DNA of 64,000 bases from Winogradskyella vincentii (GTDB lineage: Bacteria > Bacteroidota > Bacteroidia > Flavobacteriales > Flavobacteriaceae), in the NCBI RefSeq assembly GCF_020166345.1, contig NZ_JAIUJS010000001.1:434001-498000 (forward strand), given 5' to 3'. Positions within the stretch are counted from its first letter, which is position 1, and the number at the start of each line of letters is the position of its first letter. Of this stretch, positions 1 through 64,000 are shown in pieces. The position numbers and the translations under genes were made by a program. A model generated the notes under the pieces. It was not told the DNA's origin. It saw nothing but the letters and a program-made list of their open reading frames with translations, and did not search any database.

Positions 1-2206
1 TAACTCTGTCGTTTCTTACAATATCATAATTAACTGTCAACTCAAATCCTTTAGTATTTAACTCACCAGAGTTTTGAAACTGAGAAGTAAATCCGTTGTT
101 AGAAGCTGCATCAATTTGAACCGAGGTAATAAAGTCGACAATATCTCTGTTATATAAATCCACTGTAGCAGATAATCTGTCCATTGCGAATTCAATACCG
201 AAATTAAGCTCTCTTTTTTCCTCCCATTTTAAATCTGGGTTAGCAAGTCTTGTACCAATACCTGTAGAAGATGATCCGAAACCACCAGCACCATTTGTTA
301 CATTAAATGTTGTTTGTGATAAACCTACTCCTGGAGGAATAGCTCCTGTTACACCGTATCCTAAACGTGCTTTTAACAAGGACACATTATCTAATTGAAG
401 ATAATTATTTAAATCTGCACCAACTGCTACAGACGGGAATGTACCCCATTGATTGTCCTCACCAAAACGACTTGATCCTTCACGTCTTAGAGATGCAGTT
501 AAATAAATAGCGTCATCAAAAGTAAAGTTTCCTCTTAAGAAGAATGCAATAATTCTATCATCGTCATTTCTTCCACTATTAGCAATCACCCTACCTGCTT
601 CGTTTAAATCTTGAGATACCTCAATTGCATTACTAAAATCAAAATCTACACCTGGAGGAAAATCTCCAACTTGTAAATAATTCTCATTAAAATCATTTTC
701 TTGGAAAGAATAACCACCATCTAACTTCATTCTAAAGAAATCATTAAATGTCTTATTATATGTACCAAATAATTCTAAAGTCTTAGTTCTTGCCTCATTA
801 CTGTAGAAATCAGCTCTACCTTTTCTGAAAGGACTTACAGCACCTCCTCTAAAGAATGCAGTCGTTGGGTAATATTGATTATTATCTGTTCTAGAGACTT
901 GTTGCCCAACATTTAATGTTGCTGTTAAGTCGTCCGTAATTGAATATCTGAAATCTGCATTATAATTAATGGTCGTCGTAGCACCAGCATTTCTATTTTG
1001 TTCAGCAATTGAAACTGGGTTAAAACTGTCAAATAAACCAAGAGTTTCGAAATATCCACCAAACTGATCTGAGTTAAATGCAAAAGGTGCATCGTCACCA
1101 AATACAGGAGCAGTAGGGTTATAAACTATTGCATAACGTAATGCTTCGTTAAATCCAAAATCACTATCTCTCTGCGTAAATGCAGAGTTGAAATTAATTC
1201 TTAATTTATCATTAAACAGTCTACCAGTAAAGTTACCTCTAACATTCAATTGCTCAAAACCAGAATTAAGTAAAATACCCTCAGTATCTCTGTAGTTTAC
1301 TGCAACCCTGTAGTTAGTATTCTCCGCACCACCAGACATTGCAATGTTGTGAACTTGAGAAAAAGCAGATCTTGTTACCTCGTCTACCCAGTCTGTATCG
1401 CTTCCTAAATCTGTTCCACCAGTTGCAAGGAATTGTCCACGATCCATTATTTCTACTTCATTAATTGCATCAGAAACACCATACTGTCCATTATACTCAA
1501 CTGAGAATGGCTGGTTGCTTTTACCAGATTTTGTGGTAACTAAGATTACACCACTCGATGCTCTTGAACCATAAATCGCTGCTGCAGAACCGTCTTTTAA
1601 TACAGTAATATTTTTAATATCACTTGGATCCACATTGTTTAAGGACTGTCCTAAAACACCATCAATTACTACCAAAGGTTCGGTGTTACCACCAACAGTA
1701 GAAAGACCTCTAAGTCTAATTATACCATTGTCATTTGGGTTACCACCTTTGTTGTAAACCGAAAGTCCGGCTACTTTACCTTGTAATAACTGAGATGCAT
1801 TGTTTATCACACCCTTGTTAAATTCTTCTTCACTAACACTTGTTACAGCGGTGGTGATTTCTTTTCTGACCTGATTACCGTATCCTACAACAACTACAGC
1901 TTCTAATTGAGCAACATCTTCTTCAAGAGTCACATCAATTACAGAGCGACCGTTTACAGCTATCTCTTGGGTTTTAAATCCAAGGTAACTAAAAACAAGT
2001 ACAGCATCTGAAGCCACATTGTCTAAGGTGTACGTACCATCTAGGTCAGTTTGAGCACCATTTGTGGTCCCCTTTACTATCACATTTACTCCTGGCAGTG
2101 TACCAGCAGCATCTGAGACAGTACCTGTTACTGTTTGAGCGTACAGAATACTGCCCAAAACAAAGAAAAAACTACATAAAATTTTCCTTAATAGATTTTG
2201 TGTCAT
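1..2206 (-). CDS. SusC/RagA-family TonB-linked outer membrane receptor (partial, C-terminus off window)
   Basis: Open reading frame from ATG at 2206 running off the left edge, about 735 residues visible. A signal peptide (residues 1-24, ending Leu-Tyr-Ala-Gln) is followed directly by a carboxypeptidase-regulatory-like domain (TVTGTVSDAAGTLPGVNV) and then the TonB plug, with the family hallmarks VVVGYGNQ, LQGKVAGLSV and LKDGSAAAIYGSRAS. The rest is beta-barrel sequence. Such receptors import oligosaccharides together with a SusD lipoprotein, which would lie beyond the left edge. Divergent from a LacI-type regulator and next to a GH32 enzyme, so the ligand is probably a fructan or sucrose-like glycan; this substrate is inferred. 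The family is about 1000 residues, so roughly a quarter to a third is missing. Confidence 0.95.
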   Translation of the reverse strand, partial: MTQNLLRKILCSFFFVLGSILYAQTVTGTVSDAAGTLPGVNVIVKGTTNGAQTDLDGTYTLDNVASDAVLVFSYLGFKTQEIAVNGRSVIDVTLEEDVAQLEAVVVVGYGNQVRKEITTAVTSVSEEEFNKGVINNASQLLQGKVAGLSVYNKGGNPNDNGIIRLRGLSTVGGNTEPLVVIDGVLGQSLNNVDPSDIKNITVLKDGSAAAIYGSRASSGVILVTTKSGKSNQPFSVEYNGQYGVSDAINEVEIMDRGQFLATGGTDLGSDTDWVDEVTRSAFSQVHNIAMSGGAENTNYRVAVNYRDTEGILLNSGFEQLNVRGNFTGRLFNDKLRINFNSAFTQRDSDFGFNEALRYAIVYNPTAPVFGDDAPFAFNSDQFGGYFETLGLFDSFNPVSIAEQNRNAGATTTINYNADFRYSITDDLTATLNVGQQVSRTDNNQYYPTTAFFRGGAVSPFRKGRADFYSNEARTKTLELFGTYNKTFNDFFRMKLDGGYSFQENDFNENYLQVGDFPPGVDFDFSNAIEVSQDLNEAGRVIANSGRNDDDRIIAFFLRGNFTFDDAIYLTASLRREGSSRFGEDNQWGTFPSVAVGADLNNYLQLDNVSLLKARLGYGVTGAIPPGVGLSQTTFNVTNGAGGFGSSSTGIGTRLANPDLKWEEKRELNFGIEFAMDRLSATVDLYNRDIVDFITSVQIDAASNNGFTSQFQNSGELNTKGFELTVNYDIVRNDRV

Positions 2207-2316
2207 ACTTAGTTTAGTTTAATTAGTATTTGGTTAGATGAGTTATTAAATTAACAAAAAAGAGTTAAATAAATATTAATTAAAGCTCTAAAATGGCCCT
2301 TTTTTAAGAGAACTGC

Positions 2317-2349
2317 AAAAAAAACTTAAAAAAAACTTAAAAAAAACTT
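2317..2349. repeat. Three tandem 11-bp repeats (A8CTT), phased A-tracts
   Basis: Three perfect consecutive copies of AAAAAAAACTT lie between the divergent susC and lacI-type genes. The period of 11 bp is close to one helical turn, so the A-tracts are in phase and should bend the DNA. The array ends 1 bp before the operator-like palindrome at 2351. Confidence 0.8.
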
Positions 2350-2350
2350 A

Positions 2351-2364
2351 CGAAAAGGTTTTCG
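2351..2364. promoter_or_regulatory. Operator-like palindrome, LacI-family type
   Basis: CGAAAAGGTTTTCG is a near-perfect inverted repeat (CGAAAA, two bases, TTTTCG) in the 232-bp divergent gap. With its flank it shares the outline CGAAAnnnnTTTCGGAA with the palindrome at 7367-7380 before the transporter operon, as expected if both bind the regulator encoded at 2439. The pairing with that regulator is inferred. Confidence 0.6.
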
Positions 2365-2438
2365 GAAACTTAAAATTACACCTTATATTTAAACTTTAGA
2401 ATTGACCATAATTTGTACTTCAAATTTTAAAGCTCAAC

Positions 2439-3458
2439 ATGAAAAAAACCACCTTAAAAGAAATTGCTGAAACCCTTGGTATATCTATTTCTACAGTTTC
2501 GAAAGCCCTTAAAAATTACCCAGATGTCAGTGCTAAAACAAAGAAGAGAGTTATTGATTTAGCAGAGTCTTTACAATTTACACCAAACACTTTTGCTCAA
2601 AGTTTACGGAGTAATGAATCTAAAACAATAGGTGTAATTATACCAAGTATGGTTCATTATTATTTTTCGAGCATACTAGATGCCATTATAAAGGAATCTG
2701 AAAAAAACGGCTATATGGTTATTATACTGCAATCTAATGAAGACCATGAGCTTGAAAAGAAACAAATTAATCTATTATTAAATAAAGGGGTTGATGGCAT
2801 ATTAATTTCACTTGCGAATGGCACAAAAGATTTTCAGTACTTACAGAAGGTTATTGATTACGGAATACCACTTGTGCTTTTTGATAAAATCAACAAACTA
2901 CTAAAATGCTCTAAAGTCATTATTAATGATATAAAAGCATCCTATGATGTGGTAACATACTTAATAAATAAAGGTTATAAACGTATTGCCTATTTCAGAG
3001 GAGATTTAAATCCACAGAATTCCATTGACCGTTTTTTGGGTTATAAAAAAGCTTTAGAGGATAATGGAATAAAATATGACTCATCTCTCGTTTACTTAAG
3101 TCCAATAGCAAATTTTGATGAAGGTTATGCAAATGCAAAGAAATTGATAGAAGAAGACAAAATTGATGTGGATGCTATATATACGATTACAGATTTAACC
3201 GCTATTGGTGTAATTAACTATTTAAATGAGAAAAACATAAAAATACCAGATGAAATTGCAGTTTTTGGGTTCAGCAATTGGTTTATGTCTTCAGTTATAA
3301 CACCTACACTATCGTCAGTTGAACAAAATGCCTATAGAACGGGTGAGAAGTCTGTTGAATTATTGTTTAAAGAAATAGATAGCAAACAAAAAGGAGAACC
3401 TTTTAAGCATGAAACTATTACAATTGATACAGAACTTGTGATACGCAATTCTACTTAA
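2439..3458 (+). CDS. LacI-family transcriptional regulator of the fructan/sucrose locus
   Basis: 339 residues, normal for the family. The N-terminus (residues about 4-50) is a LacI helix-turn-helix with hinge helix (LKEIAETLGISISTVSKAL), followed by a periplasmic-binding-protein-like effector domain from about residue 60 (KTIGVIIPSMVHYYFSS) to the end. It is transcribed away from the susC gene and faces the fructokinase end-to-end. The likely role is sensing a fructose-derived sugar and controlling the flanking transporter and GH32 genes through CGAAAnnnnTTTCG palindromes. The effector and operator assignment are inferred from neighbourhood only. Confidence 0.9.
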   Translation: MKKTTLKEIAETLGISISTVSKALKNYPDVSAKTKKRVIDLAESLQFTPNTFAQSLRSNESKTIGVIIPSMVHYYFSSILDAIIKESEKNGYMVIILQSNEDHELEKKQINLLLNKGVDGILISLANGTKDFQYLQKVIDYGIPLVLFDKINKLLKCSKVIINDIKASYDVVTYLINKGYKRIAYFRGDLNPQNSIDRFLGYKKALEDNGIKYDSSLVYLSPIANFDEGYANAKKLIEEDKIDVDAIYTITDLTAIGVINYLNEKNIKIPDEIAVFGFSNWFMSSVITPTLSSVEQNAYRTGEKSVELLFKEIDSKQKGEPFKHETITIDTELVIRNST

Positions 3459-3462
3459 TAAA

Positions 3463-4344
3463 TCAGGAAGCCATCAAATTTTCAATTTCAGTCTGATTTA
3501 ATTTAGGGTTAGCACCATTTTTTGATGCAACCAATGCTCCTATTGCACAAGATCTATCCAATATCTCTTGTTCATCCAATCTATTTGAAATCCCATCTAC
3601 GAATGAAGCTAAAAATGAATCACCTGCACCTACAGTATCATTAACTGTAACTTTATAACCAAAATTTCTAAATACTTTTTTGTCCTTATAATATAAGGCA
3701 CCTTTATCTCCTAAAGTGACACAAATATGTTTAGTGTCAGTCTGCTTGGATATATGGGCACAAAGTGCATCAATTGAATCTGACTTAAAGTTGTAATAAT
3801 TACAAATCTCAATTAATTCCTCTTCATTAAATTTTATGAGATCTGCATATTTCATTAAATCTATTATGCATTCCTTATTATAATGTGGCTTCCTTAAATT
3901 AACATCAAACACTTTAAAGTTAGCAACTGAAATCAATTTCAAAAGCGTGGCATAGGTAGTTTGCATGCGAGACGCTAAGCTTCCGTAAATAAATACTTCT
4001 GCTTCTTCAGTAATTTTTTTTAACCTATTGGTGTGTTCAATAAAATCCCATGCGCATGGCTGTTCAATAGTATATGTTGCTGAACCACTTTTGTCTAGAG
4101 TAACAACGACCTTACTTGTTTTATAATTATTAGTTGTTTGAATTCCTTCTATATTAACATTGGTGTCCTTCAAATTTCTGATCAACTCTCTTCCAAGTTC
4201 ATCGTTACCAACGCTACTAATTATGGTTGAATTATTATTTAAAGAACTCAACCTTAATGCAACATTTAATGGTGCACCACCAATTTTTTTCCCATCAGGA
4301 AAAACGTCCCACAATACTTCGCCAAAACAAACAACTTTAGACAC
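3463..4344 (-). CDS. Fructokinase-like PfkB-family carbohydrate kinase
   Basis: 293 residues of a ribokinase/PfkB-fold sugar kinase. Substrate-site glycines are seen at the N-terminus (KIGGAPLNVA, residues about 20-29). The ATP-site signature DTVGAGDSF is at residues 236-244, with Asp242 the expected catalytic base. It is the last gene of the MFS-GH32-kinase operon, 5 bp after the GH32 stop. Together with GH32 hydrolysis and MFS uptake, the most likely substrate is free fructose, yielding a fructose phosphate for glycolysis. Other PfkB sugars cannot be excluded from sequence alone. Confidence 0.88.
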   Translation of the reverse strand: MSKVVCFGEVLWDVFPDGKKIGGAPLNVALRLSSLNNNSTIISSVGNDELGRELIRNLKDTNVNIEGIQTTNNYKTSKVVVTLDKSGSATYTIEQPCAWDFIEHTNRLKKITEEAEVFIYGSLASRMQTTYATLLKLISVANFKVFDVNLRKPHYNKECIIDLMKYADLIKFNEEELIEICNYYNFKSDSIDALCAHISKQTDTKHICVTLGDKGALYYKDKKVFRNFGYKVTVNDTVGAGDSFLASFVDGISNRLDEQEILDRSCAIGALVASKNGANPKLNQTEIENLMAS

Positions 4345-4349
4345 TATTA

Positions 4350-5966
4350 CTAAAAATTTAATTCACTGATTACAAGATTCTTTATAATAAAATCAGAATC
4401 GTCACTGATAATAGAAATTTGATCCAATGGATTATTTGGAAAAAATAATTCGGTCATTACAATTTCTCCATCATTAACAAATAGCTCTACTGACGTTTTA
4501 TCCAATAAAATTTGAAACTTAGCATCATTGATCATATCAGACAATTTAACTCTTGAAATGTTTGGAGCAAATTTCTCAGAAAAATCAACTTTACCTGATT
4601 TTGTTCTATCCAAATAAATAGTCTTTGAATTATTATTTAATCCAATAATAAGAGAGTCACCATTTCTATTGTTGAATATTATTTGATATTCGTTTTCCTT
4701 TAAGTGTTTGAGATTAAACTCTAAGTTTAATCTATTGAAATCTATTTCTGCTGTTTCAAAGAAATTTGATAATTCTCCTGGTTCAATGCTATCCTTTTCA
4801 ATAGTCTTAGATTTAAAATCATTTAATTCCTTAACAGGTATACTTTTTAGAAGATATTGGTTATTCTTTTTTACAAGGTTTAATTCTCTTGGGACAGTCA
4901 TCGTACTACGCCATTTATAAGTTGGCACATCTCTCGCATAGTCCCAATTAGACATCCAACCAATAAACAACTTTCTTCCATCAGTATCAGGAATATTAGA
5001 CCATGTTACACCGGCATAATTGTCACGACCATAATCTAACCAAACAGCTTTATTCTCATCGAGTTGCTCTGAGAATTTGTCATCAATTGTAAACTCATGA
5101 CCATCAAAATCTCCAATAAAATATTGTGTTGCACTTCCTCCATTTGGTCCAGAAGGATTAATGCTTACCAGCAATGCCCATTTATATTCCTCGCTATCTT
5201 TAACTTTTAAAGGAAAAAGATCTGGGCATTCCCATACGCCACCATGCTCTCCTTTTTCTTCTCCGAATTCAGATTCAAACTTCCATTCTTTTAAATTAAC
5301 AGAACTATAAAACATAATTTTATTTCCAGCGGCTAAGGACATTATCCATTTTGAATTTTCATTGTCCCAAAATACTTTTGGATCCCTAAAATCCTTGATT
5401 CCCGGATTTTTAATTACGGGATTTTCACTGTATTTAGTCCAGGTCATACCTTCATCGAGTGAATAGGCAATACCTTGAGTTTGAAAATCTATATCACCTC
5501 TTTTCTCGCCTTCCATATTATGATAGGTATAGATTGCCACAACAGGTGCTTTACCTTCAGTTCCAAATCCTGAAGTATTATTATAATCTACTACTGCACT
5601 ACCAGAAAATATTAATCCTATTTCATCTGGGTAAAGTGCTATAGGCTGTTCTTCAAAATTTATTAAGTCCTCACTAACTGCATGTCCCCAATGCATTGGG
5701 CCCCATACATTATCGTCTGGATAATGCTGAAAGTACAGATGATATTTACCATTGAGATAGAACATTCCGTTTGGATCGTTCATCCAGTTATTCTTTGGTG
5801 TAAAGTGAAAAAGAGGTCTGTACTTTAATTCATCTTCACTAAGGTTTTCTGCAACTTCAATCTCTTTTGATGGTTTTTCTTTGGTCTCCTTACAACTGAA
5901 GCAAACGAAAAAAAGTAAAATCAGACTTAATTTACAGGCCGTTTTAAAGTTGAATTTATTTATCAT
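4350..5966 (-). CDS. GH32 fructan/sucrose hydrolase lipoprotein
   Basis: 538 residues. A lipoprotein signal ends at Cys25 (VCFSC), so the enzyme is probably membrane-anchored outside the cytoplasm. The five-bladed GH32 catalytic domain shows the nucleophile motif WMNDPNG (Asp64), the transition-state motif FRDPK (residues about 193-197) and the acid/base motif WECPD (Glu246). A C-terminal beta-sandwich module follows. Such enzymes cleave beta-fructosidic bonds of levan, inulin or sucrose to release fructose. Its start overlaps the end of the transporter gene by 11 bp, which indicates co-translation. Endo versus exo action cannot be read from the sequence. Confidence 0.95.
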   Translation of the reverse strand: MINKFNFKTACKLSLILLFFVCFSCKETKEKPSKEIEVAENLSEDELKYRPLFHFTPKNNWMNDPNGMFYLNGKYHLYFQHYPDDNVWGPMHWGHAVSEDLINFEEQPIALYPDEIGLIFSGSAVVDYNNTSGFGTEGKAPVVAIYTYHNMEGEKRGDIDFQTQGIAYSLDEGMTWTKYSENPVIKNPGIKDFRDPKVFWDNENSKWIMSLAAGNKIMFYSSVNLKEWKFESEFGEEKGEHGGVWECPDLFPLKVKDSEEYKWALLVSINPSGPNGGSATQYFIGDFDGHEFTIDDKFSEQLDENKAVWLDYGRDNYAGVTWSNIPDTDGRKLFIGWMSNWDYARDVPTYKWRSTMTVPRELNLVKKNNQYLLKSIPVKELNDFKSKTIEKDSIEPGELSNFFETAEIDFNRLNLEFNLKHLKENEYQIIFNNRNGDSLIIGLNNNSKTIYLDRTKSGKVDFSEKFAPNISRVKLSDMINDAKFQILLDKTSVELFVNDGEIVMTELFFPNNPLDQISIISDDSDFIIKNLVISELNF

Positions 5967-7281
5967 TTTTAATAAGTTTTTTACTTAATTCTTCGAGTGA
6001 TATTCCTTTAGTTTCTGGCATCATAAAAATCACGAATAACAACTGAAATACCATCATTATGGCGAATACTAAAAACACAGTCCCTGGTCCTATTGATGAG
6101 AACAAAACTGGAACTAATGAAGGGATTATTGCCGCTAATATCCAATGCGTTGAAGTACCAAAAGACTGACCACTTGCTCTTAAATGATTAGGAAATATTT
6201 CAGAAATATAAACCCATATTATAGCTCCTTGACCAATCGCATGCGACGCAATAAATAAGAATAAAAAAATGGGTACAGCTAGTCCTTCCCAATTAAGAAA
6301 AAATGCTATCGAAACCAGACTTAAAGAAATAATATATCCTATAGAACCAATATACATTAGCACTTTTCTTCCAAGTCTATCAATTAAAAATACACCCAAT
6401 AAGGTGAATACCAAATTTGTGACTCCAATACCAATACTACTCAGCAAAGCTGTACTTTCGCCCAACCCAGCTTCTTCGAAAATTCTTGGTGCATAGTATA
6501 AAAAAGCATTAATACCTGAAAACTGATTGAACATTGCAACTAAAAATGCCAACATAAGAGGAAATCTATATTTCTTCATAAATATATTTTCACCTGAACT
6601 TTGATTTTTAGCCTCAGTTTTTATAGACTGAATAAACGCATCTGCATCTGCATCAGAATCAATTAACTCTAACACTTTTTTTGCTTCGTTTTCTCTTTGT
6701 TTAGAAATTAACCAACGAGGACTCTTTGGAACGACAAAAATTAAAAGTGTATAAATAAAAGCCGGAAATGCTTCTACACCGATCATCCATCGCCACGCAT
6801 TTTCACCAACATTCCTCAGCAAATAATTGGAAAGAAAAGCTATTAATATGCCAAGAACAATATTAAATTGATACAGCGCCACTAATTTCCCTCTGTTTTT
6901 TGCTGGAGATATTTCTGACACATAGGCAGGTGCTGCAATTGTAGATACCCCTACACCGATTCCGCCTAAAAATCTAAAAAAAGCAAAACTATAAGGATCA
7001 TTCACCAAGGCCGAACCTACTGCAGAAATCAAATAGAACACACCGATCCAAATAAGGGTTGTTTTACGTCCCAATCTGTTTGTTGGTATACCGCCAAAAA
7101 TTGCCCCAAAAACTGTTCCCCATAACGCCATAGCCATTACAACAGAACCATGAAATGCATCAGATGATCCCCAAAGCGCTTGTAATTTTTTATCTGCCCC
7201 AGAAATTACAACGGTATCAAATCCAAATAAAAAACCAGCAAGTGCCGCTGTTATTGACCACAATAAAATTCGCTTATTCAT
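5956..7281 (-). CDS. MFS sugar transporter (sugar porter family)
   Basis: 441 residues with 12 predicted membrane helices. Sugar-porter signatures are present: GRK in loop 2-3, VPKSPRWLI after helix 6, a second DRLGRK in loop 8-9, and PETKG at the C-terminus. It should import a hexose or a disaccharide such as fructose or sucrose across the inner membrane by proton symport. It is the first gene of the operon with GH32 and the fructokinase, with a palindromic operator-like site about 85 bp upstream of its start codon. Confidence 0.92.
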   Translation of the reverse strand: MNKRILLWSITAALAGFLFGFDTVVISGADKKLQALWGSSDAFHGSVVMAMALWGTVFGAIFGGIPTNRLGRKTTLIWIGVFYLISAVGSALVNDPYSFAFFRFLGGIGVGVSTIAAPAYVSEISPAKNRGKLVALYQFNIVLGILIAFLSNYLLRNVGENAWRWMIGVEAFPAFIYTLLIFVVPKSPRWLISKQRENEAKKVLELIDSDADADAFIQSIKTEAKNQSSGENIFMKKYRFPLMLAFLVAMFNQFSGINAFLYYAPRIFEEAGLGESTALLSSIGIGVTNLVFTLLGVFLIDRLGRKVLMYIGSIGYIISLSLVSIAFFLNWEGLAVPIFLFLFIASHAIGQGAIIWVYISEIFPNHLRASGQSFGTSTHWILAAIIPSLVPVLFSSIGPGTVFLVFAIMMVFQLLFVIFMMPETKGISLEELSKKLIKNDK

Positions 7282-7598
7282 AATTAATTACTCTATTTCA
7301 AAGCCTAAGTTATAAATCATTGTTGAGTAATAAATCAATTTTTTCAAAAACACTAGTTTTTAGACCCGAAATCGATTTCGGAAGAAATTGCTCATAGATT
7401 TTTAGCTACACACAAAAAAATATTCAATTATTAAGTCTTTTGAACATCATATAATTATTTACTTAAATATCTGATATACTGACACTTAAATAACTCTAAA
7501 GTACACTGAATTTAGCGTCTAATTAAAAATTCAATAATCATTTAGAATGTTCAAAAGTAATTTAGTCATAGATAAATACTTTACGCTTAAACTATTCT
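7282..7598. other. Divergent intergenic region between sugar transporter and ilvD
   Basis: 317 bp without a convincing gene. The transporter side holds the palindrome at 7366-7381. The ilvD side is AT-rich and should carry the ilv promoter, but no exact TAnnTTTG element, leader peptide rich in branched-chain codons, T-box or other riboswitch could be recognised. Confidence 0.6.
7366..7381. promoter_or_regulatory. Operator-like perfect 16-bp palindrome before the sugar transporter operon
   Basis: CCGAAATCGATTTCGG is perfectly self-complementary, with the central CG typical of LacI-family operators. The core plus flank matches the site at 2351 in the form CGAAAnnnnTTTCGGAA. It lies 85 bp upstream of the transporter start, so it could be an operator for the LacI-type regulator at 2439. 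Confidence 0.65.
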
Positions 7599-9278
7599 AT
7601 GAGTCAATTAAATAAATTTAGTAAAACTGTCACTCAAGATCCGACTCAACCAGCAGCACAAGCCATGTTGCATGCCATTGGTTTAACCAAAGAAGATTTT
7701 AATAAACCAATTATAGGAATCGCTAGTACTGGTTATGAGGGTAACCCTTGTAACATGCACCTCAATGACTTGGCAAAACTTGTTAAAAAAGGCACTCAAA
7801 ATGAAGATGTTGTAGGATTGATTTTTAACACTATTGGTGTAAGTGATGGTATATCAATGGGAACGCCGGGAATGCGTTATTCATTGCCATCTCGTGATGT
7901 AATTGCAGATTCTATGGAAACTGTTGTTCAGGCAATGAGCTATGATGGTTTGGTGACTGTTGTAGGCTGTGATAAAAATATGCCAGGAGCTTTAATGGCA
8001 ATGATTAGACTAAATAGGCCATCCATATTAGTTTATGGAGGAACTATTGATTCTGGGTGTCATAATGGCAAAAAATTAGATGTGGTATCAGCATTTGAGG
8101 CATGGGGAAGCAAAGTGGCTGGAACCATGACTGAAAATGAGTTTCAAAATATTGTTGAAAAAGCATGTCCAGGAGCTGGAGCTTGTGGTGGAATGTACAC
8201 TGCAAATACAATGGCAAGTGCAATAGAAGCACTGGGAATGGCATTGCCTTATAACTCATCAAACCCAGCATTGAGTAATGCTAAAAAACAAGAATCTATT
8301 AACGCTGGCGAAGCAATGAGAGTGTTACTAGAAAAGGATATAAAGCCATCTGATATCATAACCAGAAAATCCCTTGAAAACGCAGTTAGACTTGTTACAA
8401 TTCTTGGTGGCTCTACTAATGCGGTGCTTCACTTTCTAGCAATTGCTAGAGCTGCTCAAATTGATTTTACATTAAAAGATTTTCAAGATATAAGCGATAA
8501 CACACCTTTCTTGGCAGATTTAAAGCCTAGTGGTAAATATCTTATGGAAGATGTTCATGAAGTAGGTGGAATTCCTGCAGTGATGAAATACCTTCTTAAG
8601 AAAGGATTGCTTCATGGCGAATGCCTAACAGTAACAGGCAAAACTTTAGCTGAAAATCTTTTGGATGTTGAAGATTTAACAGAAGGACAAGATGTTATTA
8701 AACCAATTGAAGAGCCAATTAAGACAACTGGTCATTTACGCATGCTTTATGGCAACCTTGCTGAAGAAGGTAGTGTTGCGAAAATAACCGGAAAAGAAGG
8801 TTTAAGTTTTAAAGGAAAAGCAAAAGTCTTTGAAGGTGAATACGCCGCAAACGATGGTATACGAGATGGAAAAGTTGAAAAAGGCGATGTTGTGGTGATA
8901 CGATATGAAGGTCCAAAAGGTGGACCAGGTATGCCTGAAATGCTCAAACCAACTGCTGCAATAATGGGTGCAGGCTTAGGCAAAGATGTCGCTCTAATTA
9001 CAGATGGTAGATTCTCAGGAGGAACTCATGGTTTTGTCGTTGGACATATCACACCCGAAGCGCAAGAAGGAGGTACAATTGCTTTTGTACAAGATGGAGA
9101 TACTATCACTATAGATGCAGAAACAAATACAATTTCTGTAGAAGTTTCAGAAGAAGAATTACAGAAAAGAAGACAAAATTGGAAAGCACCTAATTTAAAG
9201 TTTAAACGTGGTGTACTTTACAAATATGCAAAAACAGTTTCATCGGCATCAAAGGGCTGTGTGACTGACGAATTTTAA
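7599..9278 (+). CDS. ilvD: Dihydroxy-acid dehydratase
   Basis: 559 residues, full length. It dehydrates 2,3-dihydroxy-3-methyl(iso)valerate to the 2-oxo acids of valine and isoleucine synthesis in the cytoplasm. The three iron-sulfur cysteines are visible: Cys51 (NPCNMH), Cys124 (GCDKNMPG) and Cys196 (GACGGMY). The C-terminal family motif [10 protein letters not shown] is also present. It is the first gene of an ilvD-B-N-C-A operon, 36 bp before ilvB, and divergent from the sugar transporter. Confidence 0.97.
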
Positions 9279-9314
9279 TATAAAATCTCTGGCATAATTT
9301 TCTAAGAGATTAAA

Positions 9315-11060
9315 ATGAATACTATGAAAGAAACGCAAACTCTAAAAAACAAAGCACAAAATAAAGATGCTTCTGTTCGTATAACAGGGAGTGAAGCTAT
9401 TGTTAAATGCTTGTTAGAAGAAAATGTAAAAACTGTTTATGGTTATCCAGGTGGAGCCATAATGCCATTATATGACGAGTTTTATAAATATCAGGATAAG
9501 ATCCATCATGTATTAACAAGACATGAGCAAGGTGCTACACACGCAGCTCAAGGGTATGCCAGAATTTCTGGAGACGTTGGTGTTGCCATTGCAACTTCGG
9601 GTCCTGGAGCAACTAATTTAATTACTGGTATTGCAGATGCTCAAATTGATTCTACACCTTTAGTTTGTATTACAGGCCAAGTACCATCTCATCTTTTAGG
9701 AAGTGATGCGTTTCAAGAAACAGATATTGTTGGTATATCTACGCCAGTAACTAAATGGAATCATCAAATAACAAAAGCATCTGAAATCCCAGAGGTTTTA
9801 GCAAAGGCATTTTATATTGCAAAAAGCGGCAGACCTGGTCCTGTTTTAATTGATATCACAAAAGACGCTCAGTTTGAAGAGTTTGATTTTAATTATGAAA
9901 AATGTAAAGGCATACGAAGTTACAAACCCGTGCCTAAAACTGATGAGAATTCGCTTGTTGAAGCAGCAAAATTGATTAATGAGGCAAAAAAACCATTAAT
10001 AGTTTGGGGTCAAGGTGTCATTCTAGGAAAAGCAGAAAAAGAATTTAAAGCTGTTATTGAAAAGACTGGAATCCCATCTGCTTGGACCATTTTAGGTGTT
10101 TCAGCTATACCTACATCACATCCATTAAATGTTGGAATGGTTGGTATGCATGGAAATTATGCGCCAAATGTACTAACTAACGAATGTGATGTTCTTATTG
10201 CAATAGGCATGCGATTTGACGATCGTGTTACTGGTAATTTAGCGACATATGCCAAACAGGCTAAAATTGTTCATTTTGAAATTGATCCTGCCGAAGTTGA
10301 CAAAAATGTAAAGACCGATGTAGCAGTTTTAGGAGATGCGAAAGACAGTCTTGAAAAATTACTTCCGCTTCTAAAAGAAAACACTCATGCAGAGTGGCGT
10401 CAGAAATTCAAAGATCTTTATAAGATTGAATTTGAAAAAGTAATTAAGAACGATTTATACCCTACCAAGGAAGGTCTTACCATGGGTGAAGTATTAAAAG
10501 AAATTAATACACAAACCAAAGGAGAGGCTGCAATAGTTAGCGACGTCGGCCAGCACCAAATGGTAGCTTGTCGTTATGCGGAGTTTAATCAAACCAAAAG
10601 TAACATCACCTCAGGTGGACTTGGTACTATGGGCTTTGGTCTACCTGCTGCGATAGGCGCTAAAATGGCTGCTCCAGAAAGAGAAGTTATTTCAATCTGT
10701 GGTGATGGCGGATACCAAATGACCATACAAGAGTTGGGCACCATCTTTCAACAAAAAGCTGCCGTTAAGGTTGTGGTTCTAAACAACGATTTCTTAGGCA
10801 TGGTAAGACAATGGCAACAATTATTTTTCGATAAACGCTATGCATCTACAGAAATGGTCAATCCAGACTTTGTTGCTATTGCAAAAGGTTATTATCTAAA
10901 TGCAAAACGCGTTTCAAAACGTGAAGAACTTGCAGATGCTGTTGCAGAAATGGTAGCCAGCAAAGAACCATATTTCCTAGAAGTATGCGTGGAAAAAGAA
11001 GATAATGTGTTTCCAATGATACCATCAGGTGCAACGGTTTCAGATATAAGATTAGAATAA
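9315..11060 (+). CDS. ilvB: Acetolactate synthase, large catalytic subunit
   Basis: 581 residues of a thiamine-diphosphate enzyme that condenses pyruvate with pyruvate or 2-oxobutyrate. It has the N-terminal TPP pyrimidine domain (YGYPGGAIMPLYDEF, catalytic Glu71 in RHEQGATHAA), the central FAD/DHS-like domain, and the C-terminal TPP/Mg site beginning CGDGGYQM and ending near NNDFLGM. ATG at 9315 is used; a second ATG three codons later is also possible. The small regulatory subunit follows 2 bp downstream. Confidence 0.97.
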   Translation: MNTMKETQTLKNKAQNKDASVRITGSEAIVKCLLEENVKTVYGYPGGAIMPLYDEFYKYQDKIHHVLTRHEQGATHAAQGYARISGDVGVAIATSGPGATNLITGIADAQIDSTPLVCITGQVPSHLLGSDAFQETDIVGISTPVTKWNHQITKASEIPEVLAKAFYIAKSGRPGPVLIDITKDAQFEEFDFNYEKCKGIRSYKPVPKTDENSLVEAAKLINEAKKPLIVWGQGVILGKAEKEFKAVIEKTGIPSAWTILGVSAIPTSHPLNVGMVGMHGNYAPNVLTNECDVLIAIGMRFDDRVTGNLATYAKQAKIVHFEIDPAEVDKNVKTDVAVLGDAKDSLEKLLPLLKENTHAEWRQKFKDLYKIEFEKVIKNDLYPTKEGLTMGEVLKEINTQTKGEAAIVSDVGQHQMVACRYAEFNQTKSNITSGGLGTMGFGLPAAIGAKMAAPEREVISICGDGGYQMTIQELGTIFQQKAAVKVVVLNNDFLGMVRQWQQLFFDKRYASTEMVNPDFVAIAKGYYLNAKRVSKREELADAVAEMVASKEPYFLEVCVEKEDNVFPMIPSGATVSDIRLE

Positions 11061-11062
11061 TT

Positions 11063-11593
11063 ATGGATAAAGAAATAAAACATTTTACAGTATCTATTTA
11101 TACTGAAAACAATATTGGATTGCTGAATAGGATTTCAGCAATATTCCAAAGAAGACATATCAATGTAGAGAGTTTAAATACATCTAGATCAGAAATTGAA
11201 GGCGTGTCGAGATTTACTCTTGTAGTGGATATTACTGAAGATCAAATGAAAAAAATCATTGGGCAATTAGAGCGACAGGTCGAAGTAATAAAAGCATACT
11301 ATCATACAGACGAAGAAACAATCTATCAAATATCTGCAATGTTTAAAATTAAATCTGATTTGTTGTTTGAAGAACGTCAGATTCAAAATATCATTAAAGA
11401 AAGCAACGCTAGAATTGTCACGGTAAACAAAGAGTTTTTTGTTCTAGAAAAATCAGGTAGAAAACAAGAAATAGACTTACTATATAGGGAGTTAAGTGCA
11501 TTTGGCATCATGCAATTTGTGCGCTCTGGACGTATAGCGGTTACAAAAAATCAAATGGAAATATCAAAAATGCTAGAAGCATTTCAACATTAA
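11063..11593 (+). CDS. ilvN: Acetolactate synthase, small regulatory subunit
   Basis: 176 residues. An N-terminal ACT domain (residues about 6-80; VSIYTENNIGLLNRISAIFQ, then HINVESLN) binds the feedback valine in this family, and a C-terminal ALS-regulatory domain follows. It partners the large subunit encoded 2 bp upstream. It is also called ilvH in some genomes; the length fits either name. Confidence 0.95.
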   Translation: MDKEIKHFTVSIYTENNIGLLNRISAIFQRRHINVESLNTSRSEIEGVSRFTLVVDITEDQMKKIIGQLERQVEVIKAYYHTDEETIYQISAMFKIKSDLLFEERQIQNIIKESNARIVTVNKEFFVLEKSGRKQEIDLLYRELSAFGIMQFVRSGRIAVTKNQMEISKMLEAFQH

Positions 11594-11605
11594 AACAAAA
11601 AGAAA

Positions 11606-13105
11606 ATGTCAAATTATTTTAACACCTTACCACTAAGGAAACAATTAGAACAATTAGGAAAATGCCGTTTTATGGATGCTTCAGAATTTGAAGATGGCGT
11701 TGATGCATTAAAAGGTAAAAAAATCGTAATTATTGGTTGTGGAGCACAAGGTCTCAATCAGGGATTAAACATGAGAGATTCTGGTTTGGATATTTCTTAT
11801 GCATTAAGACCAGCTGCAATTAAAGAACAAAGGGCTTCTTATAAAAATGCAACCTCAAATGAGTTTAACGTAGGGACATATGAAGAATTAATCCCAACTG
11901 CAGATGTGGTACTTAATTTAACACCAGATAAGCAACATACAAACGTTGTAAAGTCTGTTATGCCACTTATGAAAAAAGGGGCGACATTAAGTTATTCTCA
12001 TGGATTTAATATTGTTGAAGAAGGAATGAAAATCCGTGAAGACCTTACGGTAATAATGGTTGCTCCTAAATGTCCAGGGACAGAAGTTAGAGAAGAATAT
12101 AAGCGAGGATTTGGTGTGCCAACACTTACAGCTGTTCATCCAGAAAATGATCCAGAAGGAAAGGGCTGGGCTCAAGCTAAAGCTTATGCTGTAGCAACAG
12201 GTGGCCATAGAGCTGGTGTTTTAGAATCCTCATTTATTGCTGAAGTAAAATCAGATCTAATGGGTGAACAAACTATCTTATGTGGATTGTTACAAACTGG
12301 AGCTATTTTATCCTTTGATAAAATGGTAGAAGAAGGTATTGAACCTGGATATGCCGCAAAACTGATTCAATTTGGTTGGGAAACAATTACTGAAGCACTT
12401 AAACATGGAGGTATCACCAACATGATGGATAGATTATCTAATCCGGCTAAGATTAAAGCCTTTGAAATTTCTGAGGAACTTAAGGGAATTATGCGTCCAT
12501 TATTTGAAAAACATATGGATGACATTATCTCTGGTCATTTTTCAAAAACCATGATGGAAGATTGGGCTAATGATGATGTTAATTTATTAAAGTGGCGAGA
12601 GGCAACAGGCGAAACAGCTTTCGAAAAAACTGCTTTAACATCAGATCACATTACAGAGCAAGAATATTTTGATAACGGCACCTTATTAGTAGCATTTGTT
12701 AAGTCTGGTGTAGAATTAGCTTTTGAAACAATGGTAAGTGCAGGTATAATAGAAGATTCTGCTTACTATGAGTCACTCCATGAATTACCATTAATTGCAA
12801 ATACTATAGCACGTAAGAAACTATTCGAAATGAATCGTGTAATTTCTGATACTGCAGAGTATGGCTGTTATTTATTTGATCATGCTTGTAAACCATTATT
12901 AGCTGACTTTATGAAAACGGTTGATTTATCAGTAATAGGTAAACCATATTCAAATACAAACGCTGTAGATAATGTAGAATTAATTGCTGTAAATGATGCA
13001 ATCAAAAATCACCCAATTGAAGAAGTTGGGCAAAGATTACGTGCAGCAATGACAGCAATGAAAGTTATTAAAACTGCATCTGTGGAGGATTCCGTTTTAG
13101 CATAA
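11606..13105 (+). CDS. ilvC: Ketol-acid reductoisomerase (class II, long form)
   Basis: 499 residues, the length of long (class II, E. coli-like) enzymes with a duplicated C-terminal helical domain. It isomerises and reduces acetolactate or acetohydroxybutyrate with NADPH and Mg. The Rossmann motif [18 protein letters not shown] lies near residues 43-60. The acidic metal-binding helices typical of the knotted domain follow ([12 protein letters not shown], then a second set with DNGTLLVAF). It is the middle gene of the ilv operon, 12 bp after ilvN. Confidence 0.96.
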
Positions 13106-13134
13106 ATTGCAAAAATGTATTTATTACATATTGG

Positions 13135-14403
13135 ATGAAACAAACCGACACAACATATAAACCCTCTTTAAAAGCTGTTGAAACAGCTGCTGAAAAACTA
13201 CATGGAATTGCCAATGTAACTCCTCTCATGAAGAATGCAAGATATTCTAAGCATTTTGATGCTAATATCTATTTCAAGAGAGAAGATTTACAAGAAGTAC
13301 GTTCATATAAAATCAGAGGTGCTTATAATAAAATTTCATCCTTGAGTAGTACTCAAATAGAAAATGAAATTGTTTGTGCCAGTGCTGGAAATCATGCTCA
13401 AGGTGTAGCACTTTCATGTAAACTATTAAAAATAAAAGGTACAATTTTTATGCCTGCTCCAACACCTAACCAGAAAATTGAGCAGGTAAAAATGTTTGGT
13501 GAAGATTATATAAATGTGGTTTTAATTGGTGATACATTTGATGACGCCTATAACGCTGCAATTGAAGAATGTGAAAAATTGAATAAAACCTTTATTCATC
13601 CATTCAATGATGAAAAGGTAATTGAAGGGCAAGCTACGGTTGGTTTAGAGATAATAGATCAATTTAAATCACATCCAATCGATTATGTATTGGTACCGAT
13701 TGGTGGTGGTGGATTATCAGCTGGTTTATCTTCAGTATTTGCAGTGTTGTCACCACAGACCAAAATTATTGGTGTTGAACCGAAGGGTGCTCCATCGATG
13801 CTAACATCAATAAAAAATAATAGAAACACAGAATTAAAATCAATTGAAAACTTTGTTGATGGCGCAGCTGTTAAACGTGTCGGTGATTTAAATTTTGCTA
13901 TCTGCAAAGAAACATTGCATGATGTTATTACTGTTGACGAAGGAAAAATTTGTCAAACCATATTAGATCTTTATAACAAAGATGCAATTGTTGTTGAACC
14001 AGCAGGTGCATTAAGCCTTTCAGGTTTAGAACAATACAAGGAACATATTAAAGGCAAAAATGTGGTTTGCATAGTCAGTGGTAGTAACAATGATATTACA
14101 AGAACAGCAGAAATAAAGGAACGAGCCTTATTATATGCTAATCTTAAACACTATTTCATAATTAAATTCCCTCAGAGATCTGGAGCTTTGCGTGAATTTG
14201 TAGCTGAAATTCTAGGTCCAACAGATGATATTACCCATTTTGAATATACCAAGAAGACCAATCGTGAAAATGGAGCTGCTGTCGTTGGCTTACAATTAAA
14301 ATCTCCAGAAGATTTAGAACCATTGATTACAAAAATGAAGCTTCATAATTTTTATGGAGACTATCTAAACGACAAACCCGATTTATTTCAATTCTTAGTT
14401 TAA
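13135..14403 (+). CDS. ilvA: Threonine dehydratase (biosynthetic type)
   Basis: 422 residues. The PLP fold has the Schiff-base lysine at Lys59 (SYKIRGAYN) and the phosphate-binding glycine loop GGGGLSAG near residues 186-193. It converts threonine to 2-oxobutyrate for isoleucine. A single C-terminal ACT-like regulatory domain (from about residue 335; [16 protein letters not shown]) is present rather than the two of the E. coli enzyme, so it is the shorter regulated form. The ATG at 13135 lies 29 bp after ilvC; an upstream ATG at 13115 is out of frame. Confidence 0.94.
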
Positions 14404-14414
14404 AGAAAAATAAA

Positions 14415-15992
14415 ATGACTATACCAGAAAAGTATCAAATTAAAGAGACTTTAAATCAAAATACTTACTTAGTAAACGGCGAATTAAAAGCTTGGACAGG
14501 AGATACTTCAGAGGTCTACTCTACCATTTCGTCAACCAAAGATTATCAACCAACCTTATTAGGCACAATCCCAACACTAGGTGAGCCTGAGGCACTTGAA
14601 GCACTTGACTCTGCGGTTAAGGCCTACGGTAAAGGACAAGGATTATGGCCAACTATGAAGGTTGCTGATAGAATTTCATGTATGGAAAAATTTGTTGAAC
14701 AAATGAAAACCAAACGTGAAGAGGTAGTGAAACTTTTAATGTGGGAAATAGGTAAAAATCTACCTGATTCTCAAAAGGAGTTTGATAGAACGGTGGAATA
14801 TATTTACGACACCATAGAGGACTATAAAAAAATGGACCGAGACAGTGCTAAGTTCGAAAAACATGGTGGTGTCCATGCCCATATAAGAAGAGGACCTTTA
14901 GGAGTTGTTTTATGTTTAGGACCTTATAATTATCCTCTCAATGAGACATTTGCTTTGCTTATTCCTGCATTGATTATGGGTAACACTGCAATTTTTAAAC
15001 CGGCAAAATTTGGTGTGCTTTTACTAACCCCATTATTAGAAGCTTTTCAAAGTAGTTTCCCAAAGGGGGTTGTGAACATCATTTATGGAAGAGGAAGAAC
15101 TGTTGCTACACCTATTATGAGAGATGGCCGTGTAGATGTATTGGCTTTAATTGGGAACAGTAAATCAGCAAACGCTTTACAGAATGAACACCCAAAAAGT
15201 AACCGTTTAAGAATGGTTTTGGGCTTAGAAGCTAAAAATCCAGCGATTGTCTTACCAGACGCTGACTTAGAACTTGCCATTAGTGAATGTATCGCAGGAA
15301 CAACCTCTTTCAATGGTCAACGCTGTACAGCTTTGAAGGTTTTATATGTTCATGAAGACATTATCGAAAAATTCAATACGCTTTTTTCTGAAAAAGTCGA
15401 CGCCTTAAAATTTGGGAACCCATGGGAAGATGGAGCAAAACTTACACCTTTACCAGAACCTGATAAGCCAGCATATATTCAAGAATTAATTGATGATGCT
15501 ACTTCTAAAGGAGCCAAAATAATCAATAAAAAAGGTGGAGAAACCACCGAAAACTATATCTTTCCTGCTGTTTTATATCCAACTTCAAAAGAAATGAGGG
15601 TATACGAGGAAGAGCAATTCGGACCGGTAATTCCAATTGTACCGTTTTCAGATATTGAAGAACCTTTAGATGATATGGCATCATCTAATTACGGACAGCA
15701 AGTAAGTCTTTTTGGCAAAGACACAAAAACATTAGCTCCATTAATAGACACCTTAGTTAATCTAGTTTGTCGTGTTAATTTAAACAGTTCTTGCCAAAGA
15801 GGACCAGATGTGTATCCTTTTACCGGTAGAAAAGATTCTGCTGTCGCCACCTTAAGTGTTCATGATGCACTTAGATCATTTTCAATTAGAACATTTGTTG
15901 CATCTAAAGACAATGAATACAATAATGAAATACTTAAAGAGCTATTAGATTCAAAAGCATCAAACTTTGTAAGTACAGATTATATTCTTTAA
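14415..15992 (+). CDS. gapN: NADP-dependent non-phosphorylating glyceraldehyde-3-phosphate dehydrogenase
   Basis: 525 residues of the aldehyde-dehydrogenase superfamily, GapN-like. Catalytic residues are visible: Asn172 (GPYNYPLNE), Glu272 ([11 protein letters not shown]) and Cys304 (NGQRCTAL). The family oxidises glyceraldehyde-3-phosphate directly to 3-phosphoglycerate and makes NADPH. It starts 11 bp after ilvA with no terminator between, so it is probably cotranscribed with the ilv genes, whose IlvC step uses NADPH. The exact substrate is assigned by family resemblance. Confidence 0.85.
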
Positions 15993-16078
15993 TAGATAGG
16001 TTATAATATGATTTTAACAATATTGATTATGAATAATTTACAAATCCATAATTTTAATTAAAATGTTTCTTTTAAGTA

Positions 16079-16108
16079 TTGTCAATAAAAATATAATATG
16101 TAGTTTAG
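16079..16108 (+). promoter_or_regulatory. Probable flavobacterial promoter for the arginine leader
   Basis: TTG at 16079-16081 and TAGTTTAG at 16101-16108 (consensus TAnnTTTG, one mismatch) are separated by 19 bp, the usual spacing of Bacteroidota sigma-ABfr promoters. Transcription would begin at or just before the leader ATG at 16113. Confidence 0.5.
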
Positions 16109-16112
16109 TCTT

Positions 16113-16184
16113 ATGATTGTACAATTCAATATCAATAGAGACCGCATTCCCTTTGGGATTACAACTGCATTTCGCCGTCGCTAA
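16113..16184 (+). CDS. Putative arginine leader peptide, 23 residues ending Phe-Arg-Arg-Arg
   Basis: ATG at 16113, stop TAA at 16182. Five of 23 residues are Arg, and the last three codons before the stop are CGC CGT CGC. In argG downstream, seven of eight Arg codons are AGA, one is CGA and none is CGC or CGT, so this run is not background codon use. It begins just after a promoter-like element and lies inside a hairpin closed by AATAGAG (16134-16140) with CTCTATT (16207-16213). The arrangement matches ribosome-stalling leader peptides of amino-acid operons; function is inferred. Confidence 0.6.
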   Translation: MIVQFNINRDRIPFGITTAFRRR

Positions 16185-16213
16185 TAATCTGTTTAGCAAT
16201 ACAAACCTCTATT
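16134..16213 (+). promoter_or_regulatory. Leader RNA stem-loop enclosing the Arg codon run
   Basis: A 7-bp helix (AATAGAG at 16134-16140, CTCTATT at 16207-16213) encloses two smaller hairpins: TCCC-TTT-GGGA near 16148-16158, and GCTAA (16180-16184) with TTAGC (16193-16197), whose 5' arm contains the leader stop codon. A ribosome on the Arg codons would open this structure. Confidence 0.45.
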
Positions 16214-16231
16214 AATTAATCATTTTTTATT

Positions 16232-16327
16232 GTGCATAATTCAATTTTTACATATCACTCACTAATCACAGTTATCTCGAAAGATAACCATTTGTTGATT
16301 CGCCGTATTTTATCACGTCGCCCGTAA
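16232..16327 (+). CDS. Possible second Arg-rich mini-ORF
   Basis: Reading frame of about 31 codons from GTG 16232 (or 10 codons from TTG 16295) to TAA 16325. It ends Ile-Arg-Arg-Ile-Leu-Ser-Arg-Arg-Pro, with the Arg codons CGC CGT and CGT CGC. There is no ATG start, so translation is uncertain. The repeat of rare Arg codon pairs just before a stop, as in the first leader frame, is what makes it notable. Confidence 0.3.
   Translation: MHNSIFTYHSLITVISKDNHLLIRRILSRRP
16271..16288 (+). promoter_or_regulatory. Perfect 7-bp hairpin with CGAA loop in the arginine leader
   Basis: GTTATCT-CGAA-AGATAAC is a perfect stem-loop in the middle of the leader. It has no T-run after it, so it is a structural rather than a terminator hairpin. 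Confidence 0.5.
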
Positions 16328-16345
16328 GGGTATGTATTCATTCTT

Positions 16346-16373
16346 GGAACTTAGGTGAGTCCGGTTCCGTTTT
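16346..16373 (+). terminator. Terminator-like hairpin before the arginine operon
   Basis: GGAAC (16346-16350) pairs with GTTCC (16364-16368), followed by G and TTTT. Its loop (TTAGGTGAGT, 16351-16360) is complementary to ACTCACTAA at 16257-16265 with one bulge, so an alternative long-range pairing exists. The stem is short and the T-run weak, so it is only a candidate attenuator terminator. Confidence 0.35.
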
Positions 16374-16418
16374 CAAAACAATAATTACAATAAATTCTTT
16401 AATTCAAATTCAATTACA

Positions 16419-17042
16419 ATGCAAATTGTTATTGCAAACAAATCACATAGTATTTACGCAGAAATCATCTGTGACACAATTGCTGAAGCTGCACAGGTTA
16501 GAGGAACTGGTATTGCAAAGAGAAAACCAGAATACATTATCAATAAAATTATTAACGGCAATGCTGTTATAGCATTAGATGATGAAAAATTTGCAGGATT
16601 CTGTTATATAGAATCCTGGGGACATGGAAAATTTGTTGCAAACTCAGGCTTAATTGTACATCCAGATTACAGAAAGATAGGGCTGGCAAAAAAAATAAAA
16701 AAGGTAGTCTTTGAACATTCAAGGAATAAATTCCCAGATTCAAAAGTATTTAGCATAACAACAGGTCTCGCGGTTATGAAAATGAATAGTGAACTTGGAT
16801 ATAAACCAGTTACTTTTTCTGAGCTTACAGATGACCAAAGTTTTTGGGATGGTTGTCAAACTTGTAAAAACTACGACGTTTTACAACGTACCGAACAAAA
16901 AATGTGTTTATGTACAGGAATGCTATATGATCCAGCCAAAGAATTAAACAAAAAAGAACAAAAACATAATTACGATAAAAAAGTATGGACAAGATTAAAA
17001 AACATAAAACAGACCATCCTTTTAAAAAAAGATAAAAAATGA
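16419..17042 (+). CDS. GNAT-family N-acyltransferase, first gene of the arginine operon
   Basis: 207 residues. A GNAT domain spans about residues 1-135 with the acyl-CoA pyrophosphate loop RKIGLAKK (85-92). A C-terminal extension carries four cysteines in a C-x2-C ... C-x-C pattern (Cys146, 149, 163, 165), possibly metal-binding, and a lysine-rich tail. No other N-acylglutamate synthase (ArgA or ArgJ) is in the cluster, so this is the best candidate for the first step, acetylation or succinylation of glutamate; this is inferred. It overlaps argG by 4 bp (ATGA). Confidence 0.75.
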   Translation: MQIVIANKSHSIYAEIICDTIAEAAQVRGTGIAKRKPEYIINKIINGNAVIALDDEKFAGFCYIESWGHGKFVANSGLIVHPDYRKIGLAKKIKKVVFEHSRNKFPDSKVFSITTGLAVMKMNSELGYKPVTFSELTDDQSFWDGCQTCKNYDVLQRTEQKMCLCTGMLYDPAKELNKKEQKHNYDKKVWTRLKNIKQTILLKKDKK

Positions 17043-18223
17043 AAAAGTTAGTCATAGCATATAGTGGTGGATTAGATACATCTTATTGCGCACTTAGTTT
17101 AAGTAAAGCTGGTTATGAAGTTCATGCTGTTTCAGTAAATACCGGCGGATTTACAGATGAAGAAATCAAGGAGATTGAATCTAATGCCTATAAAATGGGT
17201 GTTTCTACTTATACGAATATTGATGCCATTAAAACTTACTACAACAAGGTTATTAAATATTTAATTTTTGGCAATGTACTAAAGAACAATACCTATCCAT
17301 TATCAGTTAGTGCAGAACGAATTATACAAGCCATCGAAATAATTGAATATGCTAAAAATATAGGTGCAGAATTCATTGCACACGGTAGTACAGGTGCTGG
17401 TAACGACCAAGTAAGATTTGATATGATCTTTCAAACCCTTGCTCCAAATATAAAAATCATAACGCCAATTAGAGACCAACAACTATCAAGACAAGAGGAA
17501 ATTAAATATCTCGTTGAAAATGGTATTGATATGTCATGGGAAAAGGCAAAATACTCTATAAATAAAGGTCTTTGGGGCACTAGTGTTGGAGGTGCTGAAA
17601 CTTTAACTTCAGAGCAACCATTACCAGATTCGGCCTATCCATCTCAACTTAAAAAGGAAGGTAATGAAGAAGTAACATTAACTTTTGATAAAGGTGAATT
17701 AATCGCAATAAATGGAAATCAAAATGACTCTGAAAAAAATATTGAAATCCTAAATGATATTGCATCATCATACGCTATTGGGAGAGATATCCATGTGGGA
17801 GACACCATAGTTGGCATAAAAGGAAGAGTAGGTTTTGAAGCCTCTGCGGCTTTGATAATCATAAAGGCACATCATTTACTTGAGAAGCACACCCTTACAA
17901 AATGGCAGTTACAGCATAAGGATTATATATCTAATTTTTACGGAATGCATCTACACGAAGGGCAATATTTAGATCCTGTTATGAGAGATATGGAGGCAAT
18001 GCTTCAGAGTAGTCAGAAAATGGTCTCTGGAGAGGTTAGCGTAACCTTAAAGCCTTACCATTTTAGTTTGAATGGTATAAGATCAAAACATGATTTAATG
18101 AATACCAAATTTGGAAGTTATGGAGAAGAAAATAGCGGTTGGACAGCAGACGAAGCAAAAGGTTTTATAAAAATCAATGCAAATGCCAACAAAATTTATC
18201 AATTAACAAACTTGGAGTTATGA
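17039..18223 (+). CDS. argG: Argininosuccinate synthase
   Basis: 394 residues, family-typical. The ATP-pyrophosphatase P-loop AYSGGLDTSY is at the N-terminus (residues 8-17), with the citrulline/aspartate-site stretch HGSTGAGNDQVRFD around residues 115-128. It ligates citrulline and aspartate with ATP. Start and stop both overlap their neighbours by ATGA junctions, which indicates translational coupling. Its Arg codons are almost all AGA, in contrast to the leader frames upstream. Confidence 0.96.
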   Translation: MKKLVIAYSGGLDTSYCALSLSKAGYEVHAVSVNTGGFTDEEIKEIESNAYKMGVSTYTNIDAIKTYYNKVIKYLIFGNVLKNNTYPLSVSAERIIQAIEIIEYAKNIGAEFIAHGSTGAGNDQVRFDMIFQTLAPNIKIITPIRDQQLSRQEEIKYLVENGIDMSWEKAKYSINKGLWGTSVGGAETLTSEQPLPDSAYPSQLKKEGNEEVTLTFDKGELIAINGNQNDSEKNIEILNDIASSYAIGRDIHVGDTIVGIKGRVGFEASAALIIIKAHHLLEKHTLTKWQLQHKDYISNFYGMHLHEGQYLDPVMRDMEAMLQSSQKMVSGEVSVTLKPYHFSLNGIRSKHDLMNTKFGSYGEENSGWTADEAKGFIKINANANKIYQLTNLEL

Positions 18224-19197
18224 TTAAAGCAGGTATTATAGGAGGAGCTGGTTACACAGCTGGAGAATTGATAAGGTTATTACTAAACCACAAAGAGGTA
18301 AAAATCGATTTTATCTATAGCACTTCTAACGCTGGTAATTCTGTGTACCAAGTCCATCAAGATCTTGTTGGTTCTACAGAACTAAAATTTTCATCTGTAA
18401 TTAATCCGGAAATTGATGTTTTGTTCTTGTGTTTGGGACATGGTAACTCTAAAGAGTTCTTATCAAAAACCGAATTCTCAAAACCTACAAAAATTATTGA
18501 TCTGAGTAATGATTTTAGACTTGAAAAAGACGAAGTTTTTCAAGGAGAAACATTTGTATATGGATTACCAGAATTAAAAAAAGAGACCATAAAAAGTGCA
18601 ACTAATATTGCTAATCCAGGTTGTTTTGCAACGGCAATTCAATTGGGACTTCTGCCATTAGCAAATTCAGGTTTATTACAATCAGACCTGCATGTTAATG
18701 CTGTTACTGGAGCTACTGGTGCTGGAACATCGTTGTCAGCAACAACACATTTTACATGGAGAGACAATAACTTCTCATACTATAAACCTTTTACTCATCA
18801 GCACCTAGGTGAAATCAATCAAACCATAAAAAAGTTACAAAACAACTTTGAATCTGAGGTTTTATTCATGCCAAATAGAGGTAATTTTTCAAGAGGTATA
18901 TATGCAACTTTATATACTGATTATACCGAAAGTATAGAGGAGGCATATGATCTTTACGAGTCATATTATGAAAAGGCACCATTTACGGTTATTTCTAACT
19001 CACCAATACATCTTAAACAAGTAGTGAACACTAACAAATGCATCATTCACTTGCATAATCACAACAATAAGCTCCTAATAACTAGTATGATAGACAATTT
19101 GCTTAAAGGTGCTTCTGGTCAGGCCATTCAAAATATGAATTTGATGTTTGGTTTTGACGAATCCGAAGGATTAAAACTAAAAGCTAATTATTTCTAA
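18220..19197 (+). CDS. argC: N-acetyl-gamma-glutamyl-phosphate reductase
   Basis: 325 residues from the ATG at 18220, which overlaps the argG stop as ATGA. An in-frame earlier ATG at 18139 lies inside argG and would add a tail unlike the family. NAD(P)-binding motif GGAGYTAGELIRLL is at residues 8-21 and the catalytic Cys135 lies in ANPGCFATA. It reduces the acylglutamyl phosphate to the semialdehyde. The next gene, proC, starts 11 bp downstream. Confidence 0.95.
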   Translation: MIKAGIIGGAGYTAGELIRLLLNHKEVKIDFIYSTSNAGNSVYQVHQDLVGSTELKFSSVINPEIDVLFLCLGHGNSKEFLSKTEFSKPTKIIDLSNDFRLEKDEVFQGETFVYGLPELKKETIKSATNIANPGCFATAIQLGLLPLANSGLLQSDLHVNAVTGATGAGTSLSATTHFTWRDNNFSYYKPFTHQHLGEINQTIKKLQNNFESEVLFMPNRGNFSRGIYATLYTDYTESIEEAYDLYESYYEKAPFTVISNSPIHLKQVVNTNKCIIHLHNHNNKLLITSMIDNLLKGASGQAIQNMNLMFGFDESEGLKLKANYF

Positions 19198-19208
19198 AGT
19201 TAAGAATT

Positions 19209-20009
19209 ATGAAAATCGCAATAATAGGAACAGGAAATTTAGGTAAGTCTATAGCAAACGGACTTATTATCAATAATGCAATAACAACATTATACCTAAC
19301 CAAAAGAAATTTAGACGAATTAAGTGAATTTAAGGGTTACAAAAATGTGAGCCTCTCTTCAGACAATATTGAAGCTGTAAAGAATTCAGATATCTTGATT
19401 CTTGCAGTACAACCTGCACATTTAGAAAATATTTTAGTTTCAATTAAGCCATTTTTAAATGAAAATCATGTAATTATTTCTACCATTACAGGATTTAGCA
19501 TTTCCAAAATTGAAAATATAATTGGCGAGGACAATTTTATAATTAGAGCAATGCCAAATACAGCTATTGCCGTTGGTAAATCAATGACCTGTCTTTGTAG
19601 CAATGCAAAAGGAGAAAACCGTATAAAGGTCGCAATCTCTATATTTAATAGGCTTGGAAATTCAATTGTAATTCCAGAAGGTCAAATGCAAGCCGCAACA
19701 GTAGTATGTGCTAGCGGAATTGCTTTTTGGATGCGATTAATACGCGCCACTACCCAAGCAGCAATTCAATTAGGATTTGACGCTAAAGAGGCACAAGAAT
19801 TAGCAATGTATGCATCCGAAGGTGCTGCAAACTTGCTTATTACAAATGGGAATCACCCTGAAGAAGAGATAGACAAAGTTACAACTCCAATGGGTTGCAC
19901 TATCGAAGGATTAAATGAAATGGAACATAAAGGATTAAGCTCTTCATTAATACAAGGAATGGTGGCTTCATTTAAGAAAATAAATACCATCAAAAAAGAA
20001 CAAATATGA
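19209..20009 (+). CDS. proC: Pyrroline-5-carboxylate reductase-like protein
   Basis: 266 residues. The NAD(P)-binding Rossmann motif IIGTGNLGKSIANGL is at residues 4-18, and the C-terminal helical dimer domain carries the proline-enzyme signature with multiple Thr/Ala residues (VTTPMGCTIEGLNEME). The family makes proline from pyrroline-5-carboxylate. Its place between argC and argD, overlapping argD by 4 bp, ties proline formation to the arginine/ornithine branch from glutamate semialdehyde. Confidence 0.92.
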   Translation: MKIAIIGTGNLGKSIANGLIINNAITTLYLTKRNLDELSEFKGYKNVSLSSDNIEAVKNSDILILAVQPAHLENILVSIKPFLNENHVIISTITGFSISKIENIIGEDNFIIRAMPNTAIAVGKSMTCLCSNAKGENRIKVAISIFNRLGNSIVIPEGQMQAATVVCASGIAFWMRLIRATTQAAIQLGFDAKEAQELAMYASEGAANLLITNGNHPEEEIDKVTTPMGCTIEGLNEMEHKGLSSSLIQGMVASFKKINTIKKEQI

Positions 20010-21133
20010 GTTTATTCGATGTATATCCATTGTACGACGTAACACCTGTAAAGGCAAATGATGTTTTTGTTTATGGTGATGATGGTAACAAGTATCTTGA
20101 TTTATATGGAGGCCACGCCGTAATATCCATAGGTCATTCACACCCACTATATGTGAATTCAATCAAAAATCAAATTGAAAAAATTGGATTTTACAGCAAT
20201 TCAGTGCAAAATCCATTACAAAATAAACTGTCTGAGAAACTAAATGAAATTTCAGGCTGTAAAGATTATCAATTATTCTTGTGTAATTCTGGTGCCGAAG
20301 CTAATGAGAATGCAATTAAACTAGCTTCTTTTCACAATAAGAAATCAAGATTACTAGCATTTAATAACTCATTTCATGGAAGAACATCTGCTGCGGTTGC
20401 AGCAACTGATAACAAGAAAATAGTCGCGCCGGTAAATGCACAGCAACATGTGGACTTTGTTGCACTTGGTGAACTCGAAAAAGTTGAAAATATTTTAAAG
20501 GAAAATGAAACATGTGCAGTAATCATTGAATGTATCCAAGGCGTAGGTGGATTAGAACAGAGTTCAACAGAATTTTACCAAGGACTAGAAAAGCTATGTA
20601 AAGAATATAATACCTTGCTCATTGCAGACGAGGTACAGTCTGGTTTTGGGAGAACAGGTGATTTTTTTGCCTTTCAATCACACAATATCCAACCAGATAT
20701 TATATCTATAGCAAAGGGAATGGGTAACGGTTTTCCCGTAGGTGGTATTCTAATTCATCCAAAGATCGAAGCTTCTTATGGTTTATTAGGTACAACCTTT
20801 GGTGGTAATCATCTCGCATGTAGTGCAACATTGGCTGTTTTAGAGATACTTGAGAAAGAAAACCTAATGGCAAATGCCTTAATAACTTCAAAATACCTTC
20901 AAAATGCAGTCATTACTATACCTGAAGTAAAGAATGTAAAAGGGAGAGGATTAATGTTAGGGCTAGAATTTGATTTTCCAATTTCCGACTTAAGAAAAAC
21001 ACTTATTTATAAGCATCACATTTTTACTGGAAGTTCTAAAAACCCAAACCTTCTTAGAATATTACCTCCTTTGACCATAAAAAAAGAACATATAGACAGT
21101 TTAATTAATGCTTTGCAGAAAGAACTTAATTAA
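20006..21133 (+). CDS. argD: Acetyl/succinylornithine aminotransferase
   Basis: 375 residues of a class III PLP aminotransferase. The PLP lysine is Lys237 in SIAKGMGNGFPVGG. The phosphate and substrate loop CNSGAEANENAIKLA (about 93-107) and the Asp-containing LLIADEVQSGFGRTG (204-218) are intact. It transfers an amino group from glutamate to the N-acyl semialdehyde. In this cluster the acyl group may be acetyl or succinyl. Confidence 0.95.
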   Translation: MSLFDVYPLYDVTPVKANDVFVYGDDGNKYLDLYGGHAVISIGHSHPLYVNSIKNQIEKIGFYSNSVQNPLQNKLSEKLNEISGCKDYQLFLCNSGAEANENAIKLASFHNKKSRLLAFNNSFHGRTSAAVAATDNKKIVAPVNAQQHVDFVALGELEKVENILKENETCAVIIECIQGVGGLEQSSTEFYQGLEKLCKEYNTLLIADEVQSGFGRTGDFFAFQSHNIQPDIISIAKGMGNGFPVGGILIHPKIEASYGLLGTTFGGNHLACSATLAVLEILEKENLMANALITSKYLQNAVITIPEVKNVKGRGLMLGLEFDFPISDLRKTLIYKHHIFTGSSKNPNLLRILPPLTIKKEHIDSLINALQKELN

Positions 21134-21134
21134 T

Positions 21135-22070
21135 ATGAAACACTATACACACATAAAAGACTTATCTGATTTAAAAACTACGATTAAGGATGCTATTTTA
21201 TTGAAAATGGATCCATTTAAAAATCAAGACATTGGTAAAAATAAAACATTGATGATGTTGTTTTTCAATTCAAGTCTAAGAACTAGATTGAGTACCGAGA
21301 AAGCAGCTAAAAACCTTGGCATGTCAGTTATGACCTTAGATATAAACAATGTTTGGAAATTAGAATTTGAAGACGGCTCAGTGATGAATATGAATTCGAC
21401 AGAACACATCAAGGAAGCAGCGCATGTTATTTCGCAATATGCAGATATAATAGCCATTAGAGCATTTCCAACTTTGACCGATAAAAAGAAGGATGAATCA
21501 GAATTGATTTTAAAAAGTTTCATAAAATATGCAACCGTACCAATTGTTAGTATGGAAAGCGCTACTGGCCACCCTCTTCAGTCGCTAACTGATGCCATAA
21601 CAATTTCAGAATTTACGGAAAAAAGAAAACCTAAAGTTGTTTTAACCTGGGCACCACATCCTAAAGCACTTCCACAAGCAGTAGCTAATTCATTTATTGA
21701 AACAATGCAATTAATGGATGTAGATTTTACCATTACACACCCAAAGGGATACGAATTAAATCCAGAAATAGTAAAAGACTCAAATGTTACCTATAACCAA
21801 AATGAAGCATTAAAAGATGCAGATTTTGTTTATGCGAAAAACTGGAGCAGTTACAATAATTATGGTCAAATTCTAAATCAGGATACCAATTGGAAAATTA
21901 CCAAAGAAAAGTTAGGCCAAGCAAAATTTATGCATTGCCTACCGGTTAGAAGAAATGTTGTGGTTGACGACGATGTATTAGATAGTGATCAATCTATCGT
22001 TATTCAGCAAGCAAATAATAGAACATTTGCAGCACAAATTGTATTAAAAAACATCTTAGAGCAATTATAA
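21135..22070 (+). CDS. argF': N-acetyl- or N-succinyl-ornithine carbamoyltransferase
   Basis: 311 residues from the ATG at 21135, two bases after the argD stop; a longer start at 21108 would overlap argD by 26 bp and add an unlikely tail. The carbamoyl-phosphate motif SLRTR (residues 47-51) and the distal motif HCLPVRRNVVVDD are present. HCLPVRR and the absence of a typical ornithine SMG loop indicate the acyl-ornithine branch known from Bacteroides and Xanthomonas. The residue deciding acetyl versus succinyl lies near residues 88-91 (STEH) and needs an alignment. Confidence 0.88.
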   Translation: MKHYTHIKDLSDLKTTIKDAILLKMDPFKNQDIGKNKTLMMLFFNSSLRTRLSTEKAAKNLGMSVMTLDINNVWKLEFEDGSVMNMNSTEHIKEAAHVISQYADIIAIRAFPTLTDKKKDESELILKSFIKYATVPIVSMESATGHPLQSLTDAITISEFTEKRKPKVVLTWAPHPKALPQAVANSFIETMQLMDVDFTITHPKGYELNPEIVKDSNVTYNQNEALKDADFVYAKNWSSYNNYGQILNQDTNWKITKEKLGQAKFMHCLPVRRNVVVDDDVLDSDQSIVIQQANNRTFAAQIVLKNILEQL

Positions 22071-22846
22071 TGAAATCTCTTAAAGTCATAAAAATAGGTG
22101 GTAATATTATTGATGACCAAAAAAGTCTAGATGAATTCTTAGAGACTTTTACAAAAATTGAAGATCCAAAAATATTAGTACATGGTGGTGGGAAAATTGC
22201 CTCCGAAATGGCAAGAAGTTTAGATATTCCTGTAAAAATGTTTGAAGGTCGCAGAATTACAGATGAAGCCACTTTAGATATTATAACAATGGTCTATGCT
22301 GGTAAAATAAATAAAACCATTGTCGCTAAGCTACAATCAACTAACTGCAATGCACTAGGTCTTACTGGTGCAGATGGCAATACAATCGAAGCTGACAAAA
22401 GACCTGTGTTAAAAATTGATTATGGTTATGTGGGTGATGTAAAAAAGGTGAATTTTGAGATAATTGAAACTCTAATAAGCAATAACATCACTCCCGTATT
22501 TTGTGCAATAACACATAACAAGAAAGGGCAATTACTTAACACAAATGCAGATACAATTGCAACGGAAATTGCAATGGCTTTTGCCGATAGCTATAATGTG
22601 GAACTTTACTATTGTTTCGAAAAAAATGGTGTTTTAAATGATATTAATAATGAAGATTCAGTAATTGAACAAATAGATTCTATTTCATTCAAAAACCTAG
22701 TATCCGAAGGTATAATTGCTGATGGTATGCTGCCAAAAATAAGTAATTGCATTAATGCCGTAAACCATAATGTTGATAAGGTTTGCATAGGTAAACACGA
22801 CAAATTATTTACAAACAAAAAAGGATATACAACCATTGTAAAATGA
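22070..22846 (+). CDS. argB: Acetylglutamate kinase-like amino-acid kinase
   Basis: 258 residues of the amino-acid kinase fold, the typical short ArgB. Motifs KIGGNIIDD (residues 7-15) and VHGGGKIASEMA (residues 38-49) form the nucleotide and substrate sites. It phosphorylates the acylglutamate. There is no N-terminal extension of the arginine-sensitive hexameric type, so allosteric arginine inhibition is not suggested by the sequence. The start shares one base with the preceding stop (TAATG), and the end overlaps argE by 4 bp. Confidence 0.93.
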   Translation: MKSLKVIKIGGNIIDDQKSLDEFLETFTKIEDPKILVHGGGKIASEMARSLDIPVKMFEGRRITDEATLDIITMVYAGKINKTIVAKLQSTNCNALGLTGADGNTIEADKRPVLKIDYGYVGDVKKVNFEIIETLISNNITPVFCAITHNKKGQLLNTNADTIATEIAMAFADSYNVELYYCFEKNGVLNDINNEDSVIEQIDSISFKNLVSEGIIADGMLPKISNCINAVNHNVDKVCIGKHDKLFTNKKGYTTIVK

Positions 22847-23904
22847 TAAAGAAATTAATCCAAGACGCTAAAGAATTATTAAAAGAGCTCATTGAAACTC
22901 CTTCATTCTCCTCTGAAGAAAAGGATACAGCGATTTTACTTGAGAAGTGGTTTAAAAACTACGATATAGCTTATAAGAGAACCAAAAACAATGTTTGGGC
23001 AACAAATAAATATTTTGATGAATCAAAACCAAACTTGTTGCTTAATTCTCACCATGATACAGTAAAACCAAATAAAGGCTATACTAAAGATCCATTTAAA
23101 GCAATTGTAGAAGATGGTAAATTATTTGGCCTCGGAAGTAATGATGCAGGAGGATGTCTGGTTTCACTTTTAGCTTGTTTTACATACTTCTATTCTAAAA
23201 AGAACCTAAATTATAATATCATAATAGTGGCCTCTGCAGAAGAAGAAAGTAGTGGCCCAGATGGTTTAAATAGTATGTTATCTATTATTCCAGAAATTGA
23301 TGTGGCCATTGTTGGTGAGCCTACCCAAATGCACTTGGCTATTGCAGAAAAGGGCCTTGTGGTTTTTGATGCTAAAGTAAAAGGCACACCTAGCCATGCA
23401 GCACATCCAAACAAAAACAATGCAATTTATAATACAATTGACATTTTAAATTGGTTTAAAGATTTTCAATTTGAAAGAAAATCTCCTGTTCTAGGAAATG
23501 TGAAAATGACCGTTACCCAGATTAATGCTGGTCAACAACACAATGCAGTACCTTCGGAAGTTGATCTAGTAATAGATGTTAGAGTAAACGACAAATATAG
23601 CAATGAAGAAATCGCTAAAATTTTAAAGAAAAAATCACCTTGTGATAGTATTGAAGCAAGAAGTCTTAGATTGAACTCTTCATCTATACCCTTGAATCAC
23701 GAAATAGTTAAAGCCGGAATTGAATTGGGTCGAGAAACCTATGGTTCACCGACATTATCGGACCAAGCAACATTAAGCTGCCCATCTTTAAAACTTGGGC
23801 CTGGAGATAGTACAAGATCGCACACAGCAGATGAATTCATTTATTTAGAAGAAATTGAGGAAGGCGTTAAAATATATATAGAATTACTAAAACGAGTATT
23901 ATGA
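22843..23904 (+). CDS. argE: M20-family N-acylornithine/citrulline deacylase
   Basis: 353 residues of a zinc M20 peptidase. Metal and catalytic residues are seen in LNSHHDTVKP (His70/71, Asp72), SNDAGGC (Asp101) and ASAEEESSG (Glu133-135), with a central lid/dimer domain (TPSHAAHPNKNNA). With an acyl-ornithine transcarbamylase upstream, the natural substrate is probably N-acetyl- or N-succinyl-citrulline. It overlaps both neighbours by ATGA junctions. Confidence 0.9.
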   Translation: MIKKLIQDAKELLKELIETPSFSSEEKDTAILLEKWFKNYDIAYKRTKNNVWATNKYFDESKPNLLLNSHHDTVKPNKGYTKDPFKAIVEDGKLFGLGSNDAGGCLVSLLACFTYFYSKKNLNYNIIIVASAEEESSGPDGLNSMLSIIPEIDVAIVGEPTQMHLAIAEKGLVVFDAKVKGTPSHAAHPNKNNAIYNTIDILNWFKDFQFERKSPVLGNVKMTVTQINAGQQHNAVPSEVDLVIDVRVNDKYSNEEIAKILKKKSPCDSIEARSLRLNSSSIPLNHEIVKAGIELGRETYGSPTLSDQATLSCPSLKLGPGDSTRSHTADEFIYLEEIEEGVKIYIELLKRVL

Positions 23905-25175
23905 AACTTTGGGATAAAGGATTTTCAATAGATAAAAAAATAGAGAGCTTTACAGTTGGCAAGGACAGAATTATAGATCTGCACATTGCAAAATATGATA
24001 TACAAGCCTCAATAGCCCATGCTATAATGCTAAATTCTATTGGTATTGTAAATGATGCTGAATTAAGTGCGTTGACAAATGAACTAAACAGGCTTTATGA
24101 AGACGCAGAAAAAGGTGAATTAATAATCGAAGAATCCTTTGAGGATATCCATTCTAAAATTGAGCAAGAACTCACTAAAAAATTAGGTGAAACAGGCAAA
24201 AAAATACATACTGCGAGATCTAGAAATGATCAAGTTTTAGTCGCTTTACAGTTATATTACAAAGACAGCCTGAATATTATAAATCAAAAAGTAAAATCCC
24301 TTTTTGACACATTAATTGTTTTAGCAGAAACTCATAAGTCTAAGTTATTACCTGGTTATACTCATTTACAAGTTGCAATGCCATCATCTTTCGGTTTATG
24401 GTTTTCAGCATATGCTGAGTTATTAATCGATGATGTTTATTTGCTTAATGCAGTAAAGAACATTGTAGACCAAAATCCTTTGGGTTCAGCAGCAGGCTAT
24501 GGTAGCTCCTTTCCTATTGATAGAACTATTACTACAGATGAACTCCAATTTAAAACATTGAAGTATAATGTTGTGGCTGCTCAATTAAGCAGGGGAAAAA
24601 GTGAACGATGTATGGCGAGTGCCCTTGGTAGCTTAAGTAATACACTTGGAAGATTTGCTATGGATGTTTGTTTATACATGAGCCAAAATTTCGATTTCAT
24701 TAGTTTTCCAGATGAATTGACTACAGGAAGTAGCATTATGCCACATAAAAAGAATCCTGATGTGTTTGAACTTATTAGAGGAAAGTGTAATAAAATTCAA
24801 GCATTACATACCGAAATGTTGCTAATCACAAACAACTTGCCAAGTGGATATCACAGAGATTTTCAGCTACTTAAGGAAAACATGATCGATGCTATTGAAA
24901 GTATAAAAGATATATTGGATATTTTCAATTTTTCTATAACACAAGTCATTGTAAAAGACGTAAACCTTAACGATGATAAATACAAATACCTATTTACTGT
25001 TGACAGCATAAACAATTTGGTAGTGGACGGAATGAGTTTTAGAGATGCCTACAAACAAATTGGAGATGAAGTACAATCCGGAAATTACAAACCAGATTTA
25101 GGTAAGGAACACTCCCATATCGGAAGTATACATAATTTGTGTTTAGAAGACATCAAAACTAAATTTCCAAGTTAA
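23901..25175 (+). CDS. argH: Argininosuccinate lyase
   Basis: 424 residues, slightly shorter than the usual 450-460. The fumarase/aspartase superfamily signature GSSIMPHKKNPD is present near residues 274-285, and the N-terminal HSKIEQELT and ARSRNDQV active-site stretches are intact. It splits argininosuccinate to arginine and fumarate, the last step. It is the final gene of the operon and is followed at once by a strong terminator. Confidence 0.95.
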   Translation: MKLWDKGFSIDKKIESFTVGKDRIIDLHIAKYDIQASIAHAIMLNSIGIVNDAELSALTNELNRLYEDAEKGELIIEESFEDIHSKIEQELTKKLGETGKKIHTARSRNDQVLVALQLYYKDSLNIINQKVKSLFDTLIVLAETHKSKLLPGYTHLQVAMPSSFGLWFSAYAELLIDDVYLLNAVKNIVDQNPLGSAAGYGSSFPIDRTITTDELQFKTLKYNVVAAQLSRGKSERCMASALGSLSNTLGRFAMDVCLYMSQNFDFISFPDELTTGSSIMPHKKNPDVFELIRGKCNKIQALHTEMLLITNNLPSGYHRDFQLLKENMIDAIESIKDILDIFNFSITQVIVKDVNLNDDKYKYLFTVDSINNLVVDGMSFRDAYKQIGDEVQSGNYKPDLGKEHSHIGSIHNLCLEDIKTKFPS

Positions 25176-25176
25176 A

Positions 25177-25205
25177 AAAAAGCATCTGTTTCCAGATGCT
25201 TTTTG
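25177..25205 (+). terminator. Intrinsic terminator of the arginine operon
   Basis: AAAAAGCATCTG, loop TTTC, CAGATGCTTTTT: a perfect stem followed by a T-run, beginning 2 bp after the argH stop. The A-run on the other side could also stop gltD transcription from the right. Confidence 0.9.
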
Positions 25206-25281
25206 AACTCTACTAGTTATTTAATAGCCCTAACCCTAATAATTCTCTAGCAGCTTGTTCTTTGTATTACAAATATAAGAA

Positions 25282-26748
25282 TTATACTCTAGGTAAATCG
25301 CTACTATCCTTAAGTGGCAAATGCGATTCTCCCATTAAATATGTATCAATATGGTACGCCGCTTGCCTACCTTCTGAAATAGCCCAAACTATTAAAGACT
25401 GTCCTCTCCTCATATCTCCAGCAACGAATATTCCAGGTACATTAGTAGCATAATCCGTTGTTGTAGCTTTAATATTTGTTCTAAAGTCCATATCTAACCC
25501 AAACTGATCTGCCAATGTTTTCTCCGCACCAGTAAATCCTAATGCCAATAGTGCTAAATCACATTCCCATTCCTTTTCAGTGCCTGGTAATTCTTTTAAT
25601 TGAGGACGCTCACCTTCTTTAAAAATCCATTCTACCTCCACTGTTTTCAGTGCTTTTAAATTTCCATTTTCATCACCGACAAATGCTTTTGTTGATACAC
25701 TAAAAAAGCGTTCAACTCCTTCCTGATGTGAAGAGGAGGTTTTTAATCTCATTGGCCAATATGGCCAAGGTTGATGAGCAGGCCTACCCTCTGTTGGTTT
25801 GCTTAAAATTTCAAAATTGGTCACTTTATTCGCACCATGTCTGTTTGAAGTTCCTATGCAATCTGATCCTGTATCTCCACCTCCAATAACAATAACATTT
25901 TTATCCTTTGCAGAAATAACATCATCAAAATCCCTCAAACCATCAACAAATTCATTATTCTTTTTCAAAAAATCCATGGCTTGTACAACACCGTTTAAAT
26001 CTGCACCAGGAATTGGAATACTTCTTCTAACTGTTGCACCACCGCATAGAACAATGGCATCAAATTCTTCTTTCAATTTATCTGCCTTAATATTCTCACC
26101 AACATGTGCGTTTGTTTTAAAGACAATACCTTCTTCCTCAAGGACTTTGAGACGTCTATCAATAACAAACTTCTCCATTTTAAAATCTGGAATTCCATAT
26201 CTTAAAAGACCACCAATTTTAGCATCTCGCTCAAAAACAGTAACAGTATGACCAGCTCTATTTAATTGTTGTGCCGCCGCCAAACCAGCAGGACCAGATC
26301 CAATTACAGCAACTGATTTTCCTGTTCTTTTTTCTGGTGGATTTGCAACAATCCAACCCTCCTCAAAAGCAGTTTCAACAATATTCTTTTCGATATTCTC
26401 AATAGTCACAGGGTCTTCATTTATGCCAAGCACACAAGCCTCTTCGCAAGGAGCAGGACAAAGTCTTCCTGTAAATTCTGGAAAATTATTAGTCTTATGA
26501 AGTATTTCTGCTGCCTCTTTCCATTTACCTTTATACACCTTGTCGTTAAAATCTGGTATAAGATTTCCCAATGGACAACCACTATGACAAAAAGGTATAC
26601 CACAATCCATGCAGCGCGCACCTTGATCCTTAAGCTTGTTTTCTTCTAACGGAACTGTAAACTCTTTATAATTTTTAATTCGTTTTTTTGGTTCAATGTA
26701 ACTTTCGTTCTGACGTTCAAACTCTAAAAATCCTGTTATCTTTCCCAT
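25282..26748 (-). CDS. gltD: Glutamate synthase, small (beta) subunit
   Basis: 488 residues. The N-terminal cysteine-rich iron-sulfur domain is intact (CMDCGIPFCHSGCPLGNLIPD region split as CMDCGIPFC and CPLGN; then CPAPCEEACVLG). FAD motif VIGSGPAGLAAAQQL lies near residues 147-161, and an NADPH-type motif IGGGDTGSDC near 290. It supplies electrons to GltB for making glutamate from glutamine and 2-oxoglutarate. It lies 4 bp downstream of gltB in the same operon. Confidence 0.97.
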   Translation of the reverse strand: MGKITGFLEFERQNESYIEPKKRIKNYKEFTVPLEENKLKDQGARCMDCGIPFCHSGCPLGNLIPDFNDKVYKGKWKEAAEILHKTNNFPEFTGRLCPAPCEEACVLGINEDPVTIENIEKNIVETAFEEGWIVANPPEKRTGKSVAVIGSGPAGLAAAQQLNRAGHTVTVFERDAKIGGLLRYGIPDFKMEKFVIDRRLKVLEEEGIVFKTNAHVGENIKADKLKEEFDAIVLCGGATVRRSIPIPGADLNGVVQAMDFLKKNNEFVDGLRDFDDVISAKDKNVIVIGGGDTGSDCIGTSNRHGANKVTNFEILSKPTEGRPAHQPWPYWPMRLKTSSSHQEGVERFFSVSTKAFVGDENGNLKALKTVEVEWIFKEGERPQLKELPGTEKEWECDLALLALGFTGAEKTLADQFGLDMDFRTNIKATTTDYATNVPGIFVAGDMRRGQSLIVWAISEGRQAAYHIDTYLMGESHLPLKDSSDLPRV

Positions 26749-26752
26749 CTTC

Positions 26753-29700
26753 TTACGCTAATTTTAATTGTTCTTCCTCTAATCTCAATAGTGCTTGCCT
26801 ATACTCTTCTGGTAAAACTTTTTTGAACTTTGGTAAATAGCTTTCCCATTCAGTTAAAATTTGTTTTGCCAACGGGCTATTTGTGGCTACATAGTGATTT
26901 TCAATTAATACTTTTAACTGATTCTCATCCTCTTGTAAGGCTATTGGATCAATATTTAAATCTGCACTATTACATTTTTTAACGAATGATTTGTCATTGT
27001 CTAAAACATATGCAATTCCGCCACTCATACCTGCTCCAAAATTTCTACCTACATCTCCTAAAATCACAGCAACGCCACCTGTCATATACTCACAACCATG
27101 ATCTCCAATCCCTTCTACAACAGCAGAAGCACCAGAATTTCTAACACAAAAACGTTCACCAGCTTTACCATTTATATAAACCTCACCAGAAGTAGCACCA
27201 TATAATGTAACATTACCAGTGATTATATTTTCTTGTGGTACAATGGTACATCCCTCAGGAACCTTTATGGTTAGTTTACCACCGGAGAGTCCTTTACCCA
27301 AATAATCATTTGTATTGCCATGAACCGTCATACTTACACCTTTGGTTGTAAAAGCTCCAAAACTTTGGCCAGCTGAACCTTCAAAATCAATATTAATGGT
27401 ATCATCAGGTAATCCTTGAGCTCCATAAATTTTTGAAATCTCATTACTCACAATTGCTCCAACAGCTCTATCTATATTAGTTATAGGTAATTTTAGATGT
27501 GTACGTTGTCTTCTGAACAAAGCCTGATGAGCTTTCTTAATAATTTGGAAGTCTAAATGCGTTTCTAGATTATGATCTTGCTGATCTGTATTGTAAAGTT
27601 TAACATCCTCAGAAACCTCTACTCTATGAAGAATTGGCGTTAAATCTATTCCAGATGCCTTATAGTGTTCTATTGCTTTATTACGATTTAATTTTTGAAC
27701 CTGACCTACCATTTCATTGACGGTTCTAAATCCAAGCTTAGCCATAATTTCTCTCAACTCTTGAGCCACGAAATACATATAATTTACAACATGCTCGGGT
27801 CTTCCTTTAAACTTTTTACGCAATTCTGGATTTTGAGTTGCTATACCAACTGGGCAGGTATTTAAATGACAAACACGCATCATAATGCAACCCGAAGCAA
27901 CTAATGGAGCTGTGGCAAATCCGAATTCTTCAGCTCCTAACAGACATGCAATAGCAACATCACGACCAGTCTTTAATTGCCCATCGCATTCTAAAACGAT
28001 TCTGTTTCTTAAATCATTCATTACCAAGGTTTGTTGCGCTTCTGCAATACCAAGTTCCCATGGCAAGCCTGCATGTCTTAATGACGTTAAAGGAGATGCT
28101 CCAGTACCACCATCAAAACCTGAAATTAAAACAACATCCGCTTTGGCTTTTGCAACACCTGCTGCAACAGTACCTACACCAACCTCTGAAACTAACTTTA
28201 CATTAATTCTCGCCTCACGATTTGCTGATTTAACATCATAAATCAATTGCGACAAATCTTCAATTGAATAAATATCGTGATGTGGTGGCGGAGAAATTAA
28301 TCCTACATACGGTGTAGAATTTCTTGTTTTGGCAATTTCAGGATTCACCTTAGGACCAGGTAACTGACCTCCTTCTCCAGGTTTTGCTCCTTGGGCTATT
28401 TTTATTTGAATCTCATTAGCGTTTGTCAAATAATTTGAAGTAACACCAAAACGTCCTGATGCAACCTGTTTTATTGCAGAATTACGCCAATCGCCTTGAG
28501 AACTCTTATAAAAACGTTCTTGATCTTCACCACCCTCACCAGAATTGGATTTTCCACCAATTCTATTCATTGCAACGGCCAAATTCTCATGAGCCTCTTT
28601 ACTAATTGAACCATAAGACATTGCTCCTGTCTTGAAACGCTTTACGATTTCAGTCCATGATTCTACCTCTTCTAGAGGTATTGGATCGAATTTATCAAAC
28701 TCAAACAACCCTCTTATTGTCATTAAACTCTTAGATTGGTTATTAACTAACTTAGAGTATTCCTTGTAAGTTGATGCTTTATTAGTTCTAACAGATTCTT
28801 GTAATTTGGCAATAGTTAATGGATTGAACATATGTTTTTCTTGTCCACGTCTCCATCTATAATCTCCACCAACTTCTATATCTAAATTGGTTTGGTTTGG
28901 CCTAAATGCCTTACGATGACGTTTAACAATTTCTTGCTCAATTTCCCTTAAACCAATACCTTGAATACGTGTTGGTGTGTTTGGAAAATATTTATCAACT
29001 GTAGCTGTATTGATCCCTATACATTCAAAAAGTTGAGAAGCTCTGTACGAATTCAATGTTGAAATACCAATCTTATTCATCACCTTTAAAATACCCTTCC
29101 CAATGGCCTTATTATAATTTTTTATTGCCGTTAGATATTCTAAATCTGTAACATCTTTTGTATTGATTTGTTCCTGTACTATTTCGTTAACTATATATGG
29201 ATTTACAGCACTTGCGCCAAACCCAAATAACAGGGCAAAATGATGAACTTCACGAGGTTCAGCAGATTCAATTATTAAACTAACCTGAGAACGTTTTTTT
29301 AACTTGTGTAAAGCATGGTTTACATATGAACATGCCAACAAGGCTGGAATTGGAGCATGGTTTTCATCGACATATCTATCTGAAAGGATAATAATGTTTA
29401 TGCCTTCATCAATGGCTTTTGATGCTTGATTCACAAGATTTTCTAAAGCAACTTCTAATTCGTTTAATCCTCGATTAACTTCATATAGCATTGAAATAGT
29501 TTCAACCTTGAAATCTGGATTAGAATCGTAATTTCTAATTTTATCTAAATCGTGTTTTGAAATAACAGGATTTTGAATTTTTAGCTTTTTACAATGCTCA
29601 TCATTTATGTCGAAAATATTAACATCTCTTCCAAGTGTTAAACTTATATCTGTAATTAATTCTTCTCTAATACCATCCAATGGTGGATTAGTAACCTGTG

Positions 29701-31252
29701 CAAACAGCTGCTTAAAATAATTATATACCAGTTGTGGTCGCTCTGATAAAACAGCAATAGGCGTATCACTACCCATTGAGCCAATTGGTTCCTTGCCCAA
29801 TTGTGCCATTGGCCTGATAATAGTGTTTAAGTCTTCTTGAGTATACCCAAAAATTACTTCGCGTTTTTTAAGATCAATTTCATCATAAAGGATTGGCCCT
29901 TTTTTAGCAGAGAGGTCTTTTAAATGCACTAAATTCTTATCCAACCACTCTCGGTATGGATATTTATTGGCAATTTTTTCTTTGATTTCCTCATCATTAA
30001 CTATTCGTCCTTCATTCATATCCACCAAGAACATCTTACCTGGTTCTAAACGACCATGAAATTCAACATTCTCTGGTTTTACATCTACAACACCAGTTTC
30101 AGAAGACATTATAACATTGCCATTTTTTGTAACGGTATATCGAGAAGGCCTTAATCCATTTCTATCTAAGACAGCACCAATATAATTACCATCTGTAAAT
30201 GGTATGGAAGCAGGACCATCCCATGGTTCCATTAAACAGGAATTGTATTCATAAAAAGCTTTCTTAGCATCAGACATGTCAGGGTTTTTTTCCCATGCCT
30301 CTGGCACTAACATCATCATGGCCTCAGGTAAAGAACGTCCTGTCATTAGAAGTAATTCAACAACCATATCTAATGTGGCAGAATCAGATTTACCCTTTAA
30401 AACAGTTGGTATAATTTTCTTAATGTCATCACCAAATGCATCGCTTTTAATGATTTCTTCTCGAGAAAACATTCTAGAAACATTTCCTCTTAAAGTGTTA
30501 ATCTCACCATTGTGACATATATATCTAAAAGGTTGCGCCAAATCCCATGTCGGAAATGTATTTGTTGAAAAACGCTGGTGTACCAAGGCTAACCTAGTAT
30601 CTAATGCCGAATTGAATAAATCTAGATAATACTCATTTATATGTTCTGGCTTAAGAAGACCTTTAAATATTATAATTTTAGTAGAGAGACTCGGTAAATA
30701 AAAATATTGAGCCTCTGATAATTTTGAATCGTATATGGTATGCTCAGTAATTTTCCTTGCTGCAAATAATTTAAGATTAAAATCCCTGTCGGACATTTTT
30801 TCATCAGCTTTACCAATGAATATTTGCTTAATTGACGGCTCTGTAGTTTTAGCAATTTCACCAAGTATTTCACTATTAACCGGAACATCTCTCCAGCCAA
30901 TTAATACTAGACCCTGTGATTCAATTTCCTTTTCAAAAATATCGATACAATATTGTCTTTGGTTTTCTTTTCTCGGTAGAAAAACATTGGCTACAGCGTA
31001 TTGACCAGCTTCAGGTAATTCAAACTCACAGAATATCTTAAAAAACTTGTGAGGAATATCTATTAATATACCAGCGCCATCACCTGTTATCCCATCAGAA
31101 CTTACAGCACCACGATGCTCAAGTTTCACAAGTATTTCTAACGCTTTATGGATTATATCATTTGATCTTTTACCAGTTAAACTACATATAAATCCTGCAC
31201 CACAATTATCGTGTTCAAATTCCGGTAAATAAAGTCCTTGTTTCTTCAGCAT
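26753..31252 (-). CDS. gltB: Glutamate synthase, large (alpha) subunit
   Basis: 1499 residues, full length. A 16-residue propeptide precedes the N-terminal nucleophile Cys17 (NCGAGFIC) of the class II amidotransferase domain. The central domain and the FMN-binding synthase domain follow, with the 3Fe-4S cysteines in [15 protein letters not shown] and a C-terminal beta-helix (GXXGXXXG repeats). It forms glutamate in the cytoplasm with GltD. The 5' leader on this strand carries two hairpins, one terminator-like. Confidence 0.97.
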
Positions 31253-31263
31253 AATTCAAAATT

Positions 31264-31297
31264 TTAGAGGGTTTTTCACAACAATTCATTCCTCTAA
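31264..31297 (-). promoter_or_regulatory. Hairpin immediately upstream of the gltB start
   Basis: TTAGAGG (31264-31270) and CCTCTAA (31291-31297) form a 7-bp stem with a 20-base loop, ending 12 bp before the gltB ATG. It could hide the ribosome-binding region. Seen directly; its role is unknown. Confidence 0.45.
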
Positions 31298-31317
31298 TAT
31301 AGGTGCAGTTATTCGAT

Positions 31318-31341
31318 AAAAAAAAAAGTGAAAACACTTTT
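31318..31341 (-). terminator. Terminator-like hairpin in the gltB leader
   Basis: On the minus strand the RNA would read AAAAGTG-UUUU-CACUUUU followed by six more U, about 65-90 bases upstream of gltB. The stem is weak (two G-C pairs) but the U-run is long and correctly placed. As no gene lies upstream on this strand, it could act as an attenuator of gltBD. Confidence 0.4.
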
Positions 31342-31448
31342 CCCATATCGATAATTGAAGAGATTTTAATTGATAAAATGATAAATTTTTGCCTGTATAA
31401 TGCTAAATATTCAATGATGATTTTTTAATAAAATACAGCTAAAAATTA

Positions 31449-31462
31449 CGAAAACGATTGCG
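31449..31462. promoter_or_regulatory. LacI-family operator-like site near gltB
   Basis: CGAAAACGATTGCG matches the outline CGAAAnnnnTTTCG of the two sugar-locus palindromes with one mismatch and has the central CG of LacI-family sites. It lies about 200 bp upstream of gltB and about 220 bp upstream of the porin gene. Confidence 0.35.
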
Positions 31463-31567
31463 AAAATATTGTTTGATTATTAATTCAATATTAAATGAGA
31501 ATAAATATTAGAAATAATTGAAATTCATAATTATCATTTCAATAAAAAAATCAATATAAATTAGTTT

Positions 31568-31587
31568 ACCCTTAATTTTTTAGGGGT
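31568..31587. promoter_or_regulatory. Distal ACCC...GGGGT inverted repeat
   Basis: ACCC and GGGGT flank a T-rich spacer (with flanks, TTTACCC ... GGGTAAA). It resembles the repeat at 31621-31639, whose GGGG lies 52 bp, about five helical turns, downstream. Confidence 0.5.
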
Positions 31588-31620
31588 AAAATATATTATA
31601 TTCGTAAAAATTAATTTTAT

Positions 31621-31639
31621 ACCCCTTTTTTTTAGGGGT
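31621..31639. promoter_or_regulatory. Promoter-proximal ACCCC...GGGGT inverted repeat
   Basis: ACCCC, nine bases (T8A), GGGGT. It ends 17 bp before TAGTTTTG, where a -33 element would normally lie, so it is well placed for an activator or repressor of the porin-glnK-amt operon. Confidence 0.5.
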
Positions 31640-31656
31640 TATATTTAAAGATTATA

Positions 31657-31664
31657 TAGTTTTG
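31657..31664 (+). promoter_or_regulatory. -7 promoter element of the porin-glnK-amt operon
   Basis: TAGTTTTG is an exact TAnnTTTG match, 20 bp before the ATG at 31685. No TTTG -33 element stands at the usual spacing; the GGGGT repeat occupies that place. Confidence 0.55.
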
Positions 31665-31684
31665 GCTCATCTAACTAATAAAAG

Positions 31685-32701
31685 ATGAATTTTATGAAAC
31701 GATTATTTACTTTAACATTACTTTTCACGGTATTAATAATTAATGCTCAGGAAACAGAAAAAAAAGAGAAGAAGTTTACTATAAGTGGATCAGTTGATGC
31801 TTATTTTCAAACTTATTTAACGGCCTCTGATGACAGCAGTCAATCCTTTGGGACTGCTTTTGCGGACCAAACTGGTTTTGCTTTAGGTATGGCCAATGTA
31901 ATATTTAGTTACGAAGGAGAAAAAGTTGGTGCTGTAGTAGATTTAGTCACTGGACCAAGGGGTGCTGGTGCAACATTCAATTCTGACATTGTAGATGGCA
32001 TTGTCAATCAAGCATATGTTTACTGGAATGTATCTGAGAACACTACACTTACATTTGGTAGATGGAATACTTTTCTAGGTTACGAAGTTATTGCACCGGC
32101 TGCAAACTTTAACTATAGCTGTTCCTATTTATTTTCAAATGGTCCATTTTCACATATGGGTCTGAAAGCTGACTTTATATTGTCCGATGATATTAATTTA
32201 ATGCTTGCAATTACAAACCCTTGGGACACTAATAATGTATCTTCTACTGGAGAGTATGGTTATGGTGCCCAATTAGGATTTTACAATCAGTACTTAAACA
32301 TATATTATGATAGTGGTAATAACGGTGGTTTAGGATTTGAGATTGACTATACTGGTGGTTTTGATTTAACCGATAATTTCTTTTTAGGAATTAATGGTGC
32401 ATACAATGATAATGATGGTTCAGGCTTTTACGGTGCTGCTCTTTATCCACAGTTAGCAACTTCAGATGACTTTTCTCTAGGCTTAAGAGGCGAATATTTT
32501 GGTTTACACGGTGATGCAAATCCAGCTGAAGAAAGTGTATTGGCTCTAACACTAACTGGAAGTTATGTTGTAGATAACTTAATTATCAAACCAGAAATTA
32601 GATTGGATTCTTGGAGTGATGCTATGCCTTATTTAGATAGTGACGGTGATGCTACTGATAATCTGGCTGCATTCACTTTAGCCGCGATATATACATTTTA
32701 A
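31685..32701 (+). CDS. Outer-membrane beta-barrel (porin-like) protein of the ammonium operon
   Basis: 338 residues. The signal peptide ends near Asn-Ala-Gln (residue about 21; a second possible start is the Met at residue 4). The rest is alternating aromatic/polar barrel strands ending in a C-terminal Phe (ALYTF-like end, AAIYTF), which suits outer-membrane insertion. It resembles the putative beta-barrel porin-2 (OmpL-like) proteins. It lies 17 bp upstream of glnK and then amt, so a role in passage of ammonium or another nitrogen source across the outer membrane is inferred. Confidence 0.8.
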   Translation: MNFMKRLFTLTLLFTVLIINAQETEKKEKKFTISGSVDAYFQTYLTASDDSSQSFGTAFADQTGFALGMANVIFSYEGEKVGAVVDLVTGPRGAGATFNSDIVDGIVNQAYVYWNVSENTTLTFGRWNTFLGYEVIAPAANFNYSCSYLFSNGPFSHMGLKADFILSDDINLMLAITNPWDTNNVSSTGEYGYGAQLGFYNQYLNIYYDSGNNGGLGFEIDYTGGFDLTDNFFLGINGAYNDNDGSGFYGAALYPQLATSDDFSLGLRGEYFGLHGDANPAEESVLALTLTGSYVVDNLIIKPEIRLDSWSDAMPYLDSDGDATDNLAAFTLAAIYTF

Positions 32702-32718
32702 CTAATACTATAAAAACA

Positions 32719-33057
32719 ATGAAAAAAGTAGAAGCAATTATTAGAAAATCTAAGTTTTCTGCAGTGAAAGCTGCGCTACACGATGTTGGTGTAAACTTCT
32801 TCTCTTACTGGGATGTAACTGGACTCGGGAACGAAAAAGAAGGTCATGTTTACCGTGGCATTTCTTACAGTACCAGCGATATCCAAAGACGCTATTTATC
32901 AATTGTGGTAAATGATGATTTTGAAGACGTAACCATCAAAGCAATTTTAGAGGCTGGTTCAACAGGTGATGTTGGAGATGGGAAAATCTTCGTCTCAAAA
33001 ATCGAGGAAGTCTATAGAATAAGAACAGGAGAAAAAGGAGGGAATACTTTAAAATAA
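32719..33057 (+). CDS. glnK: Nitrogen regulatory protein P-II
   Basis: 112 residues, the standard P-II length. The T-loop is recognisable (GNEKEGHVYRGISY) with Tyr50 at the position of the uridylylated Tyr51, and the B-loop region ends TGDVGDGKIFV. Trimeric P-II proteins sense 2-oxoglutarate and ATP/ADP and block the ammonium channel. It starts 17 bp after the porin and ends 5 bp before amt, the classic glnK-amtB pairing. Confidence 0.95.
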   Translation: MKKVEAIIRKSKFSAVKAALHDVGVNFFSYWDVTGLGNEKEGHVYRGISYSTSDIQRRYLSIVVNDDFEDVTIKAILEAGSTGDVGDGKIFVSKIEEVYRIRTGEKGGNTLK

Positions 33058-33062
33058 AAAAC

Positions 33063-34295
33063 ATGGAATTACTTACTACAAATAACGTATGGATGATGAT
33101 CTGTACAGCGTTAGTTTTCTTTATGCATTTAGGTTTTGCATTTCTAGAAATTGGATTGACGCGTCAAAAAAATACGATTAACATTTTATTTAAAAACATA
33201 TTTATTATTACAGTTGGACTATTGCTTTATTGCCTAGTTGGTTTTAACTTAATGTACCCTGGGGATTTTAATGGGTTTTTAGGATTCGCAGGTTTTGGAT
33301 TAGATGCACCATTAACAGATGCTGGTGCTTTAGATCTTGCATATAACGAAGGTTATACTTACTGGACTGATTTCTTATTTCAAGGAATGTTTGCAGCAAC
33401 GGCAGCAACGATTGTTTCTGGAGCGGTTGCAGAACGTATTAAAATTGGTCCATTTATGATTTTTACCGTGCTATATGTTGGTATCATTTATCCAATTGCT
33501 GGATCATGGAAATGGGGAGGTGGATTCTTAGACAGTATGGAGACTCCTTTTTATGATTTTGCAGGTTCAACATTAGTTCACTCAGTAGGTGGATGGGCAG
33601 CTGTTGTTGCAGTTTGTTTGCTTGGCGCCAGAATTGGCAAGTTTAAAGATGGAAAACTACAAGCAATACCAGGTCATAATATACCATTAGCAACAGCAGG
33701 TGTTCTGATTCTATGGTTAGGCTGGTTTGGATTTAATGGTGGCTCAGTTTTATCAGCTGACCCTGAACTTACGTCTTTAACTCTTGTAACAACTTGTTTA
33801 GCCGCAGCTTCAGGTGGTGTTGTTTCAGCATTAGTTTCTAGTGCTATGTTTAAAAACTTAGACTTAACCATGTTCTTAAATGGTATTTTGGGCGGTTTAG
33901 TTGGTATAACAGCAGGAGCTGATCAAATGAGTCCAACCGATGCCATTTTAATTGGAGCAATTGCCGGCGCACTTATCGTATTTGCAGTTAGCTTTATTGA
34001 CAGATTAAAATTAGATGATCCTGTTGGGGCAATTGCAGTACACTTAATATGTGGTATCTGGGGAACATTAGCAGTAGGTCTTTTTGGAAACCTGGCTAGT
34101 GGTGCACAATTTTTAAGTCAACTTATAGGTGTAGCTTCATACGCTGCCATTTGTATTGTATCATCTTTCATAATAATATTTATACTTAAGAAAACCGTTG
34201 GAATCAGAGTTTCTGAGCGCGAAGAGTTAGAGGGCTTAGACGGTCATGAACATGGTATGGATGCATACCCTGATTTTAGAATGAACGAACATTAA
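33063..34295 (+). CDS. amt: Ammonium transporter
   Basis: 410 residues with 11 predicted membrane helices and no cleaved signal. Amt motifs are seen: WGGGFLDSM, DFAGSTLVHSVGGWAA with pore His173, GWFGFNGGS, and a second pore histidine in AVHLICGIWG near residue 322. The C-terminal cytoplasmic tail includes KKTVGIRVSEREELEGLD, which contacts P-II in this family. It is the last gene of the porin-glnK-amt operon. Confidence 0.96.
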   Translation: MELLTTNNVWMMICTALVFFMHLGFAFLEIGLTRQKNTINILFKNIFIITVGLLLYCLVGFNLMYPGDFNGFLGFAGFGLDAPLTDAGALDLAYNEGYTYWTDFLFQGMFAATAATIVSGAVAERIKIGPFMIFTVLYVGIIYPIAGSWKWGGGFLDSMETPFYDFAGSTLVHSVGGWAAVVAVCLLGARIGKFKDGKLQAIPGHNIPLATAGVLILWLGWFGFNGGSVLSADPELTSLTLVTTCLAAASGGVVSALVSSAMFKNLDLTMFLNGILGGLVGITAGADQMSPTDAILIGAIAGALIVFAVSFIDRLKLDDPVGAIAVHLICGIWGTLAVGLFGNLASGAQFLSQLIGVASYAAICIVSSFIIIFILKKTVGIRVSEREELEGLDGHEHGMDAYPDFRMNEH

Positions 34296-34337
34296 ATATA
34301 AATTTTAGATTGATTGTTTAGATAATTAGTTGTTAGT

Positions 34338-34376
34338 TAAAAACCCTCTGAAACGTAAAGTTTTGGAGGGTTTTTT
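34338..34376 (+). terminator. Intrinsic terminator after amt
   Basis: AAAAACCCTC ... GAGGGTTTTTT, with inner pairs GAAAC/GTTTT, a long stem followed by a T-run, about 45 bp after the amt stop. Confidence 0.88.
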
Positions 34377-34406
34377 AATTCACTATAATCTTCTAATTAA
34401 ACAACA

Positions 34407-34438
34407 CAAAAGCCTTATAGAAATCTATAAGGCTTTTT
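34407..34438. terminator. Bidirectional terminator between amt and ppc
   Basis: AAAAGCCTTATAG, loop AAAT, CTATAAGGCTTTTT. The 13-bp stem is flanked by A and T runs, so it can end the minus-strand leu-ppc transcript as well as act as a backup for amt. Confidence 0.88.
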
Positions 34439-34461
34439 ACTTTATAATGATTTGTTATACG

Positions 34462-37050
34462 TTAAGCAGAATTTCTACTTGCATTAATATTACCAAACAA
34501 TGATCTAGTAACCATTTTTTCGAATACCCTTATTTCTTCCGCATTGTTAGACTTATCTTTCTCTAACTCTTGAATTTTTTTAAGAGCATACTGTTGTATG
34601 GTCAATAAAGGTAAGACTATAGATTCTCTAACATCAATTGAAGCTTTAGAAACTGGTTCGTCTTCCATAAGTTCTTTAGAACCAGTAAGTTTTAATATCA
34701 AGCGCTTTGATGTTAAATACTCCTCATAAATAAGATTCCAAAAATCACCATATTCTGGATCTTCAGACATGTATCTAGTTAAGTTGAAAAAGGATTTAGA
34801 CAAAGACATCATACTATTACCAATAAGTGCTCTAAAAAATCTAGATTCTTGATACAAGTGTTGTACTTTATCAAACTCTCCTTTATCTTCATAATGCTTT
34901 AATGCTGTACCAACTCCAAAAAATCCTGGGACATTCTGTTTTAATTGACTCCAAGATCCTACAAACGGTATAGCACGTAAATCTGCAAAAACCAAACTAT
35001 CAGATTTACCTCTTTTTGAAGGCCTACTGCCAATATTGGTTTTAGCATAGTACTTCAACGTACTCATTTGCTCAAGGTATGATAAAAACTTAGGGTGCTT
35101 TTTAAAGTTGATATAGGTCTCATAGCTTAGATTCGCCAGGTTATCCATAACCAATTTATCCTCTTTTAGCATCTCTAGATTCTTATCATTCAATCTATTT
35201 GAAATGCCCGAACTTATCAACTGCTCCATGTTATATTGGGAAGAATCAATAGTACCAAAATTAGAACTAATGGTCTGTCCTTGTATGGTAAGCTGAATTT
35301 CTTTGTCTTCTATGGTTGGTCCTAAAGATGCATAAAACTGATGAGTCTTACCTCCTCCTCTTGCTGGCGGACCACCTCTACCATCAAAAAATATCACATC
35401 AATATCATATTTTCTTGATAATGCAGTTAATCTCTCTTTTGCTTTAAATATTGCCCAGTTAGCCATTAGATATCCACCATCTTTAGTACCATCACTGAAA
35501 CCAAGCATAATTGTTTGCTTGTTTCCTCTTTCCTCAAGGTGTTTTCTGTAATTTGGATTTGTATACAACTCCTCCATTACAGCTGGCGAAGCTTCCAAAT
35601 CCGTAACTGTTTCAAATAACGGAACTACATCAGCCGTCAGATTGTCTCCAAAGGCAATTATCTTAAGCATTGCAAACAACTGAAGCACATTCATTGTTGT
35701 TTGATTATTACTTATGATATATCTGTTACAAGCAATTTCTCCATTTTTATCTTGAATGGTTTTCATGGCCCTAATTGTCTCAACAATATTAATTGCCATT
35801 TCATCCTTAAATTCAATATCCTCTGCTATTAAACCTTTTATTTCAGACAGATGCTTTAATTGTTTATCAAGCGAATAATCAAAGAAGTCTTCAGGGAAAA
35901 ATTCAGTTTTGTTTTCAATTAATTCCTTTACTAAAGCTCTAAACATGGCATCATGCACACGACTATCTTGTCTTATATCTAAACTTGCAAAATGATATCC
36001 AAAAAGAGTAGTTCTATTAATTAGAGTAGTTACTTTATCTACAAATAATGATTGATGTTCGTTTATTAGCACATCTCTAATATCATAAAGCTCTTGTCTG
36101 AATTCAGCTAGTGAAATTCTAGTAGAATGGTCTTTATGCAATAATGTGTTATGAAGTCTATGATTTAATTCTATAATTCTTTCTCTAATTCCTTTGAAGG
36201 TTAATCGCCTTCTCAAATACTTTACATCTTTAATGTAATTTTTAATTATAGATTCTTTTAATTTTCGCGCGACATTTAGTGTTATTTGAGGTGTCACAAA
36301 CGGGTTGCCATCTCTATCTCCACCTGGCCAAAAACCAATATTTACAATTGAATTATCAATTTCTTTTTCTTCAAAAATATTTGTTTGAACATAATCATAT
36401 ATATCTCCAAACGAATGATAGAATACATTTTTTAAGTACCAAATTAGATTGACAGCCTCATCATAAGGTGTCGGCTTTTTATCTTTAAAAAAAGGAGTCT
36501 TACCTAACTGACCGAGTAAACTTCGAATTTCAGTAAGATTATCAACTTTAATAGCTTCGGCTAAATCTGTAATTATTCCTAAAACGGTACCAGGATAAAA
36601 TTGAGTTGGATGTGCTGTTAACACTATTCTTACTTTAAAAGCTTCTAAATACTCTTGCAATAATTCAATTTTATTTTCTGCTTGGGCGTTTTCTTTTAAA
36701 CTTCTCAATGTCCCAATACCTTCCATATTGTTAACTACAGGAAAGGCCGCATCCTCTACCGCATCAAACAACACCACTTGTCGCTCAATATACTGAATGA
36801 ACCTGAACAATAAATTTATCTGACTCTGTGCAGATCTTCTTGCTTGATACTTCTTAAAAAAAGTATTAACAATAGTTGTAGGATCTTCATGATTGTCAAA
36901 TCCTTTTTTACATGTTTCATAAAACAATGGCAGTAAAGCCACAGTTTTAGAGAGGGTATCAAAAGGAAGGGTCATGAATATACTATTGTATATCTGATAT
37001 TTGGATAAAACGTTTTGGTTAAAACGCTTTAGTTTTGGCTCTGTTGGCAT
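34462..37050 (-). CDS. ppc: Phosphoenolpyruvate carboxylase
   Basis: 862 residues, close to the usual 880-950. Catalytic motifs are seen: LTAHPTQF near residue 144 (general-base His), the bicarbonate/PEP loop GFSDGTKDGGYL, and FFDGRGGPPARGGG. It makes oxaloacetate from PEP and bicarbonate, replenishing carbon for aspartate and glutamate families. It starts 3 bp after leuB, so it appears to be the last gene of the leucine operon. Confidence 0.95.
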   Translation of the reverse strand: MPTEPKLKRFNQNVLSKYQIYNSIFMTLPFDTLSKTVALLPLFYETCKKGFDNHEDPTTIVNTFFKKYQARRSAQSQINLLFRFIQYIERQVVLFDAVEDAAFPVVNNMEGIGTLRSLKENAQAENKIELLQEYLEAFKVRIVLTAHPTQFYPGTVLGIITDLAEAIKVDNLTEIRSLLGQLGKTPFFKDKKPTPYDEAVNLIWYLKNVFYHSFGDIYDYVQTNIFEEKEIDNSIVNIGFWPGGDRDGNPFVTPQITLNVARKLKESIIKNYIKDVKYLRRRLTFKGIRERIIELNHRLHNTLLHKDHSTRISLAEFRQELYDIRDVLINEHQSLFVDKVTTLINRTTLFGYHFASLDIRQDSRVHDAMFRALVKELIENKTEFFPEDFFDYSLDKQLKHLSEIKGLIAEDIEFKDEMAINIVETIRAMKTIQDKNGEIACNRYIISNNQTTMNVLQLFAMLKIIAFGDNLTADVVPLFETVTDLEASPAVMEELYTNPNYRKHLEERGNKQTIMLGFSDGTKDGGYLMANWAIFKAKERLTALSRKYDIDVIFFDGRGGPPARGGGKTHQFYASLGPTIEDKEIQLTIQGQTISSNFGTIDSSQYNMEQLISSGISNRLNDKNLEMLKEDKLVMDNLANLSYETYINFKKHPKFLSYLEQMSTLKYYAKTNIGSRPSKRGKSDSLVFADLRAIPFVGSWSQLKQNVPGFFGVGTALKHYEDKGEFDKVQHLYQESRFFRALIGNSMMSLSKSFFNLTRYMSEDPEYGDFWNLIYEEYLTSKRLILKLTGSKELMEDEPVSKASIDVRESIVLPLLTIQQYALKKIQELEKDKSNNAEEIRVFEKMVTRSLFGNINASRNSA

Positions 37051-37053
37051 AAT

Positions 37054-38172
37054 TTAAATTATTGTTGATTGACCTAAATGAATGTTCATAAAATTTAGAT
37101 TTGTATCCTTGGGATTAAAGATAAAATCTTCTATGAAATCACCAACAATTGAAGTTGTCACTTTATCTGACGCTGGATTAATATCTGGTGTTGAAATTTT
37201 AAGTTTTAAAGATTTTTCCACACCAGCTCTTATTAATTCTGCTTCTGTATTTAAATTGAAATGATCTAGCAACATTGCAGCGGATAAAATTGATGCAATT
37301 GGATTTGCAATTCCTTTTCCCGTAGCTTGAGGGAAAGATCCGTGTATAGGCTCAAACATGGAATATTTGTCTCCAACGGATGCCGAAGCTAATAAACCTA
37401 TTGAACCACCAATAACACTGGCTTCATCACTTATAATATCGCCAAACATATTCTCAGTTAAGATAACATCAAACTGCTTAGGATTAAGAATCATTTGCAT
37501 GGCCGCATTATCTACAAAAAGAAAATCTAAAGTTACCTGAGGATACCCTTTTGCAACCTCTGTCACTACACGCCTCCATAATCGAGAACTTTCTAGCACA
37601 TTTGCCTTATCGACCAATGTAACTTTGTGGTTTCTAGTTTGTGCAGATTTAAATGCCAAATGTGCAATACGCTCAATCTCTGGTCTTGAATACTCACACA
37701 AATCTGACGCAATATTACCATCATCGCTAAGTTCTTTCTTTCCAAAATAAATTCCTCCAGTTAATTCTCTATAAATAGAAATATCCGTACCCTCAATTAT
37801 ATCCTTTTTTAAGGGTGATTTATTTAATAAAGTTGGATACGCCTTAACTGGTCTAATATTTGCAAAAAGCCCTAATTCTTTTCTCAATTTCAACAAACCC
37901 TGTTCTGGCCTAACTTTAGCTGAAGGATCATTATCATATTTAGGATGACCTATAGCACCAAATAAAACCGCATCACTAGATTTACATAGATCTAATGTTT
38001 CTTTGGGTAACGGATCGTTAAACTTGTCAATTGCAATAGCTCCTACATCCGCTTGTGTAAACTGAAAATTATGATCGTATTCTGAAGCAATAGCCTTTAA
38101 TGCCTTAACCGCTTGATTTGTTACTTCTGGCCCTATACCATCACCTGGTAATAATGCTATTTTTAATTTCAT
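37054..38172 (-). CDS. leuB: 3-Isopropylmalate dehydrogenase
   Basis: 372 residues. The N-terminal GDGIGPEVT and the isocitrate/isopropylmalate-dehydrogenase signature NMFGDIISDEASVIGGSIGLLAS are intact. It oxidises and decarboxylates 3-isopropylmalate with NAD. It is the fourth gene of the leu operon, 8 bp after leuD and 3 bp before ppc. Confidence 0.96.
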   Translation of the reverse strand: MKLKIALLPGDGIGPEVTNQAVKALKAIASEYDHNFQFTQADVGAIAIDKFNDPLPKETLDLCKSSDAVLFGAIGHPKYDNDPSAKVRPEQGLLKLRKELGLFANIRPVKAYPTLLNKSPLKKDIIEGTDISIYRELTGGIYFGKKELSDDGNIASDLCEYSRPEIERIAHLAFKSAQTRNHKVTLVDKANVLESSRLWRRVVTEVAKGYPQVTLDFLFVDNAAMQMILNPKQFDVILTENMFGDIISDEASVIGGSIGLLASASVGDKYSMFEPIHGSFPQATGKGIANPIASILSAAMLLDHFNLNTEAELIRAGVEKSLKLKISTPDINPASDKVTTSIVGDFIEDFIFNPKDTNLNFMNIHLGQSTII

Positions 38173-38180
38173 CTAATTCT

Positions 38181-38771
38181 TTAAAATATTTTTTGAGCTT
38201 CAAAAGCTTCAATTAATTCTTTATTATTAACAAGGTAATCAATGTCGTCATAACCATTGATCATGCAAGTTTTCTTATATGGGTCTATTTCAAATTTTTC
38301 TGAAATATTTTTTCCTTCAATAGAAATTTTTTGCTCTTCAAGATTAACTTGAATCACCGTTTCTGGATTAGACTCAATTTCATTTAAGAGGTCACTCAAA
38401 AAAGTTTCAGAAACTTGAACAGGTAGTAGTCCGTTATTTAATGCATTTCCCTTAAATATATCAGCAAAAAAACTAGAAACTACAACTTTAAAACCGTAAC
38501 CAACAATGGCCCAGGCAGCATGTTCCCTACTAGATCCGCATCCAAAATTATTGCCTGCCACTAAAATATTTCCTTTATAATCTGAATTGTTTAAAACAAA
38601 ACTACTATTAACAGAACCATCCTTATTATACCTCCAGTCTCTAAAGACATTATCACCAAAACCCTTTTTATCAGTAGCTTTTAAAAATCTAGCTGGTATA
38701 ATTTGATCGGTATCAACATTTTCTATATTCAACGGAATAGCTGTTGACCTAAGTGTTGTAAACTTCTCCAT
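38181..38771 (-). CDS. leuD: Isopropylmalate isomerase, small subunit
   Basis: 196 residues. The swivelling domain shows [14 protein letters not shown] (residues 19-32) and the substrate-selecting [12 protein letters not shown]. It pairs with LeuC to isomerise 2- to 3-isopropylmalate. The start shares one base with the leuC stop, which indicates translational coupling. Confidence 0.96.
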
Positions 38772-40153
38772 TAATTTAAATGTTTTGTAATATCAATTAT
38801 TCTTCCTTCAACAGCCGTCGCAGCTGCCACTAATGGGCTGGCCAATATGGTTCTTGAACCTTGACCTTGCCTACCTTCAAAATTTCTATTTGAGGTTGAC
38901 ACGCAATATTCACCTTGAGGAATTTTATCATCATTCATAGCCAAGCATGCAGAACAACCAGGTTGACGTAATTCAAAACCAGCATCATCAAAAATATCCT
39001 TTAGACCTTCTTTAATTATTTGTGCTTCTACCTGTTTACTTCCTGGAACTAACCAAGCAGTAACATTTTCTGCTTTCCTCTTCCCTTTTACATAATTAGC
39101 TGCAACTCTAAAATCTTCAATTCTAGAATTTGTGCAGCTACCAATAAACACATAATTAATTGGTTTATCAATTAAGCTCTCACCAGCTTCAAAATTCATG
39201 TATTTCAATGATTTTTTAAAAGATGGGTTATTTTCAACAGGTATATTACCATTGATTTTTATTCCCATTCCTGGATTAGTACCATAGGTTACCATAGGTT
39301 CTATATCCTCAGCATCAAAGAAATACTCTTTATCAAATGTTGCATCTTTATCTGTTGGTAGAGTTTTCCAATATTCTAATTTCTTGGTTAAATCGTCACC
39401 CTTTGGCGCAAACTCTCTTCCTTTTACGTATTTAAAGGTAATTTCATCTGGCGCAATCATTCCACCTCTTGCTCCCATTTCAATACTCATATTACAGACC
39501 GTCATTCTACCTTCCATACTCATTTCTTCAAAAACGTTTCCGGCATATTCGCAGAAATAACCCGTACCAGCATTTGTACCAAGTTTTGATATGATATAAA
39601 GGATCACATCCTTAGGAAGAACACCTGGCTTTAGCTTTCCATTTACAGAAACCCTAAGACTTTTAGGTTTAGTAAGCAACAAACATTGACTAGCAAATAC
39701 TTGAGCTACTTGACTTGTACCAATACCAAAAGCAATGGCTCCAAATGCACCATGAGTTGATGTATGACTGTCTCCACATACCATTGTCATTCCTGGTTGC
39801 GTAATACCTAACTCCGGAGCCATTACATGCACTATTCCATTATATTTATGTCCTAACTCGTATAATGTAATATTATTGGCTTTACAGTTTTCTGAAAGTT
39901 GTTGAAGTTGTTTCCTTGACAACTCATCCTTAACTGGTTTATCTTGATTTAGGGTTGGTGTATTATGGTCTGCAGTTGCAACTATTTGGTTTGGCCTATA
40001 AATAGGAATTCCTCGCTCTTTCAATTCATTGAAAGCTTGAGGACTTGTAACTTCGTGTATCAAATGCTTATCTATATATAAGATCTGAGGACCATCTTCA
40101 ATACTACTTACAACATGCGCATCCCAGACTTTATCGAATAATGTTTTTCCCAT
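38771..40153 (-). CDS. leuC: Isopropylmalate isomerase, large subunit
   Basis: 460 residues, aconitase family. Fe-S cysteines are in [13 protein letters not shown] and [10 protein letters not shown], and the N-terminal DHNTPT and [12 protein letters not shown] motifs are intact. It forms the 4Fe-4S catalytic subunit with LeuD. It lies 3 bp after leuA in the operon. Confidence 0.96.
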
Positions 40154-40156
40154 AGT

Positions 40157-41332
40157 CTATGCCGATATTATTTCTTTGTAGACCCTACTTGTTTCTACAA
40201 TTTGATGAATGTCATTATCATCTATTTCTTTTTTTCTATCAGCAAAACTTAAAAAGTTACTATAAACCTCATCTAATTGAAGTTTTGTTAATTCGTAACC
40301 AACTTTTTTAGCTCTGTATGCTAAAGCAGCTCTACCACTTCGTGCAGTAAGAACAATAGCAGAGTCAGTAACACCTACATCCTTAGGATCAATTATCTCG
40401 TAAGTCTCTCTATTTTTAATCACACCATCTTGATGAATACCAGAACTATGCGCAAAGGCATTAGCTCCAACTATAGCCTTATTAGGTTGGGTGTAAATAC
40501 CCATATTATCACTCACCAATTGACTAATACCATATAGCATTGAGGTATTAATATTAGTATCAAGGTTAAGGTATGGATGCTGTTTCAAAATCATAACAAC
40601 TTCCTCCAATGCAGTATTTCCAGCACGTTCACCAATGCCATTTATAGTACATTCTATTTGCCTTGCACCATTAATTACACCTTCTATTGAGTTTGCAGTC
40701 GCCAAACCTAAATCATTATGACAATGACAAGATAAAATCGCCTTTTCGATTCCTTTTACATTCTCCATTAGGTACTTAATTTTCGCGCCATACTCACTTG
40801 GCAAACAATATCCCGTAGTATCAGGAATATTCAAAACAGTTGCACCTGCTTTAATGGCAACTTCACATACTCTAGCCAAGTATTCATTATCTGTTCTACC
40901 AGCATCCTCTGCATAGAACTCAACATCTTCAACAAAAGACTTGGCATATTTTACAGCAGCATAAGCTCTTTCTAAAATATCCTCTTTTGTAGTTTTAAAT
41001 TTGTGAAGAATATGTGATTCAGAAGTTCCAATTCCAGTATGGATTCGTGGCTTCTTAGCTTTCTTTAAAGCTTCAGCTGCTACCTTTATATCATTTTCAA
41101 CAGACCTTGTTAAACCACAAACTGTTGCGTTCTTTACAATTTCGGAAATGGCCTCAACCGATTTAAAATCTCCCGGACTTGAAACGGGAAATCCAGCTTC
41201 AATCACATCTACGCCTAAAGCATCTAATTTTGACGCAATGACAACCTTCTGTTCAGTGTTCAGTTTACAACCTGGTACTTGCTCTCCGTCTCGTAAGGTT
41301 GTATCAAATATTTGAATATTGTTTTTTGACAT
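40157..41332 (-). CDS. leuA: 2-Isopropylmalate synthase, short form
   Basis: 391 residues. The TIM-barrel motifs [15 protein letters not shown] (residues 10-24), the metal-binding HCHNDLGLA and a [10 protein letters not shown] loop are intact. The classical enzyme is about 500-550 residues with a C-terminal leucine-binding domain; here the protein ends soon after the subdomain helices, so the usual allosteric domain is missing. Homocitrate- or citramalate-forming relatives are similar, but the leuCDB genes downstream support this assignment. First gene of the leu operon. Confidence 0.92.
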
Positions 41333-41476
41333 TTATCAAAATAAAGTTTAGTATTGTTATACGAATTTATACCTTGAAACTTACTTAGTATATTCCATGC
41401 ATTTTGATTTTACGATGTTCAAACTCAATAATGCATATTATATATTTGATAATCAGTAATATAAGCCATAATTCAA

Positions 41477-43027
41477 TTGATAACTAAAGGCCAAAAAGAC
41501 AACTTATTTTCACTGGTAAAATCCTTGAACAAGTCCGAAAAAAGACAATTCAAGCTTTATGTAGGTAGGCTAGGTGTAAATACAGACTCAAAATTCTTGA
41601 ATTTATTCAACTTTTTGGATAAGGCTAAAGTTTATGATGAAGCTGCTATAATTAAGACAGGGATTGTTAAAAAACAACAACTCGCCAATGTTAAAGCTCA
41701 TCTTTACAAGCAAATATTAATTAGTTTAAAGCTCAACCCATCACATCAAAATGTTCGTTCTCAAATTAGAGAACAGCTAGATTTTGCTTCAATTCTTTAT
41801 CACAAAGGATTATACAAGCAAAGTCTAAAAATTTTAGATAAGGCCAAAGATTTGGCAATTTCAAACGAAGAAAAAAATATGGCATTTGAAATTGTTGAAC
41901 TCGAAAAAATTATTGAAGCCCAGTACATTACACGAAGTATCAGTAACCGTGCAGATGAACTTGCCATACAAGCAAAAGAGTTAAGCTCACTAAATGTTAT
42001 TGCTTCGAAATTATCAAATCTGTCCCTTCAATTATACAGCATAATGCTAAAAACTGGCTATGTTAAAAATGAAGATGAAAGCCAAGTGGTTACGAAATAT
42101 TTTAATGACAGACTACCAAAGATTGATTTCAAAAAAATTGGTTTTAGAGAAAAACTATGGTTATATAAAGCACATCTGTGGTACAGTTTTTTAATGCAAG
42201 ACTTTTTAAGTTGTTATAAATACTCATCTAAACTTGTCAATCTTTTTTATGACAACCCCAAGATGATAAACCTAAACCCTGTATTCTTTTTAAAAGGAAA
42301 TAATTACCTCTTAGAGTCAATTTTCTACTTGAGAAATAAACCCAAGTTTGTAGAGAAATTAAATCACTTAAAAGAAACGGTTGATAATACAAAATTCATT
42401 AAAGATCAAAATGTTTCTACATTGGTTTTCTTGTATACTAATTTTCATAGTATAAACCAGCATTTTATTGATGGGAGTTTTGAAGATGGACTAGAACTTA
42501 TTCCCAAAATAGAAAACCAACTATTAGAATACAGTAATCGTATTGACCCTCATCATCAAATGATATTTTACTACAAATTTGCTAGTTTAGAATTTGGAGC
42601 TGGCAACAATAAAGCTTGTATAAAACATCTTAATAAGATTATCACTAACAAATCTCTATCAATGCGCGAGGATTTACTCTGTTTTTCTAGAGTTTTGAAT
42701 CTTGTTGCTCATTATGAAGCAGGCCTAGATTATCATTTAGATTCTTTATTGAGAAGCACCTACAAGTTCTTGATTAAAATGAACGACTTACATGAAGTTC
42801 AAAAGGAAATGATAAAATTTATCAGAGGGTTACAAGATATTTATCCACACGATCTCAAGAACGCATTTAAAGATTTACTAGAAAGACTTAAGGTTTATGA
42901 AGACCATCCTTTTGAGCGCAGATCATTTCTTTATCTTGATATTATTTCTTGGCTAGAGAGTAAAATTGAGAATAAAACCGTTAGTGAGATCATTAAAAAT
43001 AAATATTTGACAAAATACGCGCCTTGA
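41477..43027 (+). CDS. Flavobacterial protein of unknown function, helical/TPR-like
   Basis: 516 residues, not recognised by function. The sequence is rich in helical, Leu/Lys/Glu-rich repeats resembling tetratricopeptide-like solenoids (for example LYHKGLYKQSLKILDKAKDL and later FASLEFGAGNNKACIKHLNK). There is no signal peptide or membrane segment. The start must be a non-ATG codon: the frame is closed by TAA at 41462-41464 and no in-frame ATG occurs before the conserved-looking N-terminus, so TTG at 41477 is chosen. Divergent from leuA; a single-gene unit ahead of the SAM riboswitch. Confidence 0.75.
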   Translation: MITKGQKDNLFSLVKSLNKSEKRQFKLYVGRLGVNTDSKFLNLFNFLDKAKVYDEAAIIKTGIVKKQQLANVKAHLYKQILISLKLNPSHQNVRSQIREQLDFASILYHKGLYKQSLKILDKAKDLAISNEEKNMAFEIVELEKIIEAQYITRSISNRADELAIQAKELSSLNVIASKLSNLSLQLYSIMLKTGYVKNEDESQVVTKYFNDRLPKIDFKKIGFREKLWLYKAHLWYSFLMQDFLSCYKYSSKLVNLFYDNPKMINLNPVFFLKGNNYLLESIFYLRNKPKFVEKLNHLKETVDNTKFIKDQNVSTLVFLYTNFHSINQHFIDGSFEDGLELIPKIENQLLEYSNRIDPHHQMIFYYKFASLEFGAGNNKACIKHLNKIITNKSLSMREDLLCFSRVLNLVAHYEAGLDYHLDSLLRSTYKFLIKMNDLHEVQKEMIKFIRGLQDIYPHDLKNAFKDLLERLKVYEDHPFERRSFLYLDIISWLESKIENKTVSEIIKNKYLTKYAP

Positions 43028-43132
43028 TTTTCACGAATTCATAAAAAAAGCATAAAAACTAAAATTAAATTTGGATTTTAAGTTTTTGTGATGCAATATT
43101 TGTACTCACAAAGTTCAAAAACTTACTGAAAT

Positions 43133-43253
43133 GTTATCAAGAAAGGTGGAGGGAATAGACCCACTGAAGCCTTAGCAACCCTCAGATTTACTGAGAAGGT
43201 GCTAAATTCTACTTAAACGAGCAAGTCATTTTTTGCAAGTTTGGATAGATAAC
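43133..43253 (+). ncRNA. SAM-I (S-box) riboswitch
   Basis: The S-box core is recognisable: P1 GTTATC (43133-43138) pairs with GATAAC (43248-43253), and between them lie GGTGGAGGGA, GACCCACTGAAGCC, TTAGCAACCC and AAGGTGCTAA. It binds S-adenosylmethionine and represses methionine genes. It precedes metY by 124 bp. A hairpin follows (43260-43281), but without a strong T-run, so the expression platform is not obvious. Confidence 0.95.
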
Positions 43254-43259
43254 TAAAGA

Positions 43260-43281
43260 CCAATTACTCATCTGTAATTGG
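43260..43281 (+). promoter_or_regulatory. Hairpin after the SAM riboswitch (candidate expression platform)
   Basis: CCAATTAC-TCATCT-GTAATTGG is a perfect 8-bp stem 7 bp after the aptamer. Only a broken T-run (ATTTCTTT) follows. A second small hairpin (GCTTC-ACAA-GAAGC, 43315-43328) lies nearer metY. Which one terminates or blocks translation cannot be decided by eye. Confidence 0.5.
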
Positions 43282-43376
43282 CATATTTCTTTATAACATT
43301 TTTCTATTAAGTACGCTTCACAAGAAGCTTATTTGGCTTTTGGTTTAATTATTTATTAACTCAAAAACTTAGAAAA

Positions 43377-44675
43377 ATGAGTACACAAAAATTCGCAACC
43401 AATGCGTTGCATGCAGGACACGATGTTGAAAAAAATGGCGGAACACGAGCTGTTCCAATTTATCAATCAACAGCATACGTGTTCAATGATTCAGATCATG
43501 CGGCTAATCTTTTCGCATTAGCCGAAACTGGTAATATTTATACCAGAATTAACAATCCGACAAATGATGTTCTTGAACAGCGTTTAGCTACACTAGAAGG
43601 TGGTATTGCTGCGGTAACCACCGCCTCAGGTACTTCTGCCATTGCAACTAGTTTGTTAACGCTATTGAAAGCAGGTGACCATATTGTTGCATCTAACAGT
43701 CTTTATGGTGGCACCTATAATTTATTGAGTGTTACATTACCTAGACATGGCATCACTACCACATTTGTGGATCCATCTAATCCTGAAAACTTTAATAGAG
43801 CAGCTCAAGAAAATACACGAGCTTTCTTCATTGAATCATTAGGAAACCCAAAGCTAGATGTTCTTGATATTGAAGCTATAGCTAATGAAGCAAAAGCATA
43901 TAAGGTGCCTTTGATCGTAGATAATACCGTTGCCACTCCGTATCTACTAAACCCAATAGAATATGGTGCTAATATTGTAATTCATTCATTAACAAAATAC
44001 ATTAATGGTAATGGCACAGCGTTGGGAGGCGTAATTATTGATGCTGGTACTTTTGATTGGACTAATGGTAAATTCCCAGAATTCACAGAACCGTCTGCTG
44101 GTTACCATGGTCTAGTTTATAGTGAAGCTCTTGAAGCTGCAGCTTTTATTGCTAAGGTGAGAATTGAAGGGTTAAGAGATTATGGTGGCGCTTTAAGCCC
44201 GTTTAACGCATTTCAGATCATCCAGGGATTGGAGACTTTAGAATTACGAATTAAGAAACACAGTGAAAATGCCCTAGAATTAGCAAAATGGTTGCAAGAT
44301 CAACCTGAAGTTACTTGGGTGAATTATCCTGGACTAGAAACTAGCAATTACAAGGACCTCGCTGACAAATATTTACCTGAAGGACAAAGCGGTATAGTAA
44401 CTTTTGGAGTAGAAGGAGGTTATGACGCCGCAAAGATTATTGCAGACAAAACAAAACTGTTCTCTCTTTTAGCAAATATTGGCGATACCAAATCGCTAAT
44501 TATACATCCTGCTAGCACAACACATCAACAACTTAGTGATGAGGCACAAGAGAGCACAGGTGTAACCAAAGATCTTATTCGACTTTCTGTCGGAATTGAA
44601 AATATCGAAGATTTAAAAGCCGATTTAAAAGAAGCCTTTGCCGTTGTAAAACAGCAAAAAGCTCTTCAAAATTAG
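43377..44675 (+). CDS. metY: O-acetylhomoserine sulfhydrylase (PLP-dependent)
   Basis: 432 residues of the Cys/Met-metabolism PLP family, the long O-acetylhomoserine aminocarboxypropyltransferase type. The PLP lysine is Lys207 (SLTKYINGNGTALGG), and the tyrosine motif near residue 55 (IYTRINNPTNDVLE) is intact. It makes homocysteine from O-acetylhomoserine and sulfide. It lies directly under a SAM-I riboswitch, with osmC and metX downstream; the name metY is by family resemblance. Confidence 0.93.
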   Translation: MSTQKFATNALHAGHDVEKNGGTRAVPIYQSTAYVFNDSDHAANLFALAETGNIYTRINNPTNDVLEQRLATLEGGIAAVTTASGTSAIATSLLTLLKAGDHIVASNSLYGGTYNLLSVTLPRHGITTTFVDPSNPENFNRAAQENTRAFFIESLGNPKLDVLDIEAIANEAKAYKVPLIVDNTVATPYLLNPIEYGANIVIHSLTKYINGNGTALGGVIIDAGTFDWTNGKFPEFTEPSAGYHGLVYSEALEAAAFIAKVRIEGLRDYGGALSPFNAFQIIQGLETLELRIKKHSENALELAKWLQDQPEVTWVNYPGLETSNYKDLADKYLPEGQSGIVTFGVEGGYDAAKIIADKTKLFSLLANIGDTKSLIIHPASTTHQQLSDEAQESTGVTKDLIRLSVGIENIEDLKADLKEAFAVVKQQKALQN

Positions 44676-44696
44676 CCTTTAGTGTTGTTTAGTTGA

Positions 44697-44726
44697 AACA
44701 GATGCTCTTTTATTAGGGCATCTGTT
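44697..44726 (+). promoter_or_regulatory. Intergenic hairpin between metY and osmC
   Basis: AACAGATGCTC pairs with GGGCATCTGTT, about 11 bp with an 8-base loop. No T-run follows, so it is not a standard terminator; RNA processing or stability control of the downstream part of the operon is possible. Confidence 0.5.
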
Positions 44727-44754
44727 ATAATTCAAAAATCTAAAAGACAGAAAA

Positions 44755-45207
44755 ATGAGTAATTTACAATTTAGTGTTTCAGGAGTTAGTACTTCAGAAA
44801 CAAAATTCATAGGAAATACAAGACAATTTACATTAACAGTTGACGAACCAGAAGCCTTGGGTGGCACCGACGACTATCCAAATCCAGTTGAGTATATACT
44901 AGCAGGATTTGCTGGTTGTATCAACGTGGTTGGACATGTTGTTGCCAAAGAATTAGGATTTACCATCAATAATTTAAAGATTGAAGTCAATGGCGAATTA
45001 AACCCTAATAGGTTTTTGGGAAGCTCTAATGTAGAACGAGCAGGTTTTAAATCTATTAAACTTCATTTAATCCCTGATACAGATGCAGATATTGAGACTT
45101 TAACAAAATGGTTACAGATAGTTGAAGACCGTTGCCCTGTTAAGGACAATCTTCAAAATTTAACACCAATTTCAATTGCGGTAGAAAAAGAATATAATAT
45201 TTCATAA
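44755..45207 (+). CDS. OsmC/Ohr-family protein in the methionine operon
   Basis: 150 residues with the OsmC fold. The two redox cysteines of the family are present: Cys55 (GFAGCINVVG) and Cys127 (EDRCPVKDNL). Members reduce organic peroxides or related thiol-reactive compounds. It lies between metY and metX, 7 bp before metX, so a role near sulfur metabolism is suggested by context but not proven. Confidence 0.88.
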   Translation: MSNLQFSVSGVSTSETKFIGNTRQFTLTVDEPEALGGTDDYPNPVEYILAGFAGCINVVGHVVAKELGFTINNLKIEVNGELNPNRFLGSSNVERAGFKSIKLHLIPDTDADIETLTKWLQIVEDRCPVKDNLQNLTPISIAVEKEYNIS

Positions 45208-45214
45208 ATCTATA

Positions 45215-46222
45215 ATGAGTAGATTAAAACATATCAAAATTTCAAATTTTAAAACCAATTCTGGTAAGACTTCGGAACTTTCCTTGTCTTACCAGACTTT
45301 TGGTATTGATTTAGGAAAAGCACCGATTGTTTTAGTAATTCACGCACTTACCGGAAACTCTACTGTTATTGGACCAAATGGCTGGTGGAATGACCTAATT
45401 GGTGAAGATAAGTGTATTGACACTAGCACTTATACTATTTTGGCGTTCAATATTCCCGGGAATGGTTTTGATACTTCGGCAACCGATTTAATTGATAATT
45501 ATAAAGATTATAACGCTAGGGATATTGCCAAAATTTTTGCACTTGGAATTGAGGAGCTCGGTATTGATTCTCTGTTTTCAGTAATAGGTGGTTCTGTTGG
45601 AGGAGGCATTGCATGGGAATTAGCAGCACTAAAACCAAATCTTATTAAAAACCTTATTCCAATTGCAACTGATTGGAAATCTACAGATTGGCTAATTGCA
45701 AATTGCCATATTCAAGATGCTATTCTAAATAATTCTAGAAAACCTTTAGAAGATGCAAGGATGCATGCTATGACTCTTTATAGAACACCTGAATCCTTTA
45801 CCGAAAAATTTGAGCGATCAAAGAGAAACTCAAATTTATTTAATGTAGAATCATGGTTGAATCATCATGGAAAGAGGCTAAACGATAGATTTATACTATC
45901 TGCTTACAAAATGATGAATCATATATTAAGAACTATTGACATAACCGAAGGAAGAGGTAATTTTATTGAGGTTGCACGTCAGATATCATCAAACATCCAT
46001 ATTGTGACGATTAATTCAGATCTATTCTTCAAACCAGAAGAAAACTGGTCTGCTTTTGTTGATTTAAAAGGCGTAAAGAACAATGTGGCAATTCACGAAA
46101 TTAAATCTATTCATGGGCACGATGCATTCTTAATTGAATTTGACCAATTGGCAAGATTCTTGAATCCAATATTTAAAGTTAACTCAAGTACCATTATCAC
46201 TAAGTCGAAATGTGTTGCTTAA
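45215..46222 (+). CDS. metX: Homoserine O-acyltransferase
   Basis: 335 residues of the alpha/beta-hydrolase fold, MetX type. The nucleophile elbow GGSVGG holds Ser127; the catalytic His and family end-motif HGHDAFLIEF is near residues 300-309, and the N-terminal LVIHALTGNS forms the oxyanion side. It acylates homoserine, and the product feeds MetY encoded two genes upstream. Whether acetyl- or succinyl-CoA is used cannot be read safely, but the MetY partner favours acetyl. Confidence 0.92.
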   Translation: MSRLKHIKISNFKTNSGKTSELSLSYQTFGIDLGKAPIVLVIHALTGNSTVIGPNGWWNDLIGEDKCIDTSTYTILAFNIPGNGFDTSATDLIDNYKDYNARDIAKIFALGIEELGIDSLFSVIGGSVGGGIAWELAALKPNLIKNLIPIATDWKSTDWLIANCHIQDAILNNSRKPLEDARMHAMTLYRTPESFTEKFERSKRNSNLFNVESWLNHHGKRLNDRFILSAYKMMNHILRTIDITEGRGNFIEVARQISSNIHIVTINSDLFFKPEENWSAFVDLKGVKNNVAIHEIKSIHGHDAFLIEFDQLARFLNPIFKVNSSTIITKSKCVA

Positions 46223-46242
46223 GTTAATGTGCTATTAATCTC

Positions 46243-46275
46243 AAAACCCAGACAGTCTTGTTTGGGTTTTTAATT
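46243..46275 (+). terminator. Intrinsic terminator after metX
   Basis: AAAACCCA (46243-46250) pairs with TGGGTTTT (46263-46270), followed by T and AATTTT, about 20 bp after the metX stop. Confidence 0.8.
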
Positions 46276-46367
46276 TTAGAATCTAAAATCTTTATTTAAT
46301 GTTTTATTTATTTCAATTACAAAATTTATTTTTAGTTTATATTTATTAGGGTTCATGCGAATTAAAT

Positions 46368-47615
46368 ATGAGTAAAAATGTTGTTATTATTGGTGGCGGA
46401 ATTATAGGTTTATGTTCAGCCTATTTTCTACATAAGGAAGGTCATCAGGTAACCGTTGTAGATCAATCAAATCTAAATTCTGGTGCTTCTTACGTTAATG
46501 CAGGATACTTATCTCCTAGTCACATAATTCCATTATCCGCACCAGGTGTAATGAAAAAAGGATTAAAATGGATGTTTAATTCTTCAAGTCCTTTATATAT
46601 AAAACCACGATTAAATTTAGATTTTTTAAAATGGGCATGGGCCTTTAACAAATCATGTAATGCAGATCATGTTACAAGATCTGCTCCAGTAATTAGAGAT
46701 ATTGCTGTTTTGAGTCAGAAGCTCTTTGATGAAATAAAATCAACTGAAAAATTTACGGCACATTACGAGAAGAAGGGTTTATTCATGCTTTGTCAAACTC
46801 AAAAAATGTTAGACGAAGAACTTAAGCTTGCAGAAATGGCAACAGTACTTGGATTAGAAGCTAAAGGAGTAACACCTTCAGAAATTAAAGAATTAGAACC
46901 TAATGTAGAAATTGATACCATCGGTGGTGCCTACTTTAAATGTGACCACCACACCACTCCTCATGAGTTTATGAAAGACATGAAGGACTATTTACATAAA
47001 GCAGGAGTTACTTTTTACCTTAATGAAAAAGTTGAAGACTTAGTGGTTGAAAAACAAAACATAAAAGCTCTTAAAACTAATAAACAAACCATAACTGTTG
47101 ATGAAGTTGTTCTCTCTGCTGGTTCGTGGAGTTCATTATTGAGTAAAAAATTAGGTTTAAAATTGCTCTTACAAGCTGGGAAAGGATACCGAATAAATAC
47201 AGAAAGAAATACTGGCATCACTATTCCAGCGATATTAGTAGAAGCCAAAGCCGCAGTAACACCAATGCATGGATTCACACGCTTTGCTGGCACAATGGAA
47301 ATTGCAGGAATTAACCATAATATTAATAAAGTAAGAGTTGAAGCTATTGCGAATGCGGCTAACCGCTATTATCCAACTGTAGAATTGACTCATTTAGAAA
47401 AAGAAAGGGCTGAATGTGGTTTACGTCCTGTTTCACCAGATGGATTACCCTATATTGGAAAATCAACAAGGTGCTCAAACCTAACTATAGCAGCTGGTCA
47501 TGCAATGATGGGCTGGAGTATGAGTACTGCATCAGGTCTATTAGTTTCAGAGATTATCTCAAATAAAAAGACATCCTTAAATATTAATGCCTTTCATCCA
47601 GACCGAAGATTCTAG
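46368..47615 (+). CDS. FAD-dependent amine/D-amino-acid oxidoreductase, DadA-like
   Basis: 415 residues. The N-terminal FAD motif GGGIIGLCSAYFLHKEG (residues 8-24) and C-terminal GHAMMGWSMSTASG are typical of the DAO family. The domain order fits a D-amino-acid dehydrogenase that oxidises D-amino acids to 2-oxo acids and ammonia with a membrane electron acceptor. It stands alone after the met terminator, so substrate is not given by context; a sarcosine or glycine oxidase-like role is possible. Confidence 0.85.
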   Translation: MSKNVVIIGGGIIGLCSAYFLHKEGHQVTVVDQSNLNSGASYVNAGYLSPSHIIPLSAPGVMKKGLKWMFNSSSPLYIKPRLNLDFLKWAWAFNKSCNADHVTRSAPVIRDIAVLSQKLFDEIKSTEKFTAHYEKKGLFMLCQTQKMLDEELKLAEMATVLGLEAKGVTPSEIKELEPNVEIDTIGGAYFKCDHHTTPHEFMKDMKDYLHKAGVTFYLNEKVEDLVVEKQNIKALKTNKQTITVDEVVLSAGSWSSLLSKKLGLKLLLQAGKGYRINTERNTGITIPAILVEAKAAVTPMHGFTRFAGTMEIAGINHNINKVRVEAIANAANRYYPTVELTHLEKERAECGLRPVSPDGLPYIGKSTRCSNLTIAAGHAMMGWSMSTASGLLVSEIISNKKTSLNINAFHPDRRF

Positions 47616-47744
47616 TATTAGAGGTTATTTTCTAGATTTAAAATCATTTAAGATATTATCCTAATTCTCGAAATTTTTATTAATAATAAATATCTTTAAA
47701 ATAATATTGAGACTATTATACGAATTAATGAAAGTTGATGTCCT

Positions 47745-48218
47745 ATGAATAACAAAGAACAGTTTATGATAAAGGCAATAGAGGTTGCAATAAATGGAGT
47801 AAAAAATAATGAAGGTGGACCATTTGGATGTATAGTTGTCAAAGATGGTGAAATAATTGGCCAAGGAAACAATAAAGTAACCTCAACAAATGACCCAACA
47901 GCCCATGCAGAAGTAATAGCCATTAGAGATGCATGTAACAATATAGGCTCTTTTCAACTTGAAGGATGTGAGATATATACTACCTGTGAACCTTGCCCTA
48001 TGTGCCTAGGTGCAATCTATTGGGCAAGACCTGAAAAAGTTTATTATGGATGCAATCAAATAGATGCAGCAAACATAGGTTTTGACGATCAATTCATATA
48101 CAATGAAATTCCCTTAAGCTATAACAAACGTAGCATACCATTTAAACAATTGGCAAGAGAAACTGCTCTAAAGGTTTTTAAAAATTGGGAGGATAAAGAA
48201 GACAAAATTGAATATTAG
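47745..48218 (+). CDS. guaD: Nucleoside/nucleobase deaminase, guanine deaminase-like
   Basis: 157 residues of the CMP/dCMP deaminase fold. Zinc ligands and catalytic Glu are in HAEVIAI and TTCEPCPMCLG. The extended C-terminus (YGCNQIDAANIGFDDQFIYNEI) resembles Bacillus GuaD, which deaminates guanine to xanthine. Cytosine/cytidine or tRNA adenosine deaminases are less likely given this C-terminus. It is followed by the arsenosugar operon after 115 bp. Confidence 0.82.
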   Translation: MNNKEQFMIKAIEVAINGVKNNEGGPFGCIVVKDGEIIGQGNNKVTSTNDPTAHAEVIAIRDACNNIGSFQLEGCEIYTTCEPCPMCLGAIYWARPEKVYYGCNQIDAANIGFDDQFIYNEIPLSYNKRSIPFKQLARETALKVFKNWEDKEDKIEY

Positions 48219-48228
48219 TTTGTACAAA
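48219..48228. promoter_or_regulatory. Operator-like palindrome TTTGTACAAA, copy 1
   Basis: Perfect 10-bp palindrome starting just after the guaD stop, repeated exactly at 48306-48315. The two copies are 87 bp apart and frame the promoter region of the arsenosugar operon. Confidence 0.5.
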
Positions 48229-48305
48229 GACAATTTGATTTATGTTTATAAATATTTTCTGTAATCTTTAAGAATTAACTTCGACAAAAAATACTATCTT
48301 GATTT

Positions 48306-48315
48306 TTTGTACAAA
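48306..48315. promoter_or_regulatory. Operator-like palindrome TTTGTACAAA, copy 2
   Basis: Exact repeat of the 48219 palindrome, ending 18 bp before the ATG of the first arsenosugar gene, where a bound repressor would block transcription or its start. Confidence 0.5.
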
Positions 48316-48333
48316 CAAATAAGAAATAAATCA

Positions 48334-48669
48334 ATGTCTAAAACATATTACGATCCTGCAGACCTTAGAAAATTTGGCAAAATAACAGACTGGAGCGAAG
48401 AGCTTGGCAACAAATTTTTTGATTATTACGGTAAGGTATTTGAAGAAGGTGCTCTAACCGCGAGAGAAAAATCTTTAATAGCTTTGGCCGTATCACATAC
48501 TGAGCAATGCCCTTATTGCATCGATGCTTATACTAAAGATGGTTTGGAGCGTGGCATAACCAAGGAAGAGATGATGGAAGCCATTCATGTTGGCGCTGCC
48601 ATAAAAAGTGGCGCAACATTGGTGCATGGTGTGCAAATGATGAATAAAGTAAATAAACTTGACGGATAA
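48334..48669 (+). CDS. Arsenosugar-cluster peroxidase-like protein (carboxymuconolactone decarboxylase family)
   Basis: 111 residues from ATG 48334; a TTG 27 bases upstream is in frame but less likely. The AhpD-like fold shows the redox motif CPYC (Cys59, Cys62) in HTEQCPYCIDAYTKDG and GAAIKSGATLVHG near the end. Proteins of this type accompany radical-SAM arsenosugar genes. As the first gene of the operon, 5 bp before ArsS, it may protect or repair thiols, but its reaction is unknown. Confidence 0.88.
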   Translation: MSKTYYDPADLRKFGKITDWSEELGNKFFDYYGKVFEEGALTAREKSLIALAVSHTEQCPYCIDAYTKDGLERGITKEEMMEAIHVGAAIKSGATLVHGVQMMNKVNKLDG

Positions 48670-48674
48670 TTTAG

Positions 48675-49739
48675 ATGATAAAAGTTAAAACCCAATCTTT
48701 ACATAAGCGCGAGAGTTTATTAGTTCAAAGCAAAAGGCAATTAGAAATATTATCAAATGGAATATTTCAAAATGGTGAACTTCCAAAATTTAAAGAAAAA
48801 ATTGCCGAAACAAATCAATTTCCTCTAAAAGCCAAAAAACTTGAAATTTTACAAATCAATGTTGGTTACATGTGTAACCAAGTTTGTGAACATTGTCATG
48901 TAGACGCAGGTCCAGACAGAAAGGAAATTATGACCAAAGAGACAATGCTTCAGTGTCTGGAAGTAATAAAAAATACGGGCGCACATACTTTAGATCTCAC
49001 AGGTGGTGCACCAGAAATGAATCCTCATTTTAGATGGTTCGTTGAGGAAGCTTCAAAAGCAGGTATTAAAGATTTTATAGTGCGATCAAATCTCACTATA
49101 ATTAGAGCCAATAAAAAGTATTACGATTTACCAGAATTCTTCAAAAAACATAACGTTCATGTTGTGAGCTCTATGCCACATTGGACAAGAGGCAAAACCG
49201 ACAAACAACGTGGTGATGGTGTTTTTGATAAATCTATTAAAGCGTTACAAGAATTGAATGCTATCGGTTATGGCATGCCCAATAGTAGCTTAAGGTTAGA
49301 TTTAGTTTACAATCCATCAGGCGCATTTCTTCCTGGAAATCAAGCTTCGATGGAAAAGGATTTTAAAAAGGCATTGCTAGAGGATTTTGGTATTCAATTT
49401 CATAATTTATTTGCTATTACAAATCTTCCGATAAGTAGATTCTTAGATTATTTAATTGCTTCAGAAAACTACGAAGACTACATGTATCAATTGGTAGATG
49501 CCTACAATCCTGACGCTGTAACTAATGTTATGTGCACAAATACCTTATCAATAAGCTGGGATGGATATTTATACGATTGCGATTTTAACCAGATGTTAGA
49601 GTTACCTGTAAATAGCAAAGTAAAGCACATTTCTCAATACAATGAAGAGCTATTAGAAGGTAGAAATATAGTTATATCACAACATTGTTACGGCTGTACA
49701 GCGGGTGCTGGAAGCAGCTGTCAAGGAACCGTTGCTTAA
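48675..49739 (+). CDS. arsS: Arsenosugar biosynthesis radical SAM protein ArsS
   Basis: 354 residues. The radical-SAM cluster motif is CNQVCEHC (Cys67, 71, 74), followed by the SAM-binding DLTGGAPEMN. The C-terminal cysteine-rich domain ends CYGCTAGAGSSCQG, as in the ArsS family, which was first described as radical SAM/Cys-rich. It is thought to join an adenosyl group from SAM to dimethylarsenite, giving dimethylarsinoyl-adenosine. It lies between the peroxidase-like and rhodanese genes. Confidence 0.94.
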   Translation: MIKVKTQSLHKRESLLVQSKRQLEILSNGIFQNGELPKFKEKIAETNQFPLKAKKLEILQINVGYMCNQVCEHCHVDAGPDRKEIMTKETMLQCLEVIKNTGAHTLDLTGGAPEMNPHFRWFVEEASKAGIKDFIVRSNLTIIRANKKYYDLPEFFKKHNVHVVSSMPHWTRGKTDKQRGDGVFDKSIKALQELNAIGYGMPNSSLRLDLVYNPSGAFLPGNQASMEKDFKKALLEDFGIQFHNLFAITNLPISRFLDYLIASENYEDYMYQLVDAYNPDAVTNVMCTNTLSISWDGYLYDCDFNQMLELPVNSKVKHISQYNEELLEGRNIVISQHCYGCTAGAGSSCQGTVA

Positions 49740-49743
49740 CATT

Positions 49744-50238
49744 ATGAAGAATTCCCTATTAATCATATTTTCAATAGTTAGCCTATTTTCTTTTTCTCAA
49801 GAAACTATAACTAACGTATTAAAAAAATACAATAAAGAAAGTATCCCATATATAACTGCAAATGAATTGGCAACGCCAAGTATAGAGGCAGTATTATTAG
49901 ATGCTCGAGAAATTGAAGAATATGAGGTGAGCCATCTCAAAAATGCTATACATGTAGGCTATGATAATTTTAATCTTATTGAAATTAAAAATCTTTTATT
50001 AGATAATGATGCCATAATTGTTGTGTATTGCTCCATAGGTGTAAGATCTGAAGACATTGCGGAAAAACTAAAGAAAGAAGGCTATAAAAATGTTTACAAT
50101 TTGTTTGGCGGTATTTTTGAATGGAAAAACAATAACTTCACGGTTTATAATTCAAAGGAAGAACCAACTGAAAATGTACATGCATTTTCAAAGGATTGGA
50201 GCAAATGGCTTTTAAAAGGTAAGAAGGTTTATGACTAA
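49744..50238 (+). CDS. Exported rhodanese-like domain protein
   Basis: 164 residues from ATG 49744, 4 bp after arsS; an earlier in-frame start inside arsS is less likely. A signal peptide (residues 1-19) precedes a rhodanese domain (about 35-140) with active-site Cys96 in VVYCSIGVRS and an EWKNNNFTVYN tail. Rhodaneses move sulfane sulfur; here it may act on thiolated or reduced arsenicals outside the cytoplasm, which is speculative. It overlaps the glycosyltransferase gene by 8 bp. Confidence 0.85.
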   Translation: MKNSLLIIFSIVSLFSFSQETITNVLKKYNKESIPYITANELATPSIEAVLLDAREIEEYEVSHLKNAIHVGYDNFNLIEIKNLLLDNDAIIVVYCSIGVRSEDIAEKLKKEGYKNVYNLFGGIFEWKNNNFTVYNSKEEPTENVHAFSKDWSKWLLKGKKVYD

Positions 50239-50860
50239 TGCATTAGTAATAGTTTTTGTAAAAAATATAACTCTCGGTACTGTAAAAACAAGATTAGCAA
50301 AGACCATTGGAGACATGGGTGCTTTTGAAGTTTACTCAGAACTCGTAAAAGTTACAGAGAAAGCAACAAGAAACCTTAACTGTGACATTAAAATTTATTA
50401 CTCTAGTTCTATAACAGAATCTCATTGGCCAAATGAAAACAAAACTGTTCAGCAAGGGGAAGATTTAGGCGAAAAAATGTACAATGCCTTCAATGATGGT
50501 TTTAAGGCTGGTTATAAAAAAATAGTCTTAATTGGTTCTGACTTACCAACAATTACATCCAGTTATATTAAAGAGGGTATTAATTCGCTTGATGATACAG
50601 AATCAGTTTTCGGACCTGCAGAAGATGGTGGTTATTATTTAATTGGCCTTAGATCGATGGTGCCTGAAATATTTCAGAATAAACCATGGAGTCAAAATCA
50701 TCTATTAAAGACAACGTTACATGAGTTACAAAAATTAAACGTTTCAGTAAGTACCTTGCAAACATTAAATGATATTGATACTTATGAAGATTTAATTGCT
50801 TCAGATTTCTATAAATCAAACGTAGAATTACAAGAAAAAATACAACAGTTAAATGATTAA
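50231..50860 (+). CDS. Arsenosugar-cluster glycosyltransferase type 1 (DUF2064/CofC-like)
   Basis: 209 residues, resembling the rSAM-associated transferase 1 family (TIGR04282). Nucleotide-binding N-terminus VIVFVKNITLGTVKTRLA and the metal-site motif LIGSDLPTITSSYI (Asp104) are visible, plus GPAEDGGYYLIGL. It probably uses a nucleotide sugar to build the arsenosugar moiety. It overlaps both neighbours by 8 bp. Confidence 0.86.
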   Translation: MTNALVIVFVKNITLGTVKTRLAKTIGDMGAFEVYSELVKVTEKATRNLNCDIKIYYSSSITESHWPNENKTVQQGEDLGEKMYNAFNDGFKAGYKKIVLIGSDLPTITSSYIKEGINSLDDTESVFGPAEDGGYYLIGLRSMVPEIFQNKPWSQNHLLKTTLHELQKLNVSVSTLQTLNDIDTYEDLIASDFYKSNVELQEKIQQLND

Positions 50861-51665
50861 ATACATAACTGAAAGTACAGAATATTTGAAGAGCAAAGGC
50901 TTTGACAAACCTGAAATTGGTATAATTTTAGGTACTGGACTTGGGCAACTCATAAACGAAGTTGAGATAATTGCAAAGGCCAGTTATAATCACATTCCTA
51001 ACTTTCCTACCGCAACGGTAGAGTTTCATAAAGGAAAACTCATATTTGGTAAGTTAGCAGGTAAAAAGGTTGTTGTAATGCAAGGCCGTTTCCATGTTTA
51101 CGAAGGCTATTCACTTCAAGATGTTACTTTCCCAGTTAGGATAATGGAAAAACTCGGAATAAAGACCCTTTTGGTTTCCAATGCAGCGGGCGCTATTAAT
51201 TTGGATTTTAAAAAAGGCGAACTAATGCTAATTGATGATCATATTAATTTGCAAGGTAGCTCTCCATTAGCCTTTAAAGGTGTATCAGAATTAGGTGAGC
51301 GTTTTACTGATATGAGCGCTCCTTATGATTCTGAGATAAATGCAATGATAGAAGAAATTGCAAACACTAATAATATTAAACTGCATAAAGGTGTATATGC
51401 AAGTGTTGTTGGACCGCAATTAGAAACCAGAGCTGAGTACAGAATGCTGAAGATTATTGGTGCAGATGCGGTAGGTATGAGTACAGTACCAGAAATAATA
51501 GTTGCAAATCATTTAGGTCTAAAAACCTCGGCAATTTCAGTTTTAACAGACGAATGTGATCCTGATAATCTTAAACCTGTAAATATCACTGAAATCATAG
51601 AAATGGCAAACAAAGCCGAACCTAATATGATAACCCTATTTAAAGAATTAATAAAGACATTATAA
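50853..51665 (+). CDS. Purine nucleoside phosphorylase
   Basis: 270 residues of the trimeric PNP/MTAP family. Motifs IILGTGLGQLI (phosphate site), SNAAGAINLDFKKG and GADAVGMSTVPE (nucleobase/ribose site) are intact. In an arsenosugar cluster it would split the adenine from dimethylarsinoyl-adenosine, yielding a sugar phosphate for the glycosyltransferases; this role is inferred from context. It starts inside the preceding gene and ends 0 bp from arsM. Confidence 0.92.
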   Translation: MIKYITESTEYLKSKGFDKPEIGIILGTGLGQLINEVEIIAKASYNHIPNFPTATVEFHKGKLIFGKLAGKKVVVMQGRFHVYEGYSLQDVTFPVRIMEKLGIKTLLVSNAAGAINLDFKKGELMLIDDHINLQGSSPLAFKGVSELGERFTDMSAPYDSEINAMIEEIANTNNIKLHKGVYASVVGPQLETRAEYRMLKIIGADAVGMSTVPEIIVANHLGLKTSAISVLTDECDPDNLKPVNITEIIEMANKAEPNMITLFKELIKTL

Positions 51666-52634
51666 ATGAGTTATTTAGAAACCACACACGATGTATATAA
51701 GGAAGCTGCTTTAACGCCAGATGTTGGATTATGCTGCACCACAAATCCTATCTGGGAACTTCCAGGTTTAAAGATTCCTAGAATAATGCAAGAAATGAAC
51801 TATGGTTGTGGAAGTACAGTGCATGCACGAGATTTAACCAACAATCCAAAAATGCTTTATGTTGGTGTTGGCGGCGGTATGGAACTTTTGCAGTTTGCCT
51901 ATTTCAACAGGCAGAAAGGTGGTGTTATTGGTATTGATGTGGTTGATGAAATGTTAGAGGCATCACGTAAAAATTTTAAGGAAGCTGAAGAACTAAATCC
52001 ATGGTTTAAAAGTGATTTTGTTGAACTTAAAAAGGGTGATGCTATGAATCTTACCGTAGAAGATAATAGCATAGATGTAGCAGCACAAAATTGCCTTTTC
52101 AATATCTTCAAAGCAGATGATCTTAAAAAAGCCATTGATGAGATGTACCGTGTACTTAAACCTCATGGCAGGTTAGTAATGAGTGACCCTACATGCGAAC
52201 AACCGATGAATGATGCATTACGTAATGACGAGAGATTAAGAGCTTTGTGCCTCAGTGGTAGCTTGCCAATTGCAGAATATGTAAAAGCCCTTACTGATGC
52301 GGGATTTGGTACAATTGAAATAAGAGCCAGAAAACCTTATAGAATATTGGACCCTAAACACTATCCTACAGACGAATTAATATATATAGAATCCATAGAA
52401 GTTGCAGCTATAAAAGACCCTATGCCAGCTGACGGACCATGTATATTTACAGGCAAAGCAGCTATCTATTTTGGAGAGGATGAATATTTTGATGATAAAG
52501 CAGGTCACGTTTTACTTAAAAACCAGCCACTAGCTATATGCGATAAAACAGCCGGAGCCTTGAAAGCTTTGGGTAGGGATGACGTCTACATAAGTGAATC
52601 TACATTTCACTACGATGGTGGTGGATGTTGTTAA
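51666..52634 (+). CDS. arsM: Arsenite methyltransferase ArsM, arsenosugar type
   Basis: 322 residues. The N-terminal vicinal cysteines Cys23-Cys24 (GLCCTTNP) and Cys48 (NYGCGST) fit arsenite binding. The SAM-binding Rossmann motif YVGVGGGMELL is at residues 65-75, and the protein ends in a Gly-Gly-Gly-Cys-Cys tail. It methylates arsenite to the dimethyl form used by ArsS. The gene starts right after the PNP stop, with no spacing, so it is translationally coupled. Confidence 0.93.
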   Translation: MSYLETTHDVYKEAALTPDVGLCCTTNPIWELPGLKIPRIMQEMNYGCGSTVHARDLTNNPKMLYVGVGGGMELLQFAYFNRQKGGVIGIDVVDEMLEASRKNFKEAEELNPWFKSDFVELKKGDAMNLTVEDNSIDVAAQNCLFNIFKADDLKKAIDEMYRVLKPHGRLVMSDPTCEQPMNDALRNDERLRALCLSGSLPIAEYVKALTDAGFGTIEIRARKPYRILDPKHYPTDELIYIESIEVAAIKDPMPADGPCIFTGKAAIYFGEDEYFDDKAGHVLLKNQPLAICDKTAGALKALGRDDVYISESTFHYDGGGCC

Positions 52635-52644
52635 GTAAGATTAA

Positions 52645-53538
52645 ATGACTGTTTTAAGAACATTTCTATTACTCCTAGTGTTTTGTTCAATTTCTTGTGC
52701 ATCAAAAAAGGAAGTTGTAAAAAAAACATCGCCTGAAAAAGTTGTAATAGACTCTTTGATAATAACTAAAGTGCCAGATCAGGTTCCACCACCCCCTCCA
52801 CCTCCTCCACCAATCCCGGAAGAAGGTGAACCGATGGAGGTTGATTCAGTTTATATACCTGCACCACCTCAACCACCAAAATTGGTAAATGCAACTAATA
52901 CTTCTTTTCATCAAAAATGGGATTTGGTATTAAAACAGTATGTAACAGACCAAGGAAATGTTGATTATTCAGGTATCAGAAACTCTTCAGATTTTGATAT
53001 TTATATTGATTGGCTAGTTCATAATAAACCCAAAAACACATCATCAGATGTAGAACAACTCGTATTTTGGATAAATGCATACAATGCATTAACAATTGAT
53101 TTAATTTTACGCAATTATCCCGTTAAAAGCATAAAAGATATCAAAGATCCATGGGATCAACGTTTATGGAAGTTTGGTGACAAGTGGTTAAACTTAAATG
53201 ACATAGAACATAAGATATTGAGGGAAATGGGCGAACCGAGGATTCACTTTGCCATTGTTTGTGCTTCAGAATCTTGCCCCAAACTTCAAAATGAAGCATT
53301 TACTGCATCAAATTTAGAAGCGTTACTAACCAAATCAACTAAAGAATTTCTAAAGGACAATTCTAAAAATGAAATTACCAAAAACAGTTTAAAACTCTCT
53401 AAAATATTTAAGTGGTTTGCTAAAGACTTTAAGCAAAATGGAAGTCTAATAGATTTTCTCAATCGCTATACTGATGTAAATATTTCAGAAGGTGCAAGGA
53501 AAAATTATAAAGACTATAATTGGGATTTAAATGACTAA
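52645..53538 (+). CDS. DUF547 lipoprotein with a proline-rich linker
   Basis: 297 residues. A lipobox ends at Cys18 (CSISC). A proline run (nine Pro in a row near residues 49-57) forms a stiff linker before the DUF547 domain (about 88-290), which contains VFWINAYNALTIDLIL and HFAIVCASESCPKL. DUF547 proteins resemble cysteine-peptidase/transglutaminase-like folds but have no settled function. It is in the arsenosugar operon, overlapping the next glycosyltransferase by 8 bp. Confidence 0.85.
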   Translation: MTVLRTFLLLLVFCSISCASKKEVVKKTSPEKVVIDSLIITKVPDQVPPPPPPPPPIPEEGEPMEVDSVYIPAPPQPPKLVNATNTSFHQKWDLVLKQYVTDQGNVDYSGIRNSSDFDIYIDWLVHNKPKNTSSDVEQLVFWINAYNALTIDLILRNYPVKSIKDIKDPWDQRLWKFGDKWLNLNDIEHKILREMGEPRIHFAIVCASESCPKLQNEAFTASNLEALLTKSTKEFLKDNSKNEITKNSLKLSKIFKWFAKDFKQNGSLIDFLNRYTDVNISEGARKNYKDYNWDLND

Positions 53539-54223
53539 AATTTCAATAATCATTCCTGTTCTGAATGAGGAAAATTATATAGGTGAGTTACTAAAACATT
53601 TAGAAACTAATTCTAGCCCTAAAAATATATCAGACATCATTGTGGTTGATGGTGAAAGTTCAGATGGTACAAAAGCTATTATAAAATCATTTGAAAACAT
53701 TACTCTGATTTCCTCAGATAAAGGAAGGGCAAAACAAATGAATCTTGGCGCAAAAACATCAATAGGTGATGTTTTGTATTTTCTACATGCAGATGCACAT
53801 CCACCAAAAGACTTTGACGAATTGATCCTAAAAGAAATATCCAAAGGCAATAAGGCAGGCTGTTTTAGAATGCAGTTTGACAGCAAGCATTGGTGGTTGC
53901 GTTTAGCAAGCTGGTTAACCCAATTTAATCTAAGGCCATGTCGTGGAGGCGATCAAAGTCAATTTATAACCCGAGAACTATTTAAAGATATTGGTGGTTA
54001 TGATGAAGACTACCTTATTTATGAGGACAATATTCTAATTAATGAATTATATGCCCGAAAACAATTTGTAGTTATAAATAGTAAAATCAGAACCTCAGCA
54101 AGACAATATAAAAAAGTTGGTATTTGGAAATTACAGTATCATTTCTGGTCCATTTATGTCAAAAGATGGTTCGGTGCTTCGGCTGATGATATTTATAATT
54201 ACTACAGAAATAAAATCAAATAA
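53531..54223 (+). CDS. Arsenosugar-cluster glycosyltransferase type 2 (GT2-like)
   Basis: 230 residues, resembling the rSAM-associated transferase 2 family (TIGR04283). GT2 motifs are IIPVLNEENYIGELL (start), VVDGESSDGTKAI and the DxD-type LHADAHPP, with GGDQSQF and YEDNILINELY further on. It probably transfers a sugar in the later part of the arsenosugar pathway. It is the last gene of the operon: its stop at 54223 abuts the stop of the minus-strand phosphoesterase gene, with no space for a terminator. Confidence 0.88.
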   Translation: MTKISIIIPVLNEENYIGELLKHLETNSSPKNISDIIVVDGESSDGTKAIIKSFENITLISSDKGRAKQMNLGAKTSIGDVLYFLHADAHPPKDFDELILKEISKGNKAGCFRMQFDSKHWWLRLASWLTQFNLRPCRGGDQSQFITRELFKDIGGYDEDYLIYEDNILINELYARKQFVVINSKIRTSARQYKKVGIWKLQYHFWSIYVKRWFGASADDIYNYYRNKIK

Positions 54224-54952
54224 TTACTTATTTCTCCCTTGTTCATTAGGGTATAAATAAGTTACTGGGTCACTTTGAAAAACCTCTTTCGTATCAACAT
54301 TCATGGCGGATAAACGACCTGTAAATGCAGCACCTGTATCTATATTCCATACATTTGCTGCATTCATAGGTTCGTATTTATGATAATTCAATGTTGGTGT
54401 ATGGCCAATATATATTTCTGAATAGTGGGTTAGTCTTTGAGGATATCTATCAGAAGTTCTGGTAATGCGTTTATCCATGGTTAAGGCCATTTCCCAAAGG
54501 GTTCTATCAAAGTAGAAGTTTCTAATTTCGTATTCACGTTGAACACCATGCATAGAAGTAAAACCAGCATGTACATATAGTCTATTTGCCTTGTCTAAAT
54601 GAAAAAGTTCCATAGCTTGAAAAAACTGTAGATGTTGCTTTTTTTCTTCAACTGTGAATTCAGAATAACTTTCAACAGTTTCTTTACCACCATGAGCTAA
54701 CCACACTGGATTTGCCAATCCTTCCCTGAGCCAATCTTCACACCAAACATCATGATTACCCTTAATAAAAACACACTTTACAGTATTTGACAACTCAATC
54801 AGATACTGAATAACTTGTGCGGACTCACTCCAGCCATCAACATAATCACCAAGAAAAACAAGTTTATCTCCTGATTTAACTTTCAATTGTTCTATTAACT
54901 GAACAAGGGCTTTTAAACCACCGTGAATATCTCCAATAACTAAGTTTCGCAT
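54224..54952 (-). CDS. Metallophosphoesterase (PPP/serine-threonine phosphatase-like)
   Basis: 242 residues. The metallophosphoesterase set is complete: GDIHGG (residues 7-12), GDYVDGW, GNHDVW and late histidines in YVHAGFTSMHG and IGHTPTLN. The family includes bis(5'-nucleosyl)tetraphosphatases and protein phosphatases; substrate here is unknown. It lies 0 bp from the arsenosugar operon in convergent orientation and 0 bp after the GH113-like gene, so it is cotranscribed with that gene. Confidence 0.88.
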   Translation of the reverse strand: MRNLVIGDIHGGLKALVQLIEQLKVKSGDKLVFLGDYVDGWSESAQVIQYLIELSNTVKCVFIKGNHDVWCEDWLREGLANPVWLAHGGKETVESYSEFTVEEKKQHLQFFQAMELFHLDKANRLYVHAGFTSMHGVQREYEIRNFYFDRTLWEMALTMDKRITRTSDRYPQRLTHYSEIYIGHTPTLNYHKYEPMNAANVWNIDTGAAFTGRLSAMNVDTKEVFQSDPVTYLYPNEQGRNK

Positions 54953-55969
54953 TTAATAATTGTTTGAATGTCCGTATTGAACTCTGATGACCTCCTGAGA
55001 TGGTTTATTTTGTGGTGTAAACATGTTGTTATTAGGTCCTCCAACTTTATCGTGTATATGGAACCATTTCCAAACAAATCCACCAGCAAACCAATTTTCT
55101 TCCCAAAATGTTTCAAACAACGCTTTCGTTGTATTTACTTGAGCTTCAAGATTCACTGAACCATCTCTATTAGAATAGTCCCATGGTCTTTCACCAGCAT
55201 AATCTACACTACGATAACCGTACTCGGTAAAAAGAACTTTCTTTTTATATGTATTTGATAATTTTAATATTTCAGGTTTATGTTTTTGCCAACCTGCCAT
55301 ACAATCTTCAAAGCTTGGAGTCTTATTATCACTAACAGGAAAATAGGCATCAATTCCTATAAAATCCAATTTATCCCAAAATGGTGTTTTCCTATACTCA
55401 TTCCAATTAGCCGCATAGGTTAACTTTCCATTGTAAACCTTTCTTAATTTATCTATTAGTGAAAACCAATATTCAGGTCGGTATTTTGTAAATAGTTCTA
55501 ACTCTGTACCAATACAGAGAATTTCAGCATTAACTTCTTCAGCAAGTTCTGCATATTCAAGTAGAAAACTACTGTATGAATCCTCTAGTGCTTTCCAAGA
55601 CGCTTCAGATTGCATCATTATTTCTCCAGTAAATTTACCACGACTAACCCATATTTGGGGTTTTATCATTATAGAAATATCTTTTTTTTGTAGTTCGTAT
55701 ATGTATTGCTGCGCTCCAGCTCTAGTTTCACCATACCATTGCCTGTCTGTATTATGTATTACTTGAGGATGATCTAAATCTTTAATAAAACCAAATGGCA
55801 TTACTGCTGCATAATTAGCATTGACCTCTACCACTGGAACTATATTAGTGCTATCTATGGCTGTATTCATCGCAACAAAACTTACGCCATTTATTTTCTC
55901 AGGTTTATAAACACTAGCTGCACAGCCAAATATTAAAATGGAGAAAATCAAAGAAATTAAACGTTTCAT
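54953..55969 (-). CDS. GH113-like glycoside hydrolase lipoprotein
   Basis: 338 residues. Lipobox ends at Cys16 (IFGC), so it is likely anchored in the cell envelope. The TIM-barrel shows GTELELF (Glu156, acid/base) and VLFTEYGYRS (Glu249, nucleophile), with FIGIDAYFPVS between, as in GH113 mannan hydrolases and related glycosidases. Divergent from the FAD oxidoreductase across 99 bp containing a 19-bp palindrome. Whether it acts on mannan, envelope glycans or arsenosugars is unknown. Confidence 0.82.
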   Translation of the reverse strand: MKRLISLIFSILIFGCAASVYKPEKINGVSFVAMNTAIDSTNIVPVVEVNANYAAVMPFGFIKDLDHPQVIHNTDRQWYGETRAGAQQYIYELQKKDISIMIKPQIWVSRGKFTGEIMMQSEASWKALEDSYSSFLLEYAELAEEVNAEILCIGTELELFTKYRPEYWFSLIDKLRKVYNGKLTYAANWNEYRKTPFWDKLDFIGIDAYFPVSDNKTPSFEDCMAGWQKHKPEILKLSNTYKKKVLFTEYGYRSVDYAGERPWDYSNRDGSVNLEAQVNTTKALFETFWEENWFAGGFVWKWFHIHDKVGGPNNNMFTPQNKPSQEVIRVQYGHSNNY

Positions 55970-56015
55970 AAAACTAAATAATGCCTAAATTTAAAGAAAT
56001 TCAACTATGGCTGTT

Positions 56016-56034
56016 AAGGTTTTAACAAAACCTT
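56016..56034. promoter_or_regulatory. 19-bp operator-like palindrome
   Basis: AAGGTTTT-AAC-AAAACCTT is a perfect inverted repeat in the 99-bp gap between the divergent GH113-like and FAD oxidoreductase genes. Its central placement suits a regulator shared by both. Confidence 0.5.
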
Positions 56035-56068
56035 CGACCTATTGTCTATACTAACAACCAATTTCAAT

Positions 56069-57373
56069 ATGGAACACGTCGTAATAATCGGCAATGGTAT
56101 ATCTGGTGTCACACTTGCAAGACACGTCAGAAAACTATCGGATAAAAAAATTACCATTATCTCAGCAGAAGCAGAATATTTTTTCTCACGTACTGCTTTG
56201 ATGTATGTTTATATGGGACATATGAAATTTGAACATACCCAACCTTACGAGGATTGGTTTTGGGATAAAAATCGTATTGATCTCAAACAAGGATTTGTAG
56301 AATCCATTGACACCAAGTCTAAAGTTCTTCATTTTTCTCATGGTGAAACATTGAACTATGATAAGCTAGTAATTGCAACTGGAAGCAAACCAAATAAATT
56401 TGGTTGGCCAGGACAAGATTTGGAAGGTGTTATGGGAATGTACCACAAACAGGATTTAGAAAATCTTGAAAAATATGCTCCTAATAATAAAGAGTGTAAA
56501 CGTGCTGTAATTGTTGGTGGTGGTTTAATTGGTATTGAACTTGCAGAAATGTTAAATAGTCGCAGTATACCTGTTACATTTCTTGTTAGAGAATCTAGCT
56601 TTTGGAATGGTGTATTACCTGAAGGCGAAAGTGGTATGATTAATAGACACATAAGAAATCATCACATTGATTTACGTTTATCTACAAACCTTAAGGAAAT
56701 TAAATCTGATGAAAACGGTAAAGTTAAATCCGTAATCATTGAAGAAACTGGAGAAGAAATTGAATGCGATGTAGTTGGGTTAACTGCTGGAGTTTCACCT
56801 AATATAGATTTTATAAAAGATTCTGAAATTGAAACTGGTCGAGGTGTTAAAGTAAACCGATATTTAGAAACAAACATTCCCGACGTTTATGCTATAGGAG
56901 ATTGTGCGGAGCAACACGAAGCCATAGGAAATAGAAGGCCAATTGAAGCGGTTTGGTATACTGGTAGAATGATGGGTGAAGCACTTGCGCAAACTATTTG
57001 TGGCAACCGCATAAAGTACAATCCAGGATACTGGTTTAACTCGGCTAAATTTTTAGATATAGAATATCAAACCTATGGTTGGGTACATGGCAAAAAAGGT
57101 AGACCTGAGAATGAAGCACATTTTCATTGGAAACACGAAGATGACACTAAATGCATAACAGTAGCTTATGATAAGAACACAAATAAATTTCTAGGCATCA
57201 ACACCTTCGGAATTAGGATGCGACATGAAACGTTTGATACATGGCTTACCGAAAATAGAGATGTTGATTATGTAATTAATCATCTTGCTGAAGCAAATTT
57301 TGATCCTGAGTTTTATTCAAGATTTGAAAAACAGATAATTCAATCCTATAACAATCAACTACAAACTGCCTAG
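56069..57373 (+). CDS. NAD(P)/FAD-dependent oxidoreductase
   Basis: 434 residues from the ATG at 56069; a TTG 27 bases upstream is in frame but the FAD motif IIGNGISGVTLARH starts 4 residues into the shorter form. A second nucleotide-binding motif VIVGGGLIGIELAEML lies near residues 150-165, and VYAIGDCAE marks the FAD ribityl site. It resembles ferredoxin/rubredoxin/nitrite-reductase-type reductases but is not assigned to a known one. It lies 2 bp before the membrane polyferredoxin gene, so electron transfer between the two is likely. Confidence 0.82.
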   Translation: MEHVVIIGNGISGVTLARHVRKLSDKKITIISAEAEYFFSRTALMYVYMGHMKFEHTQPYEDWFWDKNRIDLKQGFVESIDTKSKVLHFSHGETLNYDKLVIATGSKPNKFGWPGQDLEGVMGMYHKQDLENLEKYAPNNKECKRAVIVGGGLIGIELAEMLNSRSIPVTFLVRESSFWNGVLPEGESGMINRHIRNHHIDLRLSTNLKEIKSDENGKVKSVIIEETGEEIECDVVGLTAGVSPNIDFIKDSEIETGRGVKVNRYLETNIPDVYAIGDCAEQHEAIGNRRPIEAVWYTGRMMGEALAQTICGNRIKYNPGYWFNSAKFLDIEYQTYGWVHGKKGRPENEAHFHWKHEDDTKCITVAYDKNTNKFLGINTFGIRMRHETFDTWLTENRDVDYVINHLAEANFDPEFYSRFEKQIIQSYNNQLQTA

Positions 57374-57375
57374 TA

Positions 57376-58965
57376 ATGAGTAATAAATTAAATCATAGCA
57401 TGTCATTGGCAACGCCAGATGCCTTAAACATTACAACCAAACAGAAAATAGCTCTAGGTTTAGGACTAATTGGTCTATTTATTTTAACTCTTGCTCTATT
57501 CAATACAAGTTTTCCAAACAAAGGATTATTTCTAACAATTGCTTTGAGTCTAATTGTAATTGGGACGATTTTTTATTCTAGGGAAGCCTATTTAAACAAA
57601 TTAGAAGGCATAAAAAATGATGGAGTATGGTTCAAATCAATTTCTTCAAGAGGATTTTGGGGCTGGTCGGTAGGGATTATTCTTACTGCGTTTTATATTG
57701 TTCTTTATTTCTATCCTCAATATTTAGGACTAGGAAAAGATGGTGTGGAGAATACAGGCTTAATCAGTTTATTTGACCCTCTTAGTCAATTGTTAAGTGG
57801 CAGAAATGCAAGCCAATGGTTTGTTTATGGTACACTTTACACAATTGCAATTTTAGCTTTTGGTTACAAGTTCATTTTAAAATACAGACATAATCGTTAT
57901 CAACAAATTAGAACTGTATCGGTAATGTTTTTTCAATTAGGTTTTGCCTTTTTGATTCCGGAATTTATGTATGTAATGAATAATGATTTACCATATTATG
58001 ATCTTAAGAGCATCTGGCCACTTAACTATTATATTTTTGATGAATGGTCTGTAAAAGCCTTTTTATCTAATGGTAATATTGGATTATCTCTTATATTATT
58101 TGGTGTTCTATCAATATTTGTAATTACACCAATTTTAACTTACAAATATGGGAAACGGTGGTATTGCTCATGGGTCTGTGGTTGTGGAGGTCTTGCTGAA
58201 ACAGCAGGTGATTCTTTTAGGCATTTATCTTCAAAAAAATTGTCAGCATGGAAACTAGAACGGTGGTTAATTCACTTAGTACTTGTCTTTTCAGTTGTTA
58301 TGACAACTGCAATGATCTATACATATTTAGGCTATAAGAGTAATGATTTTTGGTTAACAAGAGGTGTTTTCATTTCACTTGTGATAGGCTTTTTGACAAT
58401 TATTTTCGCTGGTGTAATGATTTTTAAACGAAATGAACTTGGTAAGGATGCCAAATATGGTGCTATTGGGTTTTTTCTTGTAATTACTCTTCTTCTGATA
58501 ATGCATTTCACAGGTACAACGGATCAACTTTTTTACATAAAATCCGGAAACTTAAGATCAGCTTATGGTATATATATTGGTTCTATTTTCTCAGGTGTAA
58601 TCGGCACAGGTTTTTATCCAATTTTAGGTAGTAGAGCTTGGTGTCGTTTTGGTTGTCCTATGGCTGCTATACTAGGATTTCAGCAACGCCTATTCTCAAA
58701 GTTTAGAATAACAACCAATGGTGGCCAATGTATTTCTTGTGGAAATTGCTCAAACAGTTGCGAAATGGGTATTGATGTAAGACATTATGCCCAAAAAGGT
58801 GAAAATATTGTGCGCTCAAGTTGTGTTGGTTGCGGCATTTGTGCTGCGGTTTGTCCAAGGGGTGTCCTAAAATTAGAAAATGATAGTATGAAAGGGCGAA
58901 TTAATCCTAATGAAATACTTATAGGTAATGATGTTGATTTGATGAAATTGGTAAATGAGAATTAA
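57376..58965 (+). CDS. Membrane polyferredoxin (4Fe-4S, NapH/CcoG/NosR-like)
   Basis: 529 residues with about nine membrane helices. Cysteine motifs: WYCSWVCGCGG in a loop, RFGCP in WCRFGCPMAAI, and two C-terminal 4Fe-4S sites, CISCGNCSNSCEMG and CVGCGICAAVCPRG. The family moves electrons across or within the membrane. It lies 2 bp after the FAD oxidoreductase, and the pair is likely one redox module; electron donor and acceptor are unknown. Confidence 0.88.
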   Translation: MSNKLNHSMSLATPDALNITTKQKIALGLGLIGLFILTLALFNTSFPNKGLFLTIALSLIVIGTIFYSREAYLNKLEGIKNDGVWFKSISSRGFWGWSVGIILTAFYIVLYFYPQYLGLGKDGVENTGLISLFDPLSQLLSGRNASQWFVYGTLYTIAILAFGYKFILKYRHNRYQQIRTVSVMFFQLGFAFLIPEFMYVMNNDLPYYDLKSIWPLNYYIFDEWSVKAFLSNGNIGLSLILFGVLSIFVITPILTYKYGKRWYCSWVCGCGGLAETAGDSFRHLSSKKLSAWKLERWLIHLVLVFSVVMTTAMIYTYLGYKSNDFWLTRGVFISLVIGFLTIIFAGVMIFKRNELGKDAKYGAIGFFLVITLLLIMHFTGTTDQLFYIKSGNLRSAYGIYIGSIFSGVIGTGFYPILGSRAWCRFGCPMAAILGFQQRLFSKFRITTNGGQCISCGNCSNSCEMGIDVRHYAQKGENIVRSSCVGCGICAAVCPRGVLKLENDSMKGRINPNEILIGNDVDLMKLVNEN

Positions 58966-58987
58966 GAAGTTGTATTTTTGCAACTTC
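58966..58987. promoter_or_regulatory. Promoter -7 element inside an inverted repeat
   Basis: GAAGTTG (58966-58972) and CAACTTC (58981-58987) frame TATTTTTG (58973-58980), an exact TAnnTTTG match. A TTG sits 22 bp upstream. It could drive the glycosyltransferase pair from ATG 58999. Confidence 0.45.
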
Positions 58988-58998
58988 AAATTGAGGTA

Positions 58999-59688
58999 AT
59001 GCCCATCATTAAAGTTATAATTCCTGCTTTTAACGAAGAGGATTCTATTAAACATGTCATAAACGATATCCCAGATATTGTAGATGAAGTTATTGTAGTA
59101 AGCAACAATTCTACAGACAATACAGAAAAGAATGCCAAAGGTTTAGGTGCCACAGTGTTGGTCGAAAAACAAAAAGGGTATGGATATGCTTGTCTCAAAG
59201 GCATGGATTACATTGCTCAACAAGAAAAAAAAGCAGATATCATTGTTTTTTTAGATGGGGATTATAGTGATTATCCTGAAGAGCTAGTAAAAATTGTCAA
59301 TCCAATTATAGAAGATGATGTGGATTTTGTAGTTGGTGCACGTGTAAAAGAACTACGAGAAAAAGGATCAATGACCTTACCTCAAATTTTTGGCAACTGG
59401 CTCGCAACAAGTTTAATGCGCTTATTTTTTAGATCAACCTTTACAGATTTAGGACCATTTCGTGCTATCAAGTATTCTAAATTATTAGATCTTAAAATGG
59501 AGGATAAAACTTATGGTTGGACAGTAGAAATGCAACTGAAAGCACTCAAACAAAAATTCACCTACAGAGAAATCCCTGTCAATTACAGAAACAGAATAGG
59601 TGTCTCAAAAGTTTCAGGTACCATAAAAGGTGCTATATTTGCAGGCGTAAAAATCCTTTGGTGGATTTTTAAATATAGTTTCAAGTGA
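58999..59688 (+). CDS. GT2-family glycosyltransferase (dolichol-phosphate-mannose-synthase-like)
   Basis: 229 residues from ATG 58999; an upstream non-ATG start is less likely. The GT-A fold shows IIPAFNEEDSIKHVI, VVSNNSTDNT and FLDGDYSDYPEE (DxD), with YGWTVEMQLKAL near the acceptor site. Family members transfer a sugar from a nucleotide sugar to a lipid carrier. There are no membrane helices. It overlaps the next glycosyltransferase by 4 bp (GTGA). Confidence 0.87.
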   Translation: MPIIKVIIPAFNEEDSIKHVINDIPDIVDEVIVVSNNSTDNTEKNAKGLGATVLVEKQKGYGYACLKGMDYIAQQEKKADIIVFLDGDYSDYPEELVKIVNPIIEDDVDFVVGARVKELREKGSMTLPQIFGNWLATSLMRLFFRSTFTDLGPFRAIKYSKLLDLKMEDKTYGWTVEMQLKALKQKFTYREIPVNYRNRIGVSKVSGTIKGAIFAGVKILWWIFKYSFK

Positions 59689-61178
59689 TTTATCTTCAGT
59701 ATTTCATAATTGTAGTTTACACAATAGCAATAGTGCTTATTTTTATGTATGCACTTGCACAACTCAACTTGCTTTATAATTATTTAAGTTCAAAAAAGAA
59801 ACGTGAAGAATGTGAAACTTTTGACCTGAATAATCCTAATGAAATTCCATATGTAACTATTCAACTACCGGTTTTTAATGAGATGTATGTTATGGAACGT
59901 CTTCTAGACAACATTGCTCTTATAGAATACCCTAAGAATAAATTAGAAATACAGGTTTTAGATGACTCTACTGATGAAACTATTCATACTACTAAAGCTC
60001 ATGTTGAAAAATTAGCATCTACTGGACTTGATATCAAACACATCACCAGAACTGATAGAACTGGATTTAAAGCTGGTGCATTAAAGGAAGGCTTGAAAAT
60101 TGCCAAAGGTGATTTTATAGCAATATTTGATGCTGATTTTTTACCTCAACCAAACTGGTTAAAACGCACCATTCCTTACTTTAAAGATGAAGAAATTGGT
60201 GTTGTACAGACACGCTGGGGACATATTAACAGAAATTATTCTTTGTTAACCAAAATCCAAGCATTTGCATTAGACGCCCATTTTACCTTAGAACAGGTTG
60301 GTCGTAATTCCAAAGGACACTTTATCAATTTCAACGGAACAGCTGGTGTTTGGAGAAAGACCTGCATAGAAGATGCCGGTAATTGGGAAGGAGACACATT
60401 AACTGAAGATTTAGATTTAAGTTATAGAGCACAACTTAAGAAGTGGAAGTTTAAGTATTTAGAAGACGTAGAAACTCCTGCAGAATTACCAATTGTAATA
60501 AGCGCTGCGCGTTCTCAACAGTTTAGATGGAATAAAGGTGGTGCAGAGAATTTCAGAAAAATGCTGTGGCGCGTAATTAAATCTAAAAATATTTCTACCA
60601 AAACTAAAATACACGGACTCCTTCATTTACTGAACAGTTCCATGTTTTTAAGCATTTTTGTGGTAGCAGTATTAAGCATACCTATGCTCTACATTAAAAA
60701 TGAATATGCTCATCTCAGAGACTACTTCTACGTTATGAGTTTCTTTGTAATGAGTACTATTATCTTTTTTGTTTGCTATTGGTTTATGTACAGAAATATT
60801 TATGGTAGTGGATTTAAGAAATTCTTTGGATACATAGGCATGTTTTTCACTTTCTTTTCTATTGCCATGGGCTTCTCATTGCATAATTCCATTGCAGTAC
60901 TTGAAGGTCATGCAGGCAAGAAGAGTGAGTTTGTACGCACACCTAAATTTAATATTAGAAAGTTTAAAGACAATTGGAAAAACAATAAATACCTACGTAA
61001 AAAAGTATCTCCACACGTCATTATAGAAGGTCTTCTAATGCTGTATTTTGGATTTGGATTATACAGCGCTTTTATTGTTGGTGATCAGGGTGGTGACTTT
61101 GGACTATTTCCATTTCACCTGATGCTATTTATTGGGTTTGGGTATGTGTTTTTTAAATCTTTAAGTTCAAAAGTTTAA
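59685..61178 (+). CDS. Cellulose-synthase-like membrane glycosyltransferase (GT2)
   Basis: 497 residues starting with GTG at 59685 (overlap GTGA with the previous stop). One N-terminal helix, then the GT-A core with DDSTDET, FDADFLPQ, EDLDLSYR and the processive-type QQFRW, then four or so C-terminal helices. This order is typical of GT2 enzymes making membrane or envelope polysaccharides or glycolipids. The product is unknown. Downstream lies a convergent small gene, overlapping its stop by 4 bp. Confidence 0.88.
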   Translation: MIYLQYFIIVVYTIAIVLIFMYALAQLNLLYNYLSSKKKREECETFDLNNPNEIPYVTIQLPVFNEMYVMERLLDNIALIEYPKNKLEIQVLDDSTDETIHTTKAHVEKLASTGLDIKHITRTDRTGFKAGALKEGLKIAKGDFIAIFDADFLPQPNWLKRTIPYFKDEEIGVVQTRWGHINRNYSLLTKIQAFALDAHFTLEQVGRNSKGHFINFNGTAGVWRKTCIEDAGNWEGDTLTEDLDLSYRAQLKKWKFKYLEDVETPAELPIVISAARSQQFRWNKGGAENFRKMLWRVIKSKNISTKTKIHGLLHLLNSSMFLSIFVVAVLSIPMLYIKNEYAHLRDYFYVMSFFVMSTIIFFVCYWFMYRNIYGSGFKKFFGYIGMFFTFFSIAMGFSLHNSIAVLEGHAGKKSEFVRTPKFNIRKFKDNWKNNKYLRKKVSPHVIIEGLLMLYFGFGLYSAFIVGDQGGDFGLFPFHLMLFIGFGYVFFKSLSSKV

Positions 61179-61603
61179 GCTCTATTCTCAAAAGGAACTA
61201 CAACTCCTTTCTCTAAATAATCTTTCAGACCTTTTAAAAGAAGTGCCCAGCAAAAGGACGAGTGCTTAAAGTGATCATTGCATTCTGACCAATCTTCATG
61301 AAAAAATCTAATGTAGGTTCCATTTTCTTTTTCCTCTAAATTATAACCAAATGTTGTTGGATTCCAATCTTCATCTGATTCTGTCATTTTAAAATGAATG
61401 TGATCATTTTTCTTGCAAGAACTAACCTCAGCAAACCAATTATACTTATCCGTAAAGTTATAATTGTATGTTTCTCCTTTTTCTGGAATTCCACTGCACT
61501 TTAATGGCCACCAATTGACAAGATGCTCGGGCTGAGATATTGCATTATATACTGATTCGATGTCCTTAAGAATTAAAAAATTGTGGTGAATAGAATAACC
61601 CAT
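61175..61603 (-). CDS. SRPBCC/START-like small-ligand-binding domain protein
   Basis: 142 residues. The pattern fits the AHSA1-like SRPBCC fold: ISQPEHLVNWWPLKC near the N-terminus, an antiparallel sheet (YIRFFHEDWSECNDHF), and a long C-terminal helix (SFCWALLLKGLKDYLEKG). There is no signal peptide. Such proteins bind hydrophobic ligands or assist stability; no specific function can be named. It overlaps the end of the preceding glycosyltransferase by 4 bp on the other strand. Confidence 0.82.
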   Translation of the reverse strand: MGYSIHHNFLILKDIESVYNAISQPEHLVNWWPLKCSGIPEKGETYNYNFTDKYNWFAEVSSCKKNDHIHFKMTESDEDWNPTTFGYNLEEKENGTYIRFFHEDWSECNDHFKHSSFCWALLLKGLKDYLEKGVVVPFENRA

Positions 61604-61673
61604 AATTTAAGTATTGCTCTTAAAGTTAAAAATCTTTTTATAAAGGCATTAAATGTCGCGAAGCAAATAATTT

Positions 61674-61681
61674 TATCTTTG
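61674..61681 (+). promoter_or_regulatory. Promoter -7 element TATCTTTG, probably leaderless
   Basis: Exact TAnnTTTG match ending 5 bp before the ATG at 61687. Bacteroidota transcription starts about 5-8 bp after this element, so the mRNA would begin at or near the start codon. A clear -33 element is not seen. Confidence 0.5.
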
Positions 61682-61686
61682 GCTAT

Positions 61687-63048
61687 ATGCTCGGAATAAT
61701 CAATATAATTAAATACAAAAAGTTACCACTTGTTTTTATTATTTTGAGTTCCATATTGTATTTAATCTTTGCCTATGATTTAGCAAGAACCGATACTTTA
61801 AAACTCCTTCTGCTATATGTGGGTCTTTTTGTTTTTGCTTATCTCGTTATTAAGTCAAGTGGGTTCTATTTTAGGATTTTAGTTTTTGCTTCTGTTCTAT
61901 TTAGATTTTTATTTCTATTTGCAATACCAAATCTTTCACAAGATTTTTATCGTTTTATTTGGGATGGTCAGATGATATTGTCTGGTTTAAATCCGTATTT
62001 AAGTACTCCTGATTATCAGATGGAATTAGGAGCTCTAACAAATTTTCCAAATCAACTAGAACTATATCATGGAATGGGAAGTCTAAGTGCTTCAAATTAC
62101 ACAAACTATCCACCATTAAACCAGCTATGCTTTGTCATTGCAAATTTGTTTCCTGGCCACAGTATTTTGAATTCGATTGTCGGTATGAGAATACTTATTA
62201 TTGGCGCAGATTTAGGTACACTATATTTTGGTAAAAAACTCCTTGAGAAATTAAATATTCCATCCAACAGAATCTTTTGGTACATACTTAACCCTTTTAT
62301 AATAATTGAGCTAACAGGTAACCTTCATTTTGAAGGTGTAATGGTTTTCTTTTTCGTTTGGAGTCTGTACTTACTGCATTGTAGAAAGTGGATAATATCT
62401 GCGATTATTCTAGCTTGTTCAATCTCCATAAAATTAATCCCATTAATGTTTTTACCGTTATTTTTTAAATGGTTTAAAAAAGAAAATGGAAAGTTAAATT
62501 TAAAGAAATTGATAAAGTTTTACTTAGTCGTTGGAGGAACCCTAATTCTATTCTTTATACCATTTTTTTCAATGGAATTTATTACTAATTACTCGAAAAC
62601 CATTGGATTATGGTTCGGTAATTTTGAATTTAATGGTAGCATTTATTATTTGGCAAGAGAAATTGGTTATGCCATTACTGGGTATAATGAAATAGCAATA
62701 ATCACAAAGATATTTCCACTGATATCCTTATCTATAATCCTTTACTTTTCCTTTTTCAGAGCAACACACACGATAACTGAATTGGCAACTTCAATGCTTC
62801 TGGCACTTAGTTGCTATCTGTTTTTAAGTACTACAGTACATCCATGGTATTTAACAACACTAATCATACTTTCTATTTTCACTGCCTACAGATACGCTCT
62901 AATTTGGTCTGTTGTAATAATACTAAGCTATTTTGCTTATGCCGACATTGATTATACCGAAAATCTATGGGTATTAGCTCTTGAATACCTCATTGTATTT
63001 TCTGTATTTATTTGGGAAGTCGTGCTGAAGAAAAAGATAATTTTTTAA
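61687..63048 (+). CDS. Multi-spanning mannosyltransferase-like membrane protein
   Basis: 453 residues with about eleven membrane helices. The hallmark is the first periplasmic loop DFYRFIWDGQMILSGLNPYLS, as in GT-C type mannosyltransferases that use a lipid-linked sugar; the acidic Asp near residue 80 is the expected catalytic residue. It follows the two GT2 genes (with one small gene between on the other strand), so envelope glycan synthesis is suggested. It overlaps the end of the next gene by 4 bp convergently. Confidence 0.82.
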   Translation: MLGIINIIKYKKLPLVFIILSSILYLIFAYDLARTDTLKLLLLYVGLFVFAYLVIKSSGFYFRILVFASVLFRFLFLFAIPNLSQDFYRFIWDGQMILSGLNPYLSTPDYQMELGALTNFPNQLELYHGMGSLSASNYTNYPPLNQLCFVIANLFPGHSILNSIVGMRILIIGADLGTLYFGKKLLEKLNIPSNRIFWYILNPFIIIELTGNLHFEGVMVFFFVWSLYLLHCRKWIISAIILACSISIKLIPLMFLPLFFKWFKKENGKLNLKKLIKFYLVVGGTLILFFIPFFSMEFITNYSKTIGLWFGNFEFNGSIYYLAREIGYAITGYNEIAIITKIFPLISLSIILYFSFFRATHTITELATSMLLALSCYLFLSTTVHPWYLTTLIILSIFTAYRYALIWSVVIILSYFAYADIDYTENLWVLALEYLIVFSVFIWEVVLKKKIIF

Positions 63049-63341
63049 TCCTCTAAATCTTCAGGTGGTTGTACGGCATCAGGATCATCTCCTTGAAAAT
63101 CCTCATAATCATCTTCATCATAATTCTCCATAGTCACCGCTAATTTAGTACTTACTTTAACTAAATACTTTGTGTCTTCCGTGGTAACCTCAACGGCCTC
63201 AACAAGTTCATTTTTAGCATTTCTAAATGAAATAATATGATTATCGTCATAGCCGTCGGGATACTTTTCTACTAACAATGCGAGTATCTCAGGTGTTAGT
63301 TTTTTGAAATCTACAATTACACGTTTTAGATTATCTTTCAT
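63045..63341 (-). CDS. Conserved small acidic protein, function unknown
   Basis: 98 residues, not recognised. The N-terminal half (KRVIVDFKKLTPEILALLVEKYPDGYDD) has a helix and strand pattern, then a beta-rich middle, then a strongly acidic tail (many Asp/Glu from about residue 74, including DEDDYEDFQGDD). No signal, no membrane segment, no cysteine. It sits upstream of a pseudouridine synthase-like gene on the same strand with a 117-bp gap, so cotranscription is unclear. Confidence 0.6.
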   Translation of the reverse strand: MKDNLKRVIVDFKKLTPEILALLVEKYPDGYDDNHIISFRNAKNELVEAVEVTTEDTKYLVKVSTKLAVTMENYDEDDYEDFQGDDPDAVQPPEDLED

Positions 63342-63458
63342 CTTAGTTAGGGTTGATTACTAATACTAAGATACAAATGAAATTAAAATAAATATTAATG
63401 AAATATTATTTTAAGGCTGGCTTCAAGAATATTGAATTGTTGTAATGTATAATATAAT

Positions 63459-64000
63459 TTAAAGCATTTTAAGAGTATTAACCTCTTGTGTAGTTAAGTG
63501 TTTCCAATGCCCTCTAGGAATGTCTTTTTTAGTTAAATGACCAATTGCAACACAATCAATTTTTACAATATCGTATTTAAGGTGATCAAAAATTGTTCTT
63601 AATATTGTGTTGCCAGTATTTTTAATTTTTATACCTATTTTATTTTTAGACTCACCTTGTATATAACTAACTTCTTCAACGGCAATAAGCTTTCCTTCAA
63701 CCTTGAATCCCTCTTGAATTTTTTTAAGGTCTTCAAATTTTAGATTCTTATCTAGTTCTACTTGAAATAGACGCGCAACACCTGTTTTAGAATTGGTAAA
63801 CTTTTGAACCACCTCATCATCATTGGTAAACAATAGTAAGCCTAAAGAATTCCTGCCTAATCGCCCTATGGGCTTAATTTTAGCATTGGTTGCATTGGCA
63901 ACTAAATCCATGACCGTTCTACCCTTTCCTTCTGCTGTAGTAGTAGCAAATCCTTTCGGTTTATTGAGAAGCACGTAAACTTTTGGCTCCGGACTAATGC
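63459..64000 (-). CDS. RluB/RsuA-family pseudouridine synthase (partial; catalytic Asp replaced by Gly)
   Basis: About 180 residues visible; the frame runs off the right edge (KVYVLLNKPKGFATT reads straight from the edge), so the start is outside and any S4 domain would be too. The family core is clear (LLNKPKGFATTT, then LFTNDDEV, and C-terminal RGHWKHLTTQEV), but the catalytic motif, normally GRLDxxTxGLLLLTNDG, reads GRLGRNSLGLLLFTNDD: the nucleophile Asp is Gly (codon GGC at 63855-63857, one base from GAC). It may be catalytically dead, an RNA-binding relic, or a sequence error. Confidence 0.85.
   Translation of the reverse strand, partial: ISPEPKVYVLLNKPKGFATTTAEGKGRTVMDLVANATNAKIKPIGRLGRNSLGLLLFTNDDEVVQKFTNSKTGVARLFQVELDKNLKFEDLKKIQEGFKVEGKLIAVEEVSYIQGESKNKIGIKIKNTGNTILRTIFDHLKYDIVKIDCVAIGHLTKKDIPRGHWKHLTTQEVNTLKML

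Follow-up and report, generated by a model that had tools for sequence, protein, structure and literature searches.

The 64,000-nucleotide stretch of Winogradskyella vincentii DNA analysed here, referred to as the window, carries nine arginine/proline genes on its forward strand. They presumably form a single operon and are preceded by a 426-nt leader, which lies between the end of an aldehyde dehydrogenase gene (15992) and the start of the first operon gene (16419). A preliminary description of this DNA had placed in the leader a 23-codon ATG frame closing with CGC CGT CGC and TAA, and had interpreted it as an arginine leader peptide. The frame, the leader and the nine genes have all been found as described, and the interpretation is well supported, with the qualification that two leaders lie in tandem and that the operon-proximal one is the more widely conserved. 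This second Arg-ending frame (16232–16327), together with a conserved element at 16312–16375, had been overlooked. The frames, the promoter box and the genes are the following, the operon gene names being derived from Pfam domains and gene order.

16101–16108, forward strand: promoter -7 box TAGTTTAG, 4 nt 5' of the leader-1 ATG and one letter off TAnnTTTG
16113–16184, forward strand: leader 1, the 23-codon ATG frame of the preliminary description, MIVQFNINRDRIPFGITTAFRRR and stop
16232–16327, forward strand: leader 2, GTG start, VHNSIFTYHSLITVISKDNHLLIRRILSRRP and stop, thus ending in RRP
16419–25175, forward strand: presumed target operon, with a GNAT acetyltransferase, argG, argC, proC, argD, an argF-like carbamoyltransferase, argB, an argE-like peptidase and argH

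Tandem leader frames

GNAT is present in 98 of 149 family genomes, and the upstream DNA has been read for 90 of these 98, the window's own included (L082 was omitted after the loop-consensus step). The comparison of the relatives' 5' regions, proposed as a check in the preliminary description, has revealed that short frames with Arg codons are kept in relatives. Downstream in 81 of the 90 family leaders (the window's included) lies a core element, consisting of a hairpin P-A at the leader-2 stop and a subsequent hairpin P-B. Upstream of it, leader-1-like frames of 21–24 codons with Arg codons at their end occur in 34 of the 81 loci. These 34 remain from 40 candidates after the removal of six weak ones (L036, L042, L050, L056, L081, L084), of which L050 and L056 later displayed the stem S described below. 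The tests on leader 2, on hairpin H2, on the swapped GNAT start and on the single-class window pairs sorted the loci by all 40 candidates.

The leader-1 reading frame is open in 34/34 loci, partly by construction, as these loci were picked for having it; what carries information is the closure of the other two, open in only 1 and 0 loci. Leader 1 varies greatly in sequence among loci, its Arg residues and the S-forming stretch excepted. Codon 9 is Arg in 27 of the 34 loci and falls inside S in the window. When the 426-nt leader was shuffled 1000 times with its dinucleotide composition preserved, an ATG frame of 15–40 codons whose last 4 codons include 3 or more Arg never arose, and a looser criterion (2 Arg in the last 7 codons) was reached by 59 of the shuffles. 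The frame had also been credited with its own promoter-like element. A box is indeed located at this position, the window's copy showing one mismatch to the promoter motif TAnnTTTG. TAnnTTT has been observed at -12 to -14 from the leader-1 start in 29 of 34 loci, the window being among the five without an exact match; of 1800 positions picked at random, 223 have a match no more than 20 nt away. With the box so close to the ATG, the transcript probably starts at leader 1 with little or no untranslated sequence, as a leaderless or almost leaderless mRNA.

The codon contrast pointed out in the preliminary description is correct for argG, which uses seven AGA and one CGA for Arg and neither CGC nor CGT. 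It is milder for the 15 neighbourhood genes at 7599–25175, whose 149 Arg codons comprise 91 AGA, 26 CGT, 14 CGA, 11 AGG and 7 CGC. The 206 Arg codons of leader 1 in the 40 candidate loci are distributed over 121 CGC, 48 CGT, 16 AGA, 11 AGG, 8 CGA and 2 CGG, so that the CGC share amounts to 121/206 compared to 7/149 in the 15 window genes, which served as the reference. Upstream in the same neighbourhood, a further short frame has been noticed by eye at 7547–7615 (forward strand), with 22 codons from an ATG and with Leu, Val and Ile codons. Its 3' part runs into the gene beginning at 7599, the first of an apparent branched-chain amino-acid operon, and the frame is possibly a chance occurrence.

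A leader-2-type frame ending in RRP or RPRP is found in 72 of the 90 loci, mostly 70–110 nt upstream of GNAT, and in 14 more loci a frame with an Arg pair extends a few codons further. The exceptions are L008 and L028, which show other endings, and L038 and L087, which are without such a frame. Many loci carry the RRP-type frame as their sole leader, with an ATG start behind a TACATTTG-like box, and TAnnTTT lies within 20 nt of 18 of 37 single leaders, mostly at -15. Where a leader-1 candidate is present (37 loci), the leader-2 frame is open in 37 and the other frames in 0 and 1; in the 37 single-leader loci, the leader frame is open in 37 and the other two in 5 and 19. As these frames were selected as open, the contrast with the other frames is what counts, and in 7 of the 81 loci the frame was not settable automatically. 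The starts chosen by script for leader 2 in loci with a leader-1 candidate are 14 GTG, 17 TTG and 6 ATG. A T-rich tract before leader 2 contains TAnnTTT in 32 of 37 loci, which makes a second promoter upstream of leader 2 possible. In 11 of the 81 core loci, a count that leaves out L028 (its listed frame being leader 1), the leader-2 frame has no stop inside P-A and ends a few codons later, as in RRPLGV or RRPLGA. By eye, single-leader loci such as L057, L068 and L080 share an ACAUAU stretch a few codons past the start.

With pN/pS values of 0.77 for leader 1, 0.78 for single leaders and 0.90 for leader 2 of tandem loci, the constraint on the peptides is weak, as expected of leaders, yet this is also compatible with a constraint on the RNA alone.

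Hairpins of the leader RNA

The preliminary description had set the frame in a foldable stem. The whole leader of the window folds like its own shuffles (z -0.77), so that the case for structure rests on the comparison among loci, by which several elements are backed. The predicted elements, in the order of their position, are listed below.

16134–16140, forward strand: 5' arm of stem S (AAUAGAG) at leader-1 codons 8–10 in the predicted fold, with more pairing possible at 16117–16125
16146–16159, forward strand: hairpin H1 (AUUCCC-UUU-GGGAU), before the leader-1 Arg triplet
16180–16197, forward strand: hairpin T1 (GCUAA...UUAGC), containing the leader-1 stop codon
16207–16213, forward strand: 3' arm of stem S (CUCUAUU) in the predicted fold, just 5' of leader 2
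16271–16288, forward strand: hairpin H2 (GUUAUC-UCGAAA-GAUAAC), before the leader-2 Arg codons
16320–16331, forward strand: hairpin P-A (GCCC-GUAA-GGGU), with the leader-2 stop codon in its loop
16346–16368, forward strand: hairpin P-B (GGAAC-UUAGGUGAGUCCG-GUUCC), with GGUGNGUCC common to all aligned loci
16369–16418, forward strand: unstructured G-poor stretch between P-B and the first gene

P-B covaries strongly: full 5-bp pairing has been observed in 80 of 81 loci, whereas 1000 arm swaps, with equal freedom of register for the swapped arms, left on average 41 and at most 51 loci fully paired. The P-B stems show 28 different sequences among the 81 loci. Two alignments have been used, A1 without L004 and A2 with the 39 of 81 loci that lack an extra base in the P-B arm. 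In the 39-locus alignment, 6 of 8 P-B pairs exhibit double-sided changes, with a covariation score unreached by 500 shuffles. Within the loop region, GGUG and GUCC are invariant across 80 aligned loci, and the match of the P-B region in the R2 search has scored 59.4 bits. For P-A, the arms read CGCCC/GGGUG in 46 and GCCC/GGGU in 20 of the 81 loci, and a compensatory change is seen in L048 and L050; the 39-locus alignment contains no double changes in P-A, and 14 of its 39 loci do not form the outermost P-A pair.

The loop consensus is absent in nine of the 90 loci, although L025, L039 and L088 come close to it; leader 1 persists in four of these nine. As a side observation, L016, L019, L023 and L038 have lost the P-B loop consensus and retained leader 1 together with stem S, L038 being also without the RRP end. 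A pairing of CGCC, in the Arg codons and P-A, with the GGUG of the P-B loop was chosen by RNAalifold on A1. Both sides are nearly invariant, which renders covariation uninformative, and L048 and L050 lack CGCC at that place, so the pairing is a tentative one. The P-B stretch AGGUGNGUCC (16353–16362) resembles a Shine-Dalgarno sequence; in the sequences inspected, no start codon follows its AGGUGA at Shine-Dalgarno spacing, and the final A of this hexamer is variable. Rfam, with its T-box and riboswitch families, has returned no match up to E 10 for 16090–16430; within the window, a SAM riboswitch at 43131–43255 (forward strand, 75.9 bits) is the sole Rfam match at gathering level.

Stem S covaries as well: its mean duplex energy over 34 loci has been determined as -12.2 for native and -10.3 for swapped partners, the lowest of 300 swaps reaching -11.29. 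S-type pairing with quite different letters recurs in L048, L050 and L056 outside the main clade. A possible outer pairing of S at 16229–16237, seen in the duplex and absent from the predicted fold, would cover the leader-2 GTG. Hairpin H2 has reached z -10.6 where a leader-1 candidate is present (40 loci) and z -7.0 elsewhere (41 loci), T1 z -6.1 over 34 loci, and H1 is weak, with z -2.8 and 21 of 34 loci better than their own shuffles. A coarse scan of window pairs (12 swaps per pair; 33 tandem loci, L003 omitted, and 41 single loci) gave z -5.0 for S and -10.9 for H2 in tandem loci, with wrong-sign values of up to +5.6 in the tandem and +4.9 in the single class. H2 is the strongest pair in both classes and stands clearly above the noise only in the tandem class. 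The scan thus carries H2 in tandem loci and not S by itself, S being based on the duplex swap test.

Occurrence in the family

Within its own genome, the element gives one strong match of 73.7 bits, and the next match, at 13.8 bits, leaves no second copy above noise. An order-wide scan of 296 genomes has identified matches in 26, of which 22 belong to the same family and all lie before GNAT-argG; the other four are weak, and none of the window's arginine-operon genes were found beside them. A phylum-wide scan, likewise of 296 genomes, has yielded 13 matches within the family and nine weak ones outside. Outside the family, both scans have returned weak matches alone (E 0.0018–0.009), away from the window's arginine-operon genes, the filters being strict enough to lose weak matches. 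For the large family genus labelled g128, the listed genomes are without an element match under these filters, and its member L087 has GNAT without the element. The arginine regulator ArgR (PF01316) has not been detected in the window's own genome or in any of the 149 family genomes, with 9 of 14 control genomes positive.

A GNAT protein tree of 81 rows groups the 34 tandem loci in one clade of 39 rows (support 96/93, bootstrap unsettled). Among the remaining five, L059 is probably tandem, its leader-1 stop being hidden by an unread base, and L005, L051, L061 and L071 apparently lack leader 1 by eye and look like losses. Leader 1 is also present in the four loci without core consensus named above and, with GTG starts, in L048, L050 and L056 outside the main clade. 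Since the latter combine leader 1 with a differently lettered S, the tandem state may be older than the main clade or may have arisen twice.

Candidate mechanism and known systems

Based on the comparative evidence, which supports the frames, the placement of promoters, H2, P-B and S as structures, and the link to the operon, we consider it likely, with a probability of about 0.82, that P-A/P-B and the tandem leaders control the arginine operon by sensing arginine through leader-peptide translation. That a real regulator is present which varies the theme of leader-peptide control appears very likely from the sequences. Beyond this, we infer in which direction the system responds, that S gates leader 2, and how the last step proceeds.

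In most family members examined, the core would comprise a leader of ~20–40 codons with a hairpin before its Arg codons and its stop in P-A, followed by P-B with GGUGNGUCC. An extra layer would be present in the window, where the 23-codon leader 1 lies right behind its promoter, its early codons including Arg9 would provide the 5' arm of S, and the 3' arm would be the AT-rich tract ending at the leader-2 start. At ample arginyl-tRNA, ribosomes would clear leader 1, S would close, and starts at leader 2 would become rare; any translation of leader 2 would then reach the stop and P-A would stay open. When arginine is short, a ribosome stalled at Arg9 of leader 1 would keep S open and allow translation of leader 2, on which a ribosome stalled at the Arg codons would permit P-A and P-B to fold and the operon to be expressed. 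For the last step, termination by Rho within the G-poor region upstream of GNAT would be the most likely. We tentatively favour such a two-stage relay, at somewhat less than even odds, in which leader 1 would gate leader 2, and leader 2 would gate the operon through a new RNA element and without an intrinsic terminator, the whole standing in for ArgR in Flavobacteriaceae and the invariant loop serving as the site for a partner.

Alternatively, the relay could be purely translational, with S blocking leader 2, and leader 2 together with P-A/P-B blocking initiation at GNAT. The start region of leader 2 is within reach of S, and the distance from P-B to GNAT is held at 57–71 nt in 71 of 81 loci; it extends, however, to 73–253 nt in the other 10. 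That leader 2 might sequester the GNAT start had emerged from a consensus fold of 12 tandem loci and was rejected on the swap test: the duplex of the two has an energy of -7.57 for native and -7.99 for swapped partners in the 40 leader-1-candidate loci, and the values of -8.46 and -8.27 in the 41 others leave it unsupported there as well. Such a purely translational scheme is considered rather unlikely.

The preliminary description had implied transcription attenuation of the trp/his/leu type, in which a ribosome stalled on the leader lets an antiterminator form in place of an intrinsic terminator upstream of the first gene. End-product codons do lie in a leader peptide ahead of the operon (its translation being suggested by the comparison), the 10 nt past P-B contain 3.8 T on average in loci with a leader-1 candidate compared to 2.4 in the others, and one flavobacterial study invokes attenuation of this kind for amino-acid operons (PMC9723704). 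The defining intrinsic terminator has not been found, however, as 15950–16450 of the window contains 0 terminator-like sites, and many of the single-leader loci inspected continue after P-B with GCAAAA-like tails. Moreover, the stretch from P-B to GNAT is composed of 15.2% C and 4.7% G over 73 loci (C exceeds G in 62 of 73) and folds less than its shuffles (z +5.2, 72 loci). The lack of a terminator-like site in the window's leader and this G-poor, unstructured stretch argue against the textbook trp/his version, which we regard as distinctly improbable; such a stretch would fit a Rho-type site or else a start region kept accessible.

Another explanation would be that an arginine-sensing factor acting in trans, be it a protein, a part of the ribosome or an RNA, binds P-A/P-B, and that the frames merely keep the RNA open. 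Loop letters that are fixed in the 80 aligned loci while the stem varies freely are the mark of a recognised loop, and both the weak constraint on the peptides and the failure to find ArgR would fit as well. Against it, both frames retain their Arg codons despite divergent sequences, and in 11 of 81 core loci frame 2 continues past P-A and stops shortly afterwards, as suits translation, so that the chances of this explanation appear small. That leader 1 encodes a small functional protein is suggested by its frame being open in 34/34 chosen loci (the others in 1 and 0), and is extremely improbable given the pN/pS of 0.77, the strong sequence divergence outside the Arg codons and the S stretch, and the apparent lack of leader 1 in four members of the tandem clade (L005, L051, L061 and L071, by eye).

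Flavobacteria largely do without Shine-Dalgarno sequences, and if the favoured leader-peptide regulator is real, leader peptides would operate in such bacteria. Arginine biosynthesis would then join the operons run by leader peptides, and the control of arginine synthesis in a large family without detected ArgR would be explained. The RNA element itself is compact and strongly conserved, and its loop looks recognised, which makes it directly testable.

No arginine-biosynthesis leader of this kind has been found in the literature searched, which excluded most subscription papers. The trp, his and leu operons of proteobacteria are the familiar cases of leader-peptide attenuators. They resemble the present locus in having a short frame with end-product codons before a biosynthetic operon and RNA structure around it, and differ from it by the two tandem leaders, the amino acid arginine, the hairpin with an invariant loop, the other phylum and the absence of an intrinsic terminator found here. 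Mutually exclusive structures set by the position of the ribosome are typical of these attenuators; here, S, H2 and P-B are supported as individual helices. In erm-type translational attenuators, a helix over the downstream start is opened by translation of the leader; here, a helix is supported that extends to the start region of leader 2, and none at the GNAT start.

Leader-peptide systems have been discussed in PMC2965389, and short frames reminiscent of leader peptides have been described in Bacteroides (PMC7366714). The preliminary description had considered an arginine leader in flavobacteria to be new. In general terms, leader peptides of amino-acid operons have already been reported there: the transcriptome of Flavobacterium psychrophilum has given clues of leader-peptide attenuation before amino-acid operons, and 5' elements before pheA and hisG, among others, are said to be family-conserved (PMC9723704). 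These leaders share with ours the flavobacterial host and the position ahead of amino-acid operons; the main text of that report, however, uses the word arginine once, about cyanophycin, and names no arginine operon, and its examined portions contain no such loop element or tandem frames (PMC9723704).

Two leader frames before a gene or operon are described for Salmonella mgtCBR (PMC3641672) and for ermB with ermBL and ermBL2 (PMC8274638), which concern other genes, the signal for ermB being erythromycin. In Pseudomonas aeruginosa, a leader peptide precedes the arginine/pyrimidine operon carAB, where attenuation possibly responds to pyrimidines and arginine acts at transcription (cited in PMC4997734). 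Arg codons of the leader peptide rbfL of Staphylococcus aureus sense arginine shortage, as is proposed here; stalling on rbfL, in contrast, covers the ribosome site of the next gene and represses it, and the target is a biofilm regulator (PMC13009471). A further relative is orf34/speF of Salmonella, whose leader frame senses arginine by consecutive Arg codons and whose peptide belongs to the DUF2618 family (PMC6386406). It is a single leader before an ornithine decarboxylase, whereas the leaders analysed here are in tandem before GNAT-argG-argC-proC-argD-argF-argB-argE-argH. The speF leader has two consecutive Arg codons and combines Rho-dependent termination with sequestration of the start, a Rho-independent terminator not having been found (PMC6386406), and it thus offers a precedent for such a mix.
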